Shown: positions 1 to 64,000 of the stretch, piece after piece
How positions within the stretch are numbered: position 1 is the first letter of the stretch
How the letters are laid out: every line of letters begins with the position of its first letter
Assembly (NCBI RefSeq): GCF_026126405.1
Contig: NZ_JAFMTQ010000001.1
Span: 1-64,000 of the forward strand
Direction: 5' to 3'
DNA: 64,000 nucleotides
DNA from: Aureitalea sp. L0-47
GTDB taxonomy: Bacteria > Bacteroidota > Bacteroidia > Flavobacteriales > Flavobacteriaceae
Translations under genes and position numbers: made by a program
Notes under the pieces: model-generated
Databases searched by the model: none
What the model was told of the DNA's origin: nothing
The model's input: the letters and a program-made list of their open reading frames with translations, nothing else

Positions 1-2121
1 CTTACGGCTTCCAATACTACCCAGACCACCACTGATCTGAGCTGGACAGCCTCTACGGATAATGTAGGTGTAACGGGATATGACGTTTATGAAGGCGTAA
101 CACTTATCGGCACAACCGCCACAACTAGTTTTAATGTTACGGGGCTCACCGCGGCGACTTCATACTCCTTTACCGTGGTTGCCAGGGATGCGGCTGGTAA
201 CACATCTGCCGCGAGTAATGCGGCAAACGTGACCACTCTGGATCCACCGGACACAGAGGCACCTACCTCTCCTACCAATCTTTCGGCATCAAATGTCACC
301 ATGACGAGTCTCGACCTGTCCTGGACGGCTTCGACCGATAATGTAGGAGTAACCGGATATGAAGTTTACGAAGGTGTCAATTTGTTAGGATCTACGGCAG
401 GAACGACCTTTAATGTTTCCGGGCTAAGTATGGCGACATTATATACCTTCACGATAGTGGCCAAGGATGCTGCTGGAAATTTATCGGTACCTAGTGCGCC
501 ACTGGATGTTACTACCATGAGTGATACAATAGCTCCAAGTGCTCCAACAAATCTTACGGCTTCTAATACTACTCAGACCACTACTGATCTGAGCTGGACT
601 GCTTCTACGGATAATGTAGGCGTAGCTGCGTACGATGTATATGAAGGGGCGGCTGTAATTGGCTCAACCGGCAATACAAATTTTACTGTTTCAGGCTTGA
701 CTCCTTCAACGAGTTATGCGTTTTCAGTTGTGGCTAGGGATATGGCTGGGAATCAGTCTTCCCCGAGCAATATCGCCAATGTTACCACCCTCGATGAAGC
801 AACCGGATGCACTGGAGGTATCTCAGCTTATCCTTATAACGAGAGTTTTGAGGGATCCTTTGGCGGATGGACACAGTCATCCAATGATGACTTGGATTGG
901 CTAAGAGACAGTGCGGGAACACCCTCTAATAACACAGGCCCTTCGGCAGCAATTGATGGAAGCGTTTACATTTACGTTGAGGCGTCAGGTAACGGAACCG
1001 GTTATCCGAATAAGAGAGCTATTATTACATCTCCGTGTTTTGATCTGTCCAGCGAAAGCATTGCAATATTCAGTTTTAATTATCATATGTTCGGATCTAC
1101 CGATATGGGTTCATTAGCACTTGAAGCAAGTGGAGATGATGGAGTTACATGGAACACGCTGTGGAGTCAGACGGGTAACCAAGGAAACTCCTGGCAAGAT
1201 GTTTTTGTCGATCTATCCGCATATCTTGGCGGTGGTGTTCAACTGCGTTTTAATCGACTGACTGGTGGGACTTGGCAGGCCGATATTGCAGTTGATAATC
1301 TTCAACTACTGAATGAGTTAAATAGTGGCTGTTCGGCGGGATTAGCCCTTCCGTATTCTGAAAGCTATGAAAGTTCTTTTGGGGATTGGACCCAATCTAC
1401 TAATGATGACCTTGACTGGACAAGGATCTCAAATGGCACACCTTCCAATAATACTGGGCCATTAGGCGCATCAGACGGATCATTCTATGTGTATGTCGAA
1501 GCGTCCGGAAATGGAACGGGCTATCCGGATAAAAGAGCAATTCTGAATTCACCGTGTATTGACCTCAGCACCTTTAATTCTGCAACTGTTAACTTTGATT
1601 ATCATATGTTTGGCACTACAGATATGGGAATTATTTCCCTTGAAATAAGTACCGATAATGGCACTTTGTGGACCAGTATTTGGAGTCAAACCGTCAATCA
1701 GGGAGATCAATGGAACGGCGTAAGTTTGGATATTTCCAGTTACGTAGGAGGTGGAGTACAACTTAGATTCAACAGGCTTACCGGAGGTACTTGGAGAGCA
1801 GATGTTGCGATTGATAACTTCTCCATAACCGGTTCTATGTCGATGGCTCCAGTAACAACACCGATTGAGCAAACATCTGCAACCACCGTTTCGGAGATCA
1901 AGGAATTCACTCTTTATCCTAATCCGGTTCGTCAGGGTGTGCTGAATGTTGGATTTACTGGAAAAATAGACTCATATAAAATCTATAATATGTATGGCCA
2001 GGTAGTATTATCGGGCAATTTCATAGAATCGATTGATGTATCCCAATTAAGTGCAGCAGCTTATTTAATTGAGCTGCAATCCGGAGAGGATAGACTGAAA
2101 GGATATTTCATTGTTGAATAG
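1..2121 (+). CDS. Secreted FN3/MAM-domain protein with type IX sorting domain (5' truncated)
   Basis: The reading frame is open from the first base of the window, so the N-terminus and signal peptide lie outside. Visible are at least three fibronectin type III repeats (about nt 1-240, 265-520, 541-795), each with a DLSWTASTDNVGV-type core. Two MAM-like beta-sandwich domains follow (about nt 820-1315 and 1330-1830), each starting with a Y(N/S)ES(F/Y)E motif. The last 80 residues form a T9SS C-terminal sorting domain (LYPNPV, YNMYGQVV, GYFIVE end), which in Bacteroidetes directs export across the outer membrane and surface anchoring. The FN3 and MAM repeats are close copies of each other at DNA level. 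Function is probably adhesion or a surface enzyme whose catalytic part lies upstream; no catalytic domain is visible here. Confidence 0.93.
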   Translation, partial: LTASNTTQTTTDLSWTASTDNVGVTGYDVYEGVTLIGTTATTSFNVTGLTAATSYSFTVVARDAAGNTSAASNAANVTTLDPPDTEAPTSPTNLSASNVTMTSLDLSWTASTDNVGVTGYEVYEGVNLLGSTAGTTFNVSGLSMATLYTFTIVAKDAAGNLSVPSAPLDVTTMSDTIAPSAPTNLTASNTTQTTTDLSWTASTDNVGVAAYDVYEGAAVIGSTGNTNFTVSGLTPSTSYAFSVVARDMAGNQSSPSNIANVTTLDEATGCTGGISAYPYNESFEGSFGGWTQSSNDDLDWLRDSAGTPSNNTGPSAAIDGSVYIYVEASGNGTGYPNKRAIITSPCFDLSSESIAIFSFNYHMFGSTDMGSLALEASGDDGVTWNTLWSQTGNQGNSWQDVFVDLSAYLGGGVQLRFNRLTGGTWQADIAVDNLQLLNELNSGCSAGLALPYSESYESSFGDWTQSTNDDLDWTRISNGTPSNNTGPLGASDGSFYVYVEASGNGTGYPDKRAILNSPCIDLSTFNSATVNFDYHMFGTTDMGIISLEISTDNGTLWTSIWSQTVNQGDQWNGVSLDISSYVGGGVQLRFNRLTGGTWRADVAIDNFSITGSMSMAPVTTPIEQTSATTVSEIKEFTLYPNPVRQGVLNVGFTGKIDSYKIYNMYGQVVLSGNFIESIDVSQLSAAAYLIELQSGEDRLKGYFIVE

Positions 2122-2136
2122 AAACACTCAAGCTAA

Positions 2137-2167
2137 AAGCCTCCTGATAACAGGAGGCTTTTTTTAT
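2137..2167 (+). terminator. Rho-independent terminator of the FN3/MAM gene
   Basis: A perfect 10-bp stem (AAGCCTCCTG / CAGGAGGCTT) with a four-base loop ATAA ends in a run of seven T. It begins 15 bp after the TAG stop of the FN3/MAM gene. Confidence 0.9.
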
Positions 2168-2192
2168 TTTAAACTTAAATTATCTTCTATTA

Positions 2193-2579
2193 CTAAAGAG
2201 GATCGCCAACTTTCACATCGCAACGATGCCCTGGTTGGCCATGCGGTGGATTTATCTTCGGGTTAGCAGCTCCTGAATTAGTGTTCAATGGCGTAGCCGA
2301 ATTTGTGTTTGCCGGAGGGGAATTCAAGGGTGCACCTACCGGAATATCACATCGGTGGCCAGGTTGGCCATGAGCCGGATTCTTGGCAATAGCTTCAGAT
2401 GTCTCTGATGTCTCAGTTGCCGGAGTTTTGGTCATCTTTTCACTTACAGGGGTTATGTCTACTTTATTCCCATCGGCGGAACCCTTTTTTGCGTCTTCCC
2501 TACAGGAAGCTACCAGAATGAACAACATTGTAGTACAGATCAGGCCTAATAGACCAAGTTTATGTTTGAAAGTCTTCAT
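2193..2579 (-). CDS. Lipoprotein with two HGQPGHRCD repeats
   Basis: A 128-residue protein. The N-terminus is a lipoprotein signal: charged start, hydrophobic stretch, then the lipobox LVASC with the acylated Cys at residue 26. A low-complexity Ser/Thr/Glu/Asn/Pro linker separates two near-identical elements, AHGQPGHRCDIPVGAPL (middle) and PHGQPGHRCDVKVGDPL (extreme C-terminus). Each holds two His and one Cys and could bind metal or form an intermolecular disulfide, but that is inference. I recall this motif from other flavobacterial hypothetical proteins; no function is known to me. It is convergent with the upstream FN3 gene and appears to be monocistronic. Confidence 0.85.
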   Translation of the reverse strand: MKTFKHKLGLLGLICTTMLFILVASCREDAKKGSADGNKVDITPVSEKMTKTPATETSETSEAIAKNPAHGQPGHRCDIPVGAPLNSPPANTNSATPLNTNSGAANPKINPPHGQPGHRCDVKVGDPL

Positions 2580-2624
2580 ATCATCAGTTTTTGATCGACT
2601 GTAAAGCTACAAAAAACAATACAG

Positions 2625-3338
2625 CTAAACCGAAACGACCTCATCTTCTTCAAGCAGGGGGTCATTTCGCAAACGAAGAAAGATCTGAGCCACAGTAACT
2701 GTGTCCTTTTCACAGTACTTAATGATTCGATCGATATCCGCTTCATCATAATAGACATCCCGTACCTGGCTTCCGTCTATGTCGTCCTTGGGTGAGGGAA
2801 TACCTAAAATATGAGCCATTAGTTTTAGGGAAGTGAAAGTCTTGTAGTCCCCGAATTTCCACAATTCCATGGTATCCAGATGAGGAACCTCCCAGGGTTT
2901 TTTCCCGAATAAATTCAGCTTATTGGGTAGTGGTATACCGTGAATGATCATTCGCCTGGCGATATAAGGGAAATCGAATTCCTTACCATTATGGGCACAA
3001 AGGAGGTGATGCGGACGATTGAAGTGAGTCTCCAGTAAATTCTTGAATTCCTTAAGAATGACGTCTTCATCACCATGAAAACTGGTCACCCTGAAGTTCT
3101 GTTGATCGCCTTTCAGATTAAAAAACCCGGCGGAGATACAAATAATCTTACCAAATTCAGCCCAAATACCGGCACGGTCGTAGAATTCCTTTGGTGTGAA
3201 TTCGTCCTTTCGCTGGTATTGGGTCTTTTGCTCCCACAAATCCTGGGCTAAAGGGTCAAGTTGGTCGTAATGCTCAAACTGGGGTACGGTTTCTATATCC
3301 AGGAACAGTATGTGTTCAGGATTTATTCTATTCAACAT
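2625..3338 (-). CDS. PolB-like 3'-5' exonuclease family protein
   Basis: This 237-residue protein has the DEDD-type exonuclease signatures of the predicted PolB-like 3'-5' exonuclease family (Pfam DNA_pol_B_exo2). ExoI is FLDIET (Asp14, Glu16), ExoII is the AHNGKEFDFPYI stretch with Asp122, and ExoIII is YCEKDTVTV near residue 210. There is no polymerase domain, so it is a stand-alone nuclease, probably acting on single-stranded DNA or RNA ends in the cytoplasm. The gene sits 46 bp after the convergent-side serine hydrolase gene and could be transcribed with it. Substrate is unknown. Confidence 0.88.
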   Translation of the reverse strand: MLNRINPEHILFLDIETVPQFEHYDQLDPLAQDLWEQKTQYQRKDEFTPKEFYDRAGIWAEFGKIICISAGFFNLKGDQQNFRVTSFHGDEDVILKEFKNLLETHFNRPHHLLCAHNGKEFDFPYIARRMIIHGIPLPNKLNLFGKKPWEVPHLDTMELWKFGDYKTFTSLKLMAHILGIPSPKDDIDGSQVRDVYYDEADIDRIIKYCEKDTVTVAQIFLRLRNDPLLEEDEVVSV

Positions 3339-3383
3339 AGGATCATTGAATTATTGGGGAGTCATCTTAAAAGTACAAAAATA

Positions 3384-4544
3384 TCAGGAACTCCCGTTCA
3401 ACATCTTGTACCCCTCTTCGATATAGATCCCAATATCCTCGGTGAATTTTCCTACCCCTGCATCCGGACTCTTGGAATGTCCAAGACGAACAATGATGAC
3501 ATTGTCCTCAGGATTTACAATGACATACTGGCCCAGGTGGCCACGCATCATAAAAAAGGATTTTCCATCCGGGCTATCATACAACCACCAGCCATACCCG
3601 TACTGCGGACTCTCAGGGAATCGAGGTCGCACAGACAGGTCCACAAAAGCCGAATCCAGCACTTGTTTGCCCCGCCATTTTCCGTGATCCTTATACAACT
3701 TCCCGAAACGCGCGAAATCTCGGGCGTTTCCCGCAACACAACAATAGGCTTTTACCATTCCGTTGTCTTCGCTGTCTACCTGCCAGGGGGCATCGGCTTT
3801 CGCGCCCAGTGGTTTCCAGAAGGATGCACTAAGGTATTCACTAAGGGTCATCCCCGTAGCCTTTTCAATTACCATGGCTAGTAACTGTGTGTCTCCACTG
3901 GCGTATTTGAACTTTTGCCCCGGCTCCTCCACTACTTTGAGTCCGAGGATCACCTTGTTCAGATCGTCGTCAAAATAGGCACGTGTCGTAATGGAAAACG
4001 GGGAATAATATCTTTCATCCCAATTGGTTCCGGAGGCCATAGAAGATAGGTCTCCCACGGTCATTTTCGCCGCTATCCCTTCGCTGAATTCAGGGAAAAA
4101 GTCACCTACCGGCTGATCAAGCCCTCTGATATAGCCCTGTGAGATCGCTTTGCCCATCATTCCTGAGACCATGCTTTTTACCATGGAGAAAGAATTGGTT
4201 TTACTATCTGCATCATACCCATCGTAATAATTCTCGTACCAAACACTATCGTTCTTGATGATCATGTAGGCGATAGTGCCTAGTTCAGCATTGACTTTTT
4301 TCAATTCTGATGTTTCTTCTACGCTATTGTACTCTTTGTGCAGGGGCCATTCATCGTGTTTGCCGGATTCGATTGTACTATTGTCGAAATAATTATAATC
4401 GTCCAGGAAAGCGGTAGTATGACCGTTGAGGTAAATGGTTCTCACTGCTTTCAGTAAGTAATCTGTGTCTGTGATGTAGAGTGTTGCTACCAGCAGAACA
4501 ACCAGGACTACCAGGACTTTGAGGAATTTTTTCAGATATTTCAT
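3384..4544 (-). CDS. Beta-lactamase-family (class C-like) serine hydrolase
   Basis: A 386-residue protein with an N-terminal membrane anchor or uncleaved signal (about residues 8-24), so the enzyme is probably periplasmic. The SxxK catalytic pair is S120-M-V-K123 and the second motif is Y214-A-S. A GHLG stretch near residue 335 takes the place of the KTG triad, as is common in the non-lactamase members (esterases, D-peptidases) of this fold. A true beta-lactamase role is therefore less likely than peptidase or esterase activity. It ends 45 bp before the exonuclease start; the upstream alkyltransferase-like gene ends 9 bp before this start, suggesting one transcript. Confidence 0.87.
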   Translation of the reverse strand: MKYLKKFLKVLVVLVVLLVATLYITDTDYLLKAVRTIYLNGHTTAFLDDYNYFDNSTIESGKHDEWPLHKEYNSVEETSELKKVNAELGTIAYMIIKNDSVWYENYYDGYDADSKTNSFSMVKSMVSGMMGKAISQGYIRGLDQPVGDFFPEFSEGIAAKMTVGDLSSMASGTNWDERYYSPFSITTRAYFDDDLNKVILGLKVVEEPGQKFKYASGDTQLLAMVIEKATGMTLSEYLSASFWKPLGAKADAPWQVDSEDNGMVKAYCCVAGNARDFARFGKLYKDHGKWRGKQVLDSAFVDLSVRPRFPESPQYGYGWWLYDSPDGKSFFMMRGHLGQYVIVNPEDNVIIVRLGHSKSPDAGVGKFTEDIGIYIEEGYKMLNGSS

Positions 4545-4553
4545 ATTGTTATT

Positions 4554-5027
4554 TTAGAATAATTGGGTTTGTTTAACCGGACTCTCATGTTCCAGCAACC
4601 ACTTTTTACGATGCAGGCCTCCGGCATAGCCAGTTAACGAGCCATCGCTGCCAACAACTCTGTGGCGTGGTATTATGATGGCTATAGGGTTTTTTCCATT
4701 AGCGGAAGCCGCAGCCCGTATCACTTTTGGATCTCCAAGTTCATTAGCGATCTCTTGGTAAGATTTTGTTCTGCCAAATCTCACTTCACCCAATGTTTTC
4801 CACACTCTTTTCTGAAAATCAGTGCCATTTGGGTTCAATTTCAGTTCGAAATCGGTTCTGACCTTACTGAAATATTCCCGGAGTTGCGCTACGACAGGCT
4901 TTAGTGACTTAGGGATTTCTTCGGAACTTACCATAGGATCATCTACAAAGGAAACTTCGGAAATACCCTCGAGATCACCGGTGATTCGTAGCATTCCAAG
5001 TGGCGTTTCCATGGCATATTGTTCCAT
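4554..5027 (-). CDS. O6-alkylguanine-DNA alkyltransferase homologue lacking the catalytic cysteine (PRHR)
   Basis: A 157-residue MGMT/Ogt-fold protein. The start at 5027 (MEQYAMETPLGML) is chosen because the longer frame to 5237 would run 152 bp into the upstream CBS-protein gene and its extra residues look non-native. Family landmarks are present: FQKRVWKTL, SYQEIA, the RAAASANGKNP recognition helix and the glycine-rich GSDGSLTGYAGGLHRKKWLLEHE tail region. The active-site PCHR is instead PRHR: codon 121 is CGC (nt 4665-4667) where Cys would be TGC. Without Cys it cannot accept alkyl groups. It may act like the alkyltransferase-like (ATL) proteins, which have PWHR and flag damage for nucleotide excision repair, or it may be an inactivated ogt. 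Nine bases separate it from the next gene. Confidence 0.85.
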   Translation of the reverse strand: MEQYAMETPLGMLRITGDLEGISEVSFVDDPMVSSEEIPKSLKPVVAQLREYFSKVRTDFELKLNPNGTDFQKRVWKTLGEVRFGRTKSYQEIANELGDPKVIRAAASANGKNPIAIIIPRHRVVGSDGSLTGYAGGLHRKKWLLEHESPVKQTQLF

Positions 5028-5085
5028 GTTTACGAATTTACTTATTTTCAGTAGTAATTCTGAAAAGAAAACACAGAAGTGAAGA

Positions 5086-6189
5086 TCAATCCTCTGACGG
5101 CTCCTGATTCTGGGTCTTATCCGTAAGATCGATACCCATGCGTTTTGCGCGGCGCTCCCAATTCCTGCGAGCTTGTTTCTGCATGTCCTCAATGGCGTCA
5201 CTTTCGTCCATGATCTCCAGGCCGAGCAAGGTTTCAATAATATCTTCCATGGTCACGATACCAATGGTATTTCCGAAGTCGTCCACCACCAGAGCGATAT
5301 GCCCTCGTTGCTTGATAAACTGGTCAAATACTTCGGGGATTGGTTTCTCGTCTTCAACTACAAAAATATCGCGACGAATATCGGCTAATACCTTATTACC
5401 TCTTTCCTGAACAATCTCTTCCAGCAGATCATCTTTAAGAACAAACCCGGTGATATTGTGTGATTTTTCCCGATAAATAGGAATTCGGGAAAACCGCAAT
5501 TTCTGATGCCCTTCATAGAATTCCTGGAGCGAGGTTTGTTCGTCTTCCATTATAACAACAGGGAATGGGGTCATGATGTCTTTTGCCTGTACCGACTTAA
5601 AGACAAGAAGGTTTTTGATCACCACACTTTCGCTTTCTTCGAAAACACCTTCCTGCTCCGCCGCATCGGTTATAGCTATAAACTCCTCACGGCTCATAGA
5701 AGTAACATGGGCCGATTTCCCAATCAATTTAGTGGTAAGCATCAGCAGCCATAAAATGCCTGTATACTTCAGGGGAAAGATGATGACCCTAAGGGTTATA
5801 GCCGTAAAGGCACCTAGTTTTTTCCAGTAAGTCGCTCCAATCGTCTTCGGAATGATTTCAGAAACAATAAGTACCAGCAAGGTCATTATTGCAGATACGA
5901 CCCCCACTATATTGAACCCGAGGATCTCCACTTTATACGGAAGCTTTTCAGCTTCAACACCAACGAGAATAGCACCTACCGTATGAGCGATGGTGTTGAT
6001 GGTAAGAATAGCGATCAAAGGTTGATCAATGTCTTTCTTGAGTTGCGTTAGCGTTTGCGCATACCCTTTACCTTCCTGGTCTTTGAGGCGAAGAAAGGTG
6101 GGTGTAAAGCTCAGCAATGCCGCTTCCAGGATGGAACACAGGAAGGAAAACAGAATAGCGAGAAAGGCATAAAGAATGAGCAGAGTCAT
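5086..6189 (-). CDS. CNNM/CorC-like membrane protein with CBS pair
   Basis: A 367-residue protein with an N-terminal DUF21/CNNM transmembrane domain (about residues 1-175, four hydrophobic segments), followed by two CBS domains (about 195-320; sequences DIMTPFPVV and RGHIALVVDDFGNTIGIVTMEDIIETLLG). The family is linked to Mg2+/Co2+ efflux and cation homeostasis, the CBS pair sensing adenosine nucleotides. The CorC/HlyC C-terminal domain found in longer members is missing and is replaced by a short charged tail, which is common for this shorter class. It is followed by the alkyltransferase-like gene 58 bp downstream. Confidence 0.9.
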   Translation of the reverse strand: MTLLILYAFLAILFSFLCSILEAALLSFTPTFLRLKDQEGKGYAQTLTQLKKDIDQPLIAILTINTIAHTVGAILVGVEAEKLPYKVEILGFNIVGVVSAIMTLLVLIVSEIIPKTIGATYWKKLGAFTAITLRVIIFPLKYTGILWLLMLTTKLIGKSAHVTSMSREEFIAITDAAEQEGVFEESESVVIKNLLVFKSVQAKDIMTPFPVVIMEDEQTSLQEFYEGHQKLRFSRIPIYREKSHNITGFVLKDDLLEEIVQERGNKVLADIRRDIFVVEDEKPIPEVFDQFIKQRGHIALVVDDFGNTIGIVTMEDIIETLLGLEIMDESDAIEDMQKQARRNWERRAKRMGIDLTDKTQNQEPSED

Positions 6190-6253
6190 GCACGCGAAAT
6201 TTATTGCAAGTTAAGACAATACTGAAAAATGATGGTTCATTATTACTTGGAAA

Positions 6254-6766
6254 TTACCAACCTACGTATGAAGGGGGCTCAATTCCCTTGAGATTCAGGT
6301 AAACTATTAACTGGCCCCGGTGATGAGTGAGATGATCTTGCAATAGATTCAAAATTTGAAGTCGGCTTTTAGGACCAGCGAAAAAAGAAACGGTTTCAGC
6401 CAACTCTTCCTCCGTAGTATTTGCGATTACTTCGCTGGTATTTTCGAATGATTGAGTTAATGATCTGATCAATGCCTCTTTTGTTCCATCTGTTGCAGTA
6501 ACTGGCGCGTCCTTTTCCTGAAAATAACTATTCGTTAACCATTCGATGTTTTTTTGAATGTGCAAAAGTTGCTCTTCAAACGACATTTGTCTCTCGGTAG
6601 GTTTAAACCCGAAGTCTTCTTCCGGCATGGCCTTGATCACTTCAAGCAGGTAGTTTTTGGAATTCTCCCATTTTTCGAGGAAAGCCCCTTTTGGGGTTTC
6701 TTGCTGGGCATTCAGATGAGTTCCACACATAAGGATACACAAAAATATAAAGAAGGTTCTTTTCAT
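6254..6766 (-). CDS. Exported DinB-family protein
   Basis: 170 residues with a cleavable signal peptide (hydrophobic FFIFLCILMCGTHLNAQ, cleavage likely after NAQ at about residue 21). The mature part is a four-helix DinB/YfiT-like bundle. A HIQKN helix and the C-terminal DHLTHHRGQL stretch supply the His residues that normally form the metal site of this superfamily, whose members are thiol-dependent S-transferases or have unknown roles. Export is usual for Bacteroidetes DinB proteins. It begins 15 bp after hemB ends and may be the last gene of the heme operon, though no link to heme chemistry is known. Confidence 0.87.
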   Translation of the reverse strand: MKRTFFIFLCILMCGTHLNAQQETPKGAFLEKWENSKNYLLEVIKAMPEEDFGFKPTERQMSFEEQLLHIQKNIEWLTNSYFQEKDAPVTATDGTKEALIRSLTQSFENTSEVIANTTEEELAETVSFFAGPKSRLQILNLLQDHLTHHRGQLIVYLNLKGIEPPSYVGW

Positions 6767-6781
6767 ATCATAATTTATTAA

Positions 6782-7756
6782 TTAGGATAGCATTTTAACT
6801 ACATCTTTAGCGAAATAACTCGCGATAATATGAGCGCCTGCCCTCTTGATAGCTGTGATCTGTTCCATCATTACAGCATCGTGGTCTAACCATCCCTTTT
6901 CAGCAGCGGCTTTCAGCATGGCGTATTCCCCACTCACCTGGTACACAGCTACGGGAACATCCACACTGTTGCGAATATCACGTACGATATCAAGGTAACA
7001 CAGTCCGGGTTTCACCATAACGATATCGGCTCCTTCGTTTATATCCATTAGGGTTTCCCGAATTGCTTCATCCCGATTGGCAGGGTCCATCTGATAGGTC
7101 TTTTTGTCTCCAAAACCGGGTGCCGAGTCCAGCGCGTCTCGAAATGGGCCATAAAATGCCGAAGCGTATTTGGCACTGTAACTCATGATCCCGGTATCGT
7201 GAAAGCCTTCATCTTCGAGTAGGGTTCGGATTTCAAAGATCCTTCCGTCCATCATGTCGCTGGGAGCGACAAAATCGGCGCCTGCTTTTGCGTGGCTTAA
7301 GGCCATTTCGGCAAGTACGGCATTGGTGTCGTCGTTTAGTATTTTTCCTTCGGAAACGATACCGTCATGTCCAAAACTGGAATAGGGATCGAGGGCGACA
7401 TCCGTCATAACTACCATCTCCGGAGCCGTTTCTTTCACGGTTCGAATTGCTCGCTGCATCAAACCTTCGGGATTGAGGGCTTCCTTTCCCGAGTTGTCTT
7501 TCAGTTCATCCGGAACTTTCACAAACAGCAGCACTCCTTTCAAACCCAGTGACCACAGCTCGTTTACTTCCGAAGTAAGTAAATCCAGGCTGTAGCGGAA
7601 ATATCCCGGCATGGAAGAAATCTCCTCTTTTACGCCTTTTCCTTCAACCACAAAAAGCGGGACCAGGAAATCATCTGGCGCGATCAGGGTTTCTCTCACC
7701 AAACTCCGAATGGATTCGGAAGTTCTTAATCTTCGGTTTCGTCTTAATGGATACAT
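6782..7756 (-). CDS. hemB: Porphobilinogen synthase (delta-aminolevulinic acid dehydratase)
   Basis: HemB condenses two 5-aminolevulinate molecules to porphobilinogen. The 324-residue length is standard. The Schiff-base lysines are K196 (SYSAKYASAFYGPFRDA) and K249 (VMVKPG). The metal-binding stretch reads DVALDPYSSFGHDG, with Ala/Asp where zinc enzymes have three Cys, so this is the zinc-independent, Mg2+-type enzyme. It lies 10 bp after hemF in the heme operon. Start MYPLRRNRRLR is typical of the family. Confidence 0.97.
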   Translation of the reverse strand: MYPLRRNRRLRTSESIRSLVRETLIAPDDFLVPLFVVEGKGVKEEISSMPGYFRYSLDLLTSEVNELWSLGLKGVLLFVKVPDELKDNSGKEALNPEGLMQRAIRTVKETAPEMVVMTDVALDPYSSFGHDGIVSEGKILNDDTNAVLAEMALSHAKAGADFVAPSDMMDGRIFEIRTLLEDEGFHDTGIMSYSAKYASAFYGPFRDALDSAPGFGDKKTYQMDPANRDEAIRETLMDINEGADIVMVKPGLCYLDIVRDIRNSVDVPVAVYQVSGEYAMLKAAAEKGWLDHDAVMMEQITAIKRAGAHIIASYFAKDVVKMLS

Positions 7757-7766
7757 AGTTTAACCT

Positions 7767-8669
7767 TTAAACCCAATTCCTGGGATTTTTCAAAACATTT
7801 TCCAATTTTTCTTCCTCACTTCCCGGCTCAGGCTGAAAATCATAACGCCATTGCACATGAGGAGGCAAACTCATAAGAATACTCTCAATCCTTCCATTGG
7901 TTCTCAACCCAAACAGGGTCCCTTTATCGTGCACCAGGTTGAATTCCACATAGCGCCCTCGCCGTATTTCCTGCCAGTCGCGATGATTTTGCTCGTATAG
8001 AAGGTCCTTTCTGCGGTTTACTATGGGAACATAGGCTTCGAGAAAGCTGTCGCCTACTTCAGTAATAAAATCATACCAGCGCGCCAGGGACATGTCATCA
8101 ACAGGCTTTAAATAATCGAAGAAAAGCCCTCCGATTCCCCTGGCTTCGTTTCGGTGCGAATTGTGGAAGTATTCATCACATCGTTTTTTGAATTTGGGGT
8201 AAAATTCCGAATCGTGACTGTCACAGGCATTCTTGCATACCGTATGAAAATGAACTGCATCTTCCTCGAAAAGATAATAGGGAGTTAGATCCTGCCCTCC
8301 GCCAAACCACTGAGTAGCGATGTTTCCTTCAGAATCGTATAGTTCGAAATAACGCCAGTTGGCATGCACCGTTGGGACAAATGGATTTACAGGATGGATC
8401 ACCAGGCTTAACCCACAGGCGAAGAAATCGGCGTCACTTACACCGAAATACTGTTGCATACTCTCTGGCAGTTTTCCGTGTACTTCACTGATGTTCACAC
8501 CGCCTTTCTCAAATACATTTCCCTCCTGGATTACCCGTGTTCTTCCACCACCACCTTCGGGGCGCTCCCAAAGATCTTCTTTGAAAGTGGCTTTTCCGTC
8601 TATGTCCTCGAGTGCTGAGGTGATAGTGTTCTGAAGGTCGCGTATATAAGTTACAAACTGCTCTTTCAT
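7767..8669 (-). CDS. hemF: Oxygen-dependent coproporphyrinogen III oxidase
   Basis: HemF oxidatively decarboxylates coproporphyrinogen III to protoporphyrinogen IX using O2. The 300-residue protein carries the family hallmarks: GGGGRTRV near residue 40, WFGGGQDLTPYYLFEEDAVHFH in the middle, GIGGLFFDY, and GRYVEFNLVHDKGTLFGLRTNGRIESILMSLPP near the C-terminus. Its start codon overlaps the stop of the EI24 gene by 4 bp (ATGA), and hemB follows after 10 bp, indicating translational coupling within the heme operon. Using the oxygen-dependent isozyme implies aerobic life; an oxygen-independent HemN/HemW may exist elsewhere. Confidence 0.97.
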   Translation of the reverse strand: MKEQFVTYIRDLQNTITSALEDIDGKATFKEDLWERPEGGGGRTRVIQEGNVFEKGGVNISEVHGKLPESMQQYFGVSDADFFACGLSLVIHPVNPFVPTVHANWRYFELYDSEGNIATQWFGGGQDLTPYYLFEEDAVHFHTVCKNACDSHDSEFYPKFKKRCDEYFHNSHRNEARGIGGLFFDYLKPVDDMSLARWYDFITEVGDSFLEAYVPIVNRRKDLLYEQNHRDWQEIRRGRYVEFNLVHDKGTLFGLRTNGRIESILMSLPPHVQWRYDFQPEPGSEEEKLENVLKNPRNWV

Positions 8670-9409
8670 TTTTCTTCTGAAGGGTTTAAGATCTTAACGG
8701 TCTCGGTTGTTGCGGCGGTTACCGATAGTGGAAGGACCAGGATAATACCAATAACAGGTATTAGCAACATCAGCATGAAAACCATACCGTTACCGATGGC
8801 AATTCCGCGGTGATCACTCACAAACCGGACACTTTTTGTATAACCAAGATGTCGTTCCAATGTATAGTCCATATTTCCGAAGCCTGCGTAATAGGATTGT
8901 ACGAAAAACAGGAGGAAACCGGATAAAAAGCCAATCACAGGGATGAAGCCAAGTATAAAAATTGGTATTGAAAGAAAGATCTCCATGATGAGGTTTCTTC
9001 CATTTACTTTTATGCCTCGCCAGAGCTGAGCCATAAAGGACGTATTCCGGTGTTCGGGTGTAATACCAGTTATGTGTGCCTCGATCTTTTCTGAAACAGG
9101 ACTCATAAAGGGTGCGCTTAACGCGAGGACAATATGTTTATATAGAATGAGACCAAGGGCGACGATGATAAGCCCACCTATAAAGTCACTAATCGCTCTG
9201 AAAGTCTCCGACCCCCATTCCCAAACCCAGGCTTTTGCGATGAATCCTCCAATATTGTCAGAAAGGCCATAAGCGCCAAAACCAACTAGCACAGCAATGA
9301 CCACACTAATTAGGATGGGAACACCGAAATATTTCCACAACCCCAGGTCGCTTATTAGCTTAAAAGTTCCACTGTAGGCTCGTAGTCCTCGAATTATATT
9401 TTTAAACAT
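8666..9409 (-). CDS. EI24/CysZ-like multi-spanning membrane protein
   Basis: A 247-residue membrane protein with four to six hydrophobic segments (about residues 27-50, 75-100, 140-170, 205-232). The FMSPVSEKIEAHITG segment after the second hydrophobic region and the overall pattern match the EI24 (Etoposide-induced 2.4/CysZ) family. CysZ members import sulfate, but Bacteroidetes members have no assigned substrate. Its start overlaps the stop of the upstream unknown gene by one base (TAATG) and its stop overlaps hemF by 4 bp, so it is tightly embedded in the heme operon. A role in heme or precursor trafficking is possible but unproven. Confidence 0.85.
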   Translation of the reverse strand: MFKNIIRGLRAYSGTFKLISDLGLWKYFGVPILISVVIAVLVGFGAYGLSDNIGGFIAKAWVWEWGSETFRAISDFIGGLIIVALGLILYKHIVLALSAPFMSPVSEKIEAHITGITPEHRNTSFMAQLWRGIKVNGRNLIMEIFLSIPIFILGFIPVIGFLSGFLLFFVQSYYAGFGNMDYTLERHLGYTKSVRFVSDHRGIAIGNGMVFMLMLLIPVIGIILVLPLSVTAATTETVKILNPSEEK

Positions 9410-9900
9410 TATTCTGAAATATACACTAACTGATCCTCATCAGCTGAAATTTCTTCAATTCTTGCAATATTTATGGCATTTTCGGTCATTTTCAGCAATT
9501 TTTCGACGTTTTCCATCATATTTTCAGAAAAACCAACTAAAAACTGTTCCCTCCCAATTCTGTTATTATGCAAATCCATGGCAACATCCAATGGTTCGTT
9601 TTTTGTCACTTTTTCATATAAATCTGTGACTTTTTTAGCCCATTTAGATGATTTTCTGTCATTTTTAAGCCATTTTTGGCAAAAACGGCAAATTTCAAAG
9701 TTCCAAAGTGCATGGCGAAAAGCATTGGCCTTTCCGTTGCCGTGATGGGCCATTTTCCCAAACCGCGCATCGCAAATTTTAACGGTATATTTCGATGCTC
9801 GTATGGTAGGTGCGATCAAGAACGGATTCGTTACAAAGAGAAGCCCAAAACGAAAGAGTTGTGGGATGCTCATTTGTCGAATACGTCTCCAGATATTCAT
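9409..9900 (-). CDS. Conserved protein with NAFRHALWN / DLHNNRIGR motifs
   Basis: 163 residues, basic at the N-terminus with a weak hydrophobic patch (residues 14-29). Two strongly patterned motifs stand out, KANAFRHALWN (about residues 58-68) and AMDLHNNRIGRE (about 106-117). They suggest a small helical domain with conserved His/Asn/Asp/Arg residues, probably the family catalogued as DUF6973; I give this from memory and cannot confirm it. It is wedged between hemE (2 bp gap) and the EI24 gene (1 bp overlap), so it is co-expressed with heme synthesis. Its low-GC, Lys/Phe-rich codons differ slightly from hemE. Function unknown. Confidence 0.8.
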   Translation of the reverse strand: MNIWRRIRQMSIPQLFRFGLLFVTNPFLIAPTIRASKYTVKICDARFGKMAHHGNGKANAFRHALWNFEICRFCQKWLKNDRKSSKWAKKVTDLYEKVTKNEPLDVAMDLHNNRIGREQFLVGFSENMMENVEKLLKMTENAINIARIEEISADEDQLVYISE

Positions 9901-9902
9901 TG

Positions 9903-10931
9903 TTAGTCCGTTCGATACGATTTCACCGCTTCTATAAATGCAGCTGCATTCTCTACAGGTACATTGGGTAAAATTCCATGACCTAAATTTACAATATATC
10001 GGTCTTTACCAAATTCATCTATCATCTGCTTCACCATTCGTTTTATTTCTGAAGGAGGACTAAATAAGCGCGATGGATCGAAATTTCCCTGTAAAGTTAT
10101 TTGTCCGCCGGTCAGGTATCTTGCATTCCCGGGAGAACAGGTCCAGTCCACGCCCAATGCTGAGGCCCCGCTTTTCGCCATGGTATCCAACGCAAACCAG
10201 CATCCTTTTCCGAAAGCAATTACATGAGTTTCGTCCTTCAGGGCATCAATGATCTGCTGAATATATTTCCAGCTGAATTCCTGGTAATCCTCCGGAGACA
10301 ACATCCCTCCCCAGCTGTCGAACACCTGTACTGCATTAACGCCTGCCTTTACTTTTTCCTTGAGATAAGCAATGGTCGTGTCCGTTATTCGCCGGAGTAG
10401 ATCATGCGCCACCTTTGGATCTGTAAAACATAACTCCTTGGCCTTAGCAAAGTTTTTGGAGCCCTGGCCTTCTACACAGTAGCATAAGATAGTCCACGGA
10501 CTTCCGGCAAAACCGATAAGCGGGATCTCATCGTTTAATTTTTCCTTGGTCATTTTAATGGCATCCATCACATAGCCAAGGGAATCCTGAATATCCGGGA
10601 TGATAACCTTGTCCATGTCTTTTTCCGAACGGATTGGGTCCGGTAGCCAAGGCCCTACACCGGGTTTCATTTCCACATGAATGTTCATGGCCTGGGGGAT
10701 AACAAGTATGTCGCTGAAAAGGATAGCAGCATCCATACCGTATCTGCGAATGGGTTGAACAGTGATCTCACTGGCCAATTCCGGGGTCTGACAACGAGTA
10801 AAGAAATCGTACTTCGCTTTGATCTCCATAAATTCCGGCAAATAGCGCCCAGCTTGTCGCATCATCCATACCGGAGGGCGCTCAACACTCTCTCCTCGCA
10901 GGGCCTTCAGAAATAAATCGTTCTTAATCAT
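9903..10931 (-). CDS. hemE: Uroporphyrinogen decarboxylase
   Basis: HemE removes four acetate carboxyls from uroporphyrinogen III to give coproporphyrinogen III. The protein is 342 residues, the normal size. The N-terminal [15 protein letters not shown] substrate-binding loop is intact, followed by [15 protein letters not shown] with the catalytic Asp, and GFAGSPWT. The ATG overlaps the hemD end by 8 bp, so translation is probably coupled. Confidence 0.97.
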
Positions 10932-11586
10932 TAGTTCTCAAAATTTTTACTGCTTTGGCAATCACACTTTCTATAGTAGTTTGATTGGCAACGTGCACGT
11001 TGGGAGTATATTTTCGGGCCTCGGAAGCAGTGGTTTCACCTATGCAAATAACAGCTGCACTCCCAGTTTTATTTTGTTGTGTAAAACTATCAACTCCACT
11101 AGGGCTGAAAAACAGGATTCCATCAAATATTTGGTTAAAACTCCTTGTTTTTAACTCAGTTTTATATGTTTTTAGCTCAAAAAGTTGATTTTTTGACGAA
11201 TTTAGGCGATCTGGTAAATCGCTCTTACGAAGGGTTCCGCTGAAAAAATAAAAATCTTCATTTTCGAACGTTTTATCAATAAAATCAGCTAATTCTGAAG
11301 CATTTTTGGCCGTTTTTACCACATTTTGACCAAATTCAGTCAATTTTGTGGCTGTTTTGGGGCCAACGCAGTAGGTCTTTTTAATTTGAAGATTTTCAGG
11401 CTTGTTTTCGAACACTATATCGACTGCATTTCCGCTGGTGAAGATCGCATTATCAATCTTGTTTGGAAAGTCAAATTTAAGTGGAATAATTTCGATGGCA
11501 TTGTAGTCCACGAATGAACATCCGGCATTGAGCAGCAATTCCTTTTGTGCAAGGTTCAATTGTTTTGTGGATAGTAATCTTTTCAC
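10924..11586 (-). CDS. hemD: Uroporphyrinogen-III synthase
   Basis: 220 residues. HemD cyclises hydroxymethylbilane with inversion of ring D. The sequence is weakly conserved as always for this family, but the [37 protein letters not shown] and [12 protein letters not shown] segments match its two-lobed fold. It starts with GTG at 11586, overlapping the hemC TGA stop (GTGA), and ends inside hemE. It is AT-richer than hemC and hemE. Operon position between hemC and hemE supports the assignment strongly. Confidence 0.93.
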
Positions 11587-12491
11587 TGCGCTTTCCGTAT
11601 CTCCTCCATTAATTCCTTCCCGCCCTCATTCAATAATTCAATCGCGCTCGACTTTCCTAAGTCCAAATGCTCACCTAGTGAAATACTCTTCTTAACATCA
11701 AGCTTTTGCTTACCGTCGAGGGAAAGTAGTGTCCCTTGGAAATGAACGGTGTCGTCCGAGATCGTTGCCAGGGCGCCAATAGGGGCCGTACAACCGCCTT
11801 CCAGAACATTGAGGAATTCACGCTCGACACCTGTACAGATAGCCGATTCCTCGTGGTTAAGTTTTTCAGTGACTTCCCTGCTAAAATCATCAGTTTCCAA
11901 TGCTACAACTACCATAGCCCCTTGAGCAGGCGCGGGTACCATCCAGTGCAGCGATTCGAATTCGTCCGGCAATACATTGATCCTCTCCAGGCCGGCTCTT
12001 GCGAAAATAGCACCTTGCCAATTGTTATCGGATAGTTTCTGCAGTCGGGTATTTACATTCCCGCGCAACCCAACCACTTTGTGATCTGGATAACGATTGA
12101 GCCATTGAGCCTTTCTGCGCAGACTACCGGTGGCAATGGTGCAGGACCCATCGGGATGAAATTCCCCCTTGTGAATCAGTATGTCTTCAGAAGATGCCCT
12201 TTCCAGTACGGCGGTTTGTACTATGCCTTTGGGTAGGAGGGTTGGGACATCTTTCATGCTGTGAACGGCAATATCCACCTCTCCGTTTAGCATAGCAATA
12301 TCAAGGGTCTTGGTAAAAATGCCCGTAATACCTAATTCATATAGGGGTTGATTTAGGATGAGATCACCGGTGGATTTCACGGGAACTAGTTCCGCTTGGT
12401 ATCCCAGCTTTTCTAAAGCTGATTTCACCGTGTTGGCCTGCCAAAGGGCCAGGGTACTGTCCCTCGTCCCGATTCTTATGATTTTGCTCAC
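11583..12491 (-). CDS. hemC: Hydroxymethylbilane synthase (porphobilinogen deaminase)
   Basis: HemC polymerises four porphobilinogens onto a dipyrromethane cofactor. The 302-residue protein begins MSKIIRIGTRDSTLALWQA, has HSMKDVP in the first domain, the catalytic-site LRGNVNTRLQKL, and EGGCTAPIGALA, whose Cys carries the cofactor. It starts 2 bp after hemA ends and overlaps hemD by 4 bp. Confidence 0.97.
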   Translation of the reverse strand: MSKIIRIGTRDSTLALWQANTVKSALEKLGYQAELVPVKSTGDLILNQPLYELGITGIFTKTLDIAMLNGEVDIAVHSMKDVPTLLPKGIVQTAVLERASSEDILIHKGEFHPDGSCTIATGSLRRKAQWLNRYPDHKVVGLRGNVNTRLQKLSDNNWQGAIFARAGLERINVLPDEFESLHWMVPAPAQGAMVVVALETDDFSREVTEKLNHEESAICTGVEREFLNVLEGGCTAPIGALATISDDTVHFQGTLLSLDGKQKLDVKKSISLGEHLDLGKSSAIELLNEGGKELMEEIRKAQ

Positions 12492-12493
12492 AC

Positions 12494-13759
12494 CTATTGG
12501 GTTGGTAGTTTAAAAACTTGCTTAATCAGTTCAATGCTTTCTGAAGTAGGGGCGTCGCTGTTTTTAAGGTGATTCGCAAATTGGGTAGTGATCTTTTGGA
12601 TAACCCGATCGGTAACAACGCTGGCTTGTTCCTCGTTAAAATCGGAAAATTTCTTCCTTTGGTTATCGATCTCTCCTTCCTTGATCTCGGCAAGTTTTAG
12701 CTTAAGCGCTTTAAGGGTGGGGGCAAACTTTCTGTTTTCAGCCCAGGTATTAAATTCTTCCTCGATTATCTCAATGATCTTTTCTGCCATTGGGACTTGT
12801 GATTGCCTGTGTTCCAGAGTACTATCAGTCACTTTTACCAGCTCGTCCAGGTGTACCAGGGTAACCATTTCGTTTTCCGTCACATCGGGTGAGACGTTCT
12901 TCGGAATGGACAGGTCTAGAATAAGCAGCGGTTGTTTCAGGTGAAGCAGATCTTTATTTATCGTAGGGTTTTGAGCTCCCGTAGCGACAATTAGAACATC
13001 ACTGTGCGCTATTTCCGATTCAATTTCCGAATAATCCTTAACAACCAGGTTGAATTTCCCGGCCATTTCTTCGGCTTTCGGTTTGGTGCGATTTATAAGC
13101 GTGATATGTTTGTTTTGGGTATGTTTTATGAGGTTTTCACAGGTGTTTCGACCAATTTTACCAATTCCGAAGAGTAAAATATCCTTTTCAGAAACATAAG
13201 GAACACGTGCCATTATATACTGAACCGCTGCAAAACTCACGGAAGTTGCACCTGAAGAAAGTTCGGTTTCATTCTTGATCCTTTTACTTGCCTGGATCAC
13301 CGCGTTGGCCAGCCGCTCCATATATGCGTTGAGAATGCCCATTTTTTTAGACAATCTGAATCCTTTTCTCAACTGACTAATGATCTCGAAATCACCTAGT
13401 ATCTGGCTATCAAGTCCTGTTGCGACTTTAAAAAGATGTGATACCGCTTCTTTTTCCCGATAAACATAGGCTACGGTTTCAAATTCTTCAGCTGTACCAT
13501 TTGTGAATTGGCAAAGGAGTTCGATGAGTACCTCGGGTGAAGAGGCAAATCCGTAAAGTTCGGTGCGATTGCAGGTTGAGAGGGCACTTAAAGAAGTAAT
13601 TCCCTGCTTTCTTGCTTGTTCAAGTAGCTGAATATTAGCTTCTTCAGTCAAACTAAAATGACCCCGAGTTTCGGCGTCGGCTTTTTGGTAGCTCAACCCG
13701 ATTGCATAGAAATGCAATGCTCCCTGAGGATTTGTAAACGATTTACCGTTAGAATTCAT
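12494..13759 (-). CDS. hemA: Glutamyl-tRNA reductase
   Basis: First step of the C5 heme pathway: reduction of Glu-tRNA(Glu) to glutamate-1-semialdehyde. The start at 13759 (MNSNGKSFTNPQ) is preferred over 13816 because a promoter-like TATTTTTG lies just upstream and the extra 19 residues are unlike the family. This gives 421 residues. ALSTCNRTELYGF holds the catalytic Cys; GIGKIGRNTCENL is the NADPH-binding Rossmann turn; the C-terminal dimerisation helix runs from about residue 320. It heads the operon hemACDE-orf-EI24-hemFB and is divergent from an AraC regulator that may control it. The next enzyme, HemL, is not in this window. Confidence 0.95.
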   Translation of the reverse strand: MNSNGKSFTNPQGALHFYAIGLSYQKADAETRGHFSLTEEANIQLLEQARKQGITSLSALSTCNRTELYGFASSPEVLIELLCQFTNGTAEEFETVAYVYREKEAVSHLFKVATGLDSQILGDFEIISQLRKGFRLSKKMGILNAYMERLANAVIQASKRIKNETELSSGATSVSFAAVQYIMARVPYVSEKDILLFGIGKIGRNTCENLIKHTQNKHITLINRTKPKAEEMAGKFNLVVKDYSEIESEIAHSDVLIVATGAQNPTINKDLLHLKQPLLILDLSIPKNVSPDVTENEMVTLVHLDELVKVTDSTLEHRQSQVPMAEKIIEIIEEEFNTWAENRKFAPTLKALKLKLAEIKEGEIDNQRKKFSDFNEEQASVVTDRVIQKITTQFANHLKNSDAPTSESIELIKQVFKLPTQ

Positions 13760-13769
13760 ACCTGAGGTG

Positions 13770-13777
13770 CAAAAATA
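13770..13777 (-). promoter_or_regulatory. Putative -7 box (TATTTTTG) of the hemA operon
   Basis: On the minus strand TATTTTTG matches the Bacteroidota TAnnTTTG element and ends 10 bp upstream of the chosen hemA ATG, implying a very short leader. No good TTG sits 18 bp further upstream, so a regulator could be needed for strong expression. Confidence 0.5.
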
Positions 13778-13887
13778 AAGTCTCATAAAATCAAAAAATA
13801 ACGCCAGAGGCATCAAATATGTCGAAACCTGTTAATTAGTGCTAAAAATTGACATTTATCATCAAATTCGCCTAATTTCGGCATCTC

Positions 13888-13908
13888 ACAACGTCTGTTA
13901 TGCGTTGT
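13888..13908. promoter_or_regulatory. Inverted repeat in the hemA/AraC divergent spacer
   Basis: ACAACG and CGTTGT form exact 6-bp inverted arms around a 9-bp spacer, roughly midway between the two divergent start codons (13759 and 13955). It could be an operator for the AraC-family regulator or part of a divergent control region. Position and symmetry are seen; binding is inference. Confidence 0.3.
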
Positions 13909-13954
13909 TATCTAGAATAGTTCTAAATAATAACTTTAATTTCTGAGGAATGTC

Positions 13955-14848
13955 ATGTTGGAAAATGTCGCTCAAAGTATTTACGATGAAATTTCATTAG
14001 ATTCGGAAATATTTATACTGAAATTCACTAATGATACTGATGATAACAATCTGTTTAAGAGAGAGGTGAGTTCCAGTTATATACAGTTCCATTTTTGTGT
14101 AAAAGGGTCTGCTTCATTCAGTTTCAACAATGGAAATTACCGTTTACCGATTACTGAATCAACATCCCTGTTATTGTACAATCCTCAAAGGGATCTGCCC
14201 ATTGAGGTGGCTGTTAGTCCGAGGTCTTGGGTTCTGTCACTATTAATTCCTATAAAGAGTTTTCACGCCTTGTTTTCTCGTGATGCCGATTATATCACTT
14301 TTCTGAGTGAGGAAAACAAGGATCGCAAGTATTATAAGGATGCCCCTATAAATCCGTCTATGGCTATTGTAATCAATCAATTGCTGAACTACAACCTACA
14401 TCCTACGGTAAAACCGCTCTATTTTAAGGCGAAAGCGTATGAATTGCTGAGCCTGTATTTCAATCGGCCTTCTGATGGGAATATTGAACAGTGCCCGTTT
14501 CTGGTGGATGAGGATAATGTAGCGAAGATCCGAAGGGCAAAGGAGATCATTCTCAAGCGAATGGCAGAACCACCATCGCTTCAACAACTGGCAGATGAGG
14601 TTCAGTTACCAATAAATCGACTGAAAGAAGGATTCAAGCAGATCTATGGGGATACTGTTTACAGCTTCCTGTTTGATCACAAAATGGAACTCGCCCGTCA
14701 ATTGCTGGCCACCGGATCACATAACGTGAATGAAGTAGGCCTGAAAGTGGGCTATAGTACGGCCAGTCATTTTATTTCTGCATTCAAGAAAAAATACGGA
14801 ACGACTCCCAAAAAGTATGTGATGGGACTTTCTAATGGCGGAAAATAA
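13955..14848 (+). CDS. AraC-family transcriptional regulator
   Basis: 297 residues. The N-terminal half (1-180) is a sensory region without a recognised ligand motif. The C-terminal ~100 residues are an AraC/XylS double helix-turn-helix: LQQLADEVQLPINRLKEGFKQIYG is the first HTH and NEVGLKVGYSTASHFISAFKKKYGTTPKKY is the canonical second HTH. A GAGG ribosome-binding sequence lies 6 bp before the ATG. It is divergent from hemA and located between hemA and hemH, an arrangement I recall from several flavobacteria, so a role in heme or iron-dependent control of hem genes is likely but inferred. Confidence 0.92.
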   Translation: MLENVAQSIYDEISLDSEIFILKFTNDTDDNNLFKREVSSSYIQFHFCVKGSASFSFNNGNYRLPITESTSLLLYNPQRDLPIEVAVSPRSWVLSLLIPIKSFHALFSRDADYITFLSEENKDRKYYKDAPINPSMAIVINQLLNYNLHPTVKPLYFKAKAYELLSLYFNRPSDGNIEQCPFLVDEDNVAKIRRAKEIILKRMAEPPSLQQLADEVQLPINRLKEGFKQIYGDTVYSFLFDHKMELARQLLATGSHNVNEVGLKVGYSTASHFISAFKKKYGTTPKKYVMGLSNGGK

Positions 14849-14916
14849 TTCCTCTTGTTACCTATAAGATTTTGACTAGGAGAATTTAATGTATACATTA
14901 GATAAAAATTCTCATT

Positions 14917-15546
14917 ATGAAACACGAGTTAAATATTAAATACAGAATAAAATATGTTTGGTTAGGAGTAATTCTAATGATTATAGGTGGAATTGTACTG
15001 TTTGCTTCTTTAGACTATTACGATATTTATTTCGGTGTTAGGGAGGTAATTATCTATGTCGCTGGAGTGAGTGCAACGATGACTTTGTTTTATCATGCAT
15101 TCAGCTTGGAATATCAGATTAACACACAGAATAAAAACCTGGATCTTCAAAGAGCAAAATATACCTACGATATTCTATCACAATGGACAAGTCCTGAAAT
15201 GAGAGAATGTGTTAATGAGGTTCGTAATTTATTGATAACTCCGGCTCGAGAGAAAGAATTAAATGATATTACTAAAATTCAAGATTTTGCCGAGTATTTA
15301 AAGAAAAATCAGAAGGACAGAAGCTACCTTGTTCAAACCTTAAATTATTTCGAAACTATTTCTACTATGATTGAAACCAAACATATTGATTTGGATATTG
15401 TTAAAAAGACTTTTAAATCGCTATTTGTTAGTTATTATTTGGTTCTAAAGAATTATATAGATTTTAGGCAGAAAGAATATCCCGATAGTTGGATGTATTA
15501 TGAGAAAATATGTAAAATATGGATCGAGGACAATAAAACGGCATAA
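14917..15546 (+). CDS. DUF4760-like membrane-anchored protein
   Basis: 209 residues. Two transmembrane segments at the N-terminus (about 13-33 and 42-64) are followed by a helical cytoplasmic region. The pattern RAKYTYDILSQWTSPEM ... LNYFETISTMIE ... VKKTFKSLF resembles DUF4760 proteins, which have unknown function and often occur in accessory regions. The gene is visibly AT-richer than the surrounding hem genes, has 68 bp of AT-rich upstream sequence, and is followed by the large gene-poor gap, which together hint at recent acquisition. No operon partner. Confidence 0.7.
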   Translation: MKHELNIKYRIKYVWLGVILMIIGGIVLFASLDYYDIYFGVREVIIYVAGVSATMTLFYHAFSLEYQINTQNKNLDLQRAKYTYDILSQWTSPEMRECVNEVRNLLITPAREKELNDITKIQDFAEYLKKNQKDRSYLVQTLNYFETISTMIETKHIDLDIVKKTFKSLFVSYYLVLKNYIDFRQKEYPDSWMYYEKICKIWIEDNKTA

Positions 15547-15592
15547 GATTTGTTTTCTTAACTAATGAATTAATTTTTTATATATTTAGGAA

Positions 15593-15621
15593 TTGTTATA
15601 AGTTTTAACAACTTACTTTTG
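15593..15621 (+). promoter_or_regulatory. Strong Bacteroidota promoter (TTG-N18-TACTTTTG)
   Basis: TTG at 15593-15595 and TACTTTTG at 15614-15621 are separated by exactly 18 bp, the same spacing as the hemH and tRNA-Asn promoters in this window. Transcription should start near 15628, inside a region with no conventional gene. Confidence 0.65.
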
Positions 15622-15654
15622 CTCTAATTAACACTTAAAATTAAACAATCGAAT

Positions 15655-15708
15655 ATGAAACATCTTAGCACACTACGCGCCAATGCTAATGGCGTCGACG
15701 GACTTTAA
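15655..15708 (+). CDS. 17-residue mini-ORF (MKHLSTLRANANGVDGL)
   Basis: An ATG 27 nt after the predicted transcription start opens a 17-codon frame ending in TAA. Its base composition (about half G+C) stands out from the AT-rich surroundings, and it contains the hairpin CGCCA-ATGCTAA-TGGCG. It could be a leader peptide, a tiny secreted or regulatory peptide, or a chance ORF within a non-coding RNA. No homologue is recognised. Confidence 0.3.
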   Translation: MKHLSTLRANANGVDGL

Positions 15709-15892
15709 TCTTTTTTGGTTAAGACACTAATAACTATATACGATTTAAATGTATCTATTGCATGACAAAAAGGCATTTAAATTTGTAAAAGGTTTAATTA
15801 CATTCTTATCTTAACGAATTAACAAATATTTAATTCAACTTTAGCATGTACGTTAAAATGCTGATATGTTGAGTTATATTAGTTGATATTAT

Positions 15893-15911
15893 AGGGACGA
15901 AAGTCCCTTTT
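15893..15911 (+). terminator. GNRA-loop hairpin terminator
   Basis: AGGGAC and GTCCCT form a perfect 6-bp stem closed by a GAAA tetraloop, followed by TTT(C). The stem is short and GC-rich enough to terminate the putative 15628 transcript. On the minus strand the hairpin is not followed by a T-run. Confidence 0.6.
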
Positions 15912-16257
15912 CAATTATTTAATAGTAGATATAAGCGAGATAAGAGAAATGGTAAATGCACCAGAACCAAACACGAAAAAAAGTTTCGATTAAACCCTTA
16001 ATTACGCAGCCATTTGTCTGGGTATTATGCAAAACGTTATTTGCAACTGGAAAAGGTTAAGACTAAAATAGCCCTTAGCTCAAAGCTCCTTGATATAAGG
16101 TAAAAGCCTAACTCCCTTAAGGATTGAAATATCCCTACCCTTTAAAATGGCCAATTCCTGCCGACATTCCATCAACATATTGTTTTATTCCACTTTGAAT
16201 AAAGATGTCGTTGGTTTTATTTATGGAATGATAACGTTAATCTACTCCTAAAGCCCA
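15912..16257. other. Gene-poor AT-rich spacer upstream of hemH
   Basis: I see no credible gene in these 346 bp. A 14-codon frame at about 15950 has no ribosome-binding or promoter context, and CATTCCAT (16165-16172) / ATGGAATG (16223-16230) are exact inverted arms 50 bp apart without an obvious role. The stretch may be a decayed gene or simply leader and regulatory DNA for hemH. Confidence 0.5.
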
Positions 16258-16286
16258 TTGTTGTTATTCATATTGAGGTATTTTTG
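16258..16286 (+). promoter_or_regulatory. hemH promoter (TTG-N18-TATTTTTG)
   Basis: TTG at 16258-16260 and TATTTTTG at 16279-16286 with an 18-bp spacer match the Bacteroidota sigma consensus. The start is predicted near 16293, leaving a leader of about 12 nt before the hemH ATG at 16305. Confidence 0.7.
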
Positions 16287-16304
16287 TGTTGAAATTTAAC
16301 ACAC

Positions 16305-17342
16305 ATGAAAGGAGTTCTCCTAGTAAATTTAGGTTCACCGGATAGCACCGATCCTAAAGATGTAAAGAAATATCTGGATGAGTTTTTAATGGACCCCAGG
16401 GTGATCGATGTCCCTAAATGGGCACGAACGCTATTAGTAAGAGGGATCATTCTCAATACCCGTCCTAAAAAATCGGCCGAAGCCTACAGCAAGATCTGGT
16501 GGGAAGAAGGTTCACCGCTTATTGTTATTTCTGAACGACTTCAGAAGAAAGTACAGCAAAAACTCAATATTCCCGTTGCACTTGCTATGCGATACGGCAG
16601 TATGACCTTGAAGAACGGACTTCAGGAATTAGTGGATCAGGGAGTGAATGATATCCTGTTGGTGCCGTTGTATCCTCAGTTCGCCATGGCAACTACCGAA
16701 ACCATCGAAGTAAAAGTGGATGAACTTCGGAAGGAATTCTTCCCACAATTGGAGATTACCTCGTTTCCACCGTTTTACAACAAACAAGACTATATAAAGG
16801 TACTCTCTCAGAGCATTTCCGAAGTACTGGAACAAACAGATTATGAGCATCTCCTCTTTAGTTATCACGGAGTGCCAGAACGACATATTCGCAAAAGTGA
16901 TGTTACCAAATCCCATTGTAAGATCGATGGGCAATGTTGCATGACCAAGTCGCCGGCACATCAGTATTGCTACCGCCACCAGTGTTTCGAAACTACCAGA
17001 CTGGTAGCCGAGGAACTACAACTCAAGGAAGGAACCTATACAACTACCTTTCAGTCGAGGCTAGGCTTCGATCCATGGTTACAGCCTTACACCGACAGGA
17101 CCATCGAACGTATGGGTAAGGAAGGTGTTAAAAAGATGGCCATAGTTACTCCTGCCTTCGTAAGCGATTGCCTGGAAACCCTGGAAGAAATCGCTATGGA
17201 GGGAGAAGAGATCTTCCACGAGGTAGGAGGAGAAGAATTCACCACAATTCCCTGTTTGAACGACAGAGACGACTTTGCCTCGTTGCTAGCCAATTGGATA
17301 GAGCGATGGACCGTAGTCGATATCAAAAAAGCCATCGCATAA
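16305..17342 (+). CDS. hemH: Ferrochelatase
   Basis: HemH inserts Fe2+ into protoporphyrin IX, the last step of protoheme synthesis. 345 residues; N-terminal KGVLLVNLGSPDS, and LLFSYHGVPERHI with the catalytic His, are typical. Right after this motif comes a Cys-rich insert C-x5-CC-x9-C-x4-C (about residues 206-227), which could hold an iron-sulfur cluster or structural metal. The stop TAA is directly followed by the ATG of the MATE gene, so the two genes are co-transcribed. It has its own promoter and is separated from the divergent hemA operon by the AraC gene. Confidence 0.96.
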   Translation: MKGVLLVNLGSPDSTDPKDVKKYLDEFLMDPRVIDVPKWARTLLVRGIILNTRPKKSAEAYSKIWWEEGSPLIVISERLQKKVQQKLNIPVALAMRYGSMTLKNGLQELVDQGVNDILLVPLYPQFAMATTETIEVKVDELRKEFFPQLEITSFPPFYNKQDYIKVLSQSISEVLEQTDYEHLLFSYHGVPERHIRKSDVTKSHCKIDGQCCMTKSPAHQYCYRHQCFETTRLVAEELQLKEGTYTTTFQSRLGFDPWLQPYTDRTIERMGKEGVKKMAIVTPAFVSDCLETLEEIAMEGEEIFHEVGGEEFTTIPCLNDRDDFASLLANWIERWTVVDIKKAIA

Positions 17343-18770
17343 ATGGCATCCCGAAACCGATCGGCCGAACTGGGAAGTAAGCCCATAAGCAAGCTGCTGT
17401 TGCAGCAGGCGGTTCCGGCCTCCATCGGTATCCTGGTCATGTCACTCAATATGATCGTGGACACCATTTTCGTTGGAAGATGGATCGGTCCGCTGGCTAT
17501 CTCTGCAATTACCGTAGTAATACCGGTTACCTTCTTTATAGGAGCCATTGGTCTCGCGGTGGGTATAGGCGGAAGCTCAGTCTTGTCACGGGCATTGGGT
17601 GCAGGAGACAATGAAAAGGCACTTAGGGTATTCGGGAATCAAACCACAATTACATTTTTCACTTCTGGAATCCTGGCTATACTGGGACTGGTATTTCAGT
17701 ATCAACTCATAGATTTCTTTGGAGCCGATGATTCCTTCCGGGATCTAGCTCTTACCTACTACAGAATTGTTCTCTACGGAATCGTGATGCTGGCCATGTG
17801 TATGATGGGGAACAATGTGATCCGTGCCGAAGGAAAACCCAAATTCGCCATGTATGCGATGATGTTACCCGCTATCGGTAACATCTTTATGGACTGGATA
17901 CTAATTAAGGTATTCGACATGGGAATGGCAGGTGCTGCCTGGGCGACCTTTATCAGTTATGCCGTTTGCTTTGTCTTTATCTCCTGGTTCTTCCTTGTAA
18001 AAAGTGAATTACGGTTGAAATTCGAATCCTTCTTCCTGCAGCGAAAGATCGTGAATGAGATCAATGCCCTGAGCTTTGTAACGTTGGCCAGGCAGGGAAC
18101 AATAGCGGTATTAACAGTGTTACTTAATAATATATTGATTCGTTATGGTGATTCGCTGGACATTGCAGCCTATGGTATAATCAGCAGGATGCTTATGTTC
18201 GCGCTTTTCCCGGTGATTGGTGTGAACCAGGGATTCCTGCCCATCGCAGGTTATAATTATGGGGCGAAGAAATTCGCAAGGGTACGAGAATCTATCAATA
18301 CCTCGATAAAGGCTTCTGGAGTATTCGCTCTGATTATTTTTACTATCATCATGATCTTTCCCGCTGAGATCGTTTCAATTTTTATTAGCAATTCCGATTC
18401 CCTTGACGCTGCCACACTGGAAAACAACCAGGAGATCCTTCGAAGGACGCCCTCTGCTCTGCGATGGGTATTTGCCGCAACACCGGTAATTGTGGTTCAG
18501 CTTATCGGGGCTTCTTATTTCCAGGCCATCGGTAAAGCCATCCCGGCTTTACTGTTAAGTCTTACAAAACAAGGATTTTTCCTTATTCCTTTGCTTCTAA
18601 TTTTACCTCCTTTTATCGGCGTTTTTGGTGTTTGGATCGCCTTTCCCATAGCCGATGTCCTTTCCACTATCCTCACTGGTTATTTTCTGAATAAGGCCGT
18701 GGTTAAGGATTTGAATCCGCATATTAAGGCTGAAAGTGCATCCGTTTCAGAAATTGGCGGAACTGACTAA
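17343..18770 (+). CDS. MATE-family efflux transporter
   Basis: 475 residues with twelve predicted transmembrane helices and the two homologous MatE halves. N-terminal PISKLLLQQAVPASIGILVMSLNMIVDTIFVGR and GIGGSSVLSRALGAGDNEKA are diagnostic, as is GVNQGFLPIAGYNYGAKKFARV in the second half. Members export cationic drugs, dyes or metabolites by Na+ or H+ antiport. The gene begins on the base after the hemH stop, so expression is tied to hemH; export of a porphyrin-related compound is conceivable but only inferred from context. Confidence 0.94.
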   Translation: MASRNRSAELGSKPISKLLLQQAVPASIGILVMSLNMIVDTIFVGRWIGPLAISAITVVIPVTFFIGAIGLAVGIGGSSVLSRALGAGDNEKALRVFGNQTTITFFTSGILAILGLVFQYQLIDFFGADDSFRDLALTYYRIVLYGIVMLAMCMMGNNVIRAEGKPKFAMYAMMLPAIGNIFMDWILIKVFDMGMAGAAWATFISYAVCFVFISWFFLVKSELRLKFESFFLQRKIVNEINALSFVTLARQGTIAVLTVLLNNILIRYGDSLDIAAYGIISRMLMFALFPVIGVNQGFLPIAGYNYGAKKFARVRESINTSIKASGVFALIIFTIIMIFPAEIVSIFISNSDSLDAATLENNQEILRRTPSALRWVFAATPVIVVQLIGASYFQAIGKAIPALLLSLTKQGFFLIPLLLILPPFIGVFGVWIAFPIADVLSTILTGYFLNKAVVKDLNPHIKAESASVSEIGGTD

Positions 18771-18824
18771 TATCATATTTTGATCTATTTGAAGTCGTGA
18801 CATTTGTAAATTAACGTTGCGCCT

Positions 18825-19676
18825 ATGCTTGTACTAAATGATTTCAAAAATGTTTCCGACCGGAAAACATTACTTACTGTTTTAAAATCAAAATTACCCG
18901 AAGAACTCTACAGCGATGTGATGAGTTCTGTTTATTATGAGGAAGATCTGCTTAAACTCCAGGCGGAGTTGGTTGATTTTCAGAAATGGGTCACAAAAGA
19001 AGGCCGAAGGGTCTGTGTAATTTTTGAAGGCCGTGATGCCGCTGGGAAAGGAGGCGCTATTCGTCGTTTTACAGAACACTTAAATCCGCGTTCAATGCGC
19101 GTGGTTGCACTTACAAAGCCAACAGCAGTTGAAAAAGGTCAGTGGTATTTCAGAAGATACATAAAGGTATTACCGGATCCGGGAGAGATCGTGTTCTTCG
19201 ACCGAAGCTGGTATAACCGGGCTGTAGTAGAACCCGTAATGGGGTTTTGTAATGATGAAGAGTACGATAAATTTATGGTGCAGGTTCCTGAATTCGAACA
19301 TATGTTGTACGAAGATGGAGTGGATATCGTCAAATTCTGGTTTTCTATTTCCAAGGAAGAACAACAGCGACGATTCAACGCACGTCTTGAAAACCCACTA
19401 AAGCAGTGGAAATTCAGCCCTGTAGATAGGGTGGGACAACAAAAATGGGACGATTACACCTTCTACAAGGACCAGATGTTCAGTAAAACACACACCTCAT
19501 TCTGCCCATGGATGATCATCAAGACGAATAATAAGAAAGAGGCTCGTCTTGAAAGCATCCGCTATGTACTGTCCAAGTTCGATTATAAAGGAAAAGGAGA
19601 TTCCGGAGCGACCTTGTTCCCGGATCCTAACATAGTACAACGTTATCACAGAATGATCAAACACTCAGAATTCTAA
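18825..19676 (+). CDS. ppk2: Polyphosphate kinase 2 (copy 1)
   Basis: PPK2 enzymes transfer phosphate between polyphosphate and nucleotides. 283 residues with Walker A FEGRDAAGKGGAIRRF (about residues 68-83) and Walker B VFFDRSWYNRAVVEPV; the lid region KQWKFSPVD and C-terminal CPWMIIKTNNKKEAR are intact. Length fits single-domain PPK2 (class I or III, not decidable by eye). The stop overlaps the ATG of a second PPK2 by one base (TAATG), so the two are translated together. Confidence 0.93.
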   Translation: MLVLNDFKNVSDRKTLLTVLKSKLPEELYSDVMSSVYYEEDLLKLQAELVDFQKWVTKEGRRVCVIFEGRDAAGKGGAIRRFTEHLNPRSMRVVALTKPTAVEKGQWYFRRYIKVLPDPGEIVFFDRSWYNRAVVEPVMGFCNDEEYDKFMVQVPEFEHMLYEDGVDIVKFWFSISKEEQQRRFNARLENPLKQWKFSPVDRVGQQKWDDYTFYKDQMFSKTHTSFCPWMIIKTNNKKEARLESIRYVLSKFDYKGKGDSGATLFPDPNIVQRYHRMIKHSEF

Positions 19677-20506
19677 TGGCTTACAAACTATCATCCAAAG
19701 AGCGAAAGCTCCTCAATTCAAAGAAAGGGATCAAACAACTGATACTTACCGAAGGGCACTCAGTGGCGAAAGCTGTGAAATACTTAAAGTATGAAGCCAG
19801 GCTGAAATCGCTTCAGGAGGAATTGATCAAACTTCAGCAATGGGTATCAGACAATGACAAGAAGGTTGTGGTTGTATTTGAAGGAAGAGATGCCGCGGGT
19901 AAGGGTGGTGCCATCCGAAGGATCACTCAGTACCTAAATCCCAGGGAGTTCAGTATTGTAGCCCTTCCGAAGCCAACCGAAGAAGAAGAAAGTCAGTGGT
20001 ACTTCCAGCGCTATATAAACAAGCTTCCGCAAAAGGGTAAGATCGTTTTCTTCGACCGAAGTTGGTATAACCGAGCTGTTGTAGAGCCTGTGAACGATTT
20101 CTGTACGGATCAACAGTACAGGACCTTCATGAACCAGGTGAATGAGTTCGAACGGATGATCATCGAATCGGGTATCATCCTTATCAAGTTCTATTTTTCA
20201 ATTACTAAGGATGAACAGGCCAGGCGTTTTGAAGATATTAAATTGAGTCCTGTTAAGAAATGGAAATTCAGCCCTGTAGATCGGGATGCTCTTCGCCTTT
20301 GGGATAAATACACCGAATACAAATCGGCTATGTTTGAAAAGACCAACACAGAATTGGCACCCTGGCACATTATCAAAGCAAATAAGAAGACTAAAGCCCG
20401 AATTGAAACAATAGAGAAGATACTGGAGCTTGTTCCATACTTGCCGAAGGATGGTGAGCTCATTGAACATGTCTCACTTGACCTTATTAACGGAGGAGAG
20501 AAATAA
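19676..20506 (+). CDS. ppk2: Polyphosphate kinase 2 (copy 2)
   Basis: 276 residues, a diverged tandem paralogue of the preceding gene. Walker A FEGRDAAGKGGAIRRI, Walker B VFFDRSWYNRAVVEPV, lid KKWKFSPVD and APWHIIKANKKTKAR are all present, so both copies should be active. The N-terminus differs (MAYKLSSKERKLLNSKKG) and the region between the Walker motifs carries a longer acidic stretch (EEEES). The pair may form hetero-oligomers or divide GDP/ADP or mono-/diphosphate specificity. Translationally coupled to copy 1. Confidence 0.93.
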   Translation: MAYKLSSKERKLLNSKKGIKQLILTEGHSVAKAVKYLKYEARLKSLQEELIKLQQWVSDNDKKVVVVFEGRDAAGKGGAIRRITQYLNPREFSIVALPKPTEEEESQWYFQRYINKLPQKGKIVFFDRSWYNRAVVEPVNDFCTDQQYRTFMNQVNEFERMIIESGIILIKFYFSITKDEQARRFEDIKLSPVKKWKFSPVDRDALRLWDKYTEYKSAMFEKTNTELAPWHIIKANKKTKARIETIEKILELVPYLPKDGELIEHVSLDLINGGEK

Positions 20507-20603
20507 AAATATCGCAATTCTTAAATAAGCGTTAATACGCCGGCTTCACTGAAGGTTTAGGCTGAAATTACCTATATTTAGCCAAACCAATTCAAACAAA
20601 AAC

Positions 20604-23600
20604 ATGTCGCTGAACCATCCTAAGATAAAGGTGATATTCCTTTGCTTTCTCCTTTCTATTATTTCTGAAAATCTTTTTGCACAAACCTATAATTCTGAAC
20701 GCTACGATGCTCTCGAATACCGACTTGTTGGACCATTTAGAGGAGGACGTAGTGCTGCAGTAACTGGTGTTCCCGGCAAACCCAATCTCTTCTATTTCGG
20801 TGCGACGGGTGGTGGAATTTGGAAGACCACGGACGGCGGCCGGGAATGGGAAAATATTTCCGATGGGTATTTCGGAGGATCCATGGGAGCTATCGAAGTT
20901 GCACAGGACGATCCCAACGTTATCTATGTTGGAGGTGGTGAAAAAACAGTCCGTGGAAATGTTTCTTCGGGCTATGGTATCTGGAAGACTGAAGATGCAG
21001 GGAAAACATGGACGCGAGCCGGTTTGGAGAAAAGCAGGCACGTTCCGCGAATTGCAATTCATCCCAAAGATCACAAAGTAGTGTATGCGGCTGTTCTTGG
21101 AAATATCTACAAACCTACACAGGAAAGAGGCGTTTTCAAAAGCACCGATGGTGGCGAAACATGGAGAAAAACACTTTTCGCGAATGAGAATGCGGGAGCT
21201 GTAGATCTCATTATGGACCCAAATAACCCGCGTATCCTTTATGCTTCGACCTGGAATGTACGCCGAACGCCTTACAGTCTTTCGAGCGGTGGCGATGGTT
21301 CCGCCCTTTGGAAAAGTACCGATAGTGGTGAAACATGGAAAGAAATTTCAAAGAAAGAAGGATTCCCAAAAGACACTCTGGGGATCATTGGTGTAACTGT
21401 TTCACCGGCTAATAGTGAGCGCGTGTGGGCTATCGTTGAAAGCAAAGACAAAGGGGGGGTGTACCGAAGTGAAGACGGTGGCGAAACCTGGAAACAAGTG
21501 AACAGTGAACGAAAATTACGTCAGCGTGCCTGGTATTATACTCGTATCTATGCCGATCCAAAAGACGAGGATGTCATGTATGTTCTGAATGTGCGATATC
21601 ACAAAAGTACAGACGGAGGTAAGACCTACGAAACTTATAATGCACCGCATGGAGATCATCACGACCTGTGGATCGCACCTGAAAACCCGGACCGAATGAT
21701 CATTGGGGATGACGGTGGTGCACAAGTCACCTACGATGGCGGAGAAACCTGGAGTACGTATTACAATCAGCCAACATCACAGTTTTACCGGGTTACCACG
21801 GATAATGCGTTTCCATATAGAATCTACGCGGCTCAGCAGGACAACTCAACAATCCGAATTGCCCATAGGAATGAAGGCAGGAGCATCAATGAAGATGACT
21901 GGGAATCCACAGCCGGAGGTGAAAGTGCGCATATAGCAGTGGACCCTGAAAATAATGATATTGTTTACGGCGGAAGCTATGACGGCTTCCTAACCAGGTA
22001 TAATCACAAGAACCGAACTGTACGCAGTATTAGTGTATGGCCGGATAATCCCATGGGGCACGGAGCCGAAGACATGAAATACCGTTTTCAATGGAATTTC
22101 CCCATCTTTTTCTCACCTCACGACCCGAACAAGTTGTACACGGCTTCCAACCACCTCCATGTTTCAACAAATGAAGGACAGAGTTGGAAACTAATTAGTC
22201 CTGATCTCACACGAAATGATCCTGATAAACTAGGTTCTTCCGGTGGGCCGATCACCCAGGACAATACGTCTGTGGAATATTATTGTACCATTTTTGCCGC
22301 GGCAGAGTCGCCGGTAACGCCGGGTCTGCTATGGACGGGAAGTGATGATGGATTGGTACATGTGTCCAGAAATGGAGGAACCAGCTGGGACAATGTTACA
22401 CCCAAAGGTATGCCAGAGTGGATGATGATCAATAGTATTGAACCCTCAATATTCGATGCAGGGACCTGCTATATCGCCGGGACGAAATATAAAACGGGAG
22501 ATTTTGCACCTTACCTATACAAAACCACCGACTACGGTAAAACCTGGACCAAGATCACTAAAGGGATTCCTTCGGAACACTTCACAAGAGTATTGCGTGA
22601 AGACCCGAATAAAAAAGGCTTATTGTATGCAGGTACGGAAACAGGTATGTATATTTCTTTCGACGACGGTGCCAACTGGAGTTCTTTCCAACTGAATTTG
22701 CCGATAGTACCTATCACCGATTTGGCGCTTAAGGACAACAACCTCATCGTTGCCACCCAGGGTAGGAGTTTGTGGATCATCGACGACCTTACGGTAGTTC
22801 ATCAATTGGCAGCTAGTGCTAGCAAGGACAATTACCTATTCAAACCTAAGGACACCTATCGAATGGGTGGAAATTCACGAAAGGGCTCGCTTACTTCAGG
22901 CACTAATCATCCGTCGGGTGTGATGACCTATTTCTATGTGAAGGACCCTTCGGAAAAAGAAATCAAACTAAGCTACCTGAATAGCAGAGGTGATACCATA
23001 AAGACCTTTAGCAGTAAAGACAAAAAAGACAAACTGAAAGTGAAAGCCGGTTCCAATATGCACAGCTGGAATCTCAGAGGCAAGGGTGCCGAGCGCCTTG
23101 ATGGTATGATCCTTTGGTGGGCGAGTACCAATGCACCCAAGGCAGTTCCCGGGCAGTACAAAGTAGTGCTGGAAGTTGGTGATGAGGCCTTGTCACAGCC
23201 CTTCACCGTGGTGGCCGATAAGAATGCTGAAACCGACCCTGCAGGGATGCAACGACAATTCGACTTTATCACCGATATCAATGAAACAGTGGACAAGGCG
23301 CATAAATCGATAAAGAAGATCCGGAAGATCAATAAACAGCTTGAGGCCTTTCAGAAACAATACAAAGACAATGAACAGGTAAAAGCACTGGTGGAGAAAG
23401 CTAAGGAGCTTTCGGAAGATTTCTCCGATATAGAAAAAGCTCTTTACCAGACTAAAAACCGCAGTGGCCAGGATCCGTTGAATTTCCCTATCAGGCTAAC
23501 GAATAAACTTGCGCATTTAAACAGCCTGGTGGGTATGGATGATTTTCCTCCAACCGATCAGGATATAGCTGTAAAGAATGAATTAACGCAAAAGATCAAT

Positions 23601-23714
23601 TCCGAACTGGACAAATTTGATCTCCTGGTTTCAAATGAAATTGAGAATTTCAACGAGGAATTCAATACTATGAAACTGGATTATTTGTTTATCGAGAGTG
23701 ACGAAAAAGAATAA
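20604..23714 (+). CDS. Secreted VPS10/sortilin-like beta-propeller (BNR/Asp-box) protein
   Basis: 1036 residues with a signal peptide (MSLNHPKIKVIFLCFLLSII, cleavage after FAQ at about residue 27). The body is built of BNR/Asp-box repeats, for example KTTDGGREWE, KTEDAGKTWT, KSTDGGETWR, RSEDGGETWK and KTTDYGKTWT, forming one or two large propellers of the sortilin/YCF48 type. Residues ~735-870 form a beta-sandwich linker, and the last ~130 residues are helical. Such Bacteroidetes proteins are often annotated as glycosyl hydrolase; no catalytic residues can be assigned, and a binding or protease-associated role is equally possible. There is no type IX sorting tail. Confidence 0.88.
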   Translation: MSLNHPKIKVIFLCFLLSIISENLFAQTYNSERYDALEYRLVGPFRGGRSAAVTGVPGKPNLFYFGATGGGIWKTTDGGREWENISDGYFGGSMGAIEVAQDDPNVIYVGGGEKTVRGNVSSGYGIWKTEDAGKTWTRAGLEKSRHVPRIAIHPKDHKVVYAAVLGNIYKPTQERGVFKSTDGGETWRKTLFANENAGAVDLIMDPNNPRILYASTWNVRRTPYSLSSGGDGSALWKSTDSGETWKEISKKEGFPKDTLGIIGVTVSPANSERVWAIVESKDKGGVYRSEDGGETWKQVNSERKLRQRAWYYTRIYADPKDEDVMYVLNVRYHKSTDGGKTYETYNAPHGDHHDLWIAPENPDRMIIGDDGGAQVTYDGGETWSTYYNQPTSQFYRVTTDNAFPYRIYAAQQDNSTIRIAHRNEGRSINEDDWESTAGGESAHIAVDPENNDIVYGGSYDGFLTRYNHKNRTVRSISVWPDNPMGHGAEDMKYRFQWNFPIFFSPHDPNKLYTASNHLHVSTNEGQSWKLISPDLTRNDPDKLGSSGGPITQDNTSVEYYCTIFAAAESPVTPGLLWTGSDDGLVHVSRNGGTSWDNVTPKGMPEWMMINSIEPSIFDAGTCYIAGTKYKTGDFAPYLYKTTDYGKTWTKITKGIPSEHFTRVLREDPNKKGLLYAGTETGMYISFDDGANWSSFQLNLPIVPITDLALKDNNLIVATQGRSLWIIDDLTVVHQLAASASKDNYLFKPKDTYRMGGNSRKGSLTSGTNHPSGVMTYFYVKDPSEKEIKLSYLNSRGDTIKTFSSKDKKDKLKVKAGSNMHSWNLRGKGAERLDGMILWWASTNAPKAVPGQYKVVLEVGDEALSQPFTVVADKNAETDPAGMQRQFDFITDINETVDKAHKSIKKIRKINKQLEAFQKQYKDNEQVKALVEKAKELSEDFSDIEKALYQTKNRSGQDPLNFPIRLTNKLAHLNSLVGMDDFPPTDQDIAVKNELTQKINSELDKFDLLVSNEIENFNEEFNTMKLDYLFIESDEKE

Positions 23715-23937
23715 TGATTGGAGGGTAGGTATACTGGCATTCGCAGCCACCTGTGTTATTGAAATAGGAATAGCGCTGCTGTTCTTTTCAGACTTTTTGC
23801 TTTCGATCATTCCGGGATGGCATACCACGATTTATCCACCGGCTACTATCATAGCAGCTATCGTAATAATTGCAGGTTTAACCATACTTTTGTACAATAG
23901 TTTTAAGAAAATAATCAGTAAAATACTAAACGCCTAG
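23698..23937 (+). CDS. Small two-helix membrane protein
   Basis: 79 residues starting with GTG at 23698, overlapping the propeller gene by 17 bp; the stop shares a base with the start of hemJ (TAGTG). Two hydrophobic helices (about residues 11-35 and 46-66) are joined by a short loop, with a basic C-terminus. Function unknown. The tight packing with hemJ suggests co-translation and perhaps a partner role in the membrane. Confidence 0.7.
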   Translation: MTKKNNDWRVGILAFAATCVIEIGIALLFFSDFLLSIIPGWHTTIYPPATIIAAIVIIAGLTILLYNSFKKIISKILNA

Positions 23938-24479
23938 TGGCCTACAATTATATAAAGTCTCTTCATCTCATCTTTGTGATCACCTGGTTTGCCGGCTTGT
24001 TTTACATTGTTCGTCTGTTCGTCTACCAGATCGAAGCTTCTCTAAAGCCTTCACCCGAGAAGGAGATCATCGGTGACCAACTGAAGATCATGGCCAAGAG
24101 ACTTTGGTATATCATTACCTGGCCGTCGATGATCCTGGCCACCGGTTTTGCCATTTGGCTGGTAATTCTCCGACCATTCTACATGACGGACGCCTGGATG
24201 CAGGTGAAATTAGGGTTCGTAGTACTGCTCATCATTTATCACATCAAATGTCATGTCATTTTCAAGGATCTTCAGCGCGACAAAGTGAAATACAGCTCGA
24301 ATTTTATGCGGATCTTTAACGAAGGAGCCACTATCATTCTTTTCGCGGTGGTCTTTTTGGTAATTCTGAAGAATGCCGTTAACTGGATCTACGGAACGGT
24401 TGGGATCATACTGTTCGCTGTGCTTCTGATGTTGGGTATCCGGCTCTATAAACGAATCAGGGAAAATAAGGAGGGATAG
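23937..24479 (+). CDS. hemJ: Protoporphyrinogen oxidase HemJ
   Basis: HemJ oxidises protoporphyrinogen IX to protoporphyrin IX in bacteria lacking HemG and HemY. 180 residues with four to five transmembrane helices. The N-terminal YIKSLHLIFVITWFAGLFYIVRLFVY has the essential His, followed by MAKRLWYIITWP, WMQVKLGFVVLLIIYH and RIFNEGATI, all hallmarks of the UPF0093/HemJ family; the related CopD family would be the alternative call. It begins with GTG one base into the previous stop. Together with HemF and HemH in this window it completes the late heme pathway even though it lies 7 kb away from hemH. Confidence 0.9.
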   Translation: MAYNYIKSLHLIFVITWFAGLFYIVRLFVYQIEASLKPSPEKEIIGDQLKIMAKRLWYIITWPSMILATGFAIWLVILRPFYMTDAWMQVKLGFVVLLIIYHIKCHVIFKDLQRDKVKYSSNFMRIFNEGATIILFAVVFLVILKNAVNWIYGTVGIILFAVLLMLGIRLYKRIRENKEG

Positions 24480-24509
24480 GGATTCGCCGCACTGTTTTTG
24501 GTTTGATTA

Positions 24510-25997
24510 TTGCTATCTTCACTGAAAAATTTACGCTTGGCATTCTACAAACGTTCACTTAGGAACCGCATTTTCTTTTCCATGATCGTACTGATCGTTC
24601 TGGCATCGGTACTGATCGCCGTGGTGACGATTTTTCAATACCGCGAAGAAGCCCGGGATTATCACCGCGAAAGATTACTTCGGAAAGAAGGGAACATCCG
24701 CGAGAATATCGATTATGTACTTCGGAATACTACGTACCCTGTTGAGACGGAACAAGTGCCTCTGATCTTCAAAGAAAAGATCTACGAGATCAAGGATATT
24801 CACAAACTGGAACTCTACCTGTACGACCTTGAAGGGAAGCTGCTGAAGTCGTCCAAAGCCTCATTTTTTAAGGATACCACCCACACCAAAGTACCTCAGT
24901 ATGTGTTGGATGAGCTAGGGTCAAGTTCCACCAAGCACTTTATAGAAGAATTCACCGAAGATGGCCAGGAATACCAGTCTTCTTACAGTGTGATCACAGA
25001 CCTTTACTTCAAACCCTTGGCGATCCTAAATTTACCGTATATCGAAGACGATGGGTTCATGAATAAGGAGTTGAAAGAGAATCTTTCCCGATTGGGGATG
25101 GCCTACCTTGTCATGCTACTCATTGCTATTATACTGGCTTATTTCCTGTCGAATTACATCACACGCTCTCTTAACGACGTGAGTGAGAAAATTTTGGAAA
25201 CCCGACTAAACCGTCGTAATAAAAAGATCATGTTGAACGAGAACACTACCGAGGAGATCTCTACTTTGGTTAAGGCTTATAACGGTATGATCGATGAGTT
25301 GGAAAGCAGTGCGGCCCAGCTGGCGGCTAATGAGAGGGAAGCAGCCTGGAGGGAAATGGCAAAACAGGTGGCGCACGAGATCAAGAACCCACTAACCCCT
25401 ATGCGACTTACGGTGCAGAGTTTTCAGCGGAAGTTCAATCCCGAAGATCCTGATGTAAAGCACAAAATGGAGGAGTACAGCAATACCCTGATCCAACAGA
25501 TCGATACCATGAGTTCCATAGCTTCGGCCTTCTCTACCTACGCTAAAATGCCGGCCCAGCAGGACGAAACCCTCAATGTGGTACAGATCACCAAACTGGC
25601 ACTGGATATTTTTAATGAGAATTACATCTATTACTTCCCTGTAGAAAAAGAGCTCATAGCTCGTTTCGACAGAACTCAGCTTATCCGAGTGGTGACCAAT
25701 CTTATCAAGAACAGTATCCAGGCCATCGAACAAGCGGGACAGGAAGACCCAAGGATTGAGGTGAATGTTTTTTCTGAAGGAGAAAACGCTGTGATTACAG
25801 TTAAGGACAATGGAGTTGGAGTTTCTGAAGAGAACCTCAACAAAGTGTTCGAACCAAAGTTCACAACCAAAACCAGCGGCATGGGACTTGGTCTTGCCAT
25901 GGTTAAGAAAATCGTGGAAACCTACAACGGATCCATCACCCTCGAATCCAATGAGAATGAACACACTATTTTTAAGGTTACATTCCCTAAATCCTAA
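24510..25997 (+). CDS. NtrY-like sensor histidine kinase
   Basis: About 495 residues. A transmembrane helix (residues ~20-42), an extracytoplasmic sensor domain (~45-190), a second helix (~195-215) and a HAMP region precede the kinase core. H-box is VAHEIKNPLTPM; the N, G1 and G2 boxes are NLIKNSIQAI, DNGVGV and GMGLGLAMVKKI. The start is uncertain: the longest frame begins with TTG (24510) and there is no in-frame ATG before the first helix. No response regulator is adjacent, so it is an orphan kinase. It follows hemJ after 30 bp and may be co-transcribed. Confidence 0.9.
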   Translation: MLSSLKNLRLAFYKRSLRNRIFFSMIVLIVLASVLIAVVTIFQYREEARDYHRERLLRKEGNIRENIDYVLRNTTYPVETEQVPLIFKEKIYEIKDIHKLELYLYDLEGKLLKSSKASFFKDTTHTKVPQYVLDELGSSSTKHFIEEFTEDGQEYQSSYSVITDLYFKPLAILNLPYIEDDGFMNKELKENLSRLGMAYLVMLLIAIILAYFLSNYITRSLNDVSEKILETRLNRRNKKIMLNENTTEEISTLVKAYNGMIDELESSAAQLAANEREAAWREMAKQVAHEIKNPLTPMRLTVQSFQRKFNPEDPDVKHKMEEYSNTLIQQIDTMSSIASAFSTYAKMPAQQDETLNVVQITKLALDIFNENYIYYFPVEKELIARFDRTQLIRVVTNLIKNSIQAIEQAGQEDPRIEVNVFSEGENAVITVKDNGVGVSEENLNKVFEPKFTTKTSGMGLGLAMVKKIVETYNGSITLESNENEHTIFKVTFPKS

Positions 25998-26049
25998 GGG
26001 ATTTTTGTAATTTTATCTTCTACATGTCCCCAAAAAACTAAACCAATTC

Positions 26050-26835
26050 ATGATGACATTCGAAAACGTACTATTCGATTCCGAAAATGGGATCACGACT
26101 ATTACTATTAACAGACCTTCAAAATTAAATGCACTAAATCGCAAAACGATTCAGGAACTTCACGATGCTTTTAAAGCAGCAGAAGAAGATGTCAACACCA
26201 AGGTCGTCATTGTAACCGGAAGTGGCGAAAAAGCTTTTGTAGCCGGTGCTGACATCAGCGAATTTGCCGATTATTCCGTTTCACAGGGAGCCGAACTAGC
26301 TTCCCAGGGCCAGGCGCTGTTATTCGACTATGTGGCGCATTTATCCACTCCTGTGATCGCAGCCGTAAATGGTTTTGCTTTGGGTGGCGGACTCGAACTG
26401 GCGATGTCTGCCCATTTCAGAATTGCCAGTGACAATGCCAGGATGGGACTGCCGGAAGTGTCCCTGGGCGTAATTCCCGGTTACGGGGGAACACAAAGAT
26501 TGCCACAACTGGTGGGTAAAGGCCGCGCTTTTGAAATGATAATGACAGCCGGAATGATCAATGCCGAGCAGGCCAAAGACTTTGGACTGGTGAATCATGT
26601 GACAAACCAGGAGGAACTTCTACCTCTTGCTGAGAAATTAGCCGGGAAGATCATGAACAATTCATCTGTTGCTATCGCTGCGGCAATTACTGCCGTCAAC
26701 GCCGGATTTGAGGATGGTGAAAATGGTTATGATGAAGAGATCACCCAATTCGGAAAGTGTTTTGGTACTGCCGACTTCCAGGAAGGTACCCAGGCATTCC
26801 TTCAGAAACGAAAAGCAGATTTCCCAGGAAAATAG
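26050..26835 (+). CDS. Enoyl-CoA hydratase/isomerase (crotonase)
   Basis: 261 residues. Crotonase-fold signature: oxyanion-hole AGADISEF (about residues 63-71) and AVNGFALGGGLELAMSAHFRIAS, then the catalytic PEVSLGVIPGYGGTQRLP region. Both catalytic Glu positions of true hydratases appear to be present. It probably hydrates short-chain enoyl-CoA in fatty or amino acid degradation. The gene stands alone; a strong hairpin follows 41 bp after the stop. Confidence 0.93.
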   Translation: MMTFENVLFDSENGITTITINRPSKLNALNRKTIQELHDAFKAAEEDVNTKVVIVTGSGEKAFVAGADISEFADYSVSQGAELASQGQALLFDYVAHLSTPVIAAVNGFALGGGLELAMSAHFRIASDNARMGLPEVSLGVIPGYGGTQRLPQLVGKGRAFEMIMTAGMINAEQAKDFGLVNHVTNQEELLPLAEKLAGKIMNNSSVAIAAAITAVNAGFEDGENGYDEEITQFGKCFGTADFQEGTQAFLQKRKADFPGK

Positions 26836-26876
26836 GAAAAAATCCAAAATACTTCGGAAATATTCCAAAAATTACT

Positions 26877-26916
26877 AGCTTTGAAACACTCCACCAAGTT
26901 TTTCAAAGCTATTTTT
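26877..26916 (+). terminator. Hairpin with T-run abutting the radical SAM start codon
   Basis: AGCTTTGAAA (26877-26886) and TTTCAAAGCT (26901-26910) form a perfect 10-bp stem with a 14-nt loop, followed by ATTTTTT. It looks like the terminator of the crotonase gene, yet its T-run ends one base before the ATG of the next gene. The left arm also contains TAGCTTTG, a -7-like promoter box, so a promoter may overlap the hairpin. Confidence 0.65.
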
Positions 26917-26917
26917 T

Positions 26918-27985
26918 ATGTCTCGATCTCACAATGGGCGAGGTGCACAACGCCGGGTCCATAATCGCTTTTTTGAACTGAGTCATGAGCTACGCGATGA
27001 CTTTCTGAACTATTGTATTTCCGAAGGTGAAGATCCGGAGGCGATAAAAACCAACTATATCGATGTCTTTCCGAAGAGTTTCGTTAATAAGGTAGAGAGT
27101 CCGGACGTGCGTATGGAATATTCAGCTAACCCCTACCAGGGATGCGAACACGGATGTGTGTATTGCTATGCGAGGAATTCCCATGAGTACTGGGGGTTTG
27201 GTGCAGGGCTGGATTTCGAAAAGAATATTCTTGTAAAGAAGAACGCCCCTGAATTATTAGAGCAAACCCTTCAGAAAAAATCATGGCAGGGAAACACCAT
27301 CGTTTTGTCCGGGAATACAGATTGTTACCAACCGATTGAGCGAAAGCTGAAGATTACCAGGCAATGCCTTGAGGTTCTCCTGAAATGGAAACACCCTGTT
27401 GGAATCATTACCAAGAATTCACTTATCCTGAGAGACCTGGATTTACTGAAAGAAATGGCGAAACTGAATACGATCGCGGTTCATGTTTCCATCAATTCTC
27501 TTTCCGAAGTAACCCGTCGTCTCGTGGAACCAAGGACGGCCAGTATCAAACAGCGCCTAAAGGCAGTTGAGGTGCTTTCAGACAATGGAATACCGGTGAA
27601 TGCAATGATCGCACCTATTATTCCCTCACTCAACAGCCATGAGATTCTTCCCATCATTAAGAAAGTGACAGATCTGGGAGCTGTTAGTATTGCTCATACG
27701 GTGGTACGTCTGAATGGGCAGATCGCCCTGCTATTCGAAGACTGGGCAAGAAAAGTGATTCCCGATAAGGCCGATAGAATCCTAAGCCTGATCGCTCAGT
27801 GCCATGGAGGAAAACTTAACGATAGTCGGTGGGGAACTCGCATGAGAGGAGATGGACCCGTTGCTCAGCAAATAAGGGATACCGTAGCTTTGGGCAAGAA
27901 GAAGTATTTGAAAGGGAAGAGTATGCCTAAATTGGACAGTTCGCATTACCTGCAATTGAAAGATCCGCAAATGAGATTATTCTAA
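26918..27985 (+). CDS. PA0069/Rv2578c-family radical SAM protein
   Basis: 355 residues. The cluster motif GCEHGCVYCYARNSHEYWGFGAG (CxxxCxxC, about residues 74-81) binds a 4Fe-4S cluster with S-adenosylmethionine, as in spore photoproduct lyase relatives. The N-terminal GRGAQRRVHNRFFE matches the typical start of the PA0069/Rv2578c family, supporting the ATG at 26918. Substrate is unknown; a DNA repair link has been suggested for the group only by similarity. Confidence 0.92.
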   Translation: MSRSHNGRGAQRRVHNRFFELSHELRDDFLNYCISEGEDPEAIKTNYIDVFPKSFVNKVESPDVRMEYSANPYQGCEHGCVYCYARNSHEYWGFGAGLDFEKNILVKKNAPELLEQTLQKKSWQGNTIVLSGNTDCYQPIERKLKITRQCLEVLLKWKHPVGIITKNSLILRDLDLLKEMAKLNTIAVHVSINSLSEVTRRLVEPRTASIKQRLKAVEVLSDNGIPVNAMIAPIIPSLNSHEILPIIKKVTDLGAVSIAHTVVRLNGQIALLFEDWARKVIPDKADRILSLIAQCHGGKLNDSRWGTRMRGDGPVAQQIRDTVALGKKKYLKGKSMPKLDSSHYLQLKDPQMRLF

Positions 27986-28041
27986 ATTATAACGAGCTGT
28001 TAAAGTGTTTTTATCCTGATATTTAATTCAATATCTTTAGA

Positions 28042-29790
28042 ATGAATCTAAATAAAATTGCTATGGGTTCTAACTACACTTACCGATTTGCAGTCATCAA
28101 TTTCGGCTATTTCCGAAGCTTCTGCCTACTTCTTTTTGTATTCGCTTTTTTTACCGGCTATTCGCAGTCTTATGTTAATTCAAATTCTTTTGAACTTACA
28201 GGGAATGTTCAAAACACGGATGGAGCTCCCCTGATGTATGCTGATATACATATTAAAGACAGCTTTATCGCAACCTTGAGTGATGATAAAGGCAATTTTT
28301 CCATTGAAGCAAAGAAGGGTGATATACTTGTTATTACCGGCTTCCTGATGAAGACCATGGAATTTCCGGTTACTTCGGAAGAGTTCATGTCTATTCGATT
28401 AGAATCGGACGTGGAGCTTCTGGACGCGATTCTTCTAAGTCAGGAAAAAGAAGAAAAGGAGCGCATGAGAACGCCTTTTCAGAAGGTAAAGAAACGCGGA
28501 CTCGGATATCCAACCCAACAATTCAGGAATAAAGATTTCTGGCCGGGTGATATCAGTGTTTTTGAAACCTTGTATCGAAATCCTTTGCTAGTGGCCACTA
28601 ACGGAGGAGCTATTGCGTTACAAAGATCTCGCGGACAGCTGGGCCAGATGCCGGCTATGGTAATTTTAGACGACGTACCTGTGGATCAATCTATTCTCCA
28701 GCAACTCGATCCTGACCAAATCCGAAGTGTATCTTTTGTTCGTTCGCTTGCGGGAACGATTAAATACGGGAGTTTAGGTTCTGGAGGTGTTATTTATGTG
28801 AAGTCGAAAAACATGGACAATTTTGACGATTCTGAAGACATTGAACCGCGTTCGGCCCTGGCAACAGACAATGACTATGTGGAGGACCTGCTCTCTCTGG
28901 AAGAATCAATTGAAGATTCTCGCTACATCGCCCAACTGAAGTCCGCAGTAACCTTCGAACAGGCAAAATCCATCTACCAGCAGCATACGATAAGCCTGGG
29001 GGTAAGCTCTTTGCTTTATTATTTAGAGGCATCCGAGTTTTTCACACAATGGGATCTGCTGTATTCCCATAAGATCTTGTCAAGATTATTCCGGTTGAGC
29101 AACAACAACCCAAAGGTTTTGCTCGGAATTGCATATCAGTGTGAGCAATTGGGTCGCTTCAGACAAGCTGCCTATGTGTACCAGGAATTGATGTTAATGA
29201 GGCCGGATCATCTTCAATCCTATTTGGACCTCGCACAGGTGTACACTCAAATAGGTCACTACAAATTGGCCAACAGCCTGTACCGTCAGATGTTGTACAA
29301 CAACATCCCAAACCTTGATTTCAGGCCGGTAGAGTTCCAGGTGATCACGGAGTACAGGCGTTTCCTGTCGAAATTTCGATCTAAGGTGAATTTCCAGGGA
29401 TTGCCTAATGAATTATTAATCCCGAATTCCCGAAGAACGGTTCGAATTGTTTTCGAATGGACCAATCCACTCACTGAATTTGAGTTTCAGTTTGTAAGTC
29501 CGGACAAGAAATTCTATAATTGGAAACACACGGCCTTCGAAAACAAGAGCTATATCGAAAGTGAACTGGCCCTGGGATATATGACCAAGGACTTTGTTAT
29601 TGAAGAGGCCGCTCGAGGGGATTGGATAGTGAACATCAACCGATTGAGCGAGGATAATGAGAACATCCCCACATTCGTAAAGTACACCCTGTATAAGAAC
29701 TACGGCTTGCAAAATGAAACTATAGAAACCAAGGTGGTTCCGCTCACCAAGCTGGAAGATAAAGTGATGTTAGATGAGATATTAGAGTGA
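28042..29790 (+). CDS. Secreted CarboxypepD_reg / plug / TPR / DUF2135-like protein (single module)
   Basis: 582 residues. A signal peptide ends near GYSQ (residue ~42). Then come a carboxypeptidase-D-regulatory-like beta-sandwich (~50-125), a TonB-receptor plug-like domain (~150-265, with ILDDVPVDQ and GVIYVKSKN) but no beta-barrel, TPR-like helices (~300-435), and a C-terminal domain resembling DUF2135/YfaP (RIVFEWTNPLTEFEFQFVSP). ATG 28063 (residue 8) is a plausible alternative start, since a TATCTTTA promoter-like box (28032-28039) nearly abuts the first ATG. A stand-alone plug with TPRs suggests a periplasmic scaffold rather than a transporter. The next gene holds two diverged copies of the same module. 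Confidence 0.8.
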   Translation: MNLNKIAMGSNYTYRFAVINFGYFRSFCLLLFVFAFFTGYSQSYVNSNSFELTGNVQNTDGAPLMYADIHIKDSFIATLSDDKGNFSIEAKKGDILVITGFLMKTMEFPVTSEEFMSIRLESDVELLDAILLSQEKEEKERMRTPFQKVKKRGLGYPTQQFRNKDFWPGDISVFETLYRNPLLVATNGGAIALQRSRGQLGQMPAMVILDDVPVDQSILQQLDPDQIRSVSFVRSLAGTIKYGSLGSGGVIYVKSKNMDNFDDSEDIEPRSALATDNDYVEDLLSLEESIEDSRYIAQLKSAVTFEQAKSIYQQHTISLGVSSLLYYLEASEFFTQWDLLYSHKILSRLFRLSNNNPKVLLGIAYQCEQLGRFRQAAYVYQELMLMRPDHLQSYLDLAQVYTQIGHYKLANSLYRQMLYNNIPNLDFRPVEFQVITEYRRFLSKFRSKVNFQGLPNELLIPNSRRTVRIVFEWTNPLTEFEFQFVSPDKKFYNWKHTAFENKSYIESELALGYMTKDFVIEEAARGDWIVNINRLSEDNENIPTFVKYTLYKNYGLQNETIETKVVPLTKLEDKVMLDEILE

Positions 29791-29834
29791 ATGAAGTAGG
29801 TATTCACAAAATTGTTTTAGTAAAGAGGTTGTAA

Positions 29835-32800
29835 ATGAAAAAAATAGTACTCCTTCTTCTGGTTTTTACAGTGACCCTGGGTGTTGCTCAGGAGCGCTCA
29901 ACACCTTCGGGGCAACTAGTAAATGGTAATGTTGTTACTACTAGCGGAACCCCTATCCAGGGGGCTACTATCCTGGTAAAGGGTACTTTCATAGAAACCA
30001 CAACCGATGTGGACGGAGCCTTTCAAATTGAGGCCAATGGTGAAAACACCCTGTTGGTTAGTGCCTTCGGGATGTATTCCAAGGAGGTTTCGGTGGATTC
30101 GTTCGATCTTCCTCCCATCAAGCTAACACCCGTTTCAGAAGAACTAGGAGAGGTAGAGATCAACCAGAAAAGGACGTATGAGAAAAAGAATGTCGTAAGT
30201 GGAAGCGGAATAAGAAAAGCATTAGGATTCAGCGGAGATCAATTTCGCGAACTTTTTGTTGGGGAATATGATCCGGACCTGTTTGTTTCTATAAACAATA
30301 TGCCGGGTATTGAGGCTCCTATCGCGAATCAAAACCAATTTGGAAGTACAGGAAATTTCAGATACCTGGGAATTTCAAGGTTCAGACCAAAAGGATCTAC
30401 AGCTCCACCACCACCTGCTACTATAATCATAGATGATGTTTTAGCGGAACAATGGCAGCTAAATAGTATCCGTCCTGAAATGATCGTGAATATTATGATC
30501 ATAGAAGAAAAAGCACGGATGATGAGTTATTCAGGAAGGTTCGGTAAGAAACTGGAAGGCACAGGTGTTATTGTGATCGACACTATTTATGGTTCAATGT
30601 ATGAAGGTGAAAAGGAGCTCCCATCATTGCTGGCGGATGGCAATGATTACGAGAACGATGCCATTTCCATGAATCAGGCCATGAAAAAACCGGATTACCT
30701 GCTAGCCCTGGAGCAAGCCACCTCTTTTGCAGAGGCACGTAGCATTCACCAGAAACAACTCAATGGCATGGATACTGCCTCCTTGCCTTTTTTCCTGGAT
30801 ACAGCGCACTACTTCAGGAAGTGGGACACGGAGTATTCCGAAGGGATTATGGACCAGCTCTACCAGATGGGCAAGGGGAACTCCAAAGTACTGTTGGGCA
30901 TGGCCTATCATTACGAAAAGCTGGGAGAGCTTGGCAAGGCCACTTATCTGTACCAGGAGCTGATAGTAATGCGGCCCGAACGAATTCAGTCCTATAGAAA
31001 CCTGGCACATATCTACGCTCAGACCGGGAAGTTCGAACTGGCCAATAGCCTATACAAACAGATGCTTTTTAACAGCATTGAAAATGTTGATTTCACCCCC
31101 ATCGAGGCGATTGTTATCAATGAGTACCGAAATTTCCTGTCCAGGCATAAAAACGAGATCGACTATACAGATCTTCCTTCGGAATTACTCATAGCCGGCT
31201 ATAAAAAAGACGTTCGTATGGTCTTCGAATGGACCGATCCTATGGCACAGTTTGAACTTCAGATGGTGAGTCCGAAGGGCAAATACTACACCTGGAAACA
31301 CGATGAGTTCGATTCCAGGGAACTGTTGGAAGAAGAGTTGAAGTATGGCTATGGGATGAAGGAATTCATCATCGACGATGCAGAGCCCGGGGATTGGACC
31401 ATCAACATTGAAGGCACGGGAGAGGTGAATGAGCAACTACCCAACTATATAAAATACACTGTCTTCTACAATTACGGCACACCTGAAGAGACCAAGCAGG
31501 TCCAGGTGGTGAGACTGAACGCTTTTGACAAAAAGGTAACCCTGGATGCCATTAGCCAGAATGCGGCAAAGTCGGATATACGAAAAAGAGACTTGCCTCA
31601 GCGTATCCTGCTGTACTGGGATGCTTCGCTGAACATGCGATTTAAGAACCATCGGAAAGAGAAACAATTTCTGGAATCCTATCTTCAGTTGATCACTTCC
31701 GAAGGAAAACAAGCCACTGTTGAAGTGGTCTCCTTCGGAAAAGACAGGTTGAATACAACTCCATTCACCCTTACATCAGGGAATTTTGATGCACTTTGGA
31801 ATCACCTGGAAAAGATCGACTACAATGGTCCTACGGACTATTCAGAAATACTGAAAGAAAACGATCTCAATGCGCAGATCGCACTGGTATTTTCAGATGG
31901 AAATTCGTTTGCACAGGAACCGAAATCGGAACTGGGCATCCCTGTCTTTTGTATCAACAGTCACCCGGATGCCAATCATGTGGTGCTGAATGACCTGGCA
32001 TTTTACTCAGGAGGATATTATATCGATCTCTACAGTCAAACTGTGGACATGGGTATGGAGAAATTGCTAACTGATGTCGTAGTGAATGAAGACTATGCGG
32101 CTTATAAACGAGGTCTTGACAAGAGTGAGCTTGTCTACGGAGTAATACATAATGAGAACGGTCCTATTGGTGGTGCCAGGGTTCGGGTGAGAAACAGTTT
32201 TGATGAAGTACGTACCGGGAACAATGGCATGTATCGCATTCGTGCAGCACAAGGCGATGTGCTTCAGGTCAAAGCGCTGGGCATGGTTTCTAAAGACACT
32301 GTGATTGGCGAGTCCAAAAAGATACACATTCGTATGGAACCCGATGGAGAGCTACTGGAAGAGGTAAGGGTGATGGCACAGAAGTCGGGAAATGAAACAG
32401 TAAAAACACCCTACGGCGAGAAAAAGAAAGCCGCGGTGGGATATTCAACCCGCAGTGTTGTTACCAGTGATGACATTCGTCCGGACCAGATCGAACTCTG
32501 GCAGATCTTACAAAAGATGCCGGGTGTTGTGGTTGAGGATCCCGGAGGTTCGAATCCGAGGTACAAACTCAGAAGGACCATGGAGATCACTATCCAGGGC
32601 ACCACTTATCCTGTGCTTGTTGTAGATGGCATGGTGTACGAACAAACGGGTCAGCAACCCTATGTGAATGTCCAGCAGATAGAAAGTGTGAAGGTGCTCA
32701 ACTCCCTTAGCGCTACAAACCGATATGGACAGTTAGCGGCTTTTGGGGCTATTGTGATTGAGATGAAGGACGGTTCAGAACGGGAAGTAGTGGACCAGCC

Positions 32801-33752
32801 TGAATTAGAAACAGTAAAGGGTAACGAGTATGATGAGGAAGTAGTTACTATCGAAATGGCCTCTATGAACGCTGAGAAACCAGGCTATCTCAAGGAGTTG
32901 GAAGCTGCCGGGGATTTTGAAAGTGCCAAAACGCTGTATTACGATATCCTAAGACAGAACAATTTGCCATCGGTGAGTTTCTTTTTAGATGTTGGGAAAT
33001 ACTTCCGAAAGTGGAATGCAGAGTTTTCCAACCAGCTGCTTTCCAACATTACTGAGATCGCTCCCAACAATACCAAGGCTTTAAAGTCGCTGGCCTATTC
33101 CTTTGAATCTTTTTCTGAAGATGAACTGGCCACACCCCTTTACGAACGTATTGTAAACTTACAGCCTGCTTCCGTGCAGTCGTACCTGGACCTGGCCGGG
33201 AATTACAAACGGGTAGGGGAATACCAGATGTCGGCAACCCTCTACAAACAAATGGTGGCCAACAGTATTCCGAAGGTGGATTTCAACGATGTAGGCGTGA
33301 TTGTCTTTAATGAATTCAAACAACTTATTGCGCTGCACAAGTCGAAGATCGACTTCAGCGATATTCCCAACGAGCTTATGAAGGTAGGCTTCAAGAAAGA
33401 CCTGAGGCTGGTAGTGGAATGGAACGATCCTATGGCCGACTTTGAACTTCAGTTTATCACACCCGGCAAGAAGTACTTCCCTTATGTGCACAATCTGTAC
33501 GGTGACCAGGAAATGCTGAAGAAAGAAATGGAGCAGGGATTTTCTATAAAGGAGTTCGATATTGAGGATGCCGACCGGGGTAAGTGGACAGTAAATGTGA
33601 AATACTCCGGAACAAGGGATGAGCTGAACCCGACCCTATTGAAGTATACGCTTTACCGAAACTTCGGACTCCCGAATGAAGAACGTATCATCAAAACGGT
33701 GAAGTTGCAGGACTTTGACGGTAAGGTCACACTGGATTCCTTTGTCTATTAG
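29835..33752 (+). CDS. Secreted double-module CarboxypepD_reg / plug / TPR / DUF2135-like protein with VWA-like insert
   Basis: 1305 residues with a signal peptide (cleavage after VAQ, residue 19). Module 1: CarboxypepD_reg ~28-100, plug-like ~125-250, TPR-like ~285-420, DUF2135/YfaP-like ~455-570 (RMVFEWTDPMAQFELQMVSP, GYGMKEF). A VWA-like domain follows (~585-750; D596-A-S-L-N in place of DxSxS, and VFSDGN). Module 2 repeats the series: CarboxypepD_reg ~765-835, plug-like ~868-980, TPR-like ~1015-1150, DUF2135-like ~1185-1300. There is no beta-barrel, so this is not a TonB receptor. It lies 44 bp after the single-module gene and is probably co-transcribed. Role unknown; periplasmic or surface complex assembly is inference. 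Confidence 0.82.
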   Translation: MKKIVLLLLVFTVTLGVAQERSTPSGQLVNGNVVTTSGTPIQGATILVKGTFIETTTDVDGAFQIEANGENTLLVSAFGMYSKEVSVDSFDLPPIKLTPVSEELGEVEINQKRTYEKKNVVSGSGIRKALGFSGDQFRELFVGEYDPDLFVSINNMPGIEAPIANQNQFGSTGNFRYLGISRFRPKGSTAPPPPATIIIDDVLAEQWQLNSIRPEMIVNIMIIEEKARMMSYSGRFGKKLEGTGVIVIDTIYGSMYEGEKELPSLLADGNDYENDAISMNQAMKKPDYLLALEQATSFAEARSIHQKQLNGMDTASLPFFLDTAHYFRKWDTEYSEGIMDQLYQMGKGNSKVLLGMAYHYEKLGELGKATYLYQELIVMRPERIQSYRNLAHIYAQTGKFELANSLYKQMLFNSIENVDFTPIEAIVINEYRNFLSRHKNEIDYTDLPSELLIAGYKKDVRMVFEWTDPMAQFELQMVSPKGKYYTWKHDEFDSRELLEEELKYGYGMKEFIIDDAEPGDWTINIEGTGEVNEQLPNYIKYTVFYNYGTPEETKQVQVVRLNAFDKKVTLDAISQNAAKSDIRKRDLPQRILLYWDASLNMRFKNHRKEKQFLESYLQLITSEGKQATVEVVSFGKDRLNTTPFTLTSGNFDALWNHLEKIDYNGPTDYSEILKENDLNAQIALVFSDGNSFAQEPKSELGIPVFCINSHPDANHVVLNDLAFYSGGYYIDLYSQTVDMGMEKLLTDVVVNEDYAAYKRGLDKSELVYGVIHNENGPIGGARVRVRNSFDEVRTGNNGMYRIRAAQGDVLQVKALGMVSKDTVIGESKKIHIRMEPDGELLEEVRVMAQKSGNETVKTPYGEKKKAAVGYSTRSVVTSDDIRPDQIELWQILQKMPGVVVEDPGGSNPRYKLRRTMEITIQGTTYPVLVVDGMVYEQTGQQPYVNVQQIESVKVLNSLSATNRYGQLAAFGAIVIEMKDGSEREVVDQPELETVKGNEYDEEVVTIEMASMNAEKPGYLKELEAAGDFESAKTLYYDILRQNNLPSVSFFLDVGKYFRKWNAEFSNQLLSNITEIAPNNTKALKSLAYSFESFSEDELATPLYERIVNLQPASVQSYLDLAGNYKRVGEYQMSATLYKQMVANSIPKVDFNDVGVIVFNEFKQLIALHKSKIDFSDIPNELMKVGFKKDLRLVVEWNDPMADFELQFITPGKKYFPYVHNLYGDQEMLKKEMEQGFSIKEFDIEDADRGKWTVNVKYSGTRDELNPTLLKYTLYRNFGLPNEERIIKTVKLQDFDGKVTLDSFVY

Positions 33753-33848
33753 GACAGGGTAGGTTTACTCATTGAAAAAGTCGTTTGGCTCAATCTAAGT
33801 GGTATAAAAGTTAAAAGTAGGATAGCTTCATAGTACAAAAGATCAACT

Positions 33849-34706
33849 ATGAAGAAAATTACACTACCATTATTCTTGCTTTTTTGCTTTTTTTCAATTG
33901 CACAGGAGAATATTATCATAACAGCAACCCTGATAGATGAAAGCTCCGGGAAGCCTGTTGAATTTGCCAATATCGGGTTTGAAGGCCGTGGTGTAGGTAC
34001 CGTAAGTACTCAGAGGGGAGAATTTGAATTGTATTTGAAACCAGGGTTTGTTGCACAGGAGTATGAGCTCATGATCTCTTGTATTGGTTATGAAACTATC
34101 CGTTTACCTTACACCAGTTGGATAGGATTTACAAATTCGGAAGAAAAAATCTTTCTAAAACCTCAAACCACCGAACTGGACCCGGTGGTAATACTTTCCG
34201 GTAAGCGGGAGTATGAAAAACTGGGAAGTGAGACCTATTCGCTAAGTGAACTTGGCTATTGGGTGGATAAGGATGCATTAGGAGGGGAACTCGCTTCAAG
34301 GATCACAATTCAGAATGAAAGAACCCGTCTTCACAATTTCAAATTCCATGTGATCCGAAATGAGGCGGACAGTGTGAAGGTGCGGATCAACATCTACAGC
34401 TGCAGGAATAATATGCCGGGTGACAACCTGCTGTCAGAAAGTATTTATCATACCATTTCACAAGCCAAAGGAATAGAGGAAATATCGTTTAAAGATCACA
34501 ATATCGTTGTGGACGAAGACATCGTGGTGGGTATTGAGATGGTTGAGGCCTATGGAGAGGATCTCTATCTGTCGGTTTCGGCTACCCCTTTCGGCGGCAC
34601 TGCTTATCTGAGGGAACGCAGTATGGCCCACTGGGATGTACGGTGGAATTTCGGACTCGCATTCGGGATGTTGAGTTCGTATCCGGCGAACAGGGCAAGT
34701 CCCTAA
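33849..34706 (+). CDS. Secreted CarboxypepD_reg-like protein
   Basis: 285 residues; signal peptide with cleavage after SIAQ (residue ~19). A CarboxypepD_reg-like beta-sandwich covers ~22-105 (ATLIDESSGKPVEFANIGFEGRGVGTVSTQRGEF). The rest is a beta-rich domain of unknown type (~135-270; VRINIYSCRNNMPGDNLL) seen in other Bacteroidetes CarboxypepD_reg proteins. It shares only the first domain with the two upstream module proteins and is 96 bp downstream, so membership in their operon is uncertain. Its last 4 bases overlap the convergent plsC-like gene. Confidence 0.8.
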   Translation: MKKITLPLFLLFCFFSIAQENIIITATLIDESSGKPVEFANIGFEGRGVGTVSTQRGEFELYLKPGFVAQEYELMISCIGYETIRLPYTSWIGFTNSEEKIFLKPQTTELDPVVILSGKREYEKLGSETYSLSELGYWVDKDALGGELASRITIQNERTRLHNFKFHVIRNEADSVKVRINIYSCRNNMPGDNLLSESIYHTISQAKGIEEISFKDHNIVVDEDIVVGIEMVEAYGEDLYLSVSATPFGGTAYLRERSMAHWDVRWNFGLAFGMLSSYPANRASP

Positions 34707-35455
34707 TGAGATTTAATTTCCCCGGTTGTTTCAATTTCTGAAATCACCAGGTGCTCAACCTTATCGATTAGTTCGTTAGTATCCTGTCCTGCTATTTTTA
34801 TTGCCGGATGCGCCTTCAGAATAAAATGGGTCCCAATAGGGATCGGGAACATGCCAAATCGTTGTAATTTCCAGGAATTGCTGATACTTACCGGTAGGAT
34901 CCAGGCATCCGGAGCATTCTCAAAAAGAGTCATTAGCCCTTTTCGCTTAAAGGGTTTAGGCATTCCTGTCCTACTTCGTGTTCCTTCAGGAAAAATGACC
35001 ACGGCACGGTTGTATTGCTGAATGTACCTTCCCATTTTTACTATTTCTGAAGTGGCTTGATTGGGGTTTTTTCGGTCGATGAGCACAGATCCACCGTATT
35101 TCAGGTTATACGAGATCCTTGGGATATTTTTACCCAGCTCCTTTTTCGAAATGAACTTCACGTGTAATTTCCGAAGGAACCAGATAAGTGGAGGGATATC
35201 CCACATGCTTTGATGATTGGAAGCTATGATCACAGGGGCTTTATCGGGCAGGTAATCCGGTATCTTGATGGAATAGGTCGTACCTAGTAGGTGCAATGAC
35301 CGCACGACAAACAAGTTAAAGTAATCCACACTCTTCTTATGGGCAGAATAACCGAACAAGTTTAGGCATATCCTCTGGATTGGATCGAACAACAGCAGGA
35401 ACAACCCGAAAACGAGGTAGAACAGAACGGTTAGAGGATAACTGAGTAGCTTCAC
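34703..35455 (-). CDS. plsC: Lysophospholipid (1-acylglycerol-3-phosphate) acyltransferase
   Basis: 250 residues. The PlsC/LPLAT motifs are present: ASNHQSMWD (NHx4D, catalytic His-Asp) near residue 76, and VVIFPEGTRSR near residue 157. Two N-terminal hydrophobic segments anchor it in the inner membrane. It makes phosphatidic acid from lysophosphatidate, although paralogues can serve lipid A or ornithine lipids. It is convergent with the CarboxypepD_reg gene and separated from the upstream bacilliredoxin gene by a terminator. Confidence 0.9.
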   Translation of the reverse strand: MKLLSYPLTVLFYLVFGLFLLLFDPIQRICLNLFGYSAHKKSVDYFNLFVVRSLHLLGTTYSIKIPDYLPDKAPVIIASNHQSMWDIPPLIWFLRKLHVKFISKKELGKNIPRISYNLKYGGSVLIDRKNPNQATSEIVKMGRYIQQYNRAVVIFPEGTRSRTGMPKPFKRKGLMTLFENAPDAWILPVSISNSWKLQRFGMFPIPIGTHFILKAHPAIKIAGQDTNELIDKVEHLVISEIETTGEIKSH

Positions 35456-35463
35456 ATGTCAAA

Positions 35464-35498
35464 ATTAAAAAAACCGTTCACATGGAATGCAAACGGTT
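35464..35498 (-). terminator. Terminator of the bacilliredoxin gene
   Basis: On the minus strand AACCGTT and AACGGTT form a 7-bp stem (loop of 13) followed by five further T. It begins 23 bp after the brxB stop. Confidence 0.8.
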
Positions 35499-35521
35499 CT
35501 TTATGTTATTGTTTCTGAAGT

Positions 35522-35932
35522 CTAGCAGTACTCGTTATAAGCACCTTTCAGGTTCTCGGCGATCAACTCGGCAGAACGACCTTCGATGTGGTGGCGCTCC
35601 AGCATGTGTACCAATTCCCCGTCTTTGAATAATGCCATGGAAGGAGAACTAGGCGGGAAAGGAACCATTTTGGCCCTTGCTGCGTCTACAGCATCCGTTT
35701 CCATACCTGCAAATACGGTAACGAGGTGATTCGGAGTTTTTGCATTTTGCAATGAAATTCGCGCTCCCGGACGTGCGTTGGCCGCAGCACAGCCACAAAC
35801 TGAATTTACAACCACCAGCGTAGTTCCTTCTTTTGCCAGGGCCGTTTCCACATCGGAGGCGGTCTTTAGTTCGGCAAAACCAATTTTGGTAAGATCTTCA
35901 CGCATGGGTTTTACAAGTTCTTCAGGATACAT
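35522..35932 (-). CDS. Bacilliredoxin (BrxA/BrxB, YphP/YqiW family)
   Basis: 136 residues, the usual family size. The thioredoxin-like fold carries the CGC active site C46-G-C48 in VVNSVCGCAAANARPG, diagnostic of the group. In Bacillus these enzymes remove bacillithiol from oxidised proteins; Bacteroidetes members are assumed to act similarly in thiol repair. It is monocistronic, with its own -7 box upstream and a terminator downstream. Confidence 0.94.
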   Translation of the reverse strand: MYPEELVKPMREDLTKIGFAELKTASDVETALAKEGTTLVVVNSVCGCAAANARPGARISLQNAKTPNHLVTVFAGMETDAVDAARAKMVPFPPSSPSMALFKDGELVHMLERHHIEGRSAELIAENLKGAYNEYC

Positions 35933-35965
35933 AATATCTATTTTTTAAGGTGTAACAATTTTTGG

Positions 35966-35973
35966 CAAAGATA
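35966..35973 (-). promoter_or_regulatory. -7 box (TATCTTTG) of the bacilliredoxin gene
   Basis: Minus-strand TATCTTTG matches TAnnTTTG and lies 33 bp upstream of the ATG. The expected upstream TTG at 18-bp spacing is not evident. Confidence 0.5.
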
Positions 35974-36053
35974 GGGAATAAAGTTGCTAAATAAATCACA
36001 AAACAAAAGCCGGACGCGGCGAAATATGTAACAACAAGGAGCTGAGGATTACT

Positions 36054-36061
36054 TATCTTTG
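36054..36061 (+). promoter_or_regulatory. -7 box (TATCTTTG) upstream of the DjlA-like gene
   Basis: TATCTTTG matches the Bacteroidota -7 consensus and overlaps the TTG that would otherwise serve as an upstream start codon, which favours the ATG at 36092 as the real start. Confidence 0.5.
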
Positions 36062-36091
36062 TCAGGTTTCACAAAACACCCCTTTTTATTC

Positions 36092-36835
36092 ATGATTCGA
36101 TGGTTAGCCGCAATTATTGGTTATATGTTCTACCGCTTCCCGGGAGCCATTATCGGCTTCATAATAGGCAGCCTCATCGATGCCACTATGGGCGGAGGAA
36201 AGAAAAAAGGCGGTTACAGGCAGGTTTTTCAACAACAACGTACGGATCGGGTTAGTCCGGCCGACTTCGAACTCAACCTCCTTTCCCTGGCATCCCTGGT
36301 TATCAAGGCAGATGGATCTGTTGGTCAGGCCGAACTGGATTATGTGAGGCGTTACTTCGTGCAGGCCTATGGAAAAGAAAGAGCGAATGCTACTTTCAAA
36401 GTGTTTAACGAAGTAATAAAGAAGCGAGAGATCTCGGCACAACGTATAGGTGGGCTGCTTCGACAGCGAATGCGTTATGAATCGCGATTACAGGTGATCC
36501 ACTTTTTATTTAGCATTGCACAGGCAGATGGTTATGTCACAGATGCGGAGCAAAATGTGATCAATCAGATTTCGGTAAACCTCGGAATTCAGAATGCGGA
36601 CTATCAGAGTATTAAGGCGATGTTCTTCAAAAGTGCCGACAGCGCCTATACCATTCTTGAGATAGAACGAACGGCAACTGATTCCGAAGTAAAATCTGCC
36701 TACCGCCGTATGGCGAAGAAGTACCATCCGGACAAGCTACAGCACATGGATGAGGCCTATCGCAAAGGTGCGGAAGAGAAATTCAGAAAAGTAAAAGAAG
36801 CTTACGAACAACTTCAGAAGGAGAGAGGATTCTAA
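36092..36835 (+). CDS. DjlA-like TerB/DnaJ-domain co-chaperone
   Basis: 247 residues from ATG 36092. An N-terminal glycine-zipper-like hydrophobic segment (IGYMFYRFPGAIIGFIIGSLI) should anchor it in the membrane. A TerB-like helical domain follows (LASLVIKADGSVGQAEL ... AQADGYVTDAEQNVI), then a C-terminal J-domain (from about residue 183) with the HPD tripeptide (KKYHPDKL). The layout equals DjlA, a membrane-bound co-chaperone of DnaK. The longer TTG start at 36059 is rejected because that TTG belongs to a promoter box. Confidence 0.9.
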   Translation: MIRWLAAIIGYMFYRFPGAIIGFIIGSLIDATMGGGKKKGGYRQVFQQQRTDRVSPADFELNLLSLASLVIKADGSVGQAELDYVRRYFVQAYGKERANATFKVFNEVIKKREISAQRIGGLLRQRMRYESRLQVIHFLFSIAQADGYVTDAEQNVINQISVNLGIQNADYQSIKAMFFKSADSAYTILEIERTATDSEVKSAYRRMAKKYHPDKLQHMDEAYRKGAEEKFRKVKEAYEQLQKERGF

Positions 36836-36894
36836 CAGAAACCTGTTATTGTAACCTATGTTACCATGTATTCTCAGGAATTCACTAATTTTAT

Positions 36895-37299
36895 ATGGTA
36901 ATGGTGAAGTTAATTTCTTCTTTATTCACAATATTGATTCTCTCCCAGAGTATTGGAACTTACTTTGGAACGGTGGAGGAATTCAAGGTATTGCTCGAAC
37001 ATGCCAATGTACATTCCGAAGAATACGGTGACAACTTCATCGTTTTTCTTTCGAAACACTACGGAGACATGAAGGAACATCATTCGCACGATGATCAGGA
37101 CAAGGAGAATCAACATGAGGATCTGCCTTTCACACATAACGAATGTTCACATTCTCCTGTTACATTAACTGAAACATTTATAGCATTTTCCCTTCTGAAA
37201 GTCGAATCCATAAGTGATCGTGTATCCATGTTCGGCTATGAGGATCTATACACCTCCCTTTATACCTCAGGCATTTTCCAACCGCCAAAAAGCGCATAA
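36895..37299 (+). CDS. Small His/Asp-rich exported protein upstream of cusA
   Basis: 134 residues. An N-terminal hydrophobic signal (LISSLFTILILSQSIGTYFG) indicates export. The central part is rich in His, Asp and Glu (HHSHDDQDKENQHEDLPF, then HNECSHS) and likely binds divalent metal. It lies 63 bp upstream of the cusA-like fusion gene and is probably the first gene of that efflux operon, in the manner of other small metal-binding proteins that accompany flavobacterial Cus systems. GTAAC-CTAT-GTTAC (36851-36864) just upstream is a small inverted repeat that might be an operator. Confidence 0.75.
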   Translation: MVMVKLISSLFTILILSQSIGTYFGTVEEFKVLLEHANVHSEEYGDNFIVFLSKHYGDMKEHHSHDDQDKENQHEDLPFTHNECSHSPVTLTETFIAFSLLKVESISDRVSMFGYEDLYTSLYTSGIFQPPKSA

Positions 37300-37362
37300 T
37301 TCATCTTTCAAAGATCGAATTGTTTAACAACGCCGAATTTTCGGTTCGTTTACTCATGAATT

Positions 37363-40300
37363 ATGCTTTCAAAAATCATAGATTTCAGTATTAGGAACAA
37401 GTTCTTAATTCTCCTGTTTACTCTTCTTATTGTAGGCTTTGGCCTGTATTCTTTACTCCGAATTCCCATTGGAGCAGTTCCTGACGTTACCAACAACCAG
37501 GTTCAGGTTATTACAACCTCCGAGAATCTGGGTACCCGGGATATGGAGCAATTCATTACCTATCCTGTCGAGCTGGAAATGGCGAACCTACCCGGTGTGG
37601 TTGAAATTCGTTCGATCTCAAAATTCGGATTGTCAGTGGTAACAATAGTCTTTGAGGAAAACATGGGGACCTATCTGCCGCGTCAGCTCATTGCGGAGAA
37701 GATTAAATCGGCTTCAGAAAAAATCCCTGAAGGTTTCGGCACCCCTGAAATGGGGCCTATTTCTACCGGCCTGGGGGAAATCTATCAGTACATACTCGAC
37801 GTGGAACCCGGTTATGAAGAGCGCTATTCAGCTATGGACCTGAGGACAATTCAGGACTGGATCGTTAAACGGCAGCTGTCTGGGATTCCCGGGGTTGTTG
37901 AGGTTAACAGCTGGGGAGGATACTTAAAACAATACGAGGTAGCCATATACACTGAGAAACTCAACGCCATGAATATTTCCGTGAAGGAGATCATGGTGGC
38001 ACTAGAGAATAACAACAATGTTGGAGGTGGTGGATATATAGAGAAAGTGAACCAGGCGTACTTCATTCGCGGTGAGGGGCTGGTTTCGTCTCTTGAGGAT
38101 ATCGAAAACATTGTTGTGAAAAATATCGATGGGTTCCCAATTTACATCCGGGATGTCGCCGATGTGGGTTATGGTAGTGCCACACGTTACGGAGCCATTA
38201 CCGGTAATGGAGAAGGCGAGAAAGTACTGGGCCAGGTAATGATGCTAAAAGGAGGTAATCCAAACGAAGTTATTAATGCGGTACACGAAAGGGTGGCTTC
38301 GATATCAAAAACATTACCTGAAGGAGTCTACATCAATGGTTTCCTTGAACGGAGTGAACTTATTGGCAAGACCACCTATACAGTAGCCGAAAACTTAATT
38401 CTGGGATCCCTGATCGTAATTTTCGTTGTGGTGCTTCTACTTGGTAATCTGCGCTCAGGGCTGGTTGTAGCTTCAATAATTCCTTTAAGTTTATTATTCG
38501 CTTTATCCTTGATGTACCTTTTTGGTGTAGATGCGAATTTAATGAGCCTGGGAGCCATTGATTTTGGGATCATTATCGACGGGGCTGTCATTATCATTGA
38601 GTTTACGGCTTTTCAAATCTCCAAAAAGTTTATTGATAAAGAATCATTGGATTCACAGTCCAGGCAGGAGTTGATTGATGAGGCAACCAAATCCAGTGCG
38701 TCGAAAATGATGAATTCGGCCATTTTCGGGCAACTTATTATACTGATAGTTTTTATACCGATACTTTCACTCAGCGGTGTTGAAGGCAAGATGTTCGGCC
38801 CTATGGCACTTACCTTCAGTTTTGCGTTGATTGGAGCAATGTTGCTTTGTTTGACCTATGTTCCTGTTGCCGCTTCGTTGTTTTTAAAACCTACGATCAG
38901 GGGCAAAAGAAATATTTCGGTGAGGATCATGAGTTTTTTAAACCGGTTGTATGATCCAACAATACGATGGGCATTGCGAAGTAAGAAGCTGGTATTGGTG
39001 TCGGCAGTATTACTACTCGGCGGTTCGGTGTATCTATTTACTACAATGGGAGGTGAATTCGTCCCTACCCTGGATGAAGGAGACTTTGTTATTCAACCTG
39101 TCTTGAAAACCGGAACCTCATTGAGCAAAACAATAGAGATCACCACTAAAATTGAGCAGATCCTATTGGATGAATTCCCCGAGGTTGACCAAGTAGTAAG
39201 CAGGATCGGGGCCGCCGAAGTCCCAACGGATCCGATGTCGATGGAGGAAAGTGATGTTATTATTCGACTAAAACCCAAGAGCGAATGGGTTTCGGCAGCC
39301 ACCAAGGACGAACTAGCCGATAAATTCAAAGAAGCACTGAGCGTACTTCCCGATATAGAGGTTGAATTCACTCAGCCTATTGAAATGAGATTTAACGAAT
39401 TGATCACCGGGGTTAGAGCAGACATTGCTATTAAAATATTCGGGGAGGATCTCGATGTGTTAAACAAAAAAGGAAATGAGATCAAGGCGGCAATCCGCGA
39501 AGTAGAGGGTGCTGCCGATATTACGGTGGAAAAGGTTGACGGGTTGCCGCAGATGAATGTGAAGTATGATCGCTCAAAAATAGCCCGTTACGGATTGAAT
39601 GTTTCAGATCTAAATGAAATGATCTCCATGGGATTCTCAGGAAAGTCCCTGGGAAGTGTTTTTGACGGTGAAAAGAGATTCGACCTGGTTCTCCGGTTGA
39701 AAGAGGACAAAAGACGTGATATCGAAAACATCGAGAATTTATACGTGGATGTACCAAGTGGTGGAAAGGTCCCGATGAGAGAGCTGGCCGAGATCAAGTA
39801 TACAAAGGATGCAGCGAAGATATCTCGTGATGATACCAGGCGAAGGATCGTAGTTGGGATCAATGTTCGGAATAGGGATCTTCAGTCTGTTGTTGATGAT
39901 GTACAGGAAATCATTGAGAGTGAAGTAACTCTACCCGTTGGCTATTCGATCTCCTATGGAGGACAGTTTGAGAACCTGCAAACCGCGAAAAGCCGACTCA
40001 AAGTAGCTGTGCCAATTTCCTTGCTGCTTATTTTCCTACTACTCTATTTCGCCTTTGGATCCATTAAAGATGCGCTGATGATCTTCACCGCGATCCCATT
40101 ATCGGCGGTTGGTGGAGTATTGTTGTTATGGCTACGCGATATGCCTTTTAGTATATCCGCCGGTGTGGGCTTCATCGCATTATTTGGAATAGCCGTACTG
40201 AATGGTATAGTATTAATTGAGCAATTCAAACACCTAAAAGACAGTGAGATGAAAGAAAATGATGAGTATATAGTCTACGGAGCCAAAAGCAGGCTCAGGG

Positions 40301-41682
40301 CGGTATTATTGACCGCAAGTGCGGCCGCACTTGGATTCTTACCCATGGCTGTATCTACCAGTGCAGGTGCCGAAGTTCAGCGCCCGCTGGCTACTGTTGT
40401 TATTGGAGGATTGGTTACTTCAACCTTACTGACCTTAGTTGTGCTACCGGTGTTGTATTCTATCTTCCGGAAAGAACGGAAATTAAAGATAAACCGAAAC
40501 CTGGTTGTTTTATGTTTGCTGCTATTTGGATCATCATTCACTTTCGCTCAGGAAAAAGAGTACAGTATTAGCGAATTGAAGCAGCTTGCATTTGAGAACA
40601 ATCAGGGTTTGAAATCAGCAGATCATGCTGTAAATGAAGCGAAAGCCATGATTGGTACGGCATTCGATTTTGACAAGACCAATCTTTACTTTAGCTATGA
40701 TGAAAACAATCTGGCGTTCAACAATGAAGTGCTGGAGGTTGTTGGTATTCAGCAGGACTTTCTCTTTCCAACGGTTTATTACGCCAGGAAGCGATTAGGC
40801 AAGACCAGGGCGGCTATGGTAGAAAGCACCTATGACATTCGAAAGTGGCAGGTTGAGAAAGAGCTGATGTCGGCCTACAATGATCTGCTGTTTCATAAAG
40901 AGCGAGAAGATATTTACACTTCTCTCGACAGTCTGTATGAGAGGTTTGCCTATGCGGCTAAACGGAAATTTGAGTTGGGAGAATCCAACTACCTCGAAAA
41001 TGTCACTGCAAAAGCCAAGCATAGAGAAATAGCCGCAGAGCTGCTTCAGGTTAAAGAAGATATTGAGAAGGACCTGATCGTACTCCAGGCTATAGTTCAA
41101 TCGGAAGAAAGTTTTAAAGTGAAGACTGAACCTTTATCTGAATTGGATGTTTCACAAATGGACCTAGAGAATAATCCGTTCCTGTTGTATTCACAAAATC
41201 GTGAATTGAACGAACAGGCGGAATTTAAGCTGGAAAAACAGCAGTTATTGCCCGATATTTCCCTTGAATATTTTACAAGTGTCAACCCTTCATTCGACCA
41301 ACCATTTCGGGGTTTCCAGGCAGGATTGAAAATACCGATCCTTTTCAATGGCAAGAACGCTCGCATTAAAGCCTCCAGGATTTCGAAAGATCGAAGCGCC
41401 GTAGATCGAATTCAGGATAAAATTGAATTGGAAGCCAGGTACAATGTGCTTGTTACTGAACTTCAGAAGCAGGCCGGGCTCTTACAATACTATAAGAATG
41501 AAGGTGTATCCCTTTCCGAAGAGATACTGAGAGCGGCAAACTTGGGCTATAAAAATGGGGAGTTGGACTTTTTCCAGTATATACAAAGTGTAGAAAACGC
41601 GAAGGACATCTCACTTTCCTATCTGAAAAGCTTGTATAACTATAATCAAACGGTCTTGAAAATTAACTATTTAACATTGTAA
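37363..41682 (+). CDS. cusA: CusA/CzcA-type RND metal efflux pump fused to a TolC-like outer-membrane channel
   Basis: 1439 residues. Residues 1 to ~1040 are a complete heavy-metal RND pump (start MLSKIIDFSIRNKFLILLFTLLIVGFGLYSLLRIPIGAVPDVTNNQVQV is diagnostic in style; LGAIDFGIIIDGAVIIIE is the proton-relay helix). After the last RND helix a second signal-like hydrophobic segment (LVVLCLLLFGSSFTFAQ, ~1047-1063) leads into an outer-membrane efflux protein (OEP/TolC-like) domain to residue 1439. No in-frame Met separates the parts, so this is a real fusion. With CusB 10 bp downstream it makes a full tripartite Cu+/Ag+ or Zn2+/Co2+ exporter. Confidence 0.92.
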   Translation: MLSKIIDFSIRNKFLILLFTLLIVGFGLYSLLRIPIGAVPDVTNNQVQVITTSENLGTRDMEQFITYPVELEMANLPGVVEIRSISKFGLSVVTIVFEENMGTYLPRQLIAEKIKSASEKIPEGFGTPEMGPISTGLGEIYQYILDVEPGYEERYSAMDLRTIQDWIVKRQLSGIPGVVEVNSWGGYLKQYEVAIYTEKLNAMNISVKEIMVALENNNNVGGGGYIEKVNQAYFIRGEGLVSSLEDIENIVVKNIDGFPIYIRDVADVGYGSATRYGAITGNGEGEKVLGQVMMLKGGNPNEVINAVHERVASISKTLPEGVYINGFLERSELIGKTTYTVAENLILGSLIVIFVVVLLLGNLRSGLVVASIIPLSLLFALSLMYLFGVDANLMSLGAIDFGIIIDGAVIIIEFTAFQISKKFIDKESLDSQSRQELIDEATKSSASKMMNSAIFGQLIILIVFIPILSLSGVEGKMFGPMALTFSFALIGAMLLCLTYVPVAASLFLKPTIRGKRNISVRIMSFLNRLYDPTIRWALRSKKLVLVSAVLLLGGSVYLFTTMGGEFVPTLDEGDFVIQPVLKTGTSLSKTIEITTKIEQILLDEFPEVDQVVSRIGAAEVPTDPMSMEESDVIIRLKPKSEWVSAATKDELADKFKEALSVLPDIEVEFTQPIEMRFNELITGVRADIAIKIFGEDLDVLNKKGNEIKAAIREVEGAADITVEKVDGLPQMNVKYDRSKIARYGLNVSDLNEMISMGFSGKSLGSVFDGEKRFDLVLRLKEDKRRDIENIENLYVDVPSGGKVPMRELAEIKYTKDAAKISRDDTRRRIVVGINVRNRDLQSVVDDVQEIIESEVTLPVGYSISYGGQFENLQTAKSRLKVAVPISLLLIFLLLYFAFGSIKDALMIFTAIPLSAVGGVLLLWLRDMPFSISAGVGFIALFGIAVLNGIVLIEQFKHLKDSEMKENDEYIVYGAKSRLRAVLLTASAAALGFLPMAVSTSAGAEVQRPLATVVIGGLVTSTLLTLVVLPVLYSIFRKERKLKINRNLVVLCLLLFGSSFTFAQEKEYSISELKQLAFENNQGLKSADHAVNEAKAMIGTAFDFDKTNLYFSYDENNLAFNNEVLEVVGIQQDFLFPTVYYARKRLGKTRAAMVESTYDIRKWQVEKELMSAYNDLLFHKEREDIYTSLDSLYERFAYAAKRKFELGESNYLENVTAKAKHREIAAELLQVKEDIEKDLIVLQAIVQSEESFKVKTEPLSELDVSQMDLENNPFLLYSQNRELNEQAEFKLEKQQLLPDISLEYFTSVNPSFDQPFRGFQAGLKIPILFNGKNARIKASRISKDRSAVDRIQDKIELEARYNVLVTELQKQAGLLQYYKNEGVSLSEEILRAANLGYKNGELDFFQYIQSVENAKDISLSYLKSLYNYNQTVLKINYLTL

Positions 41683-41692
41683 TCTATTAGCT

Positions 41693-42838
41693 ATGCTACC
41701 AAGAATAATAATATCTATCCTGGTTTTATCACTATTTGTTGCTTGCGGAAAGAACAAGGAACAGCAATCCCCGGATGAAACGAATTCAAATGAAGGAGAC
41801 GCTTTTTCAGAAATCCGGGTAACATCCACTCAATTCCAAACAGGACAGATGGAACTTGGAAGTCCGAAAGAAATGGATTTCCCTAGATATATTCGCACCT
41901 CGGGAATTATCGATGCCCCTCCCGCCAATAAGGCCGTTATTAGCGCTCTGGGTGGGGGTCATATCAAAGAGATCCTATTGCTCGTTGGAGATAAGGTAAA
42001 GAAAGGCCAGAGACTTCTAACCATTGAGAATCCGGAGTATATCCGATTGCAGCAGGAATTTCTGGATGCGTCGGAACAACTGTCATTCCTTGAAAATGAG
42101 TATGAGCGACAGAAGACCCTGTACGATGAAAGAATCACTTCCCAGAAGAACTATCTGAAAGCGGAAGCCGATTACAAAAGAAACCTGGCAGTATACAATA
42201 CCCTTGATAAGCAGCTGAGAATGCTAAACATTGATCCTGTTGGGGTAATGAATGGCCGCATCGTGTCCAGTGTGGGCATATACGCACCAATATCCGGCAC
42301 TGTTACTAAAATTTCAGCAAACAAAGGTTCCTATGTTACTCCTACCGATGAGATCATGAGGTTGGTGAATAGTGATCATGTGCATTTGGAGCTGGAGGTG
42401 TTTGAAAGAGATGCCATGGATGTAAAGGAAGGGCAGCACATAGAATTCTACTTTCCGGAACGTTCCACAGAAAGCTATTCAGGAGAAGTACATTTAGTAG
42501 GGGCACAAATAGATGAAGTTAAAAGGACGACCAAGGTTCATGGGCATTTTGAAAAATCGGATAGTTTGAATTTCTCTGTTGGGATGTTCATTGAAGCTGC
42601 AATTAAAACGGGTGAGATCAAAAGACTGAGCCTTCCTGAAACCGCTATAATCACAAAGGAGGACAACACCTACGTACTGAAAGTAATTGAGCAAAACAGT
42701 CAAGAATACAGTTTTGAGTTGGTAGCTGTTGTGGTGATTGAAACCTCTAACGGTCACTCGGCCATTCAGCCTACGGACCGCCTGAAACCTACAGATAAGT
42801 GCCTCGTTAAAGGCGGATATGGCCTGACAGTCGATTAG
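41693..42838 (+). CDS. cusB: RND efflux periplasmic adaptor (CusB-like) lipoprotein
   Basis: 381 residues. Lipoprotein signal with lipobox LFVAC (Cys ~18). Membrane-fusion-protein domains in order: barrel-sandwich (~75-105), alpha-hairpin with coiled coil (~108-165), second lipoyl half (GIYAPISGTVTKISANKGSYV), beta-barrel (~225-300) and membrane-proximal part. The adaptor bridges the CusA pump and the outer-membrane channel, here part of the same polypeptide as CusA. It starts 10 bp after that gene. Confidence 0.92.
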   Translation: MLPRIIISILVLSLFVACGKNKEQQSPDETNSNEGDAFSEIRVTSTQFQTGQMELGSPKEMDFPRYIRTSGIIDAPPANKAVISALGGGHIKEILLLVGDKVKKGQRLLTIENPEYIRLQQEFLDASEQLSFLENEYERQKTLYDERITSQKNYLKAEADYKRNLAVYNTLDKQLRMLNIDPVGVMNGRIVSSVGIYAPISGTVTKISANKGSYVTPTDEIMRLVNSDHVHLELEVFERDAMDVKEGQHIEFYFPERSTESYSGEVHLVGAQIDEVKRTTKVHGHFEKSDSLNFSVGMFIEAAIKTGEIKRLSLPETAIITKEDNTYVLKVIEQNSQEYSFELVAVVVIETSNGHSAIQPTDRLKPTDKCLVKGGYGLTVD

Positions 42839-42850
42839 TTGAACACAATA

Positions 42851-42866
42851 TTTAGGGTTGTCTAAA
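42851..42866. promoter_or_regulatory. Inverted repeat TTTAG-N6-CTAAA, candidate DtxR/MntR-family operator
   Basis: TTTAGGGTTGTCTAAA has exact 5-bp inverted arms and resembles the TTAGG/CCTAA half-sites bound by DtxR-family repressors. It sits between the cusB stop and the DtxR-family gene, 32 bp upstream of the -7 box, so it may mediate autoregulation. Binding is inference. Confidence 0.45.
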
Positions 42867-42897
42867 AAAACATAATAGATAAATCCAAAAATATATT

Positions 42898-42905
42898 TAC
42901 TTTTG
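42898..42905 (+). promoter_or_regulatory. -7 box (TACTTTTG) of the DtxR-family gene
   Basis: TACTTTTG matches TAnnTTTG but ends only 4 bp before the ATG, so transcription would begin at or within the start codon, giving a leaderless mRNA. Confidence 0.55.
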
Positions 42906-42909
42906 CCCC

Positions 42910-43566
42910 ATGTATTCGTTGGCAGAAGAAAATTATTTGAAGGCTATCTACCACCTTGAACAGCAAACCAAGGGGGAGGTAAGCACCAACGCTATCGCAG
43001 AGCGTATGAGCACTAAACCGTCTTCGGTGACGGATATGATTCGCAAATTGGCGGATAAAAAACTACTTTCCTATAAACGGTATAAAGGAGCATTACTTAC
43101 TTCGGATGGGCGTAAGACCGCAGCCAATGTGATTAGAAAACACAGGTTGTGGGAAGTGTTTCTAGTGGAAAAACTGAATTTTCATTGGGATGAGGTGCAT
43201 GAGATCGCAGAGCAATTGGAGCATATCAAGTCTGAAGAACTCATCTCCAGGCTGGACAAGTTTCTTGGTAGTCCTGATTTCGATCCGCACGGCGATCCAA
43301 TTCCTGACAAGCATGGAAATGTAAAGCGTACCGAGAAGAAACTACTTTCAGAACTCAATAAAAAACAACGCGGCGTGTGTGTGGGGGTTAAGGAGTCCAG
43401 TAGCGATTTCCTACAATACCTGGATAAGAAGAAGATCACGATCGGGACCAAGGTCACGGTTCTGGGTAAGGAATTCTTCGACGGATCCATGGTGATACAG
43501 GTAGGACGCGACCAATTCTTTATTTCAAAAAAAATTGCAGAGAATCTATATGTACAAACAAATTAA
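42910..43566 (+). CDS. DtxR/MntR-family metal-dependent repressor
   Basis: 218 residues. The N-terminal MYSLAEENYLKAIYHLEQ and winged helix (STNAIAERMSTKPSSVTDMIRKLADKKLL) match DtxR/MntR regulators. Metal-binding residues follow in the dimerisation domain: HRLWEVFL, EVHEIAEQLEHI, then DPHGDPIP; the C-terminal ~70 residues form an SH3-like FeoA-type domain. It senses Fe2+ or Mn2+. It lies between a Cus efflux operon and a ZIP transporter, with feoAB close by, so these are the likely targets. It overlaps the next gene by 17 bp. Confidence 0.93.
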   Translation: MYSLAEENYLKAIYHLEQQTKGEVSTNAIAERMSTKPSSVTDMIRKLADKKLLSYKRYKGALLTSDGRKTAANVIRKHRLWEVFLVEKLNFHWDEVHEIAEQLEHIKSEELISRLDKFLGSPDFDPHGDPIPDKHGNVKRTEKKLLSELNKKQRGVCVGVKESSSDFLQYLDKKKITIGTKVTVLGKEFFDGSMVIQVGRDQFFISKKIAENLYVQTN

Positions 43567-44341
43567 ATCAGTATCAGTTGCTCTGTTGATTTCAGCCGTG
43601 GCGATTGCCCAGGAAAATAGTGATGTGAAAGAGCCTATGGTTACCGATCGACCGGATGTTACTGAGGCGTCCAGCACGGTTCTTAAGGGGGCGCTTCAAA
43701 TAGAAACAGGAGCGTTTTACACCTCTTCGGAAGAGAATGGGGTAAAGCAGGAAGTTCTTGGTTATAATACCACTTTGTTGCGGTACGGGATCCTGAAGAA
43801 TTTTGAGCTGCGGTTAGGTTGGAATTTCGAAGAAGGGCGCACTACGGTAAATGGAATGGAGCTGATGGATATTAGCAGTGGCTTTTCACCGCTACTGGCG
43901 GGAATGAAAGTTCAAGTGACCGAGGAAAAAGGACTCATGCCGGAAGTGGCCTTAGTTGGACATATTTATTTGCCATTTACAGCAGGTTCGGACTACCGTC
44001 CTGAAACTACGGGTGCAGATTTCAGGATCGCAGCTTCTCATACAATTAGTGAAAAATCCGGAATTGGGTACAACCTGGGAGCGGCCTGGCGAAATGATTC
44101 TCCTGAAGCTAACTTCCTTTATTCTGTATCGTACGGTTACAGCGTTTCCGAAAAGATTGGTCTCTACGCCGAAGTATATGGTGATTTCCCGGAAAACAGC
44201 AGGGCGAATCATTTTTGGGATGCGGGTATAACCTACCGGCTTTCCAACGACCTGCAACTGGACGCTACGGTTGGCACAGGGATCAATGAAGGACAGGATA
44301 TACTCATTAGCGGGGGTGTTAGTTACAGAATATTAAATTAA
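43550..44341 (+). CDS. Outer-membrane beta-barrel protein (phenol MetA-pathway transporter-like)
   Basis: 263 residues from ATG 43550; the longer TTG start at 43535 is less likely. Signal peptide with cleavage after AIAQ (~residue 21). The mature protein has alternating beta-strands and the start MVTDRPDVTEASSTVLKGALQIETGAFY, typical of the family annotated as putative MetA-pathway transporter, an outer-membrane channel of uncertain substrate. It overlaps the repressor gene by 17 bp and is followed by a ZIP transporter after 11 bp, so the three form an operon. An outer-membrane metal channel feeding the ZIP permease is a reasonable inference. Confidence 0.82.
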   Translation: MYKQIKSVSVALLISAVAIAQENSDVKEPMVTDRPDVTEASSTVLKGALQIETGAFYTSSEENGVKQEVLGYNTTLLRYGILKNFELRLGWNFEEGRTTVNGMELMDISSGFSPLLAGMKVQVTEEKGLMPEVALVGHIYLPFTAGSDYRPETTGADFRIAASHTISEKSGIGYNLGAAWRNDSPEANFLYSVSYGYSVSEKIGLYAEVYGDFPENSRANHFWDAGITYRLSNDLQLDATVGTGINEGQDILISGGVSYRILN

Positions 44342-44352
44342 ACTAAAGAATT

Positions 44353-45183
44353 ATGTTAGATCAATTAGTTGAATTTGCGAAACAGAATCCAATTTTAGCC
44401 GCTTTTTATGCTTCTGTGTTCACCTGGGGACTTACTGCCTTAGGCGCAGGATTGGTGTTTTTCTTTAGAAAAGCCAGCCGCGCTTTACTTGATGCGATGT
44501 TGGGTTTTACAGGAGGTGTAATGGTGGCGGCAAGCTTCTGGAGCTTATTAGCTCCTGCCATTGATAACAGCGAAGGCGAGGGATTCATAAAAGTAATCCC
44601 TGCAGCAACGGGCTTCCTCCTGGGAGCATTAACCCTTTTCGGACTTGACAAATTGTTACCTCACCTGCACATTAATTTTAGAAAGTCGGAAGCTGAAGGA
44701 GTAAAAACCAACTGGCATCGAACCACGCTACTGGTTTTGGCAATTACCTTGCATAATATTCCGGAAGGGTTAGCCGTAGGGGTATTGTTTGGAGCAGCAG
44801 CCACAATGGTTGGTGTTGAACAAACAGAAATGATTATTGCTGCCATTTCACTGGCCATTGGTATTGGTATTCAGAACTTTCCAGAGGGCTTTGCGGTTTC
44901 CATGCCGCTTAGACGTGAAGGTGTTTCCAGATTCAAGAGTTTCTGGTACGGACAACTTTCTGCTGTTGTGGAACCGGTAGCGGCAGTTTTAGGAGCAGTT
45001 GCGGTAAGTATATTCGACCCGATTCTTCCTTATGCATTAGCCTTTGCGGCCGGAGCCATGATATTCGTCGTGGTTGAGGAGGTAATCCCTGAAACACAAA
45101 GAGACAAGTACACAGATCTTGCCACCATGGGATTTATTGGAGGTTTTATTGTGATGATGTCGCTTGATGTTGGACTTGGATAG
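44353..45183 (+). CDS. ZIP-family metal transporter
   Basis: 276 residues with about eight transmembrane helices. The ZIP signatures are HNIPEGLAVGVLFG in helix 4 and NFPEGFAVSMPLRREG in helix 5, giving the binuclear metal site. Imports Zn2+, Fe2+ or Mn2+; the DtxR-family repressor two genes upstream suggests iron or manganese. No long His-rich loop is seen between helices 3 and 4. Confidence 0.93.
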   Translation: MLDQLVEFAKQNPILAAFYASVFTWGLTALGAGLVFFFRKASRALLDAMLGFTGGVMVAASFWSLLAPAIDNSEGEGFIKVIPAATGFLLGALTLFGLDKLLPHLHINFRKSEAEGVKTNWHRTTLLVLAITLHNIPEGLAVGVLFGAAATMVGVEQTEMIIAAISLAIGIGIQNFPEGFAVSMPLRREGVSRFKSFWYGQLSAVVEPVAAVLGAVAVSIFDPILPYALAFAAGAMIFVVVEEVIPETQRDKYTDLATMGFIGGFIVMMSLDVGLG

Positions 45184-45215
45184 TTTGGCACGGATTTCTC
45201 GTTATCTTTATTAAA

Positions 45216-45641
45216 ATGTTTGACATGAGATCAATATGTGCTTTGGTTTTCTTCGGAATAGTTTTCTCGGTATATCCCCAGGAGGAAAAGGTAGATCCCC
45301 CTCAGATCGCTATAAAGATCCAATTGGGAGAAACTATTACACTCGACGGAACCCAGATTACATTTTCTGAAGTGCTGGAAGATTCCAGGTGCCCGCGTGA
45401 AGTTCAATGTGTTTGGGCTGGTAGCGCAAGGGTTAAAATAACTATCGCTCTGGACAGAGAGAATGCAAGTTCACGAGAATTGATATTTGGAGCGATAAGA
45501 CAGGGAGAGACCAGCAATAATTTGGTTGCTGAGACGGATGATTTTCACTACGAAGCTATCGGGATTAGTCCCTATCCCCAGGTCCCCGGGGAGGAACTGG
45601 ATTATTCTTTATTGGTTAAGAAGGTGAAGAAGGAAAACTAG
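45216..45641 (+). CDS. Exported protein with CPREVQCVWAG motif
   Basis: 141 residues; signal peptide with cleavage near VYPQ (~residue 22). The compact mature domain has a conserved DSRCPREVQCVWAGSARV stretch whose two Cys may form a disulfide, and beta-rich segments on each side. Small proteins of this kind are common in Bacteroidetes but have no known function. ATG 45216 and 45225 are both possible starts. Its TAG stop overlaps, through the palindrome CTAG, the stop of the convergent Cys-rich peptide gene. Confidence 0.75.
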   Translation: MFDMRSICALVFFGIVFSVYPQEEKVDPPQIAIKIQLGETITLDGTQITFSEVLEDSRCPREVQCVWAGSARVKITIALDRENASSRELIFGAIRQGETSNNLVAETDDFHYEAIGISPYPQVPGEELDYSLLVKKVKKEN

Positions 45642-45796
45642 TGGCAAGCACAATCTTTGTTGCCACATTTGGTACGTCCGCCATCAACAGTAGTAACGGT
45701 CCTCTTGCGCGACTCGAAGATCGGGTCCCAGACGAATTTCTTCAGAAGAAATCCAACAGCCAGAGAAAATGTTATTAGTACCAGTACAGTTTGCAT
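45638..45796 (-). CDS. FeoB-associated Cys-rich membrane protein (52 residues)
   Basis: Translated from ATG 45796 the product starts MQTVLVLITFSLAVGFLLKK, a single transmembrane helix, and ends TKCGNKDCACH, a short cytoplasmic tail with three Cys. This matches the FeoB-associated Cys-rich membrane protein family. It begins 9 bp after the feoB stop, completing a feoA-feoB-Cys gene set for ferrous iron uptake. The Cys may bind Fe2+ or FeS near the FeoB pore. Too short for usual ORF cut-offs. Confidence 0.88.
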   Translation of the reverse strand: MQTVLVLITFSLAVGFLLKKFVWDPIFESRKRTVTTVDGGRTKCGNKDCACH

Positions 45797-45805
45797 AGTT
45801 CAAAG

Positions 45806-47905
45806 TTAACTTAAAAATTGATATGCGCCAAGAGCTACTACATAGGCAATGGCACTCATCACTACCAGTTGCCACATAGGCCATTTCCAGCTATTAGTTT
45901 CTTTTTTAACCACGGCCAGCGTACTCATACACTGCATAGCGAAGGCATAAAACAAGAGAAGTGACACACCACTCGCGAAGTTAAATCGAGGTGTGCCTAA
46001 TACTGGATTCACTTCGGCGGCCATTCTGTTCTTAATAGTTTCTTCTTCTTCACTTCCCACGCTATAAATGGTAGCAAGGGTTCCAACGAACACCTCTCGA
46101 GCTGCAAAGGAACTCACAATGGCAATCCCTATTTTCCAGTCGTAGCCCAAAGGCTCCACGGCGGGTTCAATACCTTTTCCAAGAATTCCGATATATGATT
46201 TCTCCAATTTGAAAGCAGCAATCCTGGTTTCCAATTCTTCTTTGGAAAGGTTTTCGGCACGGGATTGTTGAGCAACGATCTCTTCCGCATTGTTGAAATC
46301 GCCCGGGCCGTAGGATGCCAAAACCCAAAGGATGATCGATATAGCCAAAATGATCTTTCCTGCTCCTACTACGAATGATTTCGTCTTCTCAACCACGGTA
46401 ATCCCCACATTTTTAAACATAGGAACCTTATAATTGGGCATTTCAACCACAAAAAAGGTTTTGGAACGGATCTTCAGTACTTTATTGAGCAACCAGGCAG
46501 AAAATACAGCTGATGCGAAACCTAAGATATAGAGAAACATAAGGGTAAGTCCCTGCAGACTAAAGATGCCCATCACCCTCTCCTCGGGAATTATGAGGGC
46601 GATTATAATGAGATAGACCGGCAACCTGGCGGCACAGGTAGTGAAGGGCGTTACCAGGATAGTGATAAGGCGTTCCTTCCAACTTTCAATATTTCGTGTT
46701 GCCATGATCGCAGGAATGGCACAGGCAGTTCCTGAGACGAGGGGAACCACACTTTTTCCGCTCAGGCCAAATCTTCGCATGACTCGGTCCATCAGAAAGA
46801 CCACTCGGCTCATATAGCCGGACTCCTCCAGTATGGATATGAAGAGAAAGAGGAATGCGATCTGCGGAATAAAGATCACGATCCCGCCTAAACCGGGGAC
46901 AATACCTTCGGCGATCAGGCTGGTAAAATCACCCGGCGGCAATGTTTTTTTCATCCACTCACTAAGTGAAGCAAAGGTGCTGTCGATAAAGTCCATAGGA
47001 TAGCTACTCCAATCGAAGATCGCCTGGAAAATCAAAAGAAGTATTCCGAAGAAGATCACATATCCCCAAATGTGGTGGGTAAGCACCCTGTCTAACCGGC
47101 TCCTGAGGTCTTTAGCCTTTTTGCTGTCCACAAATAGTGATTCCTTGAGCACCTCGTTAATGAACTTGTACCTGGCAATGGTTTCTTTTTGCTGAAGTCG
47201 TTTCAGGGTGCTTTCGGATTCAGTCTTGAAAGAGGCCATTCCTTTGTACTCCTGCCTGTCCAGTTTACCGAAGTTTACATCCTGTGTTATAACCAACCAT
47301 AGTTTATACAGGTGCTGATCGGGAAAGGCTGTCCGTAGCCTGTCGAAATATTCAGTGGAGATAGAGGAAGCGTTTAAGCAGGGTTTTAGGGAGAGAGTGT
47401 TGTAATTGAAAATTAATTCTTTCAGGTAGTCGAATCCTTCATTCTTCCGCGCACTTACCAGGGCGATCTTTGTTTCCAGTTGCTGCTCCAGTTTTTCAAC
47501 ATCCAGCGAAATAGCTTTTCGCTTCATGCGGTCGGCCATATTGATCACCAGGATGGTAGGAATCCCAAGATCTTTTATTTGAGTAAAGAGCAGTAGGTTC
47601 CTTTTCAGGTTTTCTATTTCTGCCACTACCACCGCAACATCGGGAAAATCCTTGTCGTTTTTGTTCAGAAGGAGTTCGATCACTACGCTCTCATCCAGAG
47701 ATGAAGCATTGAGGCTATAGGTGCCCGGGAGATCCAGGACGTGTGCTTTTAAAGTGCGATCCAGCTTGCAGACCCCTTCTTTCTTTTCAACGGTGATGCC
47801 CGGGTAGTTACCCACTTTTTGGTTAAGGCCGGTAAGTCGGTTGAAGACTGAAGTCTTTCCGGTATTTGGATTACCAATGAGGGCTACGTTGATTTGCCGG
47901 GCCAT
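45806..47905 (-). CDS. feoB: Ferrous iron transporter B
   Basis: 699 residues. The N-terminal G-domain has G1 GNPNTGKTSVFNRLTG, G2 GNYPGITVEKKEG, G3 DLPGTYSL and G4 NMAD; a GDI helical region follows (~165-270), then the membrane core with two Gate motifs (PLVSGTACAIPAIMATRN and the C-terminal SFAAREVFVGTLATIYS). FeoB drives GTP-dependent Fe2+ import across the inner membrane. It starts 3 bp after feoA and ends 9 bp before the Cys-rich peptide gene. FeoB-type uptake implies that reduced iron is met at times, fitting microaerobic conditions. Confidence 0.97.
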   Translation of the reverse strand: MARQINVALIGNPNTGKTSVFNRLTGLNQKVGNYPGITVEKKEGVCKLDRTLKAHVLDLPGTYSLNASSLDESVVIELLLNKNDKDFPDVAVVVAEIENLKRNLLLFTQIKDLGIPTILVINMADRMKRKAISLDVEKLEQQLETKIALVSARKNEGFDYLKELIFNYNTLSLKPCLNASSISTEYFDRLRTAFPDQHLYKLWLVITQDVNFGKLDRQEYKGMASFKTESESTLKRLQQKETIARYKFINEVLKESLFVDSKKAKDLRSRLDRVLTHHIWGYVIFFGILLLIFQAIFDWSSYPMDFIDSTFASLSEWMKKTLPPGDFTSLIAEGIVPGLGGIVIFIPQIAFLFLFISILEESGYMSRVVFLMDRVMRRFGLSGKSVVPLVSGTACAIPAIMATRNIESWKERLITILVTPFTTCAARLPVYLIIIALIIPEERVMGIFSLQGLTLMFLYILGFASAVFSAWLLNKVLKIRSKTFFVVEMPNYKVPMFKNVGITVVEKTKSFVVGAGKIILAISIILWVLASYGPGDFNNAEEIVAQQSRAENLSKEELETRIAAFKLEKSYIGILGKGIEPAVEPLGYDWKIGIAIVSSFAAREVFVGTLATIYSVGSEEEETIKNRMAAEVNPVLGTPRFNFASGVSLLLFYAFAMQCMSTLAVVKKETNSWKWPMWQLVVMSAIAYVVALGAYQFLS

Positions 47906-47908
47906 GAA

Positions 47909-48133
47909 TTACTTCAGTTGAATTTCGATCTTCTCTGCGGTTTCCTTCCGAATGGCCAGGTGGCTGCCGTTTATGTTCAGGTACAATGGATCGTTGAAAG
48001 GCGCTTGTTGAACTAGTTCAACTTCATTGCCGGGAAGACAACCCATTTCGAGGAGTTTTAAAGGAACCGATTCTAGAGGAAAGCTCTTTATTATAGCGTT
48101 CTGTCCCTTTTGAAGATCGGCAATGGTGAGCAT
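47909..48133 (-). CDS. feoA: Ferrous iron transport protein A
   Basis: 74 residues with an SH3-like fold: LTIADLQKGQNAIIKSF, LLEMGCLPGNEVELVQQAPFNDPLYLNING. FeoA is a small cytoplasmic partner needed for FeoB function. It is the first gene of the operon, 3 bp ahead of feoB, behind a good -7 promoter box. Confidence 0.95.
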   Translation of the reverse strand: MLTIADLQKGQNAIIKSFPLESVPLKLLEMGCLPGNEVELVQQAPFNDPLYLNINGSHLAIRKETAEKIEIQLK

Positions 48134-48163
48134 ACGTGCTATTTAGATTGATTATAAACAATG

Positions 48164-48171
48164 CAAATGTA
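48164..48171 (-). promoter_or_regulatory. -7 box (TACATTTG) of the feoAB operon
   Basis: Minus-strand TACATTTG matches TAnnTTTG and lies 30 bp upstream of the feoA ATG. A TTG preceded by a T-run lies 15 bp further upstream, shorter than the usual 18 bp, which would suit a regulated promoter. Confidence 0.5.
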
Positions 48172-48210
48172 CACTAAATTGGGCAGCAAAAAAAGTGATA
48201 CGAAGGGGAA

Positions 48211-48873
48211 TTATTCACTCTTCAGTACTTTGATATCTTCAAGTAATTTCGAAATATCTTCAGGATTTGTACCGTCGTAAAAACCACGGATTCTTCTTTT
48301 CTTATCTACCAGGACAAAATTCTCTGTATGTATAAGGTCGTATTCACTGTAGGGAACATCTTTGGCCGCGAGATAGGATTTACGAGCCAGTTCATAGATC
48401 TCCTTTTTATCTCCGGTTACCAGATTCCATTTGGAGTCGTCCACACCTTTTTCGACCGCGTATTTTTTTAGCTGGGCCACACTGTCAATTTCGGGAGTCA
48501 CACTATGGGAGAGCAGCAGTACTTCCTGGTCATCCTTTAGTTGTTTTTGAATTTCAACCATGTGGTCGGTCATGATAGGGCAAATCGTCTGACAGGTGGT
48601 GAAGAAGAAGTCGGCCACATAAATTTTTTGCTTATAATCTTCCTGAGTGATAATTTCCCCATTCTGATTCGTAAGGCTGAAATCGGCTATGGTATGGTAT
48701 TTCCGAATATGCTGAACTGTGCTGTCAACCAGTTCGGACGTGACGTCATCCGGCTGATAGATCGGGAGTACTTTCTTGGGGTCAAGTGCCTGGTACATGA
48801 TTGTGATGATGATAGCAGAAAGCACGAGCAGGACAATTCCGAAGAACTTGTATTTGGCAAAAAATTTCAACAT
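48211..48873 (-). CDS. SCO1/SenC-family copper chaperone
   Basis: 220 residues: an N-terminal membrane anchor (~10-27) and a periplasmic thioredoxin-like domain. Copper ligands are C94-x3-C98 in FFTTCQTICPIM and the His in LIHTENFVLVDKK. SCO proteins deliver copper to the CuA site of cytochrome c oxidase, fitting with the aerobic metabolism implied by HemF. It is separated from feoA by 77 bp and transcribed in the same direction ahead of it. Confidence 0.94.
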   Translation of the reverse strand: MLKFFAKYKFFGIVLLVLSAIIITIMYQALDPKKVLPIYQPDDVTSELVDSTVQHIRKYHTIADFSLTNQNGEIITQEDYKQKIYVADFFFTTCQTICPIMTDHMVEIQKQLKDDQEVLLLSHSVTPEIDSVAQLKKYAVEKGVDDSKWNLVTGDKKEIYELARKSYLAAKDVPYSEYDLIHTENFVLVDKKRRIRGFYDGTNPEDISKLLEDIKVLKSE

Positions 48874-48985
48874 AGCAGAGCAAAATTACAACCGTACAAT
48901 ATAATGTCCATGCCGTAACAGTTAAATATTTTGTAAGACTGGCAGCTCGTTTTGTTTTTATTTTCATAAGAAGCGCTAAAAAGGT

Positions 48986-48993
48986 TACTTTTG
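48986..48993 (+). promoter_or_regulatory. -7 box (TACTTTTG) of rseP
   Basis: TACTTTTG matches TAnnTTTG and lies 19 bp upstream of the rseP ATG. No clear TTG at 18-bp spacing. Confidence 0.45.
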
Positions 48994-49012
48994 TGCTCAA
49001 TTTTATTGCTAT

Positions 49013-50332
49013 ATGAGTCCATTTGCAGTTAAGGCTATTCAGCTAATTTTAAGCTTATCCATATTGATCGTGCTTCACGAACTGGGTCACTTTATCCCCG
49101 CCAAGTTATTTAAGACCCGGGTTGAGAAGTTCTTTCTCTTCTTTGATGTGAAGTTTGCCCTGGTCAAAAAGAAGATCGGGGATACGGTATATGGAATTGG
49201 ATGGCTTCCGCTAGGAGGTTATGTGAAAATTTCCGGGATGATCGATGAGAGTATGGATAAAGAGCAGATGGCCCAGCCACCTCAGCCCTGGGAATTCCGA
49301 TCCAAACCAGCTTGGCAGCGTTTGATAATCATGCTTGGGGGAGTTACAGTGAATATTATTGTCGGGATGCTCATCTACGTGGGTATTATGTATTTCCACG
49401 GTGAGTATATCACCACCAATGAAGATATGCCTAACGGATATGCCGTAGATGAATCATTCGAAGCATATGGTTTTCAGGATGGGGATAAGATTCTTCGTGT
49501 GAATGGAAAAGAATTCAGAGATGTATCTGATATTAACAAAGAACTTCTGCTGAGAGATGTTACAGCCGTTGAGGTAAGGCATTCGGACGGGAATGTCGAA
49601 ACAATCAATTTACCAGAGGATATTGGTTCAGTAATGTTTGAATCGGATGTAATAGAACCATTTATCCCTTTGCTACAGCCTGTTATGGATACGGTGATCC
49701 CGGATTACCCGGCTTTTTCGGCAGGATTTAAGAACGGGGATAGGATAGTTAGTGTTAATGGTACACCAATAGAGTATTACCATGATTTCCGAGCTGAAGT
49801 AAAAAAGCGAAAGGATTCCGTGAACACTATTGTGGTATCTCGAGGAGGAGAGAACGTATCTATCGATGTTACACCTAATGAGAATGGACAGATAGGTGTG
49901 GATTATGATCGATCTCTAATAAGTAGAACTCATGTCACCTATGGTCTTGGTGCTAGTTTCTCGAGAGGAATTGGTTACGGATACGACATACTTCGCGATT
50001 ATGTGAAGCAGTTCAAATATGTATTTACAGCTAAAGGGGCCACACAGATCGGTGGTTTTGGAGCCATAGGAAATCTATTTCCACCTACCTGGAGTTGGGT
50101 AGCATTCTGGCATACAACAGCTTTGATCTCTATTATTCTGGCCTTTATGAATGTGTTGCCAATTCCGGCTCTGGACGGGGGTCATGTTGCATTTTTATTG
50201 TATGAAATGGTCACGGGTCGTAAACCTGGAGATAAATTCCTGGAGTATGCGCAGATGATCGGATTCTTCCTGCTTATTGCGCTGGTTCTGTTTGCGAATG
50301 GTAATGATATCTATCGCTGGCTGTTCCAGTAA
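49013..50332 (+). CDS. rseP: RIP zinc metalloprotease RseP (site-2 protease)
   Basis: 439 residues. Zinc site HELGHF (HExxH) in the first helix and NVLPIPALDGGHV (third ligand) near the C-terminus, within four transmembrane helices. Two PDZ domains lie in between (about residues 125-195 and 210-290). RseP cleaves anti-sigma factors and leftover signal peptides inside the membrane. Here it precedes tRNA-Asn and is transcribed alone. Confidence 0.95.
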   Translation: MSPFAVKAIQLILSLSILIVLHELGHFIPAKLFKTRVEKFFLFFDVKFALVKKKIGDTVYGIGWLPLGGYVKISGMIDESMDKEQMAQPPQPWEFRSKPAWQRLIIMLGGVTVNIIVGMLIYVGIMYFHGEYITTNEDMPNGYAVDESFEAYGFQDGDKILRVNGKEFRDVSDINKELLLRDVTAVEVRHSDGNVETINLPEDIGSVMFESDVIEPFIPLLQPVMDTVIPDYPAFSAGFKNGDRIVSVNGTPIEYYHDFRAEVKKRKDSVNTIVVSRGGENVSIDVTPNENGQIGVDYDRSLISRTHVTYGLGASFSRGIGYGYDILRDYVKQFKYVFTAKGATQIGGFGAIGNLFPPTWSWVAFWHTTALISIILAFMNVLPIPALDGGHVAFLLYEMVTGRKPGDKFLEYAQMIGFFLLIALVLFANGNDIYRWLFQ

Positions 50333-50351
50333 AAAAAGTAATATTTCTTTT

Positions 50352-50380
50352 TTGCAGCACTTAAAAAAAAATTATATTTG
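50352..50380 (+). promoter_or_regulatory. tRNA-Asn promoter (TTG-N18-TATATTTG)
   Basis: TTG at 50352-50354 and TATATTTG at 50373-50380, spacer 18 bp, an ideal Bacteroidota promoter. Predicted start near 50387, 17 bp before the mature tRNA. Confidence 0.75.
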
Positions 50381-50403
50381 CGTCCGCTTTAAGCGATAAC
50401 CAT

Positions 50404-50477
50404 TCCTCCATAGCTCAGTTGGTTAGAGCACCTGACTGTTAATCAGGGTGTCGCTGGTTCGAGTCCAGCTGGAGGAG
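50404..50477 (+). tRNA. tRNA-Asn (GTT)
   Basis: A 74-nt cloverleaf: acceptor TCCTCCA/TGGAGGA with discriminator G, D-arm GCTC/GAGC, anticodon stem CCTGA/TCAGG with loop CTGTTAA (anticodon GTT), T-arm GCTGG/CCAGC with TTCGAGT. CCA is not encoded. It is a single copy with its own promoter and terminator. Confidence 0.97.
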
Positions 50478-50551
50478 CGATAAAGTAGAGCAGAGCTCAC
50501 TTTATCGCGGTGAAGTGAATGAAATTCTACTTTACTGCGATTTTCGGATTT

Positions 50552-50582
50552 AAAACCCATGCTATAACGGCATGGGTTTTTT
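50552..50582 (+). terminator. Terminator of tRNA-Asn
   Basis: AACCCATGC and GCATGGGTT form a perfect 9-bp stem (loop of 7) followed by a T-run, about 75 bp after the tRNA and 10 bp before the GIY-YIG gene. Confidence 0.85.
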
Positions 50583-50591
50583 GCGTTTGTT

Positions 50592-50879
50592 ATGGTGTTA
50601 CCTTACTGTGTTTATGTATTGCAAAGTGAAAGAGATCTGTTATTGTATCATGGTTATACAACAAATTTAGAGAAGAGATTAATTGACCATAACATTGGAC
50701 GTACGATCAGCACTGCAAAGAGGAGACCCTTGAGATTGGTTTATTGTGAGTTCTTTTCCAACAAAAAGGATGCAATTCGCAGAGAAAAATATTTTAAAAC
50801 TACTACTGGGAAAAGAATGCTTAAATTATTGCTTAAGGAAACACTTAAGTCTATAAATTATCCCAGGCGAGGGTTATAA
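50592..50879 (+). CDS. GIY-YIG domain protein (YhbQ/UPF0213-like)
   Basis: 95 residues. The single GIY-YIG nuclease domain begins CVYVLQS and has YHGYTTNLEKRLIDHN where the family shows YxG...R...H, then FFSNKKDAIRREKYFK. The first motif is VYVL instead of GIY, as is normal for this small class, whose role is unknown. In Bacteroidetes these genes often sit next to tRNA or rRNA loci. It could be transcribed from read-through of the tRNA unit. Confidence 0.87.
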   Translation: MVLPYCVYVLQSERDLLLYHGYTTNLEKRLIDHNIGRTISTAKRRPLRLVYCEFFSNKKDAIRREKYFKTTTGKRMLKLLLKETLKSINYPRRGL

Positions 50880-50900
50880 TTTCCAAACTAAGCGACTACA

Positions 50901-50928
50901 GGCCTCTTACGAAAGTGAGGGCTTTTTT
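50901..50928 (+). terminator. Terminator of the GIY-YIG gene
   Basis: GCCTCTTAC / GTGAGGGC pair around a GAAA tetraloop with one bulge and one wobble pair, followed by TTTTTT, 22 bp after the stop codon. Confidence 0.65.
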
Positions 50929-51019
50929 CATGGAAAAACTCTATAGACCGGAGTAAATAGGAATTTTAAAAATAGCGACTTATTGAAAAGCCAATCAATA
51001 AGGATGAAATTTCTCATAC

Positions 51020-52270
51020 TTAGGCTTTAAATCTCAATGAAAATGTATGAATTTCTTCTTTGGATTCATAGTTCAAGGTGAACTCATAGATTTCGCATAT
51101 CTTTTGATTGATAGCCAGACCAAGTCCTAATGAGTCTTTAGATGAACTTCCCTTTTGAAATCTATCAAATAGCTTATCCGGTTTTACCTCTGAAACATCA
51201 CCACAATTGGTTATCTCAAATGTGTCAGTACTGAGCCTTATTTTAATCCATCCTCCTTCTTTATTATGCTGAATGGCATTATTGATGAGATTTGTAAAAA
51301 GGATGTCGGCAAGAATATGGTCACATTCAATGGTCATGGGTTGGAGCTCCGTGGATATGTCAAGATTCTTAAAATTGATGATCTCCTCCATATTGTTTAG
51401 GATGTTCTCAACAAGGGTACTTACGTCTACTCGATCCAATCGTTTGAATTCCTGATTCTCGATTCTCGAGATTAGGGTTAGGGCTTTTCCTATTTTAGAC
51501 AGCTTATTAGTTTCCTGGTAGATCGACTCAACCTGACGAAGTTCATTTTTATTTAAGTTTTTGCTTTCTAATAAATGGACTACTTTGTTTCGAATAATGG
51601 CCAAAGGGGTCTGAATTTCATGTGAGATATTCTCATTGAATTCCTTGAGATTTTGAAAATCCTTCCTTACTTGTTCCATAAGGGTTATGATAACTTGATT
51701 TATTTCTTCAAATTCACGAATTCCTGAAGAATTCAGCTGTGTGGATTCCATTTTCGAGAAATCATATTGCTTGAGCATAGATAGATTTTTGAAGAATGGA
51801 TGCCACGTCGATCTGTAAATTTCCTGATGGATTAGATAGAGCCCTATAACCAGTAAAAGCAATATCGCGAAAGTTGCAATGAAAAAAAACCAAATCAGCT
51901 CTTCGATCTCCGGCAACATATGTCTCAATGTTATTTTAACGGGCTTTTGGTCAATTGAAGAGCTAAATGAATATAATCTATAAGGAATATTTTTGTCTGT
52001 ATAAGCCTCGAAAAACAAAGTGTCTTTAAATTTTGGGTTCAATTCAAATCCTTTATCAATTGGGGTCACCTCGTGAAGATAGTTGGATATAGGTAGATCC
52101 CCGTCTTTTGCCAGGTGATATTGAATACGCTCTTCTTCATGTAAAAGCGTCTCTTCCACTTCACTGTTGAACAGATACTGAATGAGAAAGTAATCTGCGC
52201 CTATCATGATGGGCATAAGGAAGGCAAGAAAAATGAGGTAACTTGTATTTGTTTTGCGAATTAGGTCCAT
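51020..52270 (-). CDS. Two-component sensor histidine kinase
   Basis: 416 residues with two transmembrane helices (~12-32 and ~128-150) flanking a ~95-residue periplasmic sensor. H-box is NISHEIQTPLAIIRN; N-box NLINNAIQHN; G-boxes in ITNCGDVSEVKPD and DSLGLGLAINQKI. It is of the EnvZ/BaeS type and probably phosphorylates the OmpR-type regulator encoded just upstream, whose end it overlaps by 10 bp. Stimulus unknown; neighbours are universal stress and V-ATPase genes. Confidence 0.93.
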   Translation of the reverse strand: MDLIRKTNTSYLIFLAFLMPIMIGADYFLIQYLFNSEVEETLLHEEERIQYHLAKDGDLPISNYLHEVTPIDKGFELNPKFKDTLFFEAYTDKNIPYRLYSFSSSIDQKPVKITLRHMLPEIEELIWFFFIATFAILLLLVIGLYLIHQEIYRSTWHPFFKNLSMLKQYDFSKMESTQLNSSGIREFEEINQVIITLMEQVRKDFQNLKEFNENISHEIQTPLAIIRNKVVHLLESKNLNKNELRQVESIYQETNKLSKIGKALTLISRIENQEFKRLDRVDVSTLVENILNNMEEIINFKNLDISTELQPMTIECDHILADILFTNLINNAIQHNKEGGWIKIRLSTDTFEITNCGDVSEVKPDKLFDRFQKGSSSKDSLGLGLAINQKICEIYEFTLNYESKEEIHTFSLRFKA

Positions 52271-52947
52271 TCTTGGTCGGTAAATTTATATCCAACACTG
52301 TAGATAGATTGAATATAGTTTTTGCCTCCCAATTCGCCAATTTTCTTGCGCAGGTTGGCCAGGTGGGTGTAAATGAATTTATAAGAATCTGCCATTTCGA
52401 TATGGTCACCCCATAAGTGTTCCGCAATGGCTTCTTTTGTTAAAAGACGATGCTTGTTAACAACGAAGAAATGAATGATGTCAAACTCTTTTTTAGTAAG
52501 GTTCATAGGTTTGTCGTTAATAAAAATCTCATAGCTGTCAGGCTTTATCTTGATTTCATTAAAGTAGATCTCCCGACTACCCTGGTAGGCTTTTCTTCGG
52601 TATAGCGCTTTGATCCGGGCATTGAGTTCCGCCAGGTAAAATGGCTTTGTCAAATAATCATCTGCTCCGATTTCCAAACCATGAATTTTATCTCCAACCG
52701 AATTCTTGGCCGAAATAATTATAATCCCTATATCGATGTTTTCCTTTTTCACCTCTCTGATTATGTCCAGGCCATTGCCGTCAGGTAAAGTGATATCTAC
52801 CACAAGTATGTCGTAAGGGAAGAAACCGATTTTTCCCATGGCCGATTTGTATGTGGGTGCGATTTCGCAGATGTTTCCTTCCTCCTCCAGAAAACTTTTA
52901 ATATCCTGCAGTAGTTCAAGATTGTCTTCAATTACAAGTACTTTCAT
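52261..52947 (-). CDS. OmpR-family response regulator
   Basis: 228 residues: receiver domain with acidic pocket at the N-terminus (VLVIEDN), phospho-acceptor in ILVVDITLPDGN and Lys in LTKPFYLAELNAR; then a C-terminal winged helix (~130-225, KEFDIIHFFVVNKHRLLTKEAIAEHLWG). It is divergent from a universal stress protein gene; the 224-bp spacer carries TCTTAAA-type direct repeats that are candidate binding sites. Together with the kinase it forms one operon. Confidence 0.94.
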   Translation of the reverse strand: MKVLVIEDNLELLQDIKSFLEEEGNICEIAPTYKSAMGKIGFFPYDILVVDITLPDGNGLDIIREVKKENIDIGIIIISAKNSVGDKIHGLEIGADDYLTKPFYLAELNARIKALYRRKAYQGSREIYFNEIKIKPDSYEIFINDKPMNLTKKEFDIIHFFVVNKHRLLTKEAIAEHLWGDHIEMADSYKFIYTHLANLRKKIGELGGKNYIQSIYSVGYKFTDQEWT

Positions 52948-53098
52948 GACTGCTCACATTTAGAGTTTATTCTGAAAGGAACTAAATTGGTAATAGGAAC
53001 AATAGTTTCAGCAAATGAAACAAGATTCGTGTTGCAAGCAAATTTAAAAATATAAATTGGCAATCACCCTAATAGTTATTGGTATTAAGGCAATAAAA

Positions 53099-53130
53099 TC
53101 TTAAACTTTCCTAAAGGTTTTTATCTTAAA
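53099..53130. repeat. TCTTAAA/TCCTAAA direct repeats upstream of the first Usp gene
   Basis: TCTTAAA (53099-53105), TCCTAAA (53109-53115) and TCTTAAA (53124-53130) lie on the same strand, 40-70 bp before the Usp start and in the spacer divergent from the OmpR-type regulator. Similar repeats occur before the Usp genes at 63 kb. Candidate response-regulator site. Confidence 0.4.
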
Positions 53131-53170
53131 TTATAATGTTAAAAGCGTTCTATTATAGATTTCTATTGCG

Positions 53171-54001
53171 ATGAAAAAAATTCTAATTCCTACAGATTTT
53201 TCAAAAAACGCTGAAAATGCAGCAGTCTATGCCCTTAATCTTTTTAAAAGCGAAGAATGCGAATTTCATCTGTTGAACACCTTTTTGCCTTCTGCTCAAT
53301 ATGATGAACACTATCCCTGGCATGATGAACTGGAGGATTCAACCCCCCAAAAATCGAAAAAAGGACTGGCAGCTCTATCAGATAAGCTTGCTAAAAAATA
53401 TAAATCAGACAAACATATTTTTTTCGAACATTCAGCAATGAATACTATGATAGGGGAAATCAAGAAGACGATTAGAAAGGATAGTATCGACCTGGTAGTT
53501 ATGGGCACCCATGGTGCTACCGGAGCCAAGAACAAGTTTTTTGGGTCGAATACCACGCAGGCCATAAGAAAATTAAATACACCCTTACTGGCAATTCCGT
53601 CTGAGTTTACATATAAGCCACCGAAAGAAGTCTTATTCCCAACAGACTACGAGATTGCCTACTCTGATAAACAGTTGGCAGAGCTGTTGCATATTTCCAA
53701 ATGTCATAAGTCACGTATTAGGGTATTGCATATTTCACCTCAATTAGAACTTTCAGAAGACCAGAATAGTAACAAATCGACATTGGATGGTGTCTTGTCG
53801 GACATCGACCATGATTTCCAGCTTGTACACGGAGAAAACGTACGTGACACAATAAATGAATATCAGTTAGGGAGTACAATAGATTTTCTAGTGATGATCA
53901 AAAACAAACACACCTTCCTGGAACGCCTTTTTAGTAAATCGGAAATCAAGCAAATAGGGCTTCATATTAAGGTTCCGTTTTTAGTAACTCCTTGGAATTG
54001 A
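53171..54001 (+). CDS. Universal stress protein (two UspA domains)
   Basis: 276 residues. First UspA domain ~1-145, with ATP-binding pattern MGTHGATGAKNKFFGSNT; the second (~148-275) is degenerate and lacks the glycine loop. UspA proteins help survival in starvation, oxygen limitation and redox stress. Divergent from the two-component operon and 13 bp before a second Usp gene. Confidence 0.92.
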   Translation: MKKILIPTDFSKNAENAAVYALNLFKSEECEFHLLNTFLPSAQYDEHYPWHDELEDSTPQKSKKGLAALSDKLAKKYKSDKHIFFEHSAMNTMIGEIKKTIRKDSIDLVVMGTHGATGAKNKFFGSNTTQAIRKLNTPLLAIPSEFTYKPPKEVLFPTDYEIAYSDKQLAELLHISKCHKSRIRVLHISPQLELSEDQNSNKSTLDGVLSDIDHDFQLVHGENVRDTINEYQLGSTIDFLVMIKNKHTFLERLFSKSEIKQIGLHIKVPFLVTPWN

Positions 54002-54014
54002 ATAAAGTAATATC

Positions 54015-54824
54015 ATGAAAAAGATTCTCGTACCTACCGATTTTTCACCAGTTGCCGACAATGCCTTGGAATATGCCATTGAATTGGCCGGATGGTTAGA
54101 GAGCAACATTTATCTATGCCACATGTATTCGTTTGACAAGGTTACATATAACCTCGAATATCCGAAGGATCAACAGCCTTATGCTAAGGAGTTAGAGCGC
54201 AGAATGAAAAGAACGAAACTCAAATATTCCAAAAGAATTGAAGAGAAAGGGTTATGGATTCGCACCTTCGTAGAGGAGGATACGATCTTGTCCCTGTTCA
54301 GCAGAAAAGTGGATGAGTTTGGGATAGATATGATAGTTTTGGGCAGTACCGGATCAACGGGCATTTCAAAGATATTTTTTGGCAGTACTGCGGCTACTGC
54401 GTTGCAAAATGCCAAAGTACCGGTGCTGGTTGTACCTCCCGGACACTCATTCCACAGGCTTAAGAATATCGTTCTCTCAATCGACCATAATTTATTAGTG
54501 CCCAATGTGTTATCAGCCCTAACTGAACTGGCCAAAAGGTTTAATGCCAAAGTGAGCTTACTCAACGTCATAGAGCATGAGAAAGACCATGTAGGCTGGA
54601 AGCTCGGAGCACTGCTTGAAGGTGTGGAAACGAATTTTCACGAAGTACGAATTTCAAAAAGCATCAATGAAACCATTAACCAATTCATTGAAAAGGAGCA
54701 TTGCGATCTTCTTTGTATGATCCGAAGAAAACGGAGCTTCATTAGAAGCGTCTTCAGAAAAAGTGTCACAAAAGCCCAGGTATTCAGCAATAAGGTGCCA
54801 CTGCTGGTGCTACCTGAATTGTAG
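54015..54824 (+). CDS. Universal stress protein (two UspA domains)
   Basis: 269 residues. The first domain (~1-140) carries the ATP loop LGSTGSTGISKIFFGSTA and ends VPVLVVPPG; the second domain is degenerate as in the neighbour. It is a diverged paralogue of the preceding gene. A permease gene fragment follows 39 bp later, probably originally in the same operon. Confidence 0.92.
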   Translation: MKKILVPTDFSPVADNALEYAIELAGWLESNIYLCHMYSFDKVTYNLEYPKDQQPYAKELERRMKRTKLKYSKRIEEKGLWIRTFVEEDTILSLFSRKVDEFGIDMIVLGSTGSTGISKIFFGSTAATALQNAKVPVLVVPPGHSFHRLKNIVLSIDHNLLVPNVLSALTELAKRFNAKVSLLNVIEHEKDHVGWKLGALLEGVETNFHEVRISKSINETINQFIEKEHCDLLCMIRRKRSFIRSVFRKSVTKAQVFSNKVPLLVLPEL

Positions 54825-54863
54825 ACCTGTAAACATAGCAGAAGAACAATCAAATAGGATACT

Positions 54864-55265
54864 GTGAAGCTTAAAAAGGAATTAGGTCTATTCGATGTAT
54901 TTGCCATAAGCACCGGGGCAATGTTCAGTTCGGCCTTTTTCTTACTACCGGGAGTAGCTGCTCAATATACCGGCCCATCAGTAATATTGGCCTATTTTCT
55001 TGCAGCCATATTAATATTACCTTCAATGTTTAGTGTCGCCGAGATTTCGACTGCCTTACCGCGATCCGGAGGAGCTTATTTCTTTCTCGATCGCAGCCTT
55101 GGACCAATGATGGGAACTATAGGTGGCATAGGTACGTATATCGCCCTGTTATTAAAAACAGCTTTCGCACTTGTGGGGATAGGTGCATATGGGGCCATTG
55201 TCTGGGACATCCCTATAAAGGAGACAGCAGTTACAATTACCCCGTTGGTAATCCGGTCATTGTGA
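54864..55265 (+). pseudogene. APC-family amino acid permease, 3'-truncated
   Basis: Only the first ~125 residues of an amino acid/polyamine permease remain: KKELGLFDVFAISTGAMFSSAFFLLPGVAA (helix 1), AEISTALPRSGGAYFFLDRSLG (helices 2-3), and part of helix 4. A full member has 12 helices and at least 400 residues. From about nt 55235 the frame runs antisense through the 3' end of the V-ATPase K gene and stops after the non-native end PLVIRSL. A deletion or rearrangement has joined the permease to the ATPase locus. The remnant is very unlikely to transport anything. Confidence 0.82.
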
Positions 55266-55704
55266 ATATCATAACAAAGAGTGCCACAGTCTCCACGATA
55301 CCGATGATCATAATGTATTTTGCCGTATCACTTGCGCCCGAAGCAATGGCGTCGCAGGCACGAGCCCCGGCTTTGCCCTGGAATATGGCAGACCCTGCCA
55401 TTGCGGCACCTGCGCCAAGTCCAATGATAGTTTGCCAAATGTAAGTATCGGGAGATAGGTTAGCATCTGCAATGGCGTTCTTTAGGATCATTCCATAGAT
55501 GACCTGGGAGAGCGGTGCACCCACAAAAATAAGCATAGCCATAGCTGTCTTTTGGCCACTGAGAATCATTTTCTTCCAGGCACCAACAGCAGCCATTCCA
55601 GCAATCCCGGTTCCTATAGCGGATCCTATTGATGCTATACTGAGAGATAAACCCATATCACCAAGGCCTGATACTTGTGTTGTTAAAAATATGATATCTA
55701 CCAT
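55237..55704 (-). CDS. ntpK: V-type ATPase subunit K (rotor proteolipid)
   Basis: 155 residues with four transmembrane helices, a duplicated c-subunit hairpin. The ion-binding Glu is E138 in IIGIVETVALF; the equivalent place in the first hairpin has no Glu (VGAPLSQVIYG), so there is one carboxylate per K subunit. S66-Q67 and Q109 accompany E138 in positions like those of the Na+-binding K subunit of Enterococcus hirae. Its 3' end overlaps the truncated permease frame by 29 bp. Last gene of the operon, 37 bp after subunit I. Confidence 0.93.
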   Translation of the reverse strand: MVDIIFLTTQVSGLGDMGLSLSIASIGSAIGTGIAGMAAVGAWKKMILSGQKTAMAMLIFVGAPLSQVIYGMILKNAIADANLSPDTYIWQTIIGLGAGAAMAGSAIFQGKAGARACDAIASGASDTAKYIMIIGIVETVALFVMIFTMTGLPTG

Positions 55705-55741
55705 AATCTTGTTTTTAAATTATATACTTCGGAATCAATAA

Positions 55742-57568
55742 TTATTTATTCGATTTAAAACTATTACCGGGGGAATTCAATTTAAAAGGTTTAAAGGCTT
55801 CTCCGGAAAACTGGACGCCCAGATGTCCTGCAAACTCCAACATATTGAGTCTTATACCATGAACCATAACCGCCATTAGAGCCAGAACGATATTCAGCCC
55901 ATGCCCTAAAAGTAATGCAAATGCCATCACAACTAGTTTTAAGATGCCAATTCCTTCCGTTTCTTCAGGGATGATCATATTGTTAAAACTCGCAGCGACC
56001 GCAGCTGTAGCCATCCCCACAGCGAAAAGTCGAACATACGAAACGATATCCGAGAATCCACTGATTAGACTAAGCGGTAAGTTTGCCAGGGAAACACCAA
56101 CACTTTTCAAAAAGTTTTTACTTTCTGCGGAGAAGAGTGCTACGAATGATGCTCCAACTACAAAAAGCCAATTACCCCAGGAGGGCATGGGGTTTCCTAA
56201 CACAAGTTGTTCAGACACGAAGAACAATCCCCATACCAATGCAATCCAGCCTATCTCACTTAAGAATCTGATGGAGTTGATGAATCGGAACACTCGAATT
56301 CCATGAGCAATGGTGAGGTGAATGGTTCCGATTAAAAATGATAGATGCATCATAAATGAAATATTGTCCACTCCAAAACTAGCAATTTCAGGAATTATCA
56401 GGTCGTTCAATACCGGGATTGCCGCAATCTTTTCAGAACCAAAATAAGTACCGCTGAAGACGCCCCAAACGATAGTTGCTCCACTCAGCACTAAGATCAA
56501 TACCCTCAGCTGCGGACTCAACTTTTTACGCAGGAAAAATGTTAACAGAAGAAATATAAATCCGTAGCCGGCATCTCCAACGAGCATAGCAAAGAACAGT
56601 GCGAAAGCAATTAAAAAATATATTGATACATCCACTTCCTTGTAGCCAGGTACTATGTCAATGAACTTCATTACCGGGTTGATGATGCTGATCCATTTGG
56701 GATTCTTTATATAAACGGGAACGTCCTCGGGCTTCTCCGGTTCCGAGATGTGATAACCCCAATTATTGGCTTCGGCAGCGGCAATAAAATCCTTAACATT
56801 GATTGTGGGAAGGTACCCCTTCAGATACTTGAGCCTGCCATCGATATCACCCATGCCCTGCAGGGTCTGCTGCGCACGCAATTGTTCAGACAATTGATCC
56901 TTATATAATTCGAGCATGCTTATATTTCCTGTCCGATCTTCCATAAACTTTTCAACCCTCAGGAGTTGCCTTTCCTTTCTTCCAATTTGGTAGCAAAGAT
57001 TTTCGAAGGACAGTTCAGGTAAAGCTTCTTCTTGATGTTCCAGCTTTTCTGATTCATTCCTGCCAACTAATACCAATGGAACCTTACCGTTTTGTTCCGG
57101 CATGGTCATGGTGAAATATTTTTGATTTGCGGATTTAGCCATCGTTTTATCCAATAGGTACAAACGGAGGAAGATGCCTTTTTCCTTCAGATAGACGATC
57201 TCTTTACTATCAACTTCAATGCCCCAGGTTTGGTACCATTCGCGTTGCTTGTATAAGTCCTCAAGTTTTTCCTGGCATATCTGCTTGATTTCTTCAGCCC
57301 GTAACACTCTGTCAACGATCTGTTTTGGATCTCTGGAGATGTATTTTTTGCCATCCCTGTCATCTGTTTTCTTTTTCGGGTGGTCTTTTAGAATTTTGAT
57401 AACATGTTCTGCTCGCTCAAGGATGAGCTTACGTCTTTCTGCAGTTCCATTGTCTGAGCCATTGACTTCCCGGATTTCAATCGCACCCAGTTCACCTAAC
57501 TGAAGGATGGTATCATCCACATTACGAGCGGAGGCGAATAATAGTATTTCTTTCATCCTTACGATCAT
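55742..57568 (-). CDS. ntpI: V-type ATPase subunit I (stator, a-like)
   Basis: 608 residues. The N-terminal soluble half (~1-300) with coiled coil forms the peripheral stalk collar; the C-terminal half has seven or eight transmembrane helices, including SGFSDIVSYVRLFAVGMATAAVAASFN with the essential Arg for ion translocation, then GHGLNIVLALMAVMVHGIRLNMLEF. It overlaps subunit D by 4 bp. Confidence 0.94.
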   Translation of the reverse strand: MIVRMKEILLFASARNVDDTILQLGELGAIEIREVNGSDNGTAERRKLILERAEHVIKILKDHPKKKTDDRDGKKYISRDPKQIVDRVLRAEEIKQICQEKLEDLYKQREWYQTWGIEVDSKEIVYLKEKGIFLRLYLLDKTMAKSANQKYFTMTMPEQNGKVPLVLVGRNESEKLEHQEEALPELSFENLCYQIGRKERQLLRVEKFMEDRTGNISMLELYKDQLSEQLRAQQTLQGMGDIDGRLKYLKGYLPTINVKDFIAAAEANNWGYHISEPEKPEDVPVYIKNPKWISIINPVMKFIDIVPGYKEVDVSIYFLIAFALFFAMLVGDAGYGFIFLLLTFFLRKKLSPQLRVLILVLSGATIVWGVFSGTYFGSEKIAAIPVLNDLIIPEIASFGVDNISFMMHLSFLIGTIHLTIAHGIRVFRFINSIRFLSEIGWIALVWGLFFVSEQLVLGNPMPSWGNWLFVVGASFVALFSAESKNFLKSVGVSLANLPLSLISGFSDIVSYVRLFAVGMATAAVAASFNNMIIPEETEGIGILKLVVMAFALLLGHGLNIVLALMAVMVHGIRLNMLEFAGHLGVQFSGEAFKPFKLNSPGNSFKSNK

Positions 57569-58176
57569 GCCGTTGCCTTATTTTCTTCTTTCTTCTTTTT
57601 TACCAATTTAGCGCACCCGATGGCCAATCGCTCTACGTCTCCTAGATAAATTTCAATTTTTCGAATGTTTTCCATGGTTTCCGGAATGAATACCTCCTGA
57701 AGTGCATTCTTCATTCTTCGGGCCTCCGCCCATTCTTCCGAGAGTAATTCGAGATTTCTACGTTCTATTTGCAAGATGGAAAAATTCATTTTTTGGTCAC
57801 GAACTACTTCAGATGCAGCATCGACCCACAACGGAGTGTTGAAAAGGTCGATTTCCGTATCTTCAAACTCAATATCTTCAAACACGACAACAGTCACACC
57901 TGCTATTTCCCTTTTTCGTGTGATTATCCTATCAATTGAAACAAGTTCATTCAGACCTGCGATATCTTCAGCCATGACAGCGATCCAATTTTTAACCTCC
58001 TCATTCGTAGCAATCATTGATTCTTCTATACGATTAATATTGTTTTCTACGATCCGGACCTCCTCTTTTAGCTGCTGTTCTTTCATTTCGAATACTGGAA
58101 GGGCAGTGTTGTATTCAGCGAGTTCCTTCTTAAGGCTAGCCAGGGTATTCTTATTCATAAGGATCTTATCGGCCAT
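57565..58176 (-). CDS. ntpD: V-type ATPase subunit D (central shaft)
   Basis: 203 residues; starts MADKILMNKNTLASLKKELAEYN, largely a long helical hairpin with a short beta-containing loop. C-terminal RMKNALQEVFIPETMENIRKIEIYL is typical of V-type D. Subunit D couples ATP hydrolysis in A3B3 to rotation of the K ring. Translationally coupled to I. Confidence 0.93.
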   Translation of the reverse strand: MADKILMNKNTLASLKKELAEYNTALPVFEMKEQQLKEEVRIVENNINRIEESMIATNEEVKNWIAVMAEDIAGLNELVSIDRIITRKREIAGVTVVVFEDIEFEDTEIDLFNTPLWVDAASEVVRDQKMNFSILQIERRNLELLSEEWAEARRMKNALQEVFIPETMENIRKIEIYLGDVERLAIGCAKLVKKKKEENKATA

Positions 58177-58178
58177 GA

Positions 58179-58748
58179 CTAGTCTTCCTTAATTATTTTT
58201 AAAAAATTCTCAAACCCTTGTTTCTGGTCGAAACCCCACCAACGTATTAGTAACAGTAATTTTAGTTTATATATGATCAGGGCTCCGAAATTATCGTACT
58301 GCCCGCTGGAAATATCTTCAAGATAATTCCATTGTAGTTTCAATAAATGAACTTCCTCTTCCAGCGGATTACCAGGGTTAATTGCTAAGATCTGGTCTGA
58401 AGAAGAACCAGTGTCAGTTCCGTTCCTGCGGCCAACTCGAAGCTGCTCAACTCCTTTTTTTTGTTGAAATACATAGTTTGAAAAATCCGCTATAACGTCC
58501 AGATCACTTTTCTGAAAGATCTCAAGGTGGATGTTCTCTAACCGAATGCTCTTGAAGAGACGAAATTGGCCTGATCTCAAGAATTTCTCCGCTTCATCAT
58601 CAAGGATCGCAACCAGGTTCATTTCATTATCGGGCTTGTTCGCATACTTAGAAAAAAGAGAGTAAACCTTGTGGCGTTCTTCAACCGCGTCCCGGAAAGA
58701 CAAATAAGGCAGACTACACATCACGTATTCCAGGTTCCCTGTGATCAT
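58179..58748 (-). CDS. DUF2764 protein of the V-type ATPase operon
   Basis: 189 residues, mostly helical, with YVMCSLPYLSFRDAVEE at the start. Matches the DUF2764 family found in V-type ATPase operons of Bacteroidetes, Chlamydiae and spirochaetes that have no recognisable subunit C. A stator-cap or central-stalk C-like role is the natural inference. It overlaps subunit E by 4 bp and precedes D after 2 bp. Confidence 0.82.
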   Translation of the reverse strand: MITGNLEYVMCSLPYLSFRDAVEERHKVYSLFSKYANKPDNEMNLVAILDDEAEKFLRSGQFRLFKSIRLENIHLEIFQKSDLDVIADFSNYVFQQKKGVEQLRVGRRNGTDTGSSSDQILAINPGNPLEEEVHLLKLQWNYLEDISSGQYDNFGALIIYKLKLLLLIRWWGFDQKQGFENFLKIIKED

Positions 58749-59344
58749 CGCTTGGATTCGTTTTTTATGAGTTCAATCCATTTCGGACTGAGATTGGCAA
58801 ACAACAATTCTGTTACTTCTTCCGGGGTGATTTCATAACTCCACCCTCGGTCTTTATTTGAAATTTTAAAACCTTCGATCAAGTTCTTTTCCGTGATAAT
58901 CGAAACGAGATTTTCTGAAGTGCTCAAGCGTTGCTGAATTTTATCGGCCAGTTCCTTTTGCATATTTTCCGGGAGTTCAACAGTTGCTTCACCACCCACA
59001 TTCTCAACGATCTTCAGAATTGCATTTACTATTGTTTCTGAAGTAACCCCGTCTTTCACTTCTCTTTCCAGCACCGACTTGAGTAATTTTAGCAGGTCAT
59101 TTCGTACCGATATGGAAAGATCTCTGGCAGCTTGCTGAAGGGCTGCTTTCCCTTTTTCTCGCGTTGCCTCCGCCTCCAATTCAGCACTTTGTAGCATCTC
59201 ATCTCGTTTCGCTTCTGCCTCTTCTATGATCTTTTGGGACTGCACTCGCGCATTTTCCAAAATTTCCCTGGTTTTATTGTCAGCTGCTTCAATAGCCTCC
59301 GATTTTAGTGTGGCGATTAATCGATCCAAGGTCTTTTCACTCAT
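58745..59344 (-). CDS. ntpE: V-type ATPase subunit E (peripheral stalk)
   Basis: 199 residues. The first ~105 residues are one long charged coiled coil (AIEAADNKTREILENARVQ and following), the C-terminal ~90 form the globular head that binds subunit B. Overlaps B by 8 bp. Confidence 0.92.
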   Translation of the reverse strand: MSEKTLDRLIATLKSEAIEAADNKTREILENARVQSQKIIEEAEAKRDEMLQSAELEAEATREKGKAALQQAARDLSISVRNDLLKLLKSVLEREVKDGVTSETIVNAILKIVENVGGEATVELPENMQKELADKIQQRLSTSENLVSIITEKNLIEGFKISNKDRGWSYEITPEEVTELLFANLSPKWIELIKNESKR

Positions 59345-60668
59345 GACTCATCTCTTTTAGTATTTTGAATTTCCTTTCTTCCGGCCAGTACTGCTCTATT
59401 AATTTGGAGGATAGCCCAACTTCTTCCTTTTTGAAATGTAGCGCAAGAATATCCCAACAAAGGTCCAATGCATCTTCTAATTCGACATAGACGAAGGGAT
59501 CCATTAACTCCTTCTGAAAGGTTTTTCTGTATTCAAGTAAACGCAGGGAGTAATCGTCCTTAACCGATCCAAATTTCTGCGCTTTAACCCGTTCTTCAGC
59601 CTCGGATAACAACTTTGCCATGGCGTTCATGATACTTCGGTGGTCGGGTCTCGTTTTATCGTTCACTTGTTGCTTTAACCGACTCAGTGATCCGAAGAGC
59701 TCAAGATATCCATCTTTCATGTAAAGCTGACCCTCGGTGATGTAACCTGTATTGTCAGGTACAGGATGAGTAACATCGTCCATGGTGGTAACCCCCAAAA
59801 TGGTGAGACTTCCGGCACCATCAATATCTGCGGCCTTTTCATAGCGGCTGGCGAGCTGGGAATACAGATCTCCCGGATACCCCTGGTTAGCAGGTATCTG
59901 GTCCTGAGCATTCGCCAGCTGCCTTAGGTAATCAGACCATTGTGTCATGTCCGACAGCAATACAAAAGCATTCTTACCCTGGAGTGCGAATTGCTCCGCT
60001 ACGGCCAGGGCCAGATCCGGAACCATTAGTCCTTCAACGATTGAATCACGATGTGTATGAATGAACATGATCGTCTTGTGTTTACTTCCGGCCTCTTCAA
60101 TTCGCTTTCTGAAATAATGGTATTCATCGTATTTTAGTCCTACGCCACCTATGATGATCACATCTGCGTCGGTTTGAGCCGCGATGTTGGCAAGTAGCCG
60201 ATTATACGGTTCTCCTGCCTTCGCAAAAATTGGTATTTTTTGTGAACGCACCAATGAGTTGAAAACATCGATAAGAGGAACGCCGGTACGGATCATTTCT
60301 TTCGGAATAAGGCGTTTCACAGGATTAATGGAAGGACCTGCCACTCGTACCATATCGGCAAGCAGTTCCGGCCCTCCATCTATTGGTTGTCCGTTCCCGG
60401 AGTATATCCTTCCCAGCATATCATCCGAAAAACCCACTTGTACAGGTTTGCCGAGAAAACGTATTTTGCAATCTGTAGACACTCCAAAACCACCTCCGAA
60501 CAATTGCAAGGTTACTTGGTCACCATCAAGGGCGATAACCTGAGCTAATGCTTTTCTTCCATCGGGATAAATAACCTCAGCCATCTCCTTATTGTGAATA
60601 TCCTTGGCCTTAATGGTTAAGATAGCCCTGCCGATACTATCTATATTCTCATATGTTTTCCTCAACAT
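59337..60668 (-). CDS. ntpB: V-type ATPase subunit B (non-catalytic)
   Basis: 443 residues from ATG 60668 (MLRKTYENIDSIGRA). The longer frame to 60728 would overlap subunit A by 80 bp and adds an unrelated sequence. Characteristic parts: QLFGGGFGVSTDCKIRFLGKPV, SLVRSQKIPIFAKAGEPYNRLLANIA in place of a Walker A, and SQLASRYEKAADIDGAGSLTILGVTTM. No P-loop, as expected for the non-catalytic B subunit. Confidence 0.95.
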   Translation of the reverse strand: MLRKTYENIDSIGRAILTIKAKDIHNKEMAEVIYPDGRKALAQVIALDGDQVTLQLFGGGFGVSTDCKIRFLGKPVQVGFSDDMLGRIYSGNGQPIDGGPELLADMVRVAGPSINPVKRLIPKEMIRTGVPLIDVFNSLVRSQKIPIFAKAGEPYNRLLANIAAQTDADVIIIGGVGLKYDEYHYFRKRIEEAGSKHKTIMFIHTHRDSIVEGLMVPDLALAVAEQFALQGKNAFVLLSDMTQWSDYLRQLANAQDQIPANQGYPGDLYSQLASRYEKAADIDGAGSLTILGVTTMDDVTHPVPDNTGYITEGQLYMKDGYLELFGSLSRLKQQVNDKTRPDHRSIMNAMAKLLSEAEERVKAQKFGSVKDDYSLRLLEYRKTFQKELMDPFVYVELEDALDLCWDILALHFKKEEVGLSSKLIEQYWPEERKFKILKEMSHE

Positions 60669-62394
60669 GTGATCGTAGTTTAACCAGATTAACGAGTTTG
60701 TTTTTCTGTTTTTCGAATTCTTTATCATCAGGCTTCAGATAATTCCAATCAAGAAAAGCCTGCCTAATGAAGTTGAAGTGAGATCGGATTTCCTGCTTTC
60801 CTTTTATTTCGATAGGAGTATCAATAATGTCTTTCACCATGTTAAACATTAGTCTTAATCGTTTCGGGGTGGTCACACCATCTACCTCATGGAAACTATT
60901 CTGCTGTAGGAATACCGCATCCAGTAACTCAGCCTTTTGGTATCGAATATAGGAATCATCGGTAATCCCTTTTTCCCCCATTAAAATAATATTAGAGGCT
61001 ATTGTCTGTCCGTCACGAAGCAATTCGAGTAAATATGTTACTTCTTCATGCTCCAGGAGTGACGGGTATTTTGAATTACTGTCTATACGGTCTATCGCCG
61101 GATATTTCCGGGCGTCGGACAATGCCCTGGACAATCCCCAAAACGCCCCTGTGCTTAACAATGTTGCCTGGGTTACCGGCTCATCAAAGTTCCCACCAGC
61201 CGGAGAGACTGTGCCAATGATGCTGAGGGAACCGGTAAGTCCGCCTTCCAGGATTTCAACTCCTGCCCGATCGTACAAGGCAGAGATCAGAGTTGAGATA
61301 TACATGGGAAATGCCTCAGGACCCGGGATCTCCTCTTTTCTACCAGATGTCTCTCTCAGCGCCTGTGCCCATCTTGAAGTCGAGTCTGCTAACATCAGCA
61401 CGTTCAAGCCTTGTTTTCGAAAGTATTCACCAACAGTTGTAGCCATATAAACTGATGCTTCACGGGCTGCCACTGGCATAGAAGAAGTGTTACCCACGAT
61501 ATACGTGCGATCCATTAATGATTTCCCCGTTCGTGGATCTGTTAATTTGGGAAAATCCTTGAAAACTTCAACCGCTTCTCCGGCACGTTCACCGCAAGCT
61601 GCAATAATTACAACATCCGCCTGGGAATGTCGTGCCAAACTGTGTTGAAGCACAGTTTTGCCAGCACCGAACGGCCCCGGGTTGCATGCTGAACCGCCGT
61701 AAGCAATAGGGAAGAGTGCATCCAATATGCGAATTCCTGTTGGCATAGGTGTTTCGGGAACGGAACGCTGGTGAAATGGCATAGGTATTTTAACTGGCCA
61801 TTCAAATGCCATGGTGAGTTCTGTGGTGTTTCCAGCATCATCCACGATAACTCCTATACAATCATCAACAGTATATTCACCAGCATTCATGACCTTCTCA
61901 ACAGTATATTCACCACGAAGTGAGAAAGGAACAAATATTTTATGTTCGAAGAGTTTTTCTGGCACAGAGCCTATTACAGAACCACCAGTTACTTTATCTC
62001 CCAAACTGATTTTTGGAGTAAAGGGCCATTTTTTGGTAGTATCTAGAGGATCTACTTCAAGGCCTCTTTCGAGAAACCATTCGATCTTACCCAATTCGTA
62101 GAGTGGATTCTGAAGACCATCGGTAACCAGTCCCAGAATACCCGGCCCCAGTTTAACAGTGAGTGGAAGCCCAGTAAACTCAACGGCATCACCTACTTTC
62201 ATCCAACGCGTATCTTCAAAAACCTGTAAGAAGACATTACCTTCTTCCTTTACGTCGATTACTTCGGCCTTGAGTCTTTTTTCATCCTCAAGTACAATGT
62301 AGGCAACCTCACCATTCATCACAGCACCCTCAAGGATTTTTGCTCCTACCAGCGACTCGCTAACACTCGTCACTTTTCCTGTTGATTTTTGCAT
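60649..62394 (-). CDS. ntpA: V-type ATPase subunit A (catalytic)
   Basis: 581 residues, normal for V/A-type A subunits. Walker A is GPFGAGKTV (GPFGSGKTV in many relatives) and the SxMPVAAREASVYMATTVGEYFR and LADSTSRWAQALRE segments form the catalytic site with its Glu and Arg. The large non-homologous region (~110-200) of A subunits is present. ATP hydrolysis or synthesis drives ion pumping. It follows the Usp-TPR gene after 16 bp. Confidence 0.96.
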   Translation of the reverse strand: MQKSTGKVTSVSESLVGAKILEGAVMNGEVAYIVLEDEKRLKAEVIDVKEEGNVFLQVFEDTRWMKVGDAVEFTGLPLTVKLGPGILGLVTDGLQNPLYELGKIEWFLERGLEVDPLDTTKKWPFTPKISLGDKVTGGSVIGSVPEKLFEHKIFVPFSLRGEYTVEKVMNAGEYTVDDCIGVIVDDAGNTTELTMAFEWPVKIPMPFHQRSVPETPMPTGIRILDALFPIAYGGSACNPGPFGAGKTVLQHSLARHSQADVVIIAACGERAGEAVEVFKDFPKLTDPRTGKSLMDRTYIVGNTSSMPVAAREASVYMATTVGEYFRKQGLNVLMLADSTSRWAQALRETSGRKEEIPGPEAFPMYISTLISALYDRAGVEILEGGLTGSLSIIGTVSPAGGNFDEPVTQATLLSTGAFWGLSRALSDARKYPAIDRIDSNSKYPSLLEHEEVTYLLELLRDGQTIASNIILMGEKGITDDSYIRYQKAELLDAVFLQQNSFHEVDGVTTPKRLRLMFNMVKDIIDTPIEIKGKQEIRSHFNFIRQAFLDWNYLKPDDKEFEKQKNKLVNLVKLRSHVEENI

Positions 62395-62410
62395 CCTTTA
62401 CTGATATTTT

Positions 62411-63553
62411 CTATTTACGCCGAAGTTTCCGTACCTCATCTTCAATTTTCTGATTCCACATCTGATCCAGAATATCTCGCACATTTGCTCTGTACTTATT
62501 GGCTTTTTCTTGTTCTCCGAGCTTCTCATACGCCTTAGCTAAACCTCTGTGAGCCGGCACATGAATTGCACTGATGCTCAGACATGCTTCCAAGTGACCA
62601 ATGGCTTGGTCGTAAAATCCATCATCTATCAATTTCATGGCTGTTTCATGTAGCTCCTGAATATCTCGCATATCCGTTTCCAATTGCAGGGAGATGACAT
62701 CTTGAGATTTTAGTGTTAGGAACGAACAAGGGACTTCGCGCACAACTTTCTCCGTAACGCTTCCCATAAGCATCCTGTTAATTCCTGTTCGCCCGGCTGT
62801 ACCTATTACAAGAAGGTCTATCATCTTTCTTGAAATGCTACTTAGAATTTCTTCAGAAGGATTACCTTTTGGGATTTCCTTAGTCCAATTCAGGTCCCTT
62901 AGATTGAAATCTTTTAAAAAGGAATCCAAATCCTTTTTGTGCATGGAATATTGATGTTCAATTTCTCTCTCCTGTTCTTTTTCAGAAAAAAACCAGTTGG
63001 AACCCTCAGGCTCACAGACAGCCAGAATGGTTAACTCGGATTTAAACCTTCGAGCCATGGTAATTGCGTTATTGAGGGCCCGTTTCGAAGTTGGAGAGAA
63101 ATCAACAGGGCACAATATATGATGTACATTCAGTAAAACGCCTTCCTTAATAATAAAAACCGGTTTTTCGCTTCTATGAATAACACGTTGAGCTGTAGTA
63201 CCCAACCGAAAAGAATCACTTTTCTTGGTTTCTCCAGAACCCATGAGGATCAGGTTTGCTCCAGTATCCAAAGCTGCTCTCGTAATTGCCTTATACGGAG
63301 TACCAGTCATTAGTAAAGATTTCTTAACCGAGACTCCTTCATCCGATATCTGTTTTTCAACTTCTTGTAATTTGGTAACAGTAGTTTCCTGAAGTGATTC
63401 TCGAACTTTATCGTTGGAAATATTATCCGGCAGAATATGAATTGGGATAATGGTCGAGTCAAATATTTTCGCCATTTCTATGGCATTTGCTAATACATTT
63501 TCAGAAGAATTACTGAAATCAAGAGCTACTAATATCTTTTCTAATAGTTTCAT
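62411..63553 (-). CDS. Universal stress protein, two UspA domains plus C-terminal TPR
   Basis: 380 residues. UspA domain 1 (~1-140; LMGSGETKKSDSFRLGTTAQ) and UspA domain 2 (~143-280; GTAGRTGINRMLMGSVTEKV) both keep the glycine ATP loop. The last ~85 residues are a TPR-like helical region (AIGHLEACLSISAIHVPAHRGLAKAYEKLGEQEKANKY). It is the first gene of the V-ATPase operon, 16 bp ahead of subunit A, so a stress sensor or assembly factor for the ATPase is plausible. Confidence 0.92.
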   Translation of the reverse strand: MKLLEKILVALDFSNSSENVLANAIEMAKIFDSTIIPIHILPDNISNDKVRESLQETTVTKLQEVEKQISDEGVSVKKSLLMTGTPYKAITRAALDTGANLILMGSGETKKSDSFRLGTTAQRVIHRSEKPVFIIKEGVLLNVHHILCPVDFSPTSKRALNNAITMARRFKSELTILAVCEPEGSNWFFSEKEQEREIEHQYSMHKKDLDSFLKDFNLRDLNWTKEIPKGNPSEEILSSISRKMIDLLVIGTAGRTGINRMLMGSVTEKVVREVPCSFLTLKSQDVISLQLETDMRDIQELHETAMKLIDDGFYDQAIGHLEACLSISAIHVPAHRGLAKAYEKLGEQEKANKYRANVRDILDQMWNQKIEDEVRKLRRK

Positions 63554-63628
63554 ATTATACGATCTTTAAAGATGCACTAAATTAATTATTGATTAAGTGT
63601 GTTATAGGGAATGAGCTTTGTTTAACTC

Positions 63629-63668
63629 ATTCTTAAAAGTATTGAGAAATTCTTAAGAGAAACTTAAG
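63629..63668. repeat. ATTCTTAA direct repeats upstream of the Usp-TPR/V-ATPase operon
   Basis: ATTCTTAA occurs at 63629-63636 and again at 63649-63656 (20-bp period), followed by ACTTAAG at 63662-63668. The cluster lies about 80-115 bp upstream of the Usp-TPR start on the minus strand. It resembles the repeats at 53.1 kb; candidate site for the OmpR-type regulator. Confidence 0.4.
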
Positions 63669-63795
63669 TATTAAACAAAATCCAAAAACTCTTTTTAGTA
63701 TTTTTATGTTCACATTCGTATGCTATATGACAGCTCAATGTTGCGCGGATTGGTTTTCAATCGATTAGGTCTTGTGTAGTAACAATCTTGCGTTA

Positions 63796-63814
63796 TTCTA
63801 AAGTTTTTCTAAAG
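63796..63814. repeat. 11-bp-period TTCTAAAG direct repeat upstream of the last Usp gene
   Basis: TTCTAAAG is repeated exactly with an 11-bp period (63796-63803 and 63807-63814), the spacing used by many OmpR/PhoB-type response regulators. It is in the 382-bp divergent spacer 63554-63935, which otherwise holds no gene that I can see. Confidence 0.45.
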
Positions 63815-63935
63815 AATCTTTTAATAAATTTATAAGTAACTTAGGAACAAAGAATCGATATGGTCGATTTTTGTTGATGACCTAGGTAATAGATCGTGAC
63901 CAAAAAAATATACATTCACTTTAATTGAATTGAAA

Positions 63936-64000
63936 ATGAATAGCATTCTCGTTCCAGTAGACTTTTCTGAAGCCTCATCAAATGCATTGACCTATGCGAT
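63936..64000 (+). CDS. Universal stress protein, N-terminal fragment (cut by window end)
   Basis: The ATG at 63936 opens the frame MNSILVPVDFSEASSNALTY and continues out of the window. The start ILVPVDFSEASSNAL is the classic UspA beta-1/ATP-binding segment. Divergent from the V-ATPase operon. Confidence 0.85.
   Translation, partial: MNSILVPVDFSEASSNALTYA

Follow-up and report, generated by a model that had tools for sequence, protein, structure and literature searches.

Plugs are usually viewed as the corks of TonB-dependent pores. Two adjoining genes in the window (the stretch of 64,000 nucleotides from Aureitalea sp. L0-47 that was analyzed) encode exported proteins that have plug-like domains but no pore.

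Gene Pair and Module Layout

The first gene (28042..29790; all features given here lie on the + strand) encodes a 582-aa exported protein that, according to its open reading frame and domain searches, consists of one NTE (CarboxypepD_reg)–plug–TPR–DUF2135-like module (module 1). The second gene (29835..33752) encodes an exported protein of 1305 aa, in which modules 2 and 3 flank a VWA domain, so that three copies of the module lie in two adjoining genes. An earlier note on this DNA had proposed the same arrangement, and the open reading frames were found at these positions. The 582-aa protein matched one half of the 1305-aa protein with an E value of 3.2e-114 (37% identity) and the other half with 1.3e-88 (31% identity); therefore, the three modules share a common descent and do not resemble each other by chance.

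CarboxypepD_reg_2 (PF13715) was found in all three modules by Pfam. In module 1 (28195..28437), this SusC-type NTE was sub-threshold (29.8 bits, cut-off 32.2), with a custom HMM value of 5e-31; in modules 2 (29919..30164) and 3 (32133..32375) it was identified by Pfam and the custom HMM, and in module 3 also by Foldseek (9hfj). The custom HMMs were partly built from window rows, including that of the module 1 NTE, so their E values for such rows are not independent. The TPR and DUF2135-like parts were located at 28846..29781 in module 1 (PLTEFEFQFVSP; custom profiles), at 30645..31556 in module 2 (PMAQFELQMVSP; custom HMM and alignment columns), and at 32841..33749 in module 3 (PMADFELQFITP). 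Pfam DUF2135 (PF09906; YfaP) exceeded its cut-off of 22 in a single case, when the 1305-aa protein was scored as a whole (24.3), with the best stretch in module 3; the best-stretch score in a second scan of this protein was 19.5, below the cut-off of 22, and the Pfam scan listed no PF09906 match for the 582-aa protein. The YfaP-type C-terminal domain proposed in the earlier note was thus over the cut-off, by the whole-protein score, in one of the three modules. The same Pfam scan listed no Por_Secre_tail for either protein, as would concern a reading as T9SS cargo.

The VWA domain (31578..32081) was weak in Pfam (E 0.029); a custom HMM to which this copy had itself contributed gave 3e-55. Its MIDAS reads DASLN and not DxSxS.

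Plug Domains without a Barrel

Pfam Plug (PF07715) was listed for module 3 only (32427..32771; 35.8 bits, cut-off 23.9). The plug of module 1 (28492..28815) was seen indirectly, with SusC/RagA profile TIGR04056 (E 5.8e-18) and with a custom HMM that contains the same sequence (7e-31). That of module 2 (30276..30584), which is absent from the custom HMM, reached only 2e-3 and is nearly unrecognizable; therefore, the plug may be out of use in one or more of the copies. The best TIGR04056 stretches in the window proteins covered positions 2–205 (module 1) and 5–210 of 981, from which it follows that a barrel is lacking. An outer-membrane beta-barrel was neither detected with TIGR04056 nor predicted by AF2, whose model shows TPR helices after the plug, and a TonB-dependent transporter was ruled out on these grounds. 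The earlier note's picture of plugs without a barrel joined to TPRs, with a VWA domain in the middle and no transport role, agrees with these results; a beta-barrel in the middle segments or an unrelated C-terminal domain, which it had named as evidence to the contrary, was not seen with Pfam, TIGR04056, or AF2. The first ~210 residues of the SusC/RagA transporters resemble the window modules in having an NTE and then a plug, and the NTE fold of the window model matches 9hfj. Unlike these transporters, the window copies have neither a barrel nor a recognizable Ton box, and TPR and DUF2135 come next.

The AF2 model of residues 575–1305 (pLDDT 76.7, pTM 0.66) contained a VWA-like part, a beta part (NTE), a small mixed part (the plug region, some of it below pLDDT 50), TPR helices, and a C-terminal beta part. 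Foldseek returned four matches at E ≤ 0.001, namely the SusC NTE 9hfj (target TM 0.85), the TPR of O-GlcNAc transferase, ITIH1 6fpz with a poor superposition, and a chain of the Flavobacterium johnsoniae BAM complex (9n2d_E); no plug or DUF2135 domain was among the 50 rows listed. BamP of the Bacteroidota BAM complex (NF053692) also has a common CarboxypepD_reg-type match, but the window proteins scored 24.5 and 46.8 bits where 230 are required, and identity with BamP was rejected for this reason. A term search of PMC12611786 gave no match for plug domain, TPR, NTE, DUF, or carboxypeptidase.

Relatives in Bacteroidota

Relatives were surveyed with profile A2, a TPR+DUF2135 profile, which had matches in 37 of the 395 Bacteroidota genomes sampled, one of them weak, and in 133 of the 397 sampled from Flavobacteriaceae, the family of the window. 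At most five candidates were scored per genome, so copy numbers per genome are lower bounds. The window modules matched A2 at 1.7e-112 (module 3), 2.6e-108, and 2.6e-107; A2 contains all three rows, and pairwise matches independent of A2 were also present. Module copies occur in many genera. Among 113 family proteins, a simple hydropathy rule gave a hydrophobic N-terminus in 109, a lipobox-like one in 1, and an internal TM-like stretch in none.

Domain maps of these 113 proteins comprised 40 VIT forms, 9 with a 285-type domain fused before the VWA (P285-VWA), and, for the remainder, VWA-only forms, single or tandem. Part of the Bacteroidota VIT-VWA-TPR-DUF2135 family holds a SusC front end between VWA and TPR, giving VIT–VWA–[NTE–Ton box–plug]–TPR–DUF2135 proteins of ~1000–1150 aa. 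In Flavobacteriaceae, forms that lack VIT, and in many cases VWA too, are found in tandem, and one locus has five modules or more. These counts are not frequencies, because 20 regions were picked mostly for having several copies; L046 (start) and L123 (upstream flank) are incomplete, L124 is incomplete as well and, although placed among the derived forms, is probably a VIT form, and L125, a weak partial match in one of the 37 genomes (G236), was left out.

Judged by sequence, the window modules are related to this Bacteroidota family, and the plug-bearing VIT form is likely their parent form. We infer that the VIT form is ancestral to those without VIT; the direction of domain loss hangs on the position of the root in our tree (114 rows, midpoint root). 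No VIT was found in the window genome at E ≤ 0.01. In the VIT forms, DxSxS was present in 39 of 40 (the pattern failed in one) and the DUF2135 DxD, read by alignment columns, in 40 of 40; DxD was found in none of the three window modules or the nine P285-VWA forms, in 1 of 10 VWA forms, and in 7 of 52 singles. The C-terminal DUF2135 was over the whole-protein cut-off in the scanned VIT forms and, by that score but not by its best stretch in the second scan, in the 1305-aa protein, whereas the window copies lack both the DxD and GPE motifs of the VIT forms.

The relatives share VIT and a DxSxS MIDAS with VIT-VWA proteins of the ITIH heavy chain type (bacterial TIGR03788, TIGR04477, and TIGR04286), with which the weak ITIH1 match of the window model agrees. 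They differ in lying far below the cut-offs of the three bacterial families and in carrying TPR and DUF2135 as extra parts, frequently along with the SusC cassette. PMC12204202 deals with vWA force transducers that are held in the membrane by a TM helix, which is not the topology of the window proteins. In the open-license PMC literature, no description of the module architecture and no combination of VIT, VWA, TonB, and plug in Bacteroidetes was found; DUF2135 was named in no paper there, YfaP/YfaS papers were, by their listings, of no bearing, and VIT together with ECF led to Dictyostelium only.

Ton Box and Possible TonB Coupling

The Ton box of the relatives raises another possibility. VIT-VWA forms could offer a real Ton box and plug to TonB, the proton motive force then pulling a soluble periplasmic protein and not a pore, with the window copies as relatives that largely lost the coupling; we regard this as improbable. 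Of the 40 VIT proteins, 18 had a strict SusC-like Ton-box pattern in the linker, namely 10 of the 14 with a plug and 8 of the 26 without one (custom HMM). Shuffling the linkers gave an expectation of 0.04 for either set, and the remaining parts of the proteins had no match; among the NTE-plug pairs of VIT forms the pattern occurred in 8 of 11. The pattern agrees with the Ton box VDEVVV, after the NTE, which according to PMC7782687 was deleted and alanine-replaced in SusC Bt1763. Moreover, a TonB C-terminal domain takes this place in the relative L096 (25.0 bits, cut-off 24.6), albeit in one genome only and near the cut-off. Nevertheless, no Ton box, strict or core, lies between NTE and plug in any of the three window modules (module 3 reads EEVRVM at this place), and the derived forms have the strict pattern in 14 of 76 and the core pattern alone in 32 of 76. 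The strict pattern was fixed after the result of a looser one, which matched twice outside the linkers too, and a recurring Ton box may reflect shared ancestry with SusC and not selection. A soluble client also offers TonB nothing obvious to pull against. One of the eight plug-less proteins with a Ton box (L101) has a weak Plug match; in 10 of the 26 plug-less linkers that were re-scanned, weak Plug matches were seen in 3 (1.7e-4, 0.0066, and 0.022) and none in 7, so a relic plug is only partly supported there.

More broadly, the SusC front end (NTE, Ton box, and plug) might be a portable, barrel-less coupling part in Bacteroidota, by which TonB grips a soluble VIT-VWA-TPR protein and the proton motive force acts on a periplasmic nontransport complex, in some lineages under an ECF sigma operon dedicated to it; the window modules would then belong to a late offshoot whose plug survived solely for binding and increased in number. 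We consider this wider proposal quite unlikely. If TonB binds the VIT forms, energized outer-membrane work would reach beyond transport. If it does not, the plug would be an independent binding domain, and annotations of "TonB-dependent receptor plug" in Bacteroidota would need to be re-checked.

Neighboring Genes

The neighborhoods of some VIT genes would fit another alternative, envelope signaling, in which the family would be the sensor arm of an ECF sigma/anti-sigma-like system and the plug cassette a remnant of a transporter-linked signaling receptor. At five loci outside the window's family (L100, L108, L109, L119, and L122), two genes come before the VIT gene, the first sigma-like and the second with a single TM segment, and a sixth locus (L113) is divergent; Pfam found sigma-70 regions in all four loci that were run (L100, L109, L113, and L122). 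The second-gene family occurs at 9 of 40 VIT loci, with a hydrophobic stretch that starts at residues 48–59 in the 7 copies tested. However, the sigma-like cluster comprises six loci, all VIT, the Pfam sigma scan having covered neighbors of VIT loci. The second gene matches Por_Secre_tail (over the cut-off in 4 of 6 run; the L113 copy without a match) and not an anti-sigma family, and among the sigma-linked linkers scanned (L100, L108, and L109) only L109 had a weak Plug match. We regard the signaling interpretation as unlikely.

In proteobacteria, DUF2135/YfaP lies near alpha-2-macroglobulin (A2M), and the earlier note suggested a protein-trapping or assembly complex with such a link. Its lead from YfaP and VWA was borne out in that the relatives include VIT-VWA-TPR-DUF2135 proteins, which are ITIH-like. 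The specific A2M link found little in its favor: an MG2-domain gene stands beside a single module in one relative (L094; 32.9 bits, cut-off 32.8), whereas the window genome's sole MG2 match is on another contig (C8; the window is on C11), and no further MG2 neighbor appeared among the few selected neighbors run through Pfam, a sample that may miss others. We judge this link very unlikely.

Downstream of the 1305-aa gene lies a 285-aa gene (P285; 33849..34706), which encodes an NTE-like domain (PF13715, 44.4 bits) and a beta-sandwich (predicted fold). It adjoined or was fused to modules in 19 of 39 derived loci and was not found in the other 20.

A Putative Docking Scaffold

The explanation that we put first, still with less than even confidence, is that the 582-aa, 1305-aa, and 285-aa genes form a group resembling an operon, whose products are docking scaffolds, soluble in the periplasm. 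The plug and NTE would serve as docking faces for envelope partners, whether a protein that binds the TonB box, a transporter, an assembly complex, or each other, while the TPR and beta-sandwich would hold a client or partner and the 285-aa protein would supply a further binding domain. The fusion of two modules around VWA in the 1305-aa protein, and the tandem forms without VIT or VWA, are read directly from sequence. From the absence of a recognizable Ton box and of the acidic DUF2135 motif, the window copies are expected to be structural, neither TonB-driven nor metal-dependent any more, with module 3 expected still to use its plug surface. It counts against this explanation that a scaffold is the default reading for TPR proteins and that the window proteins have no tie to any transporter.

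Phylogeny and Selection

All three window modules fell in one 29-row set together with other family members (support 100/100). Module 3 clustered with single modules of the same genus and modules 1 and 2 with another line, a split that the tree places before the genus. The earlier note's term "triplicated" is true of the window locus, but the family forms arrays at other loci as well.

The copies might also be functionless, decaying leftovers of a SusC fusion, since VIT, DxD, and a recognizable Ton box are absent, the MIDAS is altered, and the plug of module 2 is degenerate. We hardly credit this, given the long open frames in the window, the spread across genera, and whole-module dN/dS values of 0.120, 0.124, and 0.095 in three pairs from three same-genus module 3 orthologues; these pairs are not independent and do not include the window copy, whose own pairs are dS-saturated. 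In the same pairs, plug dN/dS was 0.017, 0.010, and 0.000, which speaks for the docking scaffold: a plug is kept, and is nearly invariant in one orthologue line, in a protein without a pore. Against this, in a comparison with two orthologues, the window module 3 was 78% identical in the plug and 80% in DUF2135, so the plug is not the best-kept part there, and in the 582-aa line the plug was 69% identical versus 87% for the TPR.

Two Module Genes and Their Partner in the Window

The 582-aa ORF (28042-29790), the 1305-aa ORF (29835-33752) and the 285-aa ORF that follows (33849-34706) lie on the same strand. The first encodes module 1, composed of a SusC-type N-terminal part (NTE, CarboxypepD_reg), a plug, TPRs and a DUF2135-like part, and the second encodes modules 2 and 3 with a VWA-like domain between them; both halves of the 1305-aa protein were similar to the 582-aa protein in a sequence search (E values 3.2e-114 and 1.3e-88). 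Pfam and NCBIfam detected CarboxypepD_reg_2 three times across the two proteins, together with TPRs, a weak VWA and DUF2135, and the match to the SusC/RagA model was confined to that model's N-terminal fifth. Plug exceeded the Pfam cut-off in module 3. The AF2 model and Foldseek agreed on the NTE, VWA-like and TPR parts, and no barrel was found in either; the plug region was modelled with moderate confidence only, and the 50 Foldseek matches listed included no plug or DUF2135 structures.

The 285-aa protein begins with an NTE-like domain (PF13715, 44.4 bits), followed by a beta-rich remainder to which no family was assigned (model pLDDT 73.0, pTM 0.53). Foldseek matched its model to teneurin, SusC NTE and a carboxypeptidase D domain and, more weakly, to sandwich folds, among them the Cwp84 lectin-like domain. 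Among 39 derived loci (those lacking VIT, several being same-genus repeats), a homologue of this partner, P285, was a separate neighbour in 11, fused in 8 and not found in 20.

A fourth module copy is located on contig C55 of the window genome. Elsewhere in the window, a 380-aa ORF (62411-63553) weakly matched the TPR+DUF2135 profile (residues 283-355, 2e-6), and a 1439-aa ORF (37363-41682) looks by its sequence like a fusion of a heavy-metal RND pump with a TolC-like outer-membrane protein. The same genome has another barrel-less candidate, an open frame of 257 aa with a Plug domain (G000:C44:91609-91887, L138).

Relatives and Their Architectures

Proteins of 1000-1150 aa were recovered as relatives by a search of 60 genomes, and some comprised VIT, VWA, CarboxypepD_reg, Plug, TPR and DUF2135 by Pfam (at locus L044, VIT 3.7e-23, Plug 1.1e-11 and DUF2135 3.6e-13; at L056, Plug 8.4e-22). 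The SusC cassette was undetected in others, for example by Pfam in L047 and by our own HMMs in L055. A profile built on the TPR+DUF2135 part (A2), which includes window rows, matched 37 of 395 Bacteroidota genomes in 20 of 171 genera (E <= 1e-12; the match in G236 was weak). Within the window's own family it matched 133 of 397 genomes in 94 of 237 genera (E <= 1e-20). Neighbourhoods were taken from the 35 of the 37 A2-positive Bacteroidota genomes not already sampled, and 20 regions were added from 19 same-family genomes, picked mostly for multiple copies.

VIT stood at the start of 40 of the 113 mapped proteins; NTE and plug were both undetected in 22 of these and both present in 11, while four had only the NTE and three only the plug. 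The non-VIT proteins comprised nine of P285-VWA-module type along with VWA-module proteins and single modules; a second NTE was present in some. The window protein alone among the 113 had two complete modules flanking a VWA, and L154 contained at least five consecutive modules plus a partial one at the locus edge. The individual parts are already known, and their combination was not found in open-licence PMC full text; what appears to be new is VIT-VWA-type proteins bearing a SusC front end, plus their VIT-less offshoots. Between two module genes at L041 (6224-7819) and L171 (5764-7362) lies an ORF of 531-532 aa with a signal-like start, and the L041 copy had no Pfam match.

History of the Copies

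In a midpoint-rooted tree, modules 1, 2 and 3 all fell within one set of 29 rows (100/100). Modules 1 and 2 were sisters (100/95), joined by a single module from another genus (100/98), and module 3 clustered with three same-genus single modules (100/100; identity 69-71%). Judging by these groupings, modules 1 and 2 seem to have split from module 3 before the genus arose, and from each other no later than the divergence of the window genome from genome G002. The fourth copy fell in a set of 49 rows containing the VIT forms (100/100), and this position suggests that its line lost VIT and VWA separately.

Gene Neighbourhoods

Two neighbourhoods recurred around family members. In one, an M24 peptidase gene (Pfam) is upstream of the family gene, as are genes that we take, from their sequences, to be menaquinone-synthesis-like. 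The other, that of the window, is flanked by radical-SAM-like and acyltransferase-like genes, each found by gene clustering at 13 loci, none of them a VIT locus. At L094, a 904-aa MG2-domain protein (7603-10317; 32.9 bits, cut-off 32.8) has an M24 peptidase-like gene on one side and a single module on the other. A 178-aa ORF in the same neighbourhood at L042 (3606-4142) has Plug over residues 82-173 (PF07715, 2.1e-9) and is otherwise Pfam-blank. At L163, a YfbK-type VWA protein with an NTE (11697-13838) adjoins a VWA-module operon; our own plug HMM matched it at 3e-13, and Pfam Plug was not listed.

Outside the window's family, some relatives have the VIT gene downstream of genes for a sigma-like factor and a TM protein. 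Sets of a sigma-like gene, a single-TM protein and a VIT-VWA-TPR-DUF2135 gene were found at L100 (1932-6565), L109 (103-5121), L119 (867-5505), L108 (5688-10880), L122 (4524-9510) and, divergently arranged, L113 (4637-9420); Pfam confirmed the sigma identity in the four of these six loci that were scanned, and the single-TM protein frequently matched Por_Secre_tail. Such a set is possibly a signalling operon, and the sigma link, observed in distant members, may not carry over to the window proteins.

Motifs, Constraint and Proposed Function

The MIDAS motif DxSxS was kept in 39 of 40 VIT forms, and both DxD and GPE of DUF2135 in all 40, whereas the window modules lack DxD and GPE and the window VWA has DASLN at the MIDAS position. 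Deletion and alanine replacement showed that the SusC Ton box of Bt1763 is important (PMC7782687). A counterpart occurred in the linkers of 18 of 40 VIT proteins, against 0.08 expected by shuffling, with a pattern set after a first look; a pattern scan recognised none in the three window modules. In one relative only, the VIT-VWA protein of L096 (5741-8980, minus strand), a TonB C-terminal domain in the linker (residues 679-749; PF03544, 25.0 bits, cut-off 24.6) occupies the slot of the plug in other relatives. The VIT forms are plausible candidates for TonB coupling, which is unlikely in the window copies.

The plug is under purifying selection in one line, that of the same-genus module-3 orthologues: among three of these, plug identity was 98, 98 and 100% with dN/dS of 0.017, 0.010 and 0.000, and whole-module dN/dS was 0.120, 0.124 and 0.095. 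Between window module 3 and two orthologues, with dS saturated, identity was 78% for the plug, 80% for DUF2135, 64-67% for the TPRs and 58-60% for the NTE. In the 582-aa line, the TPRs (87%) and DUF2135 (81%) were more conserved than the plug (69%).

The window proteins may form a soluble periplasmic scaffold, which would dock via the NTE and plug. Behind this reading stand the N-termini, hydrophobic by a simple rule in 109 of 113 proteins, a sequence scan that found no lipobox in the window proteins, the lack of a barrel and the plug selection in one line; no step rests solely on plug constraint.
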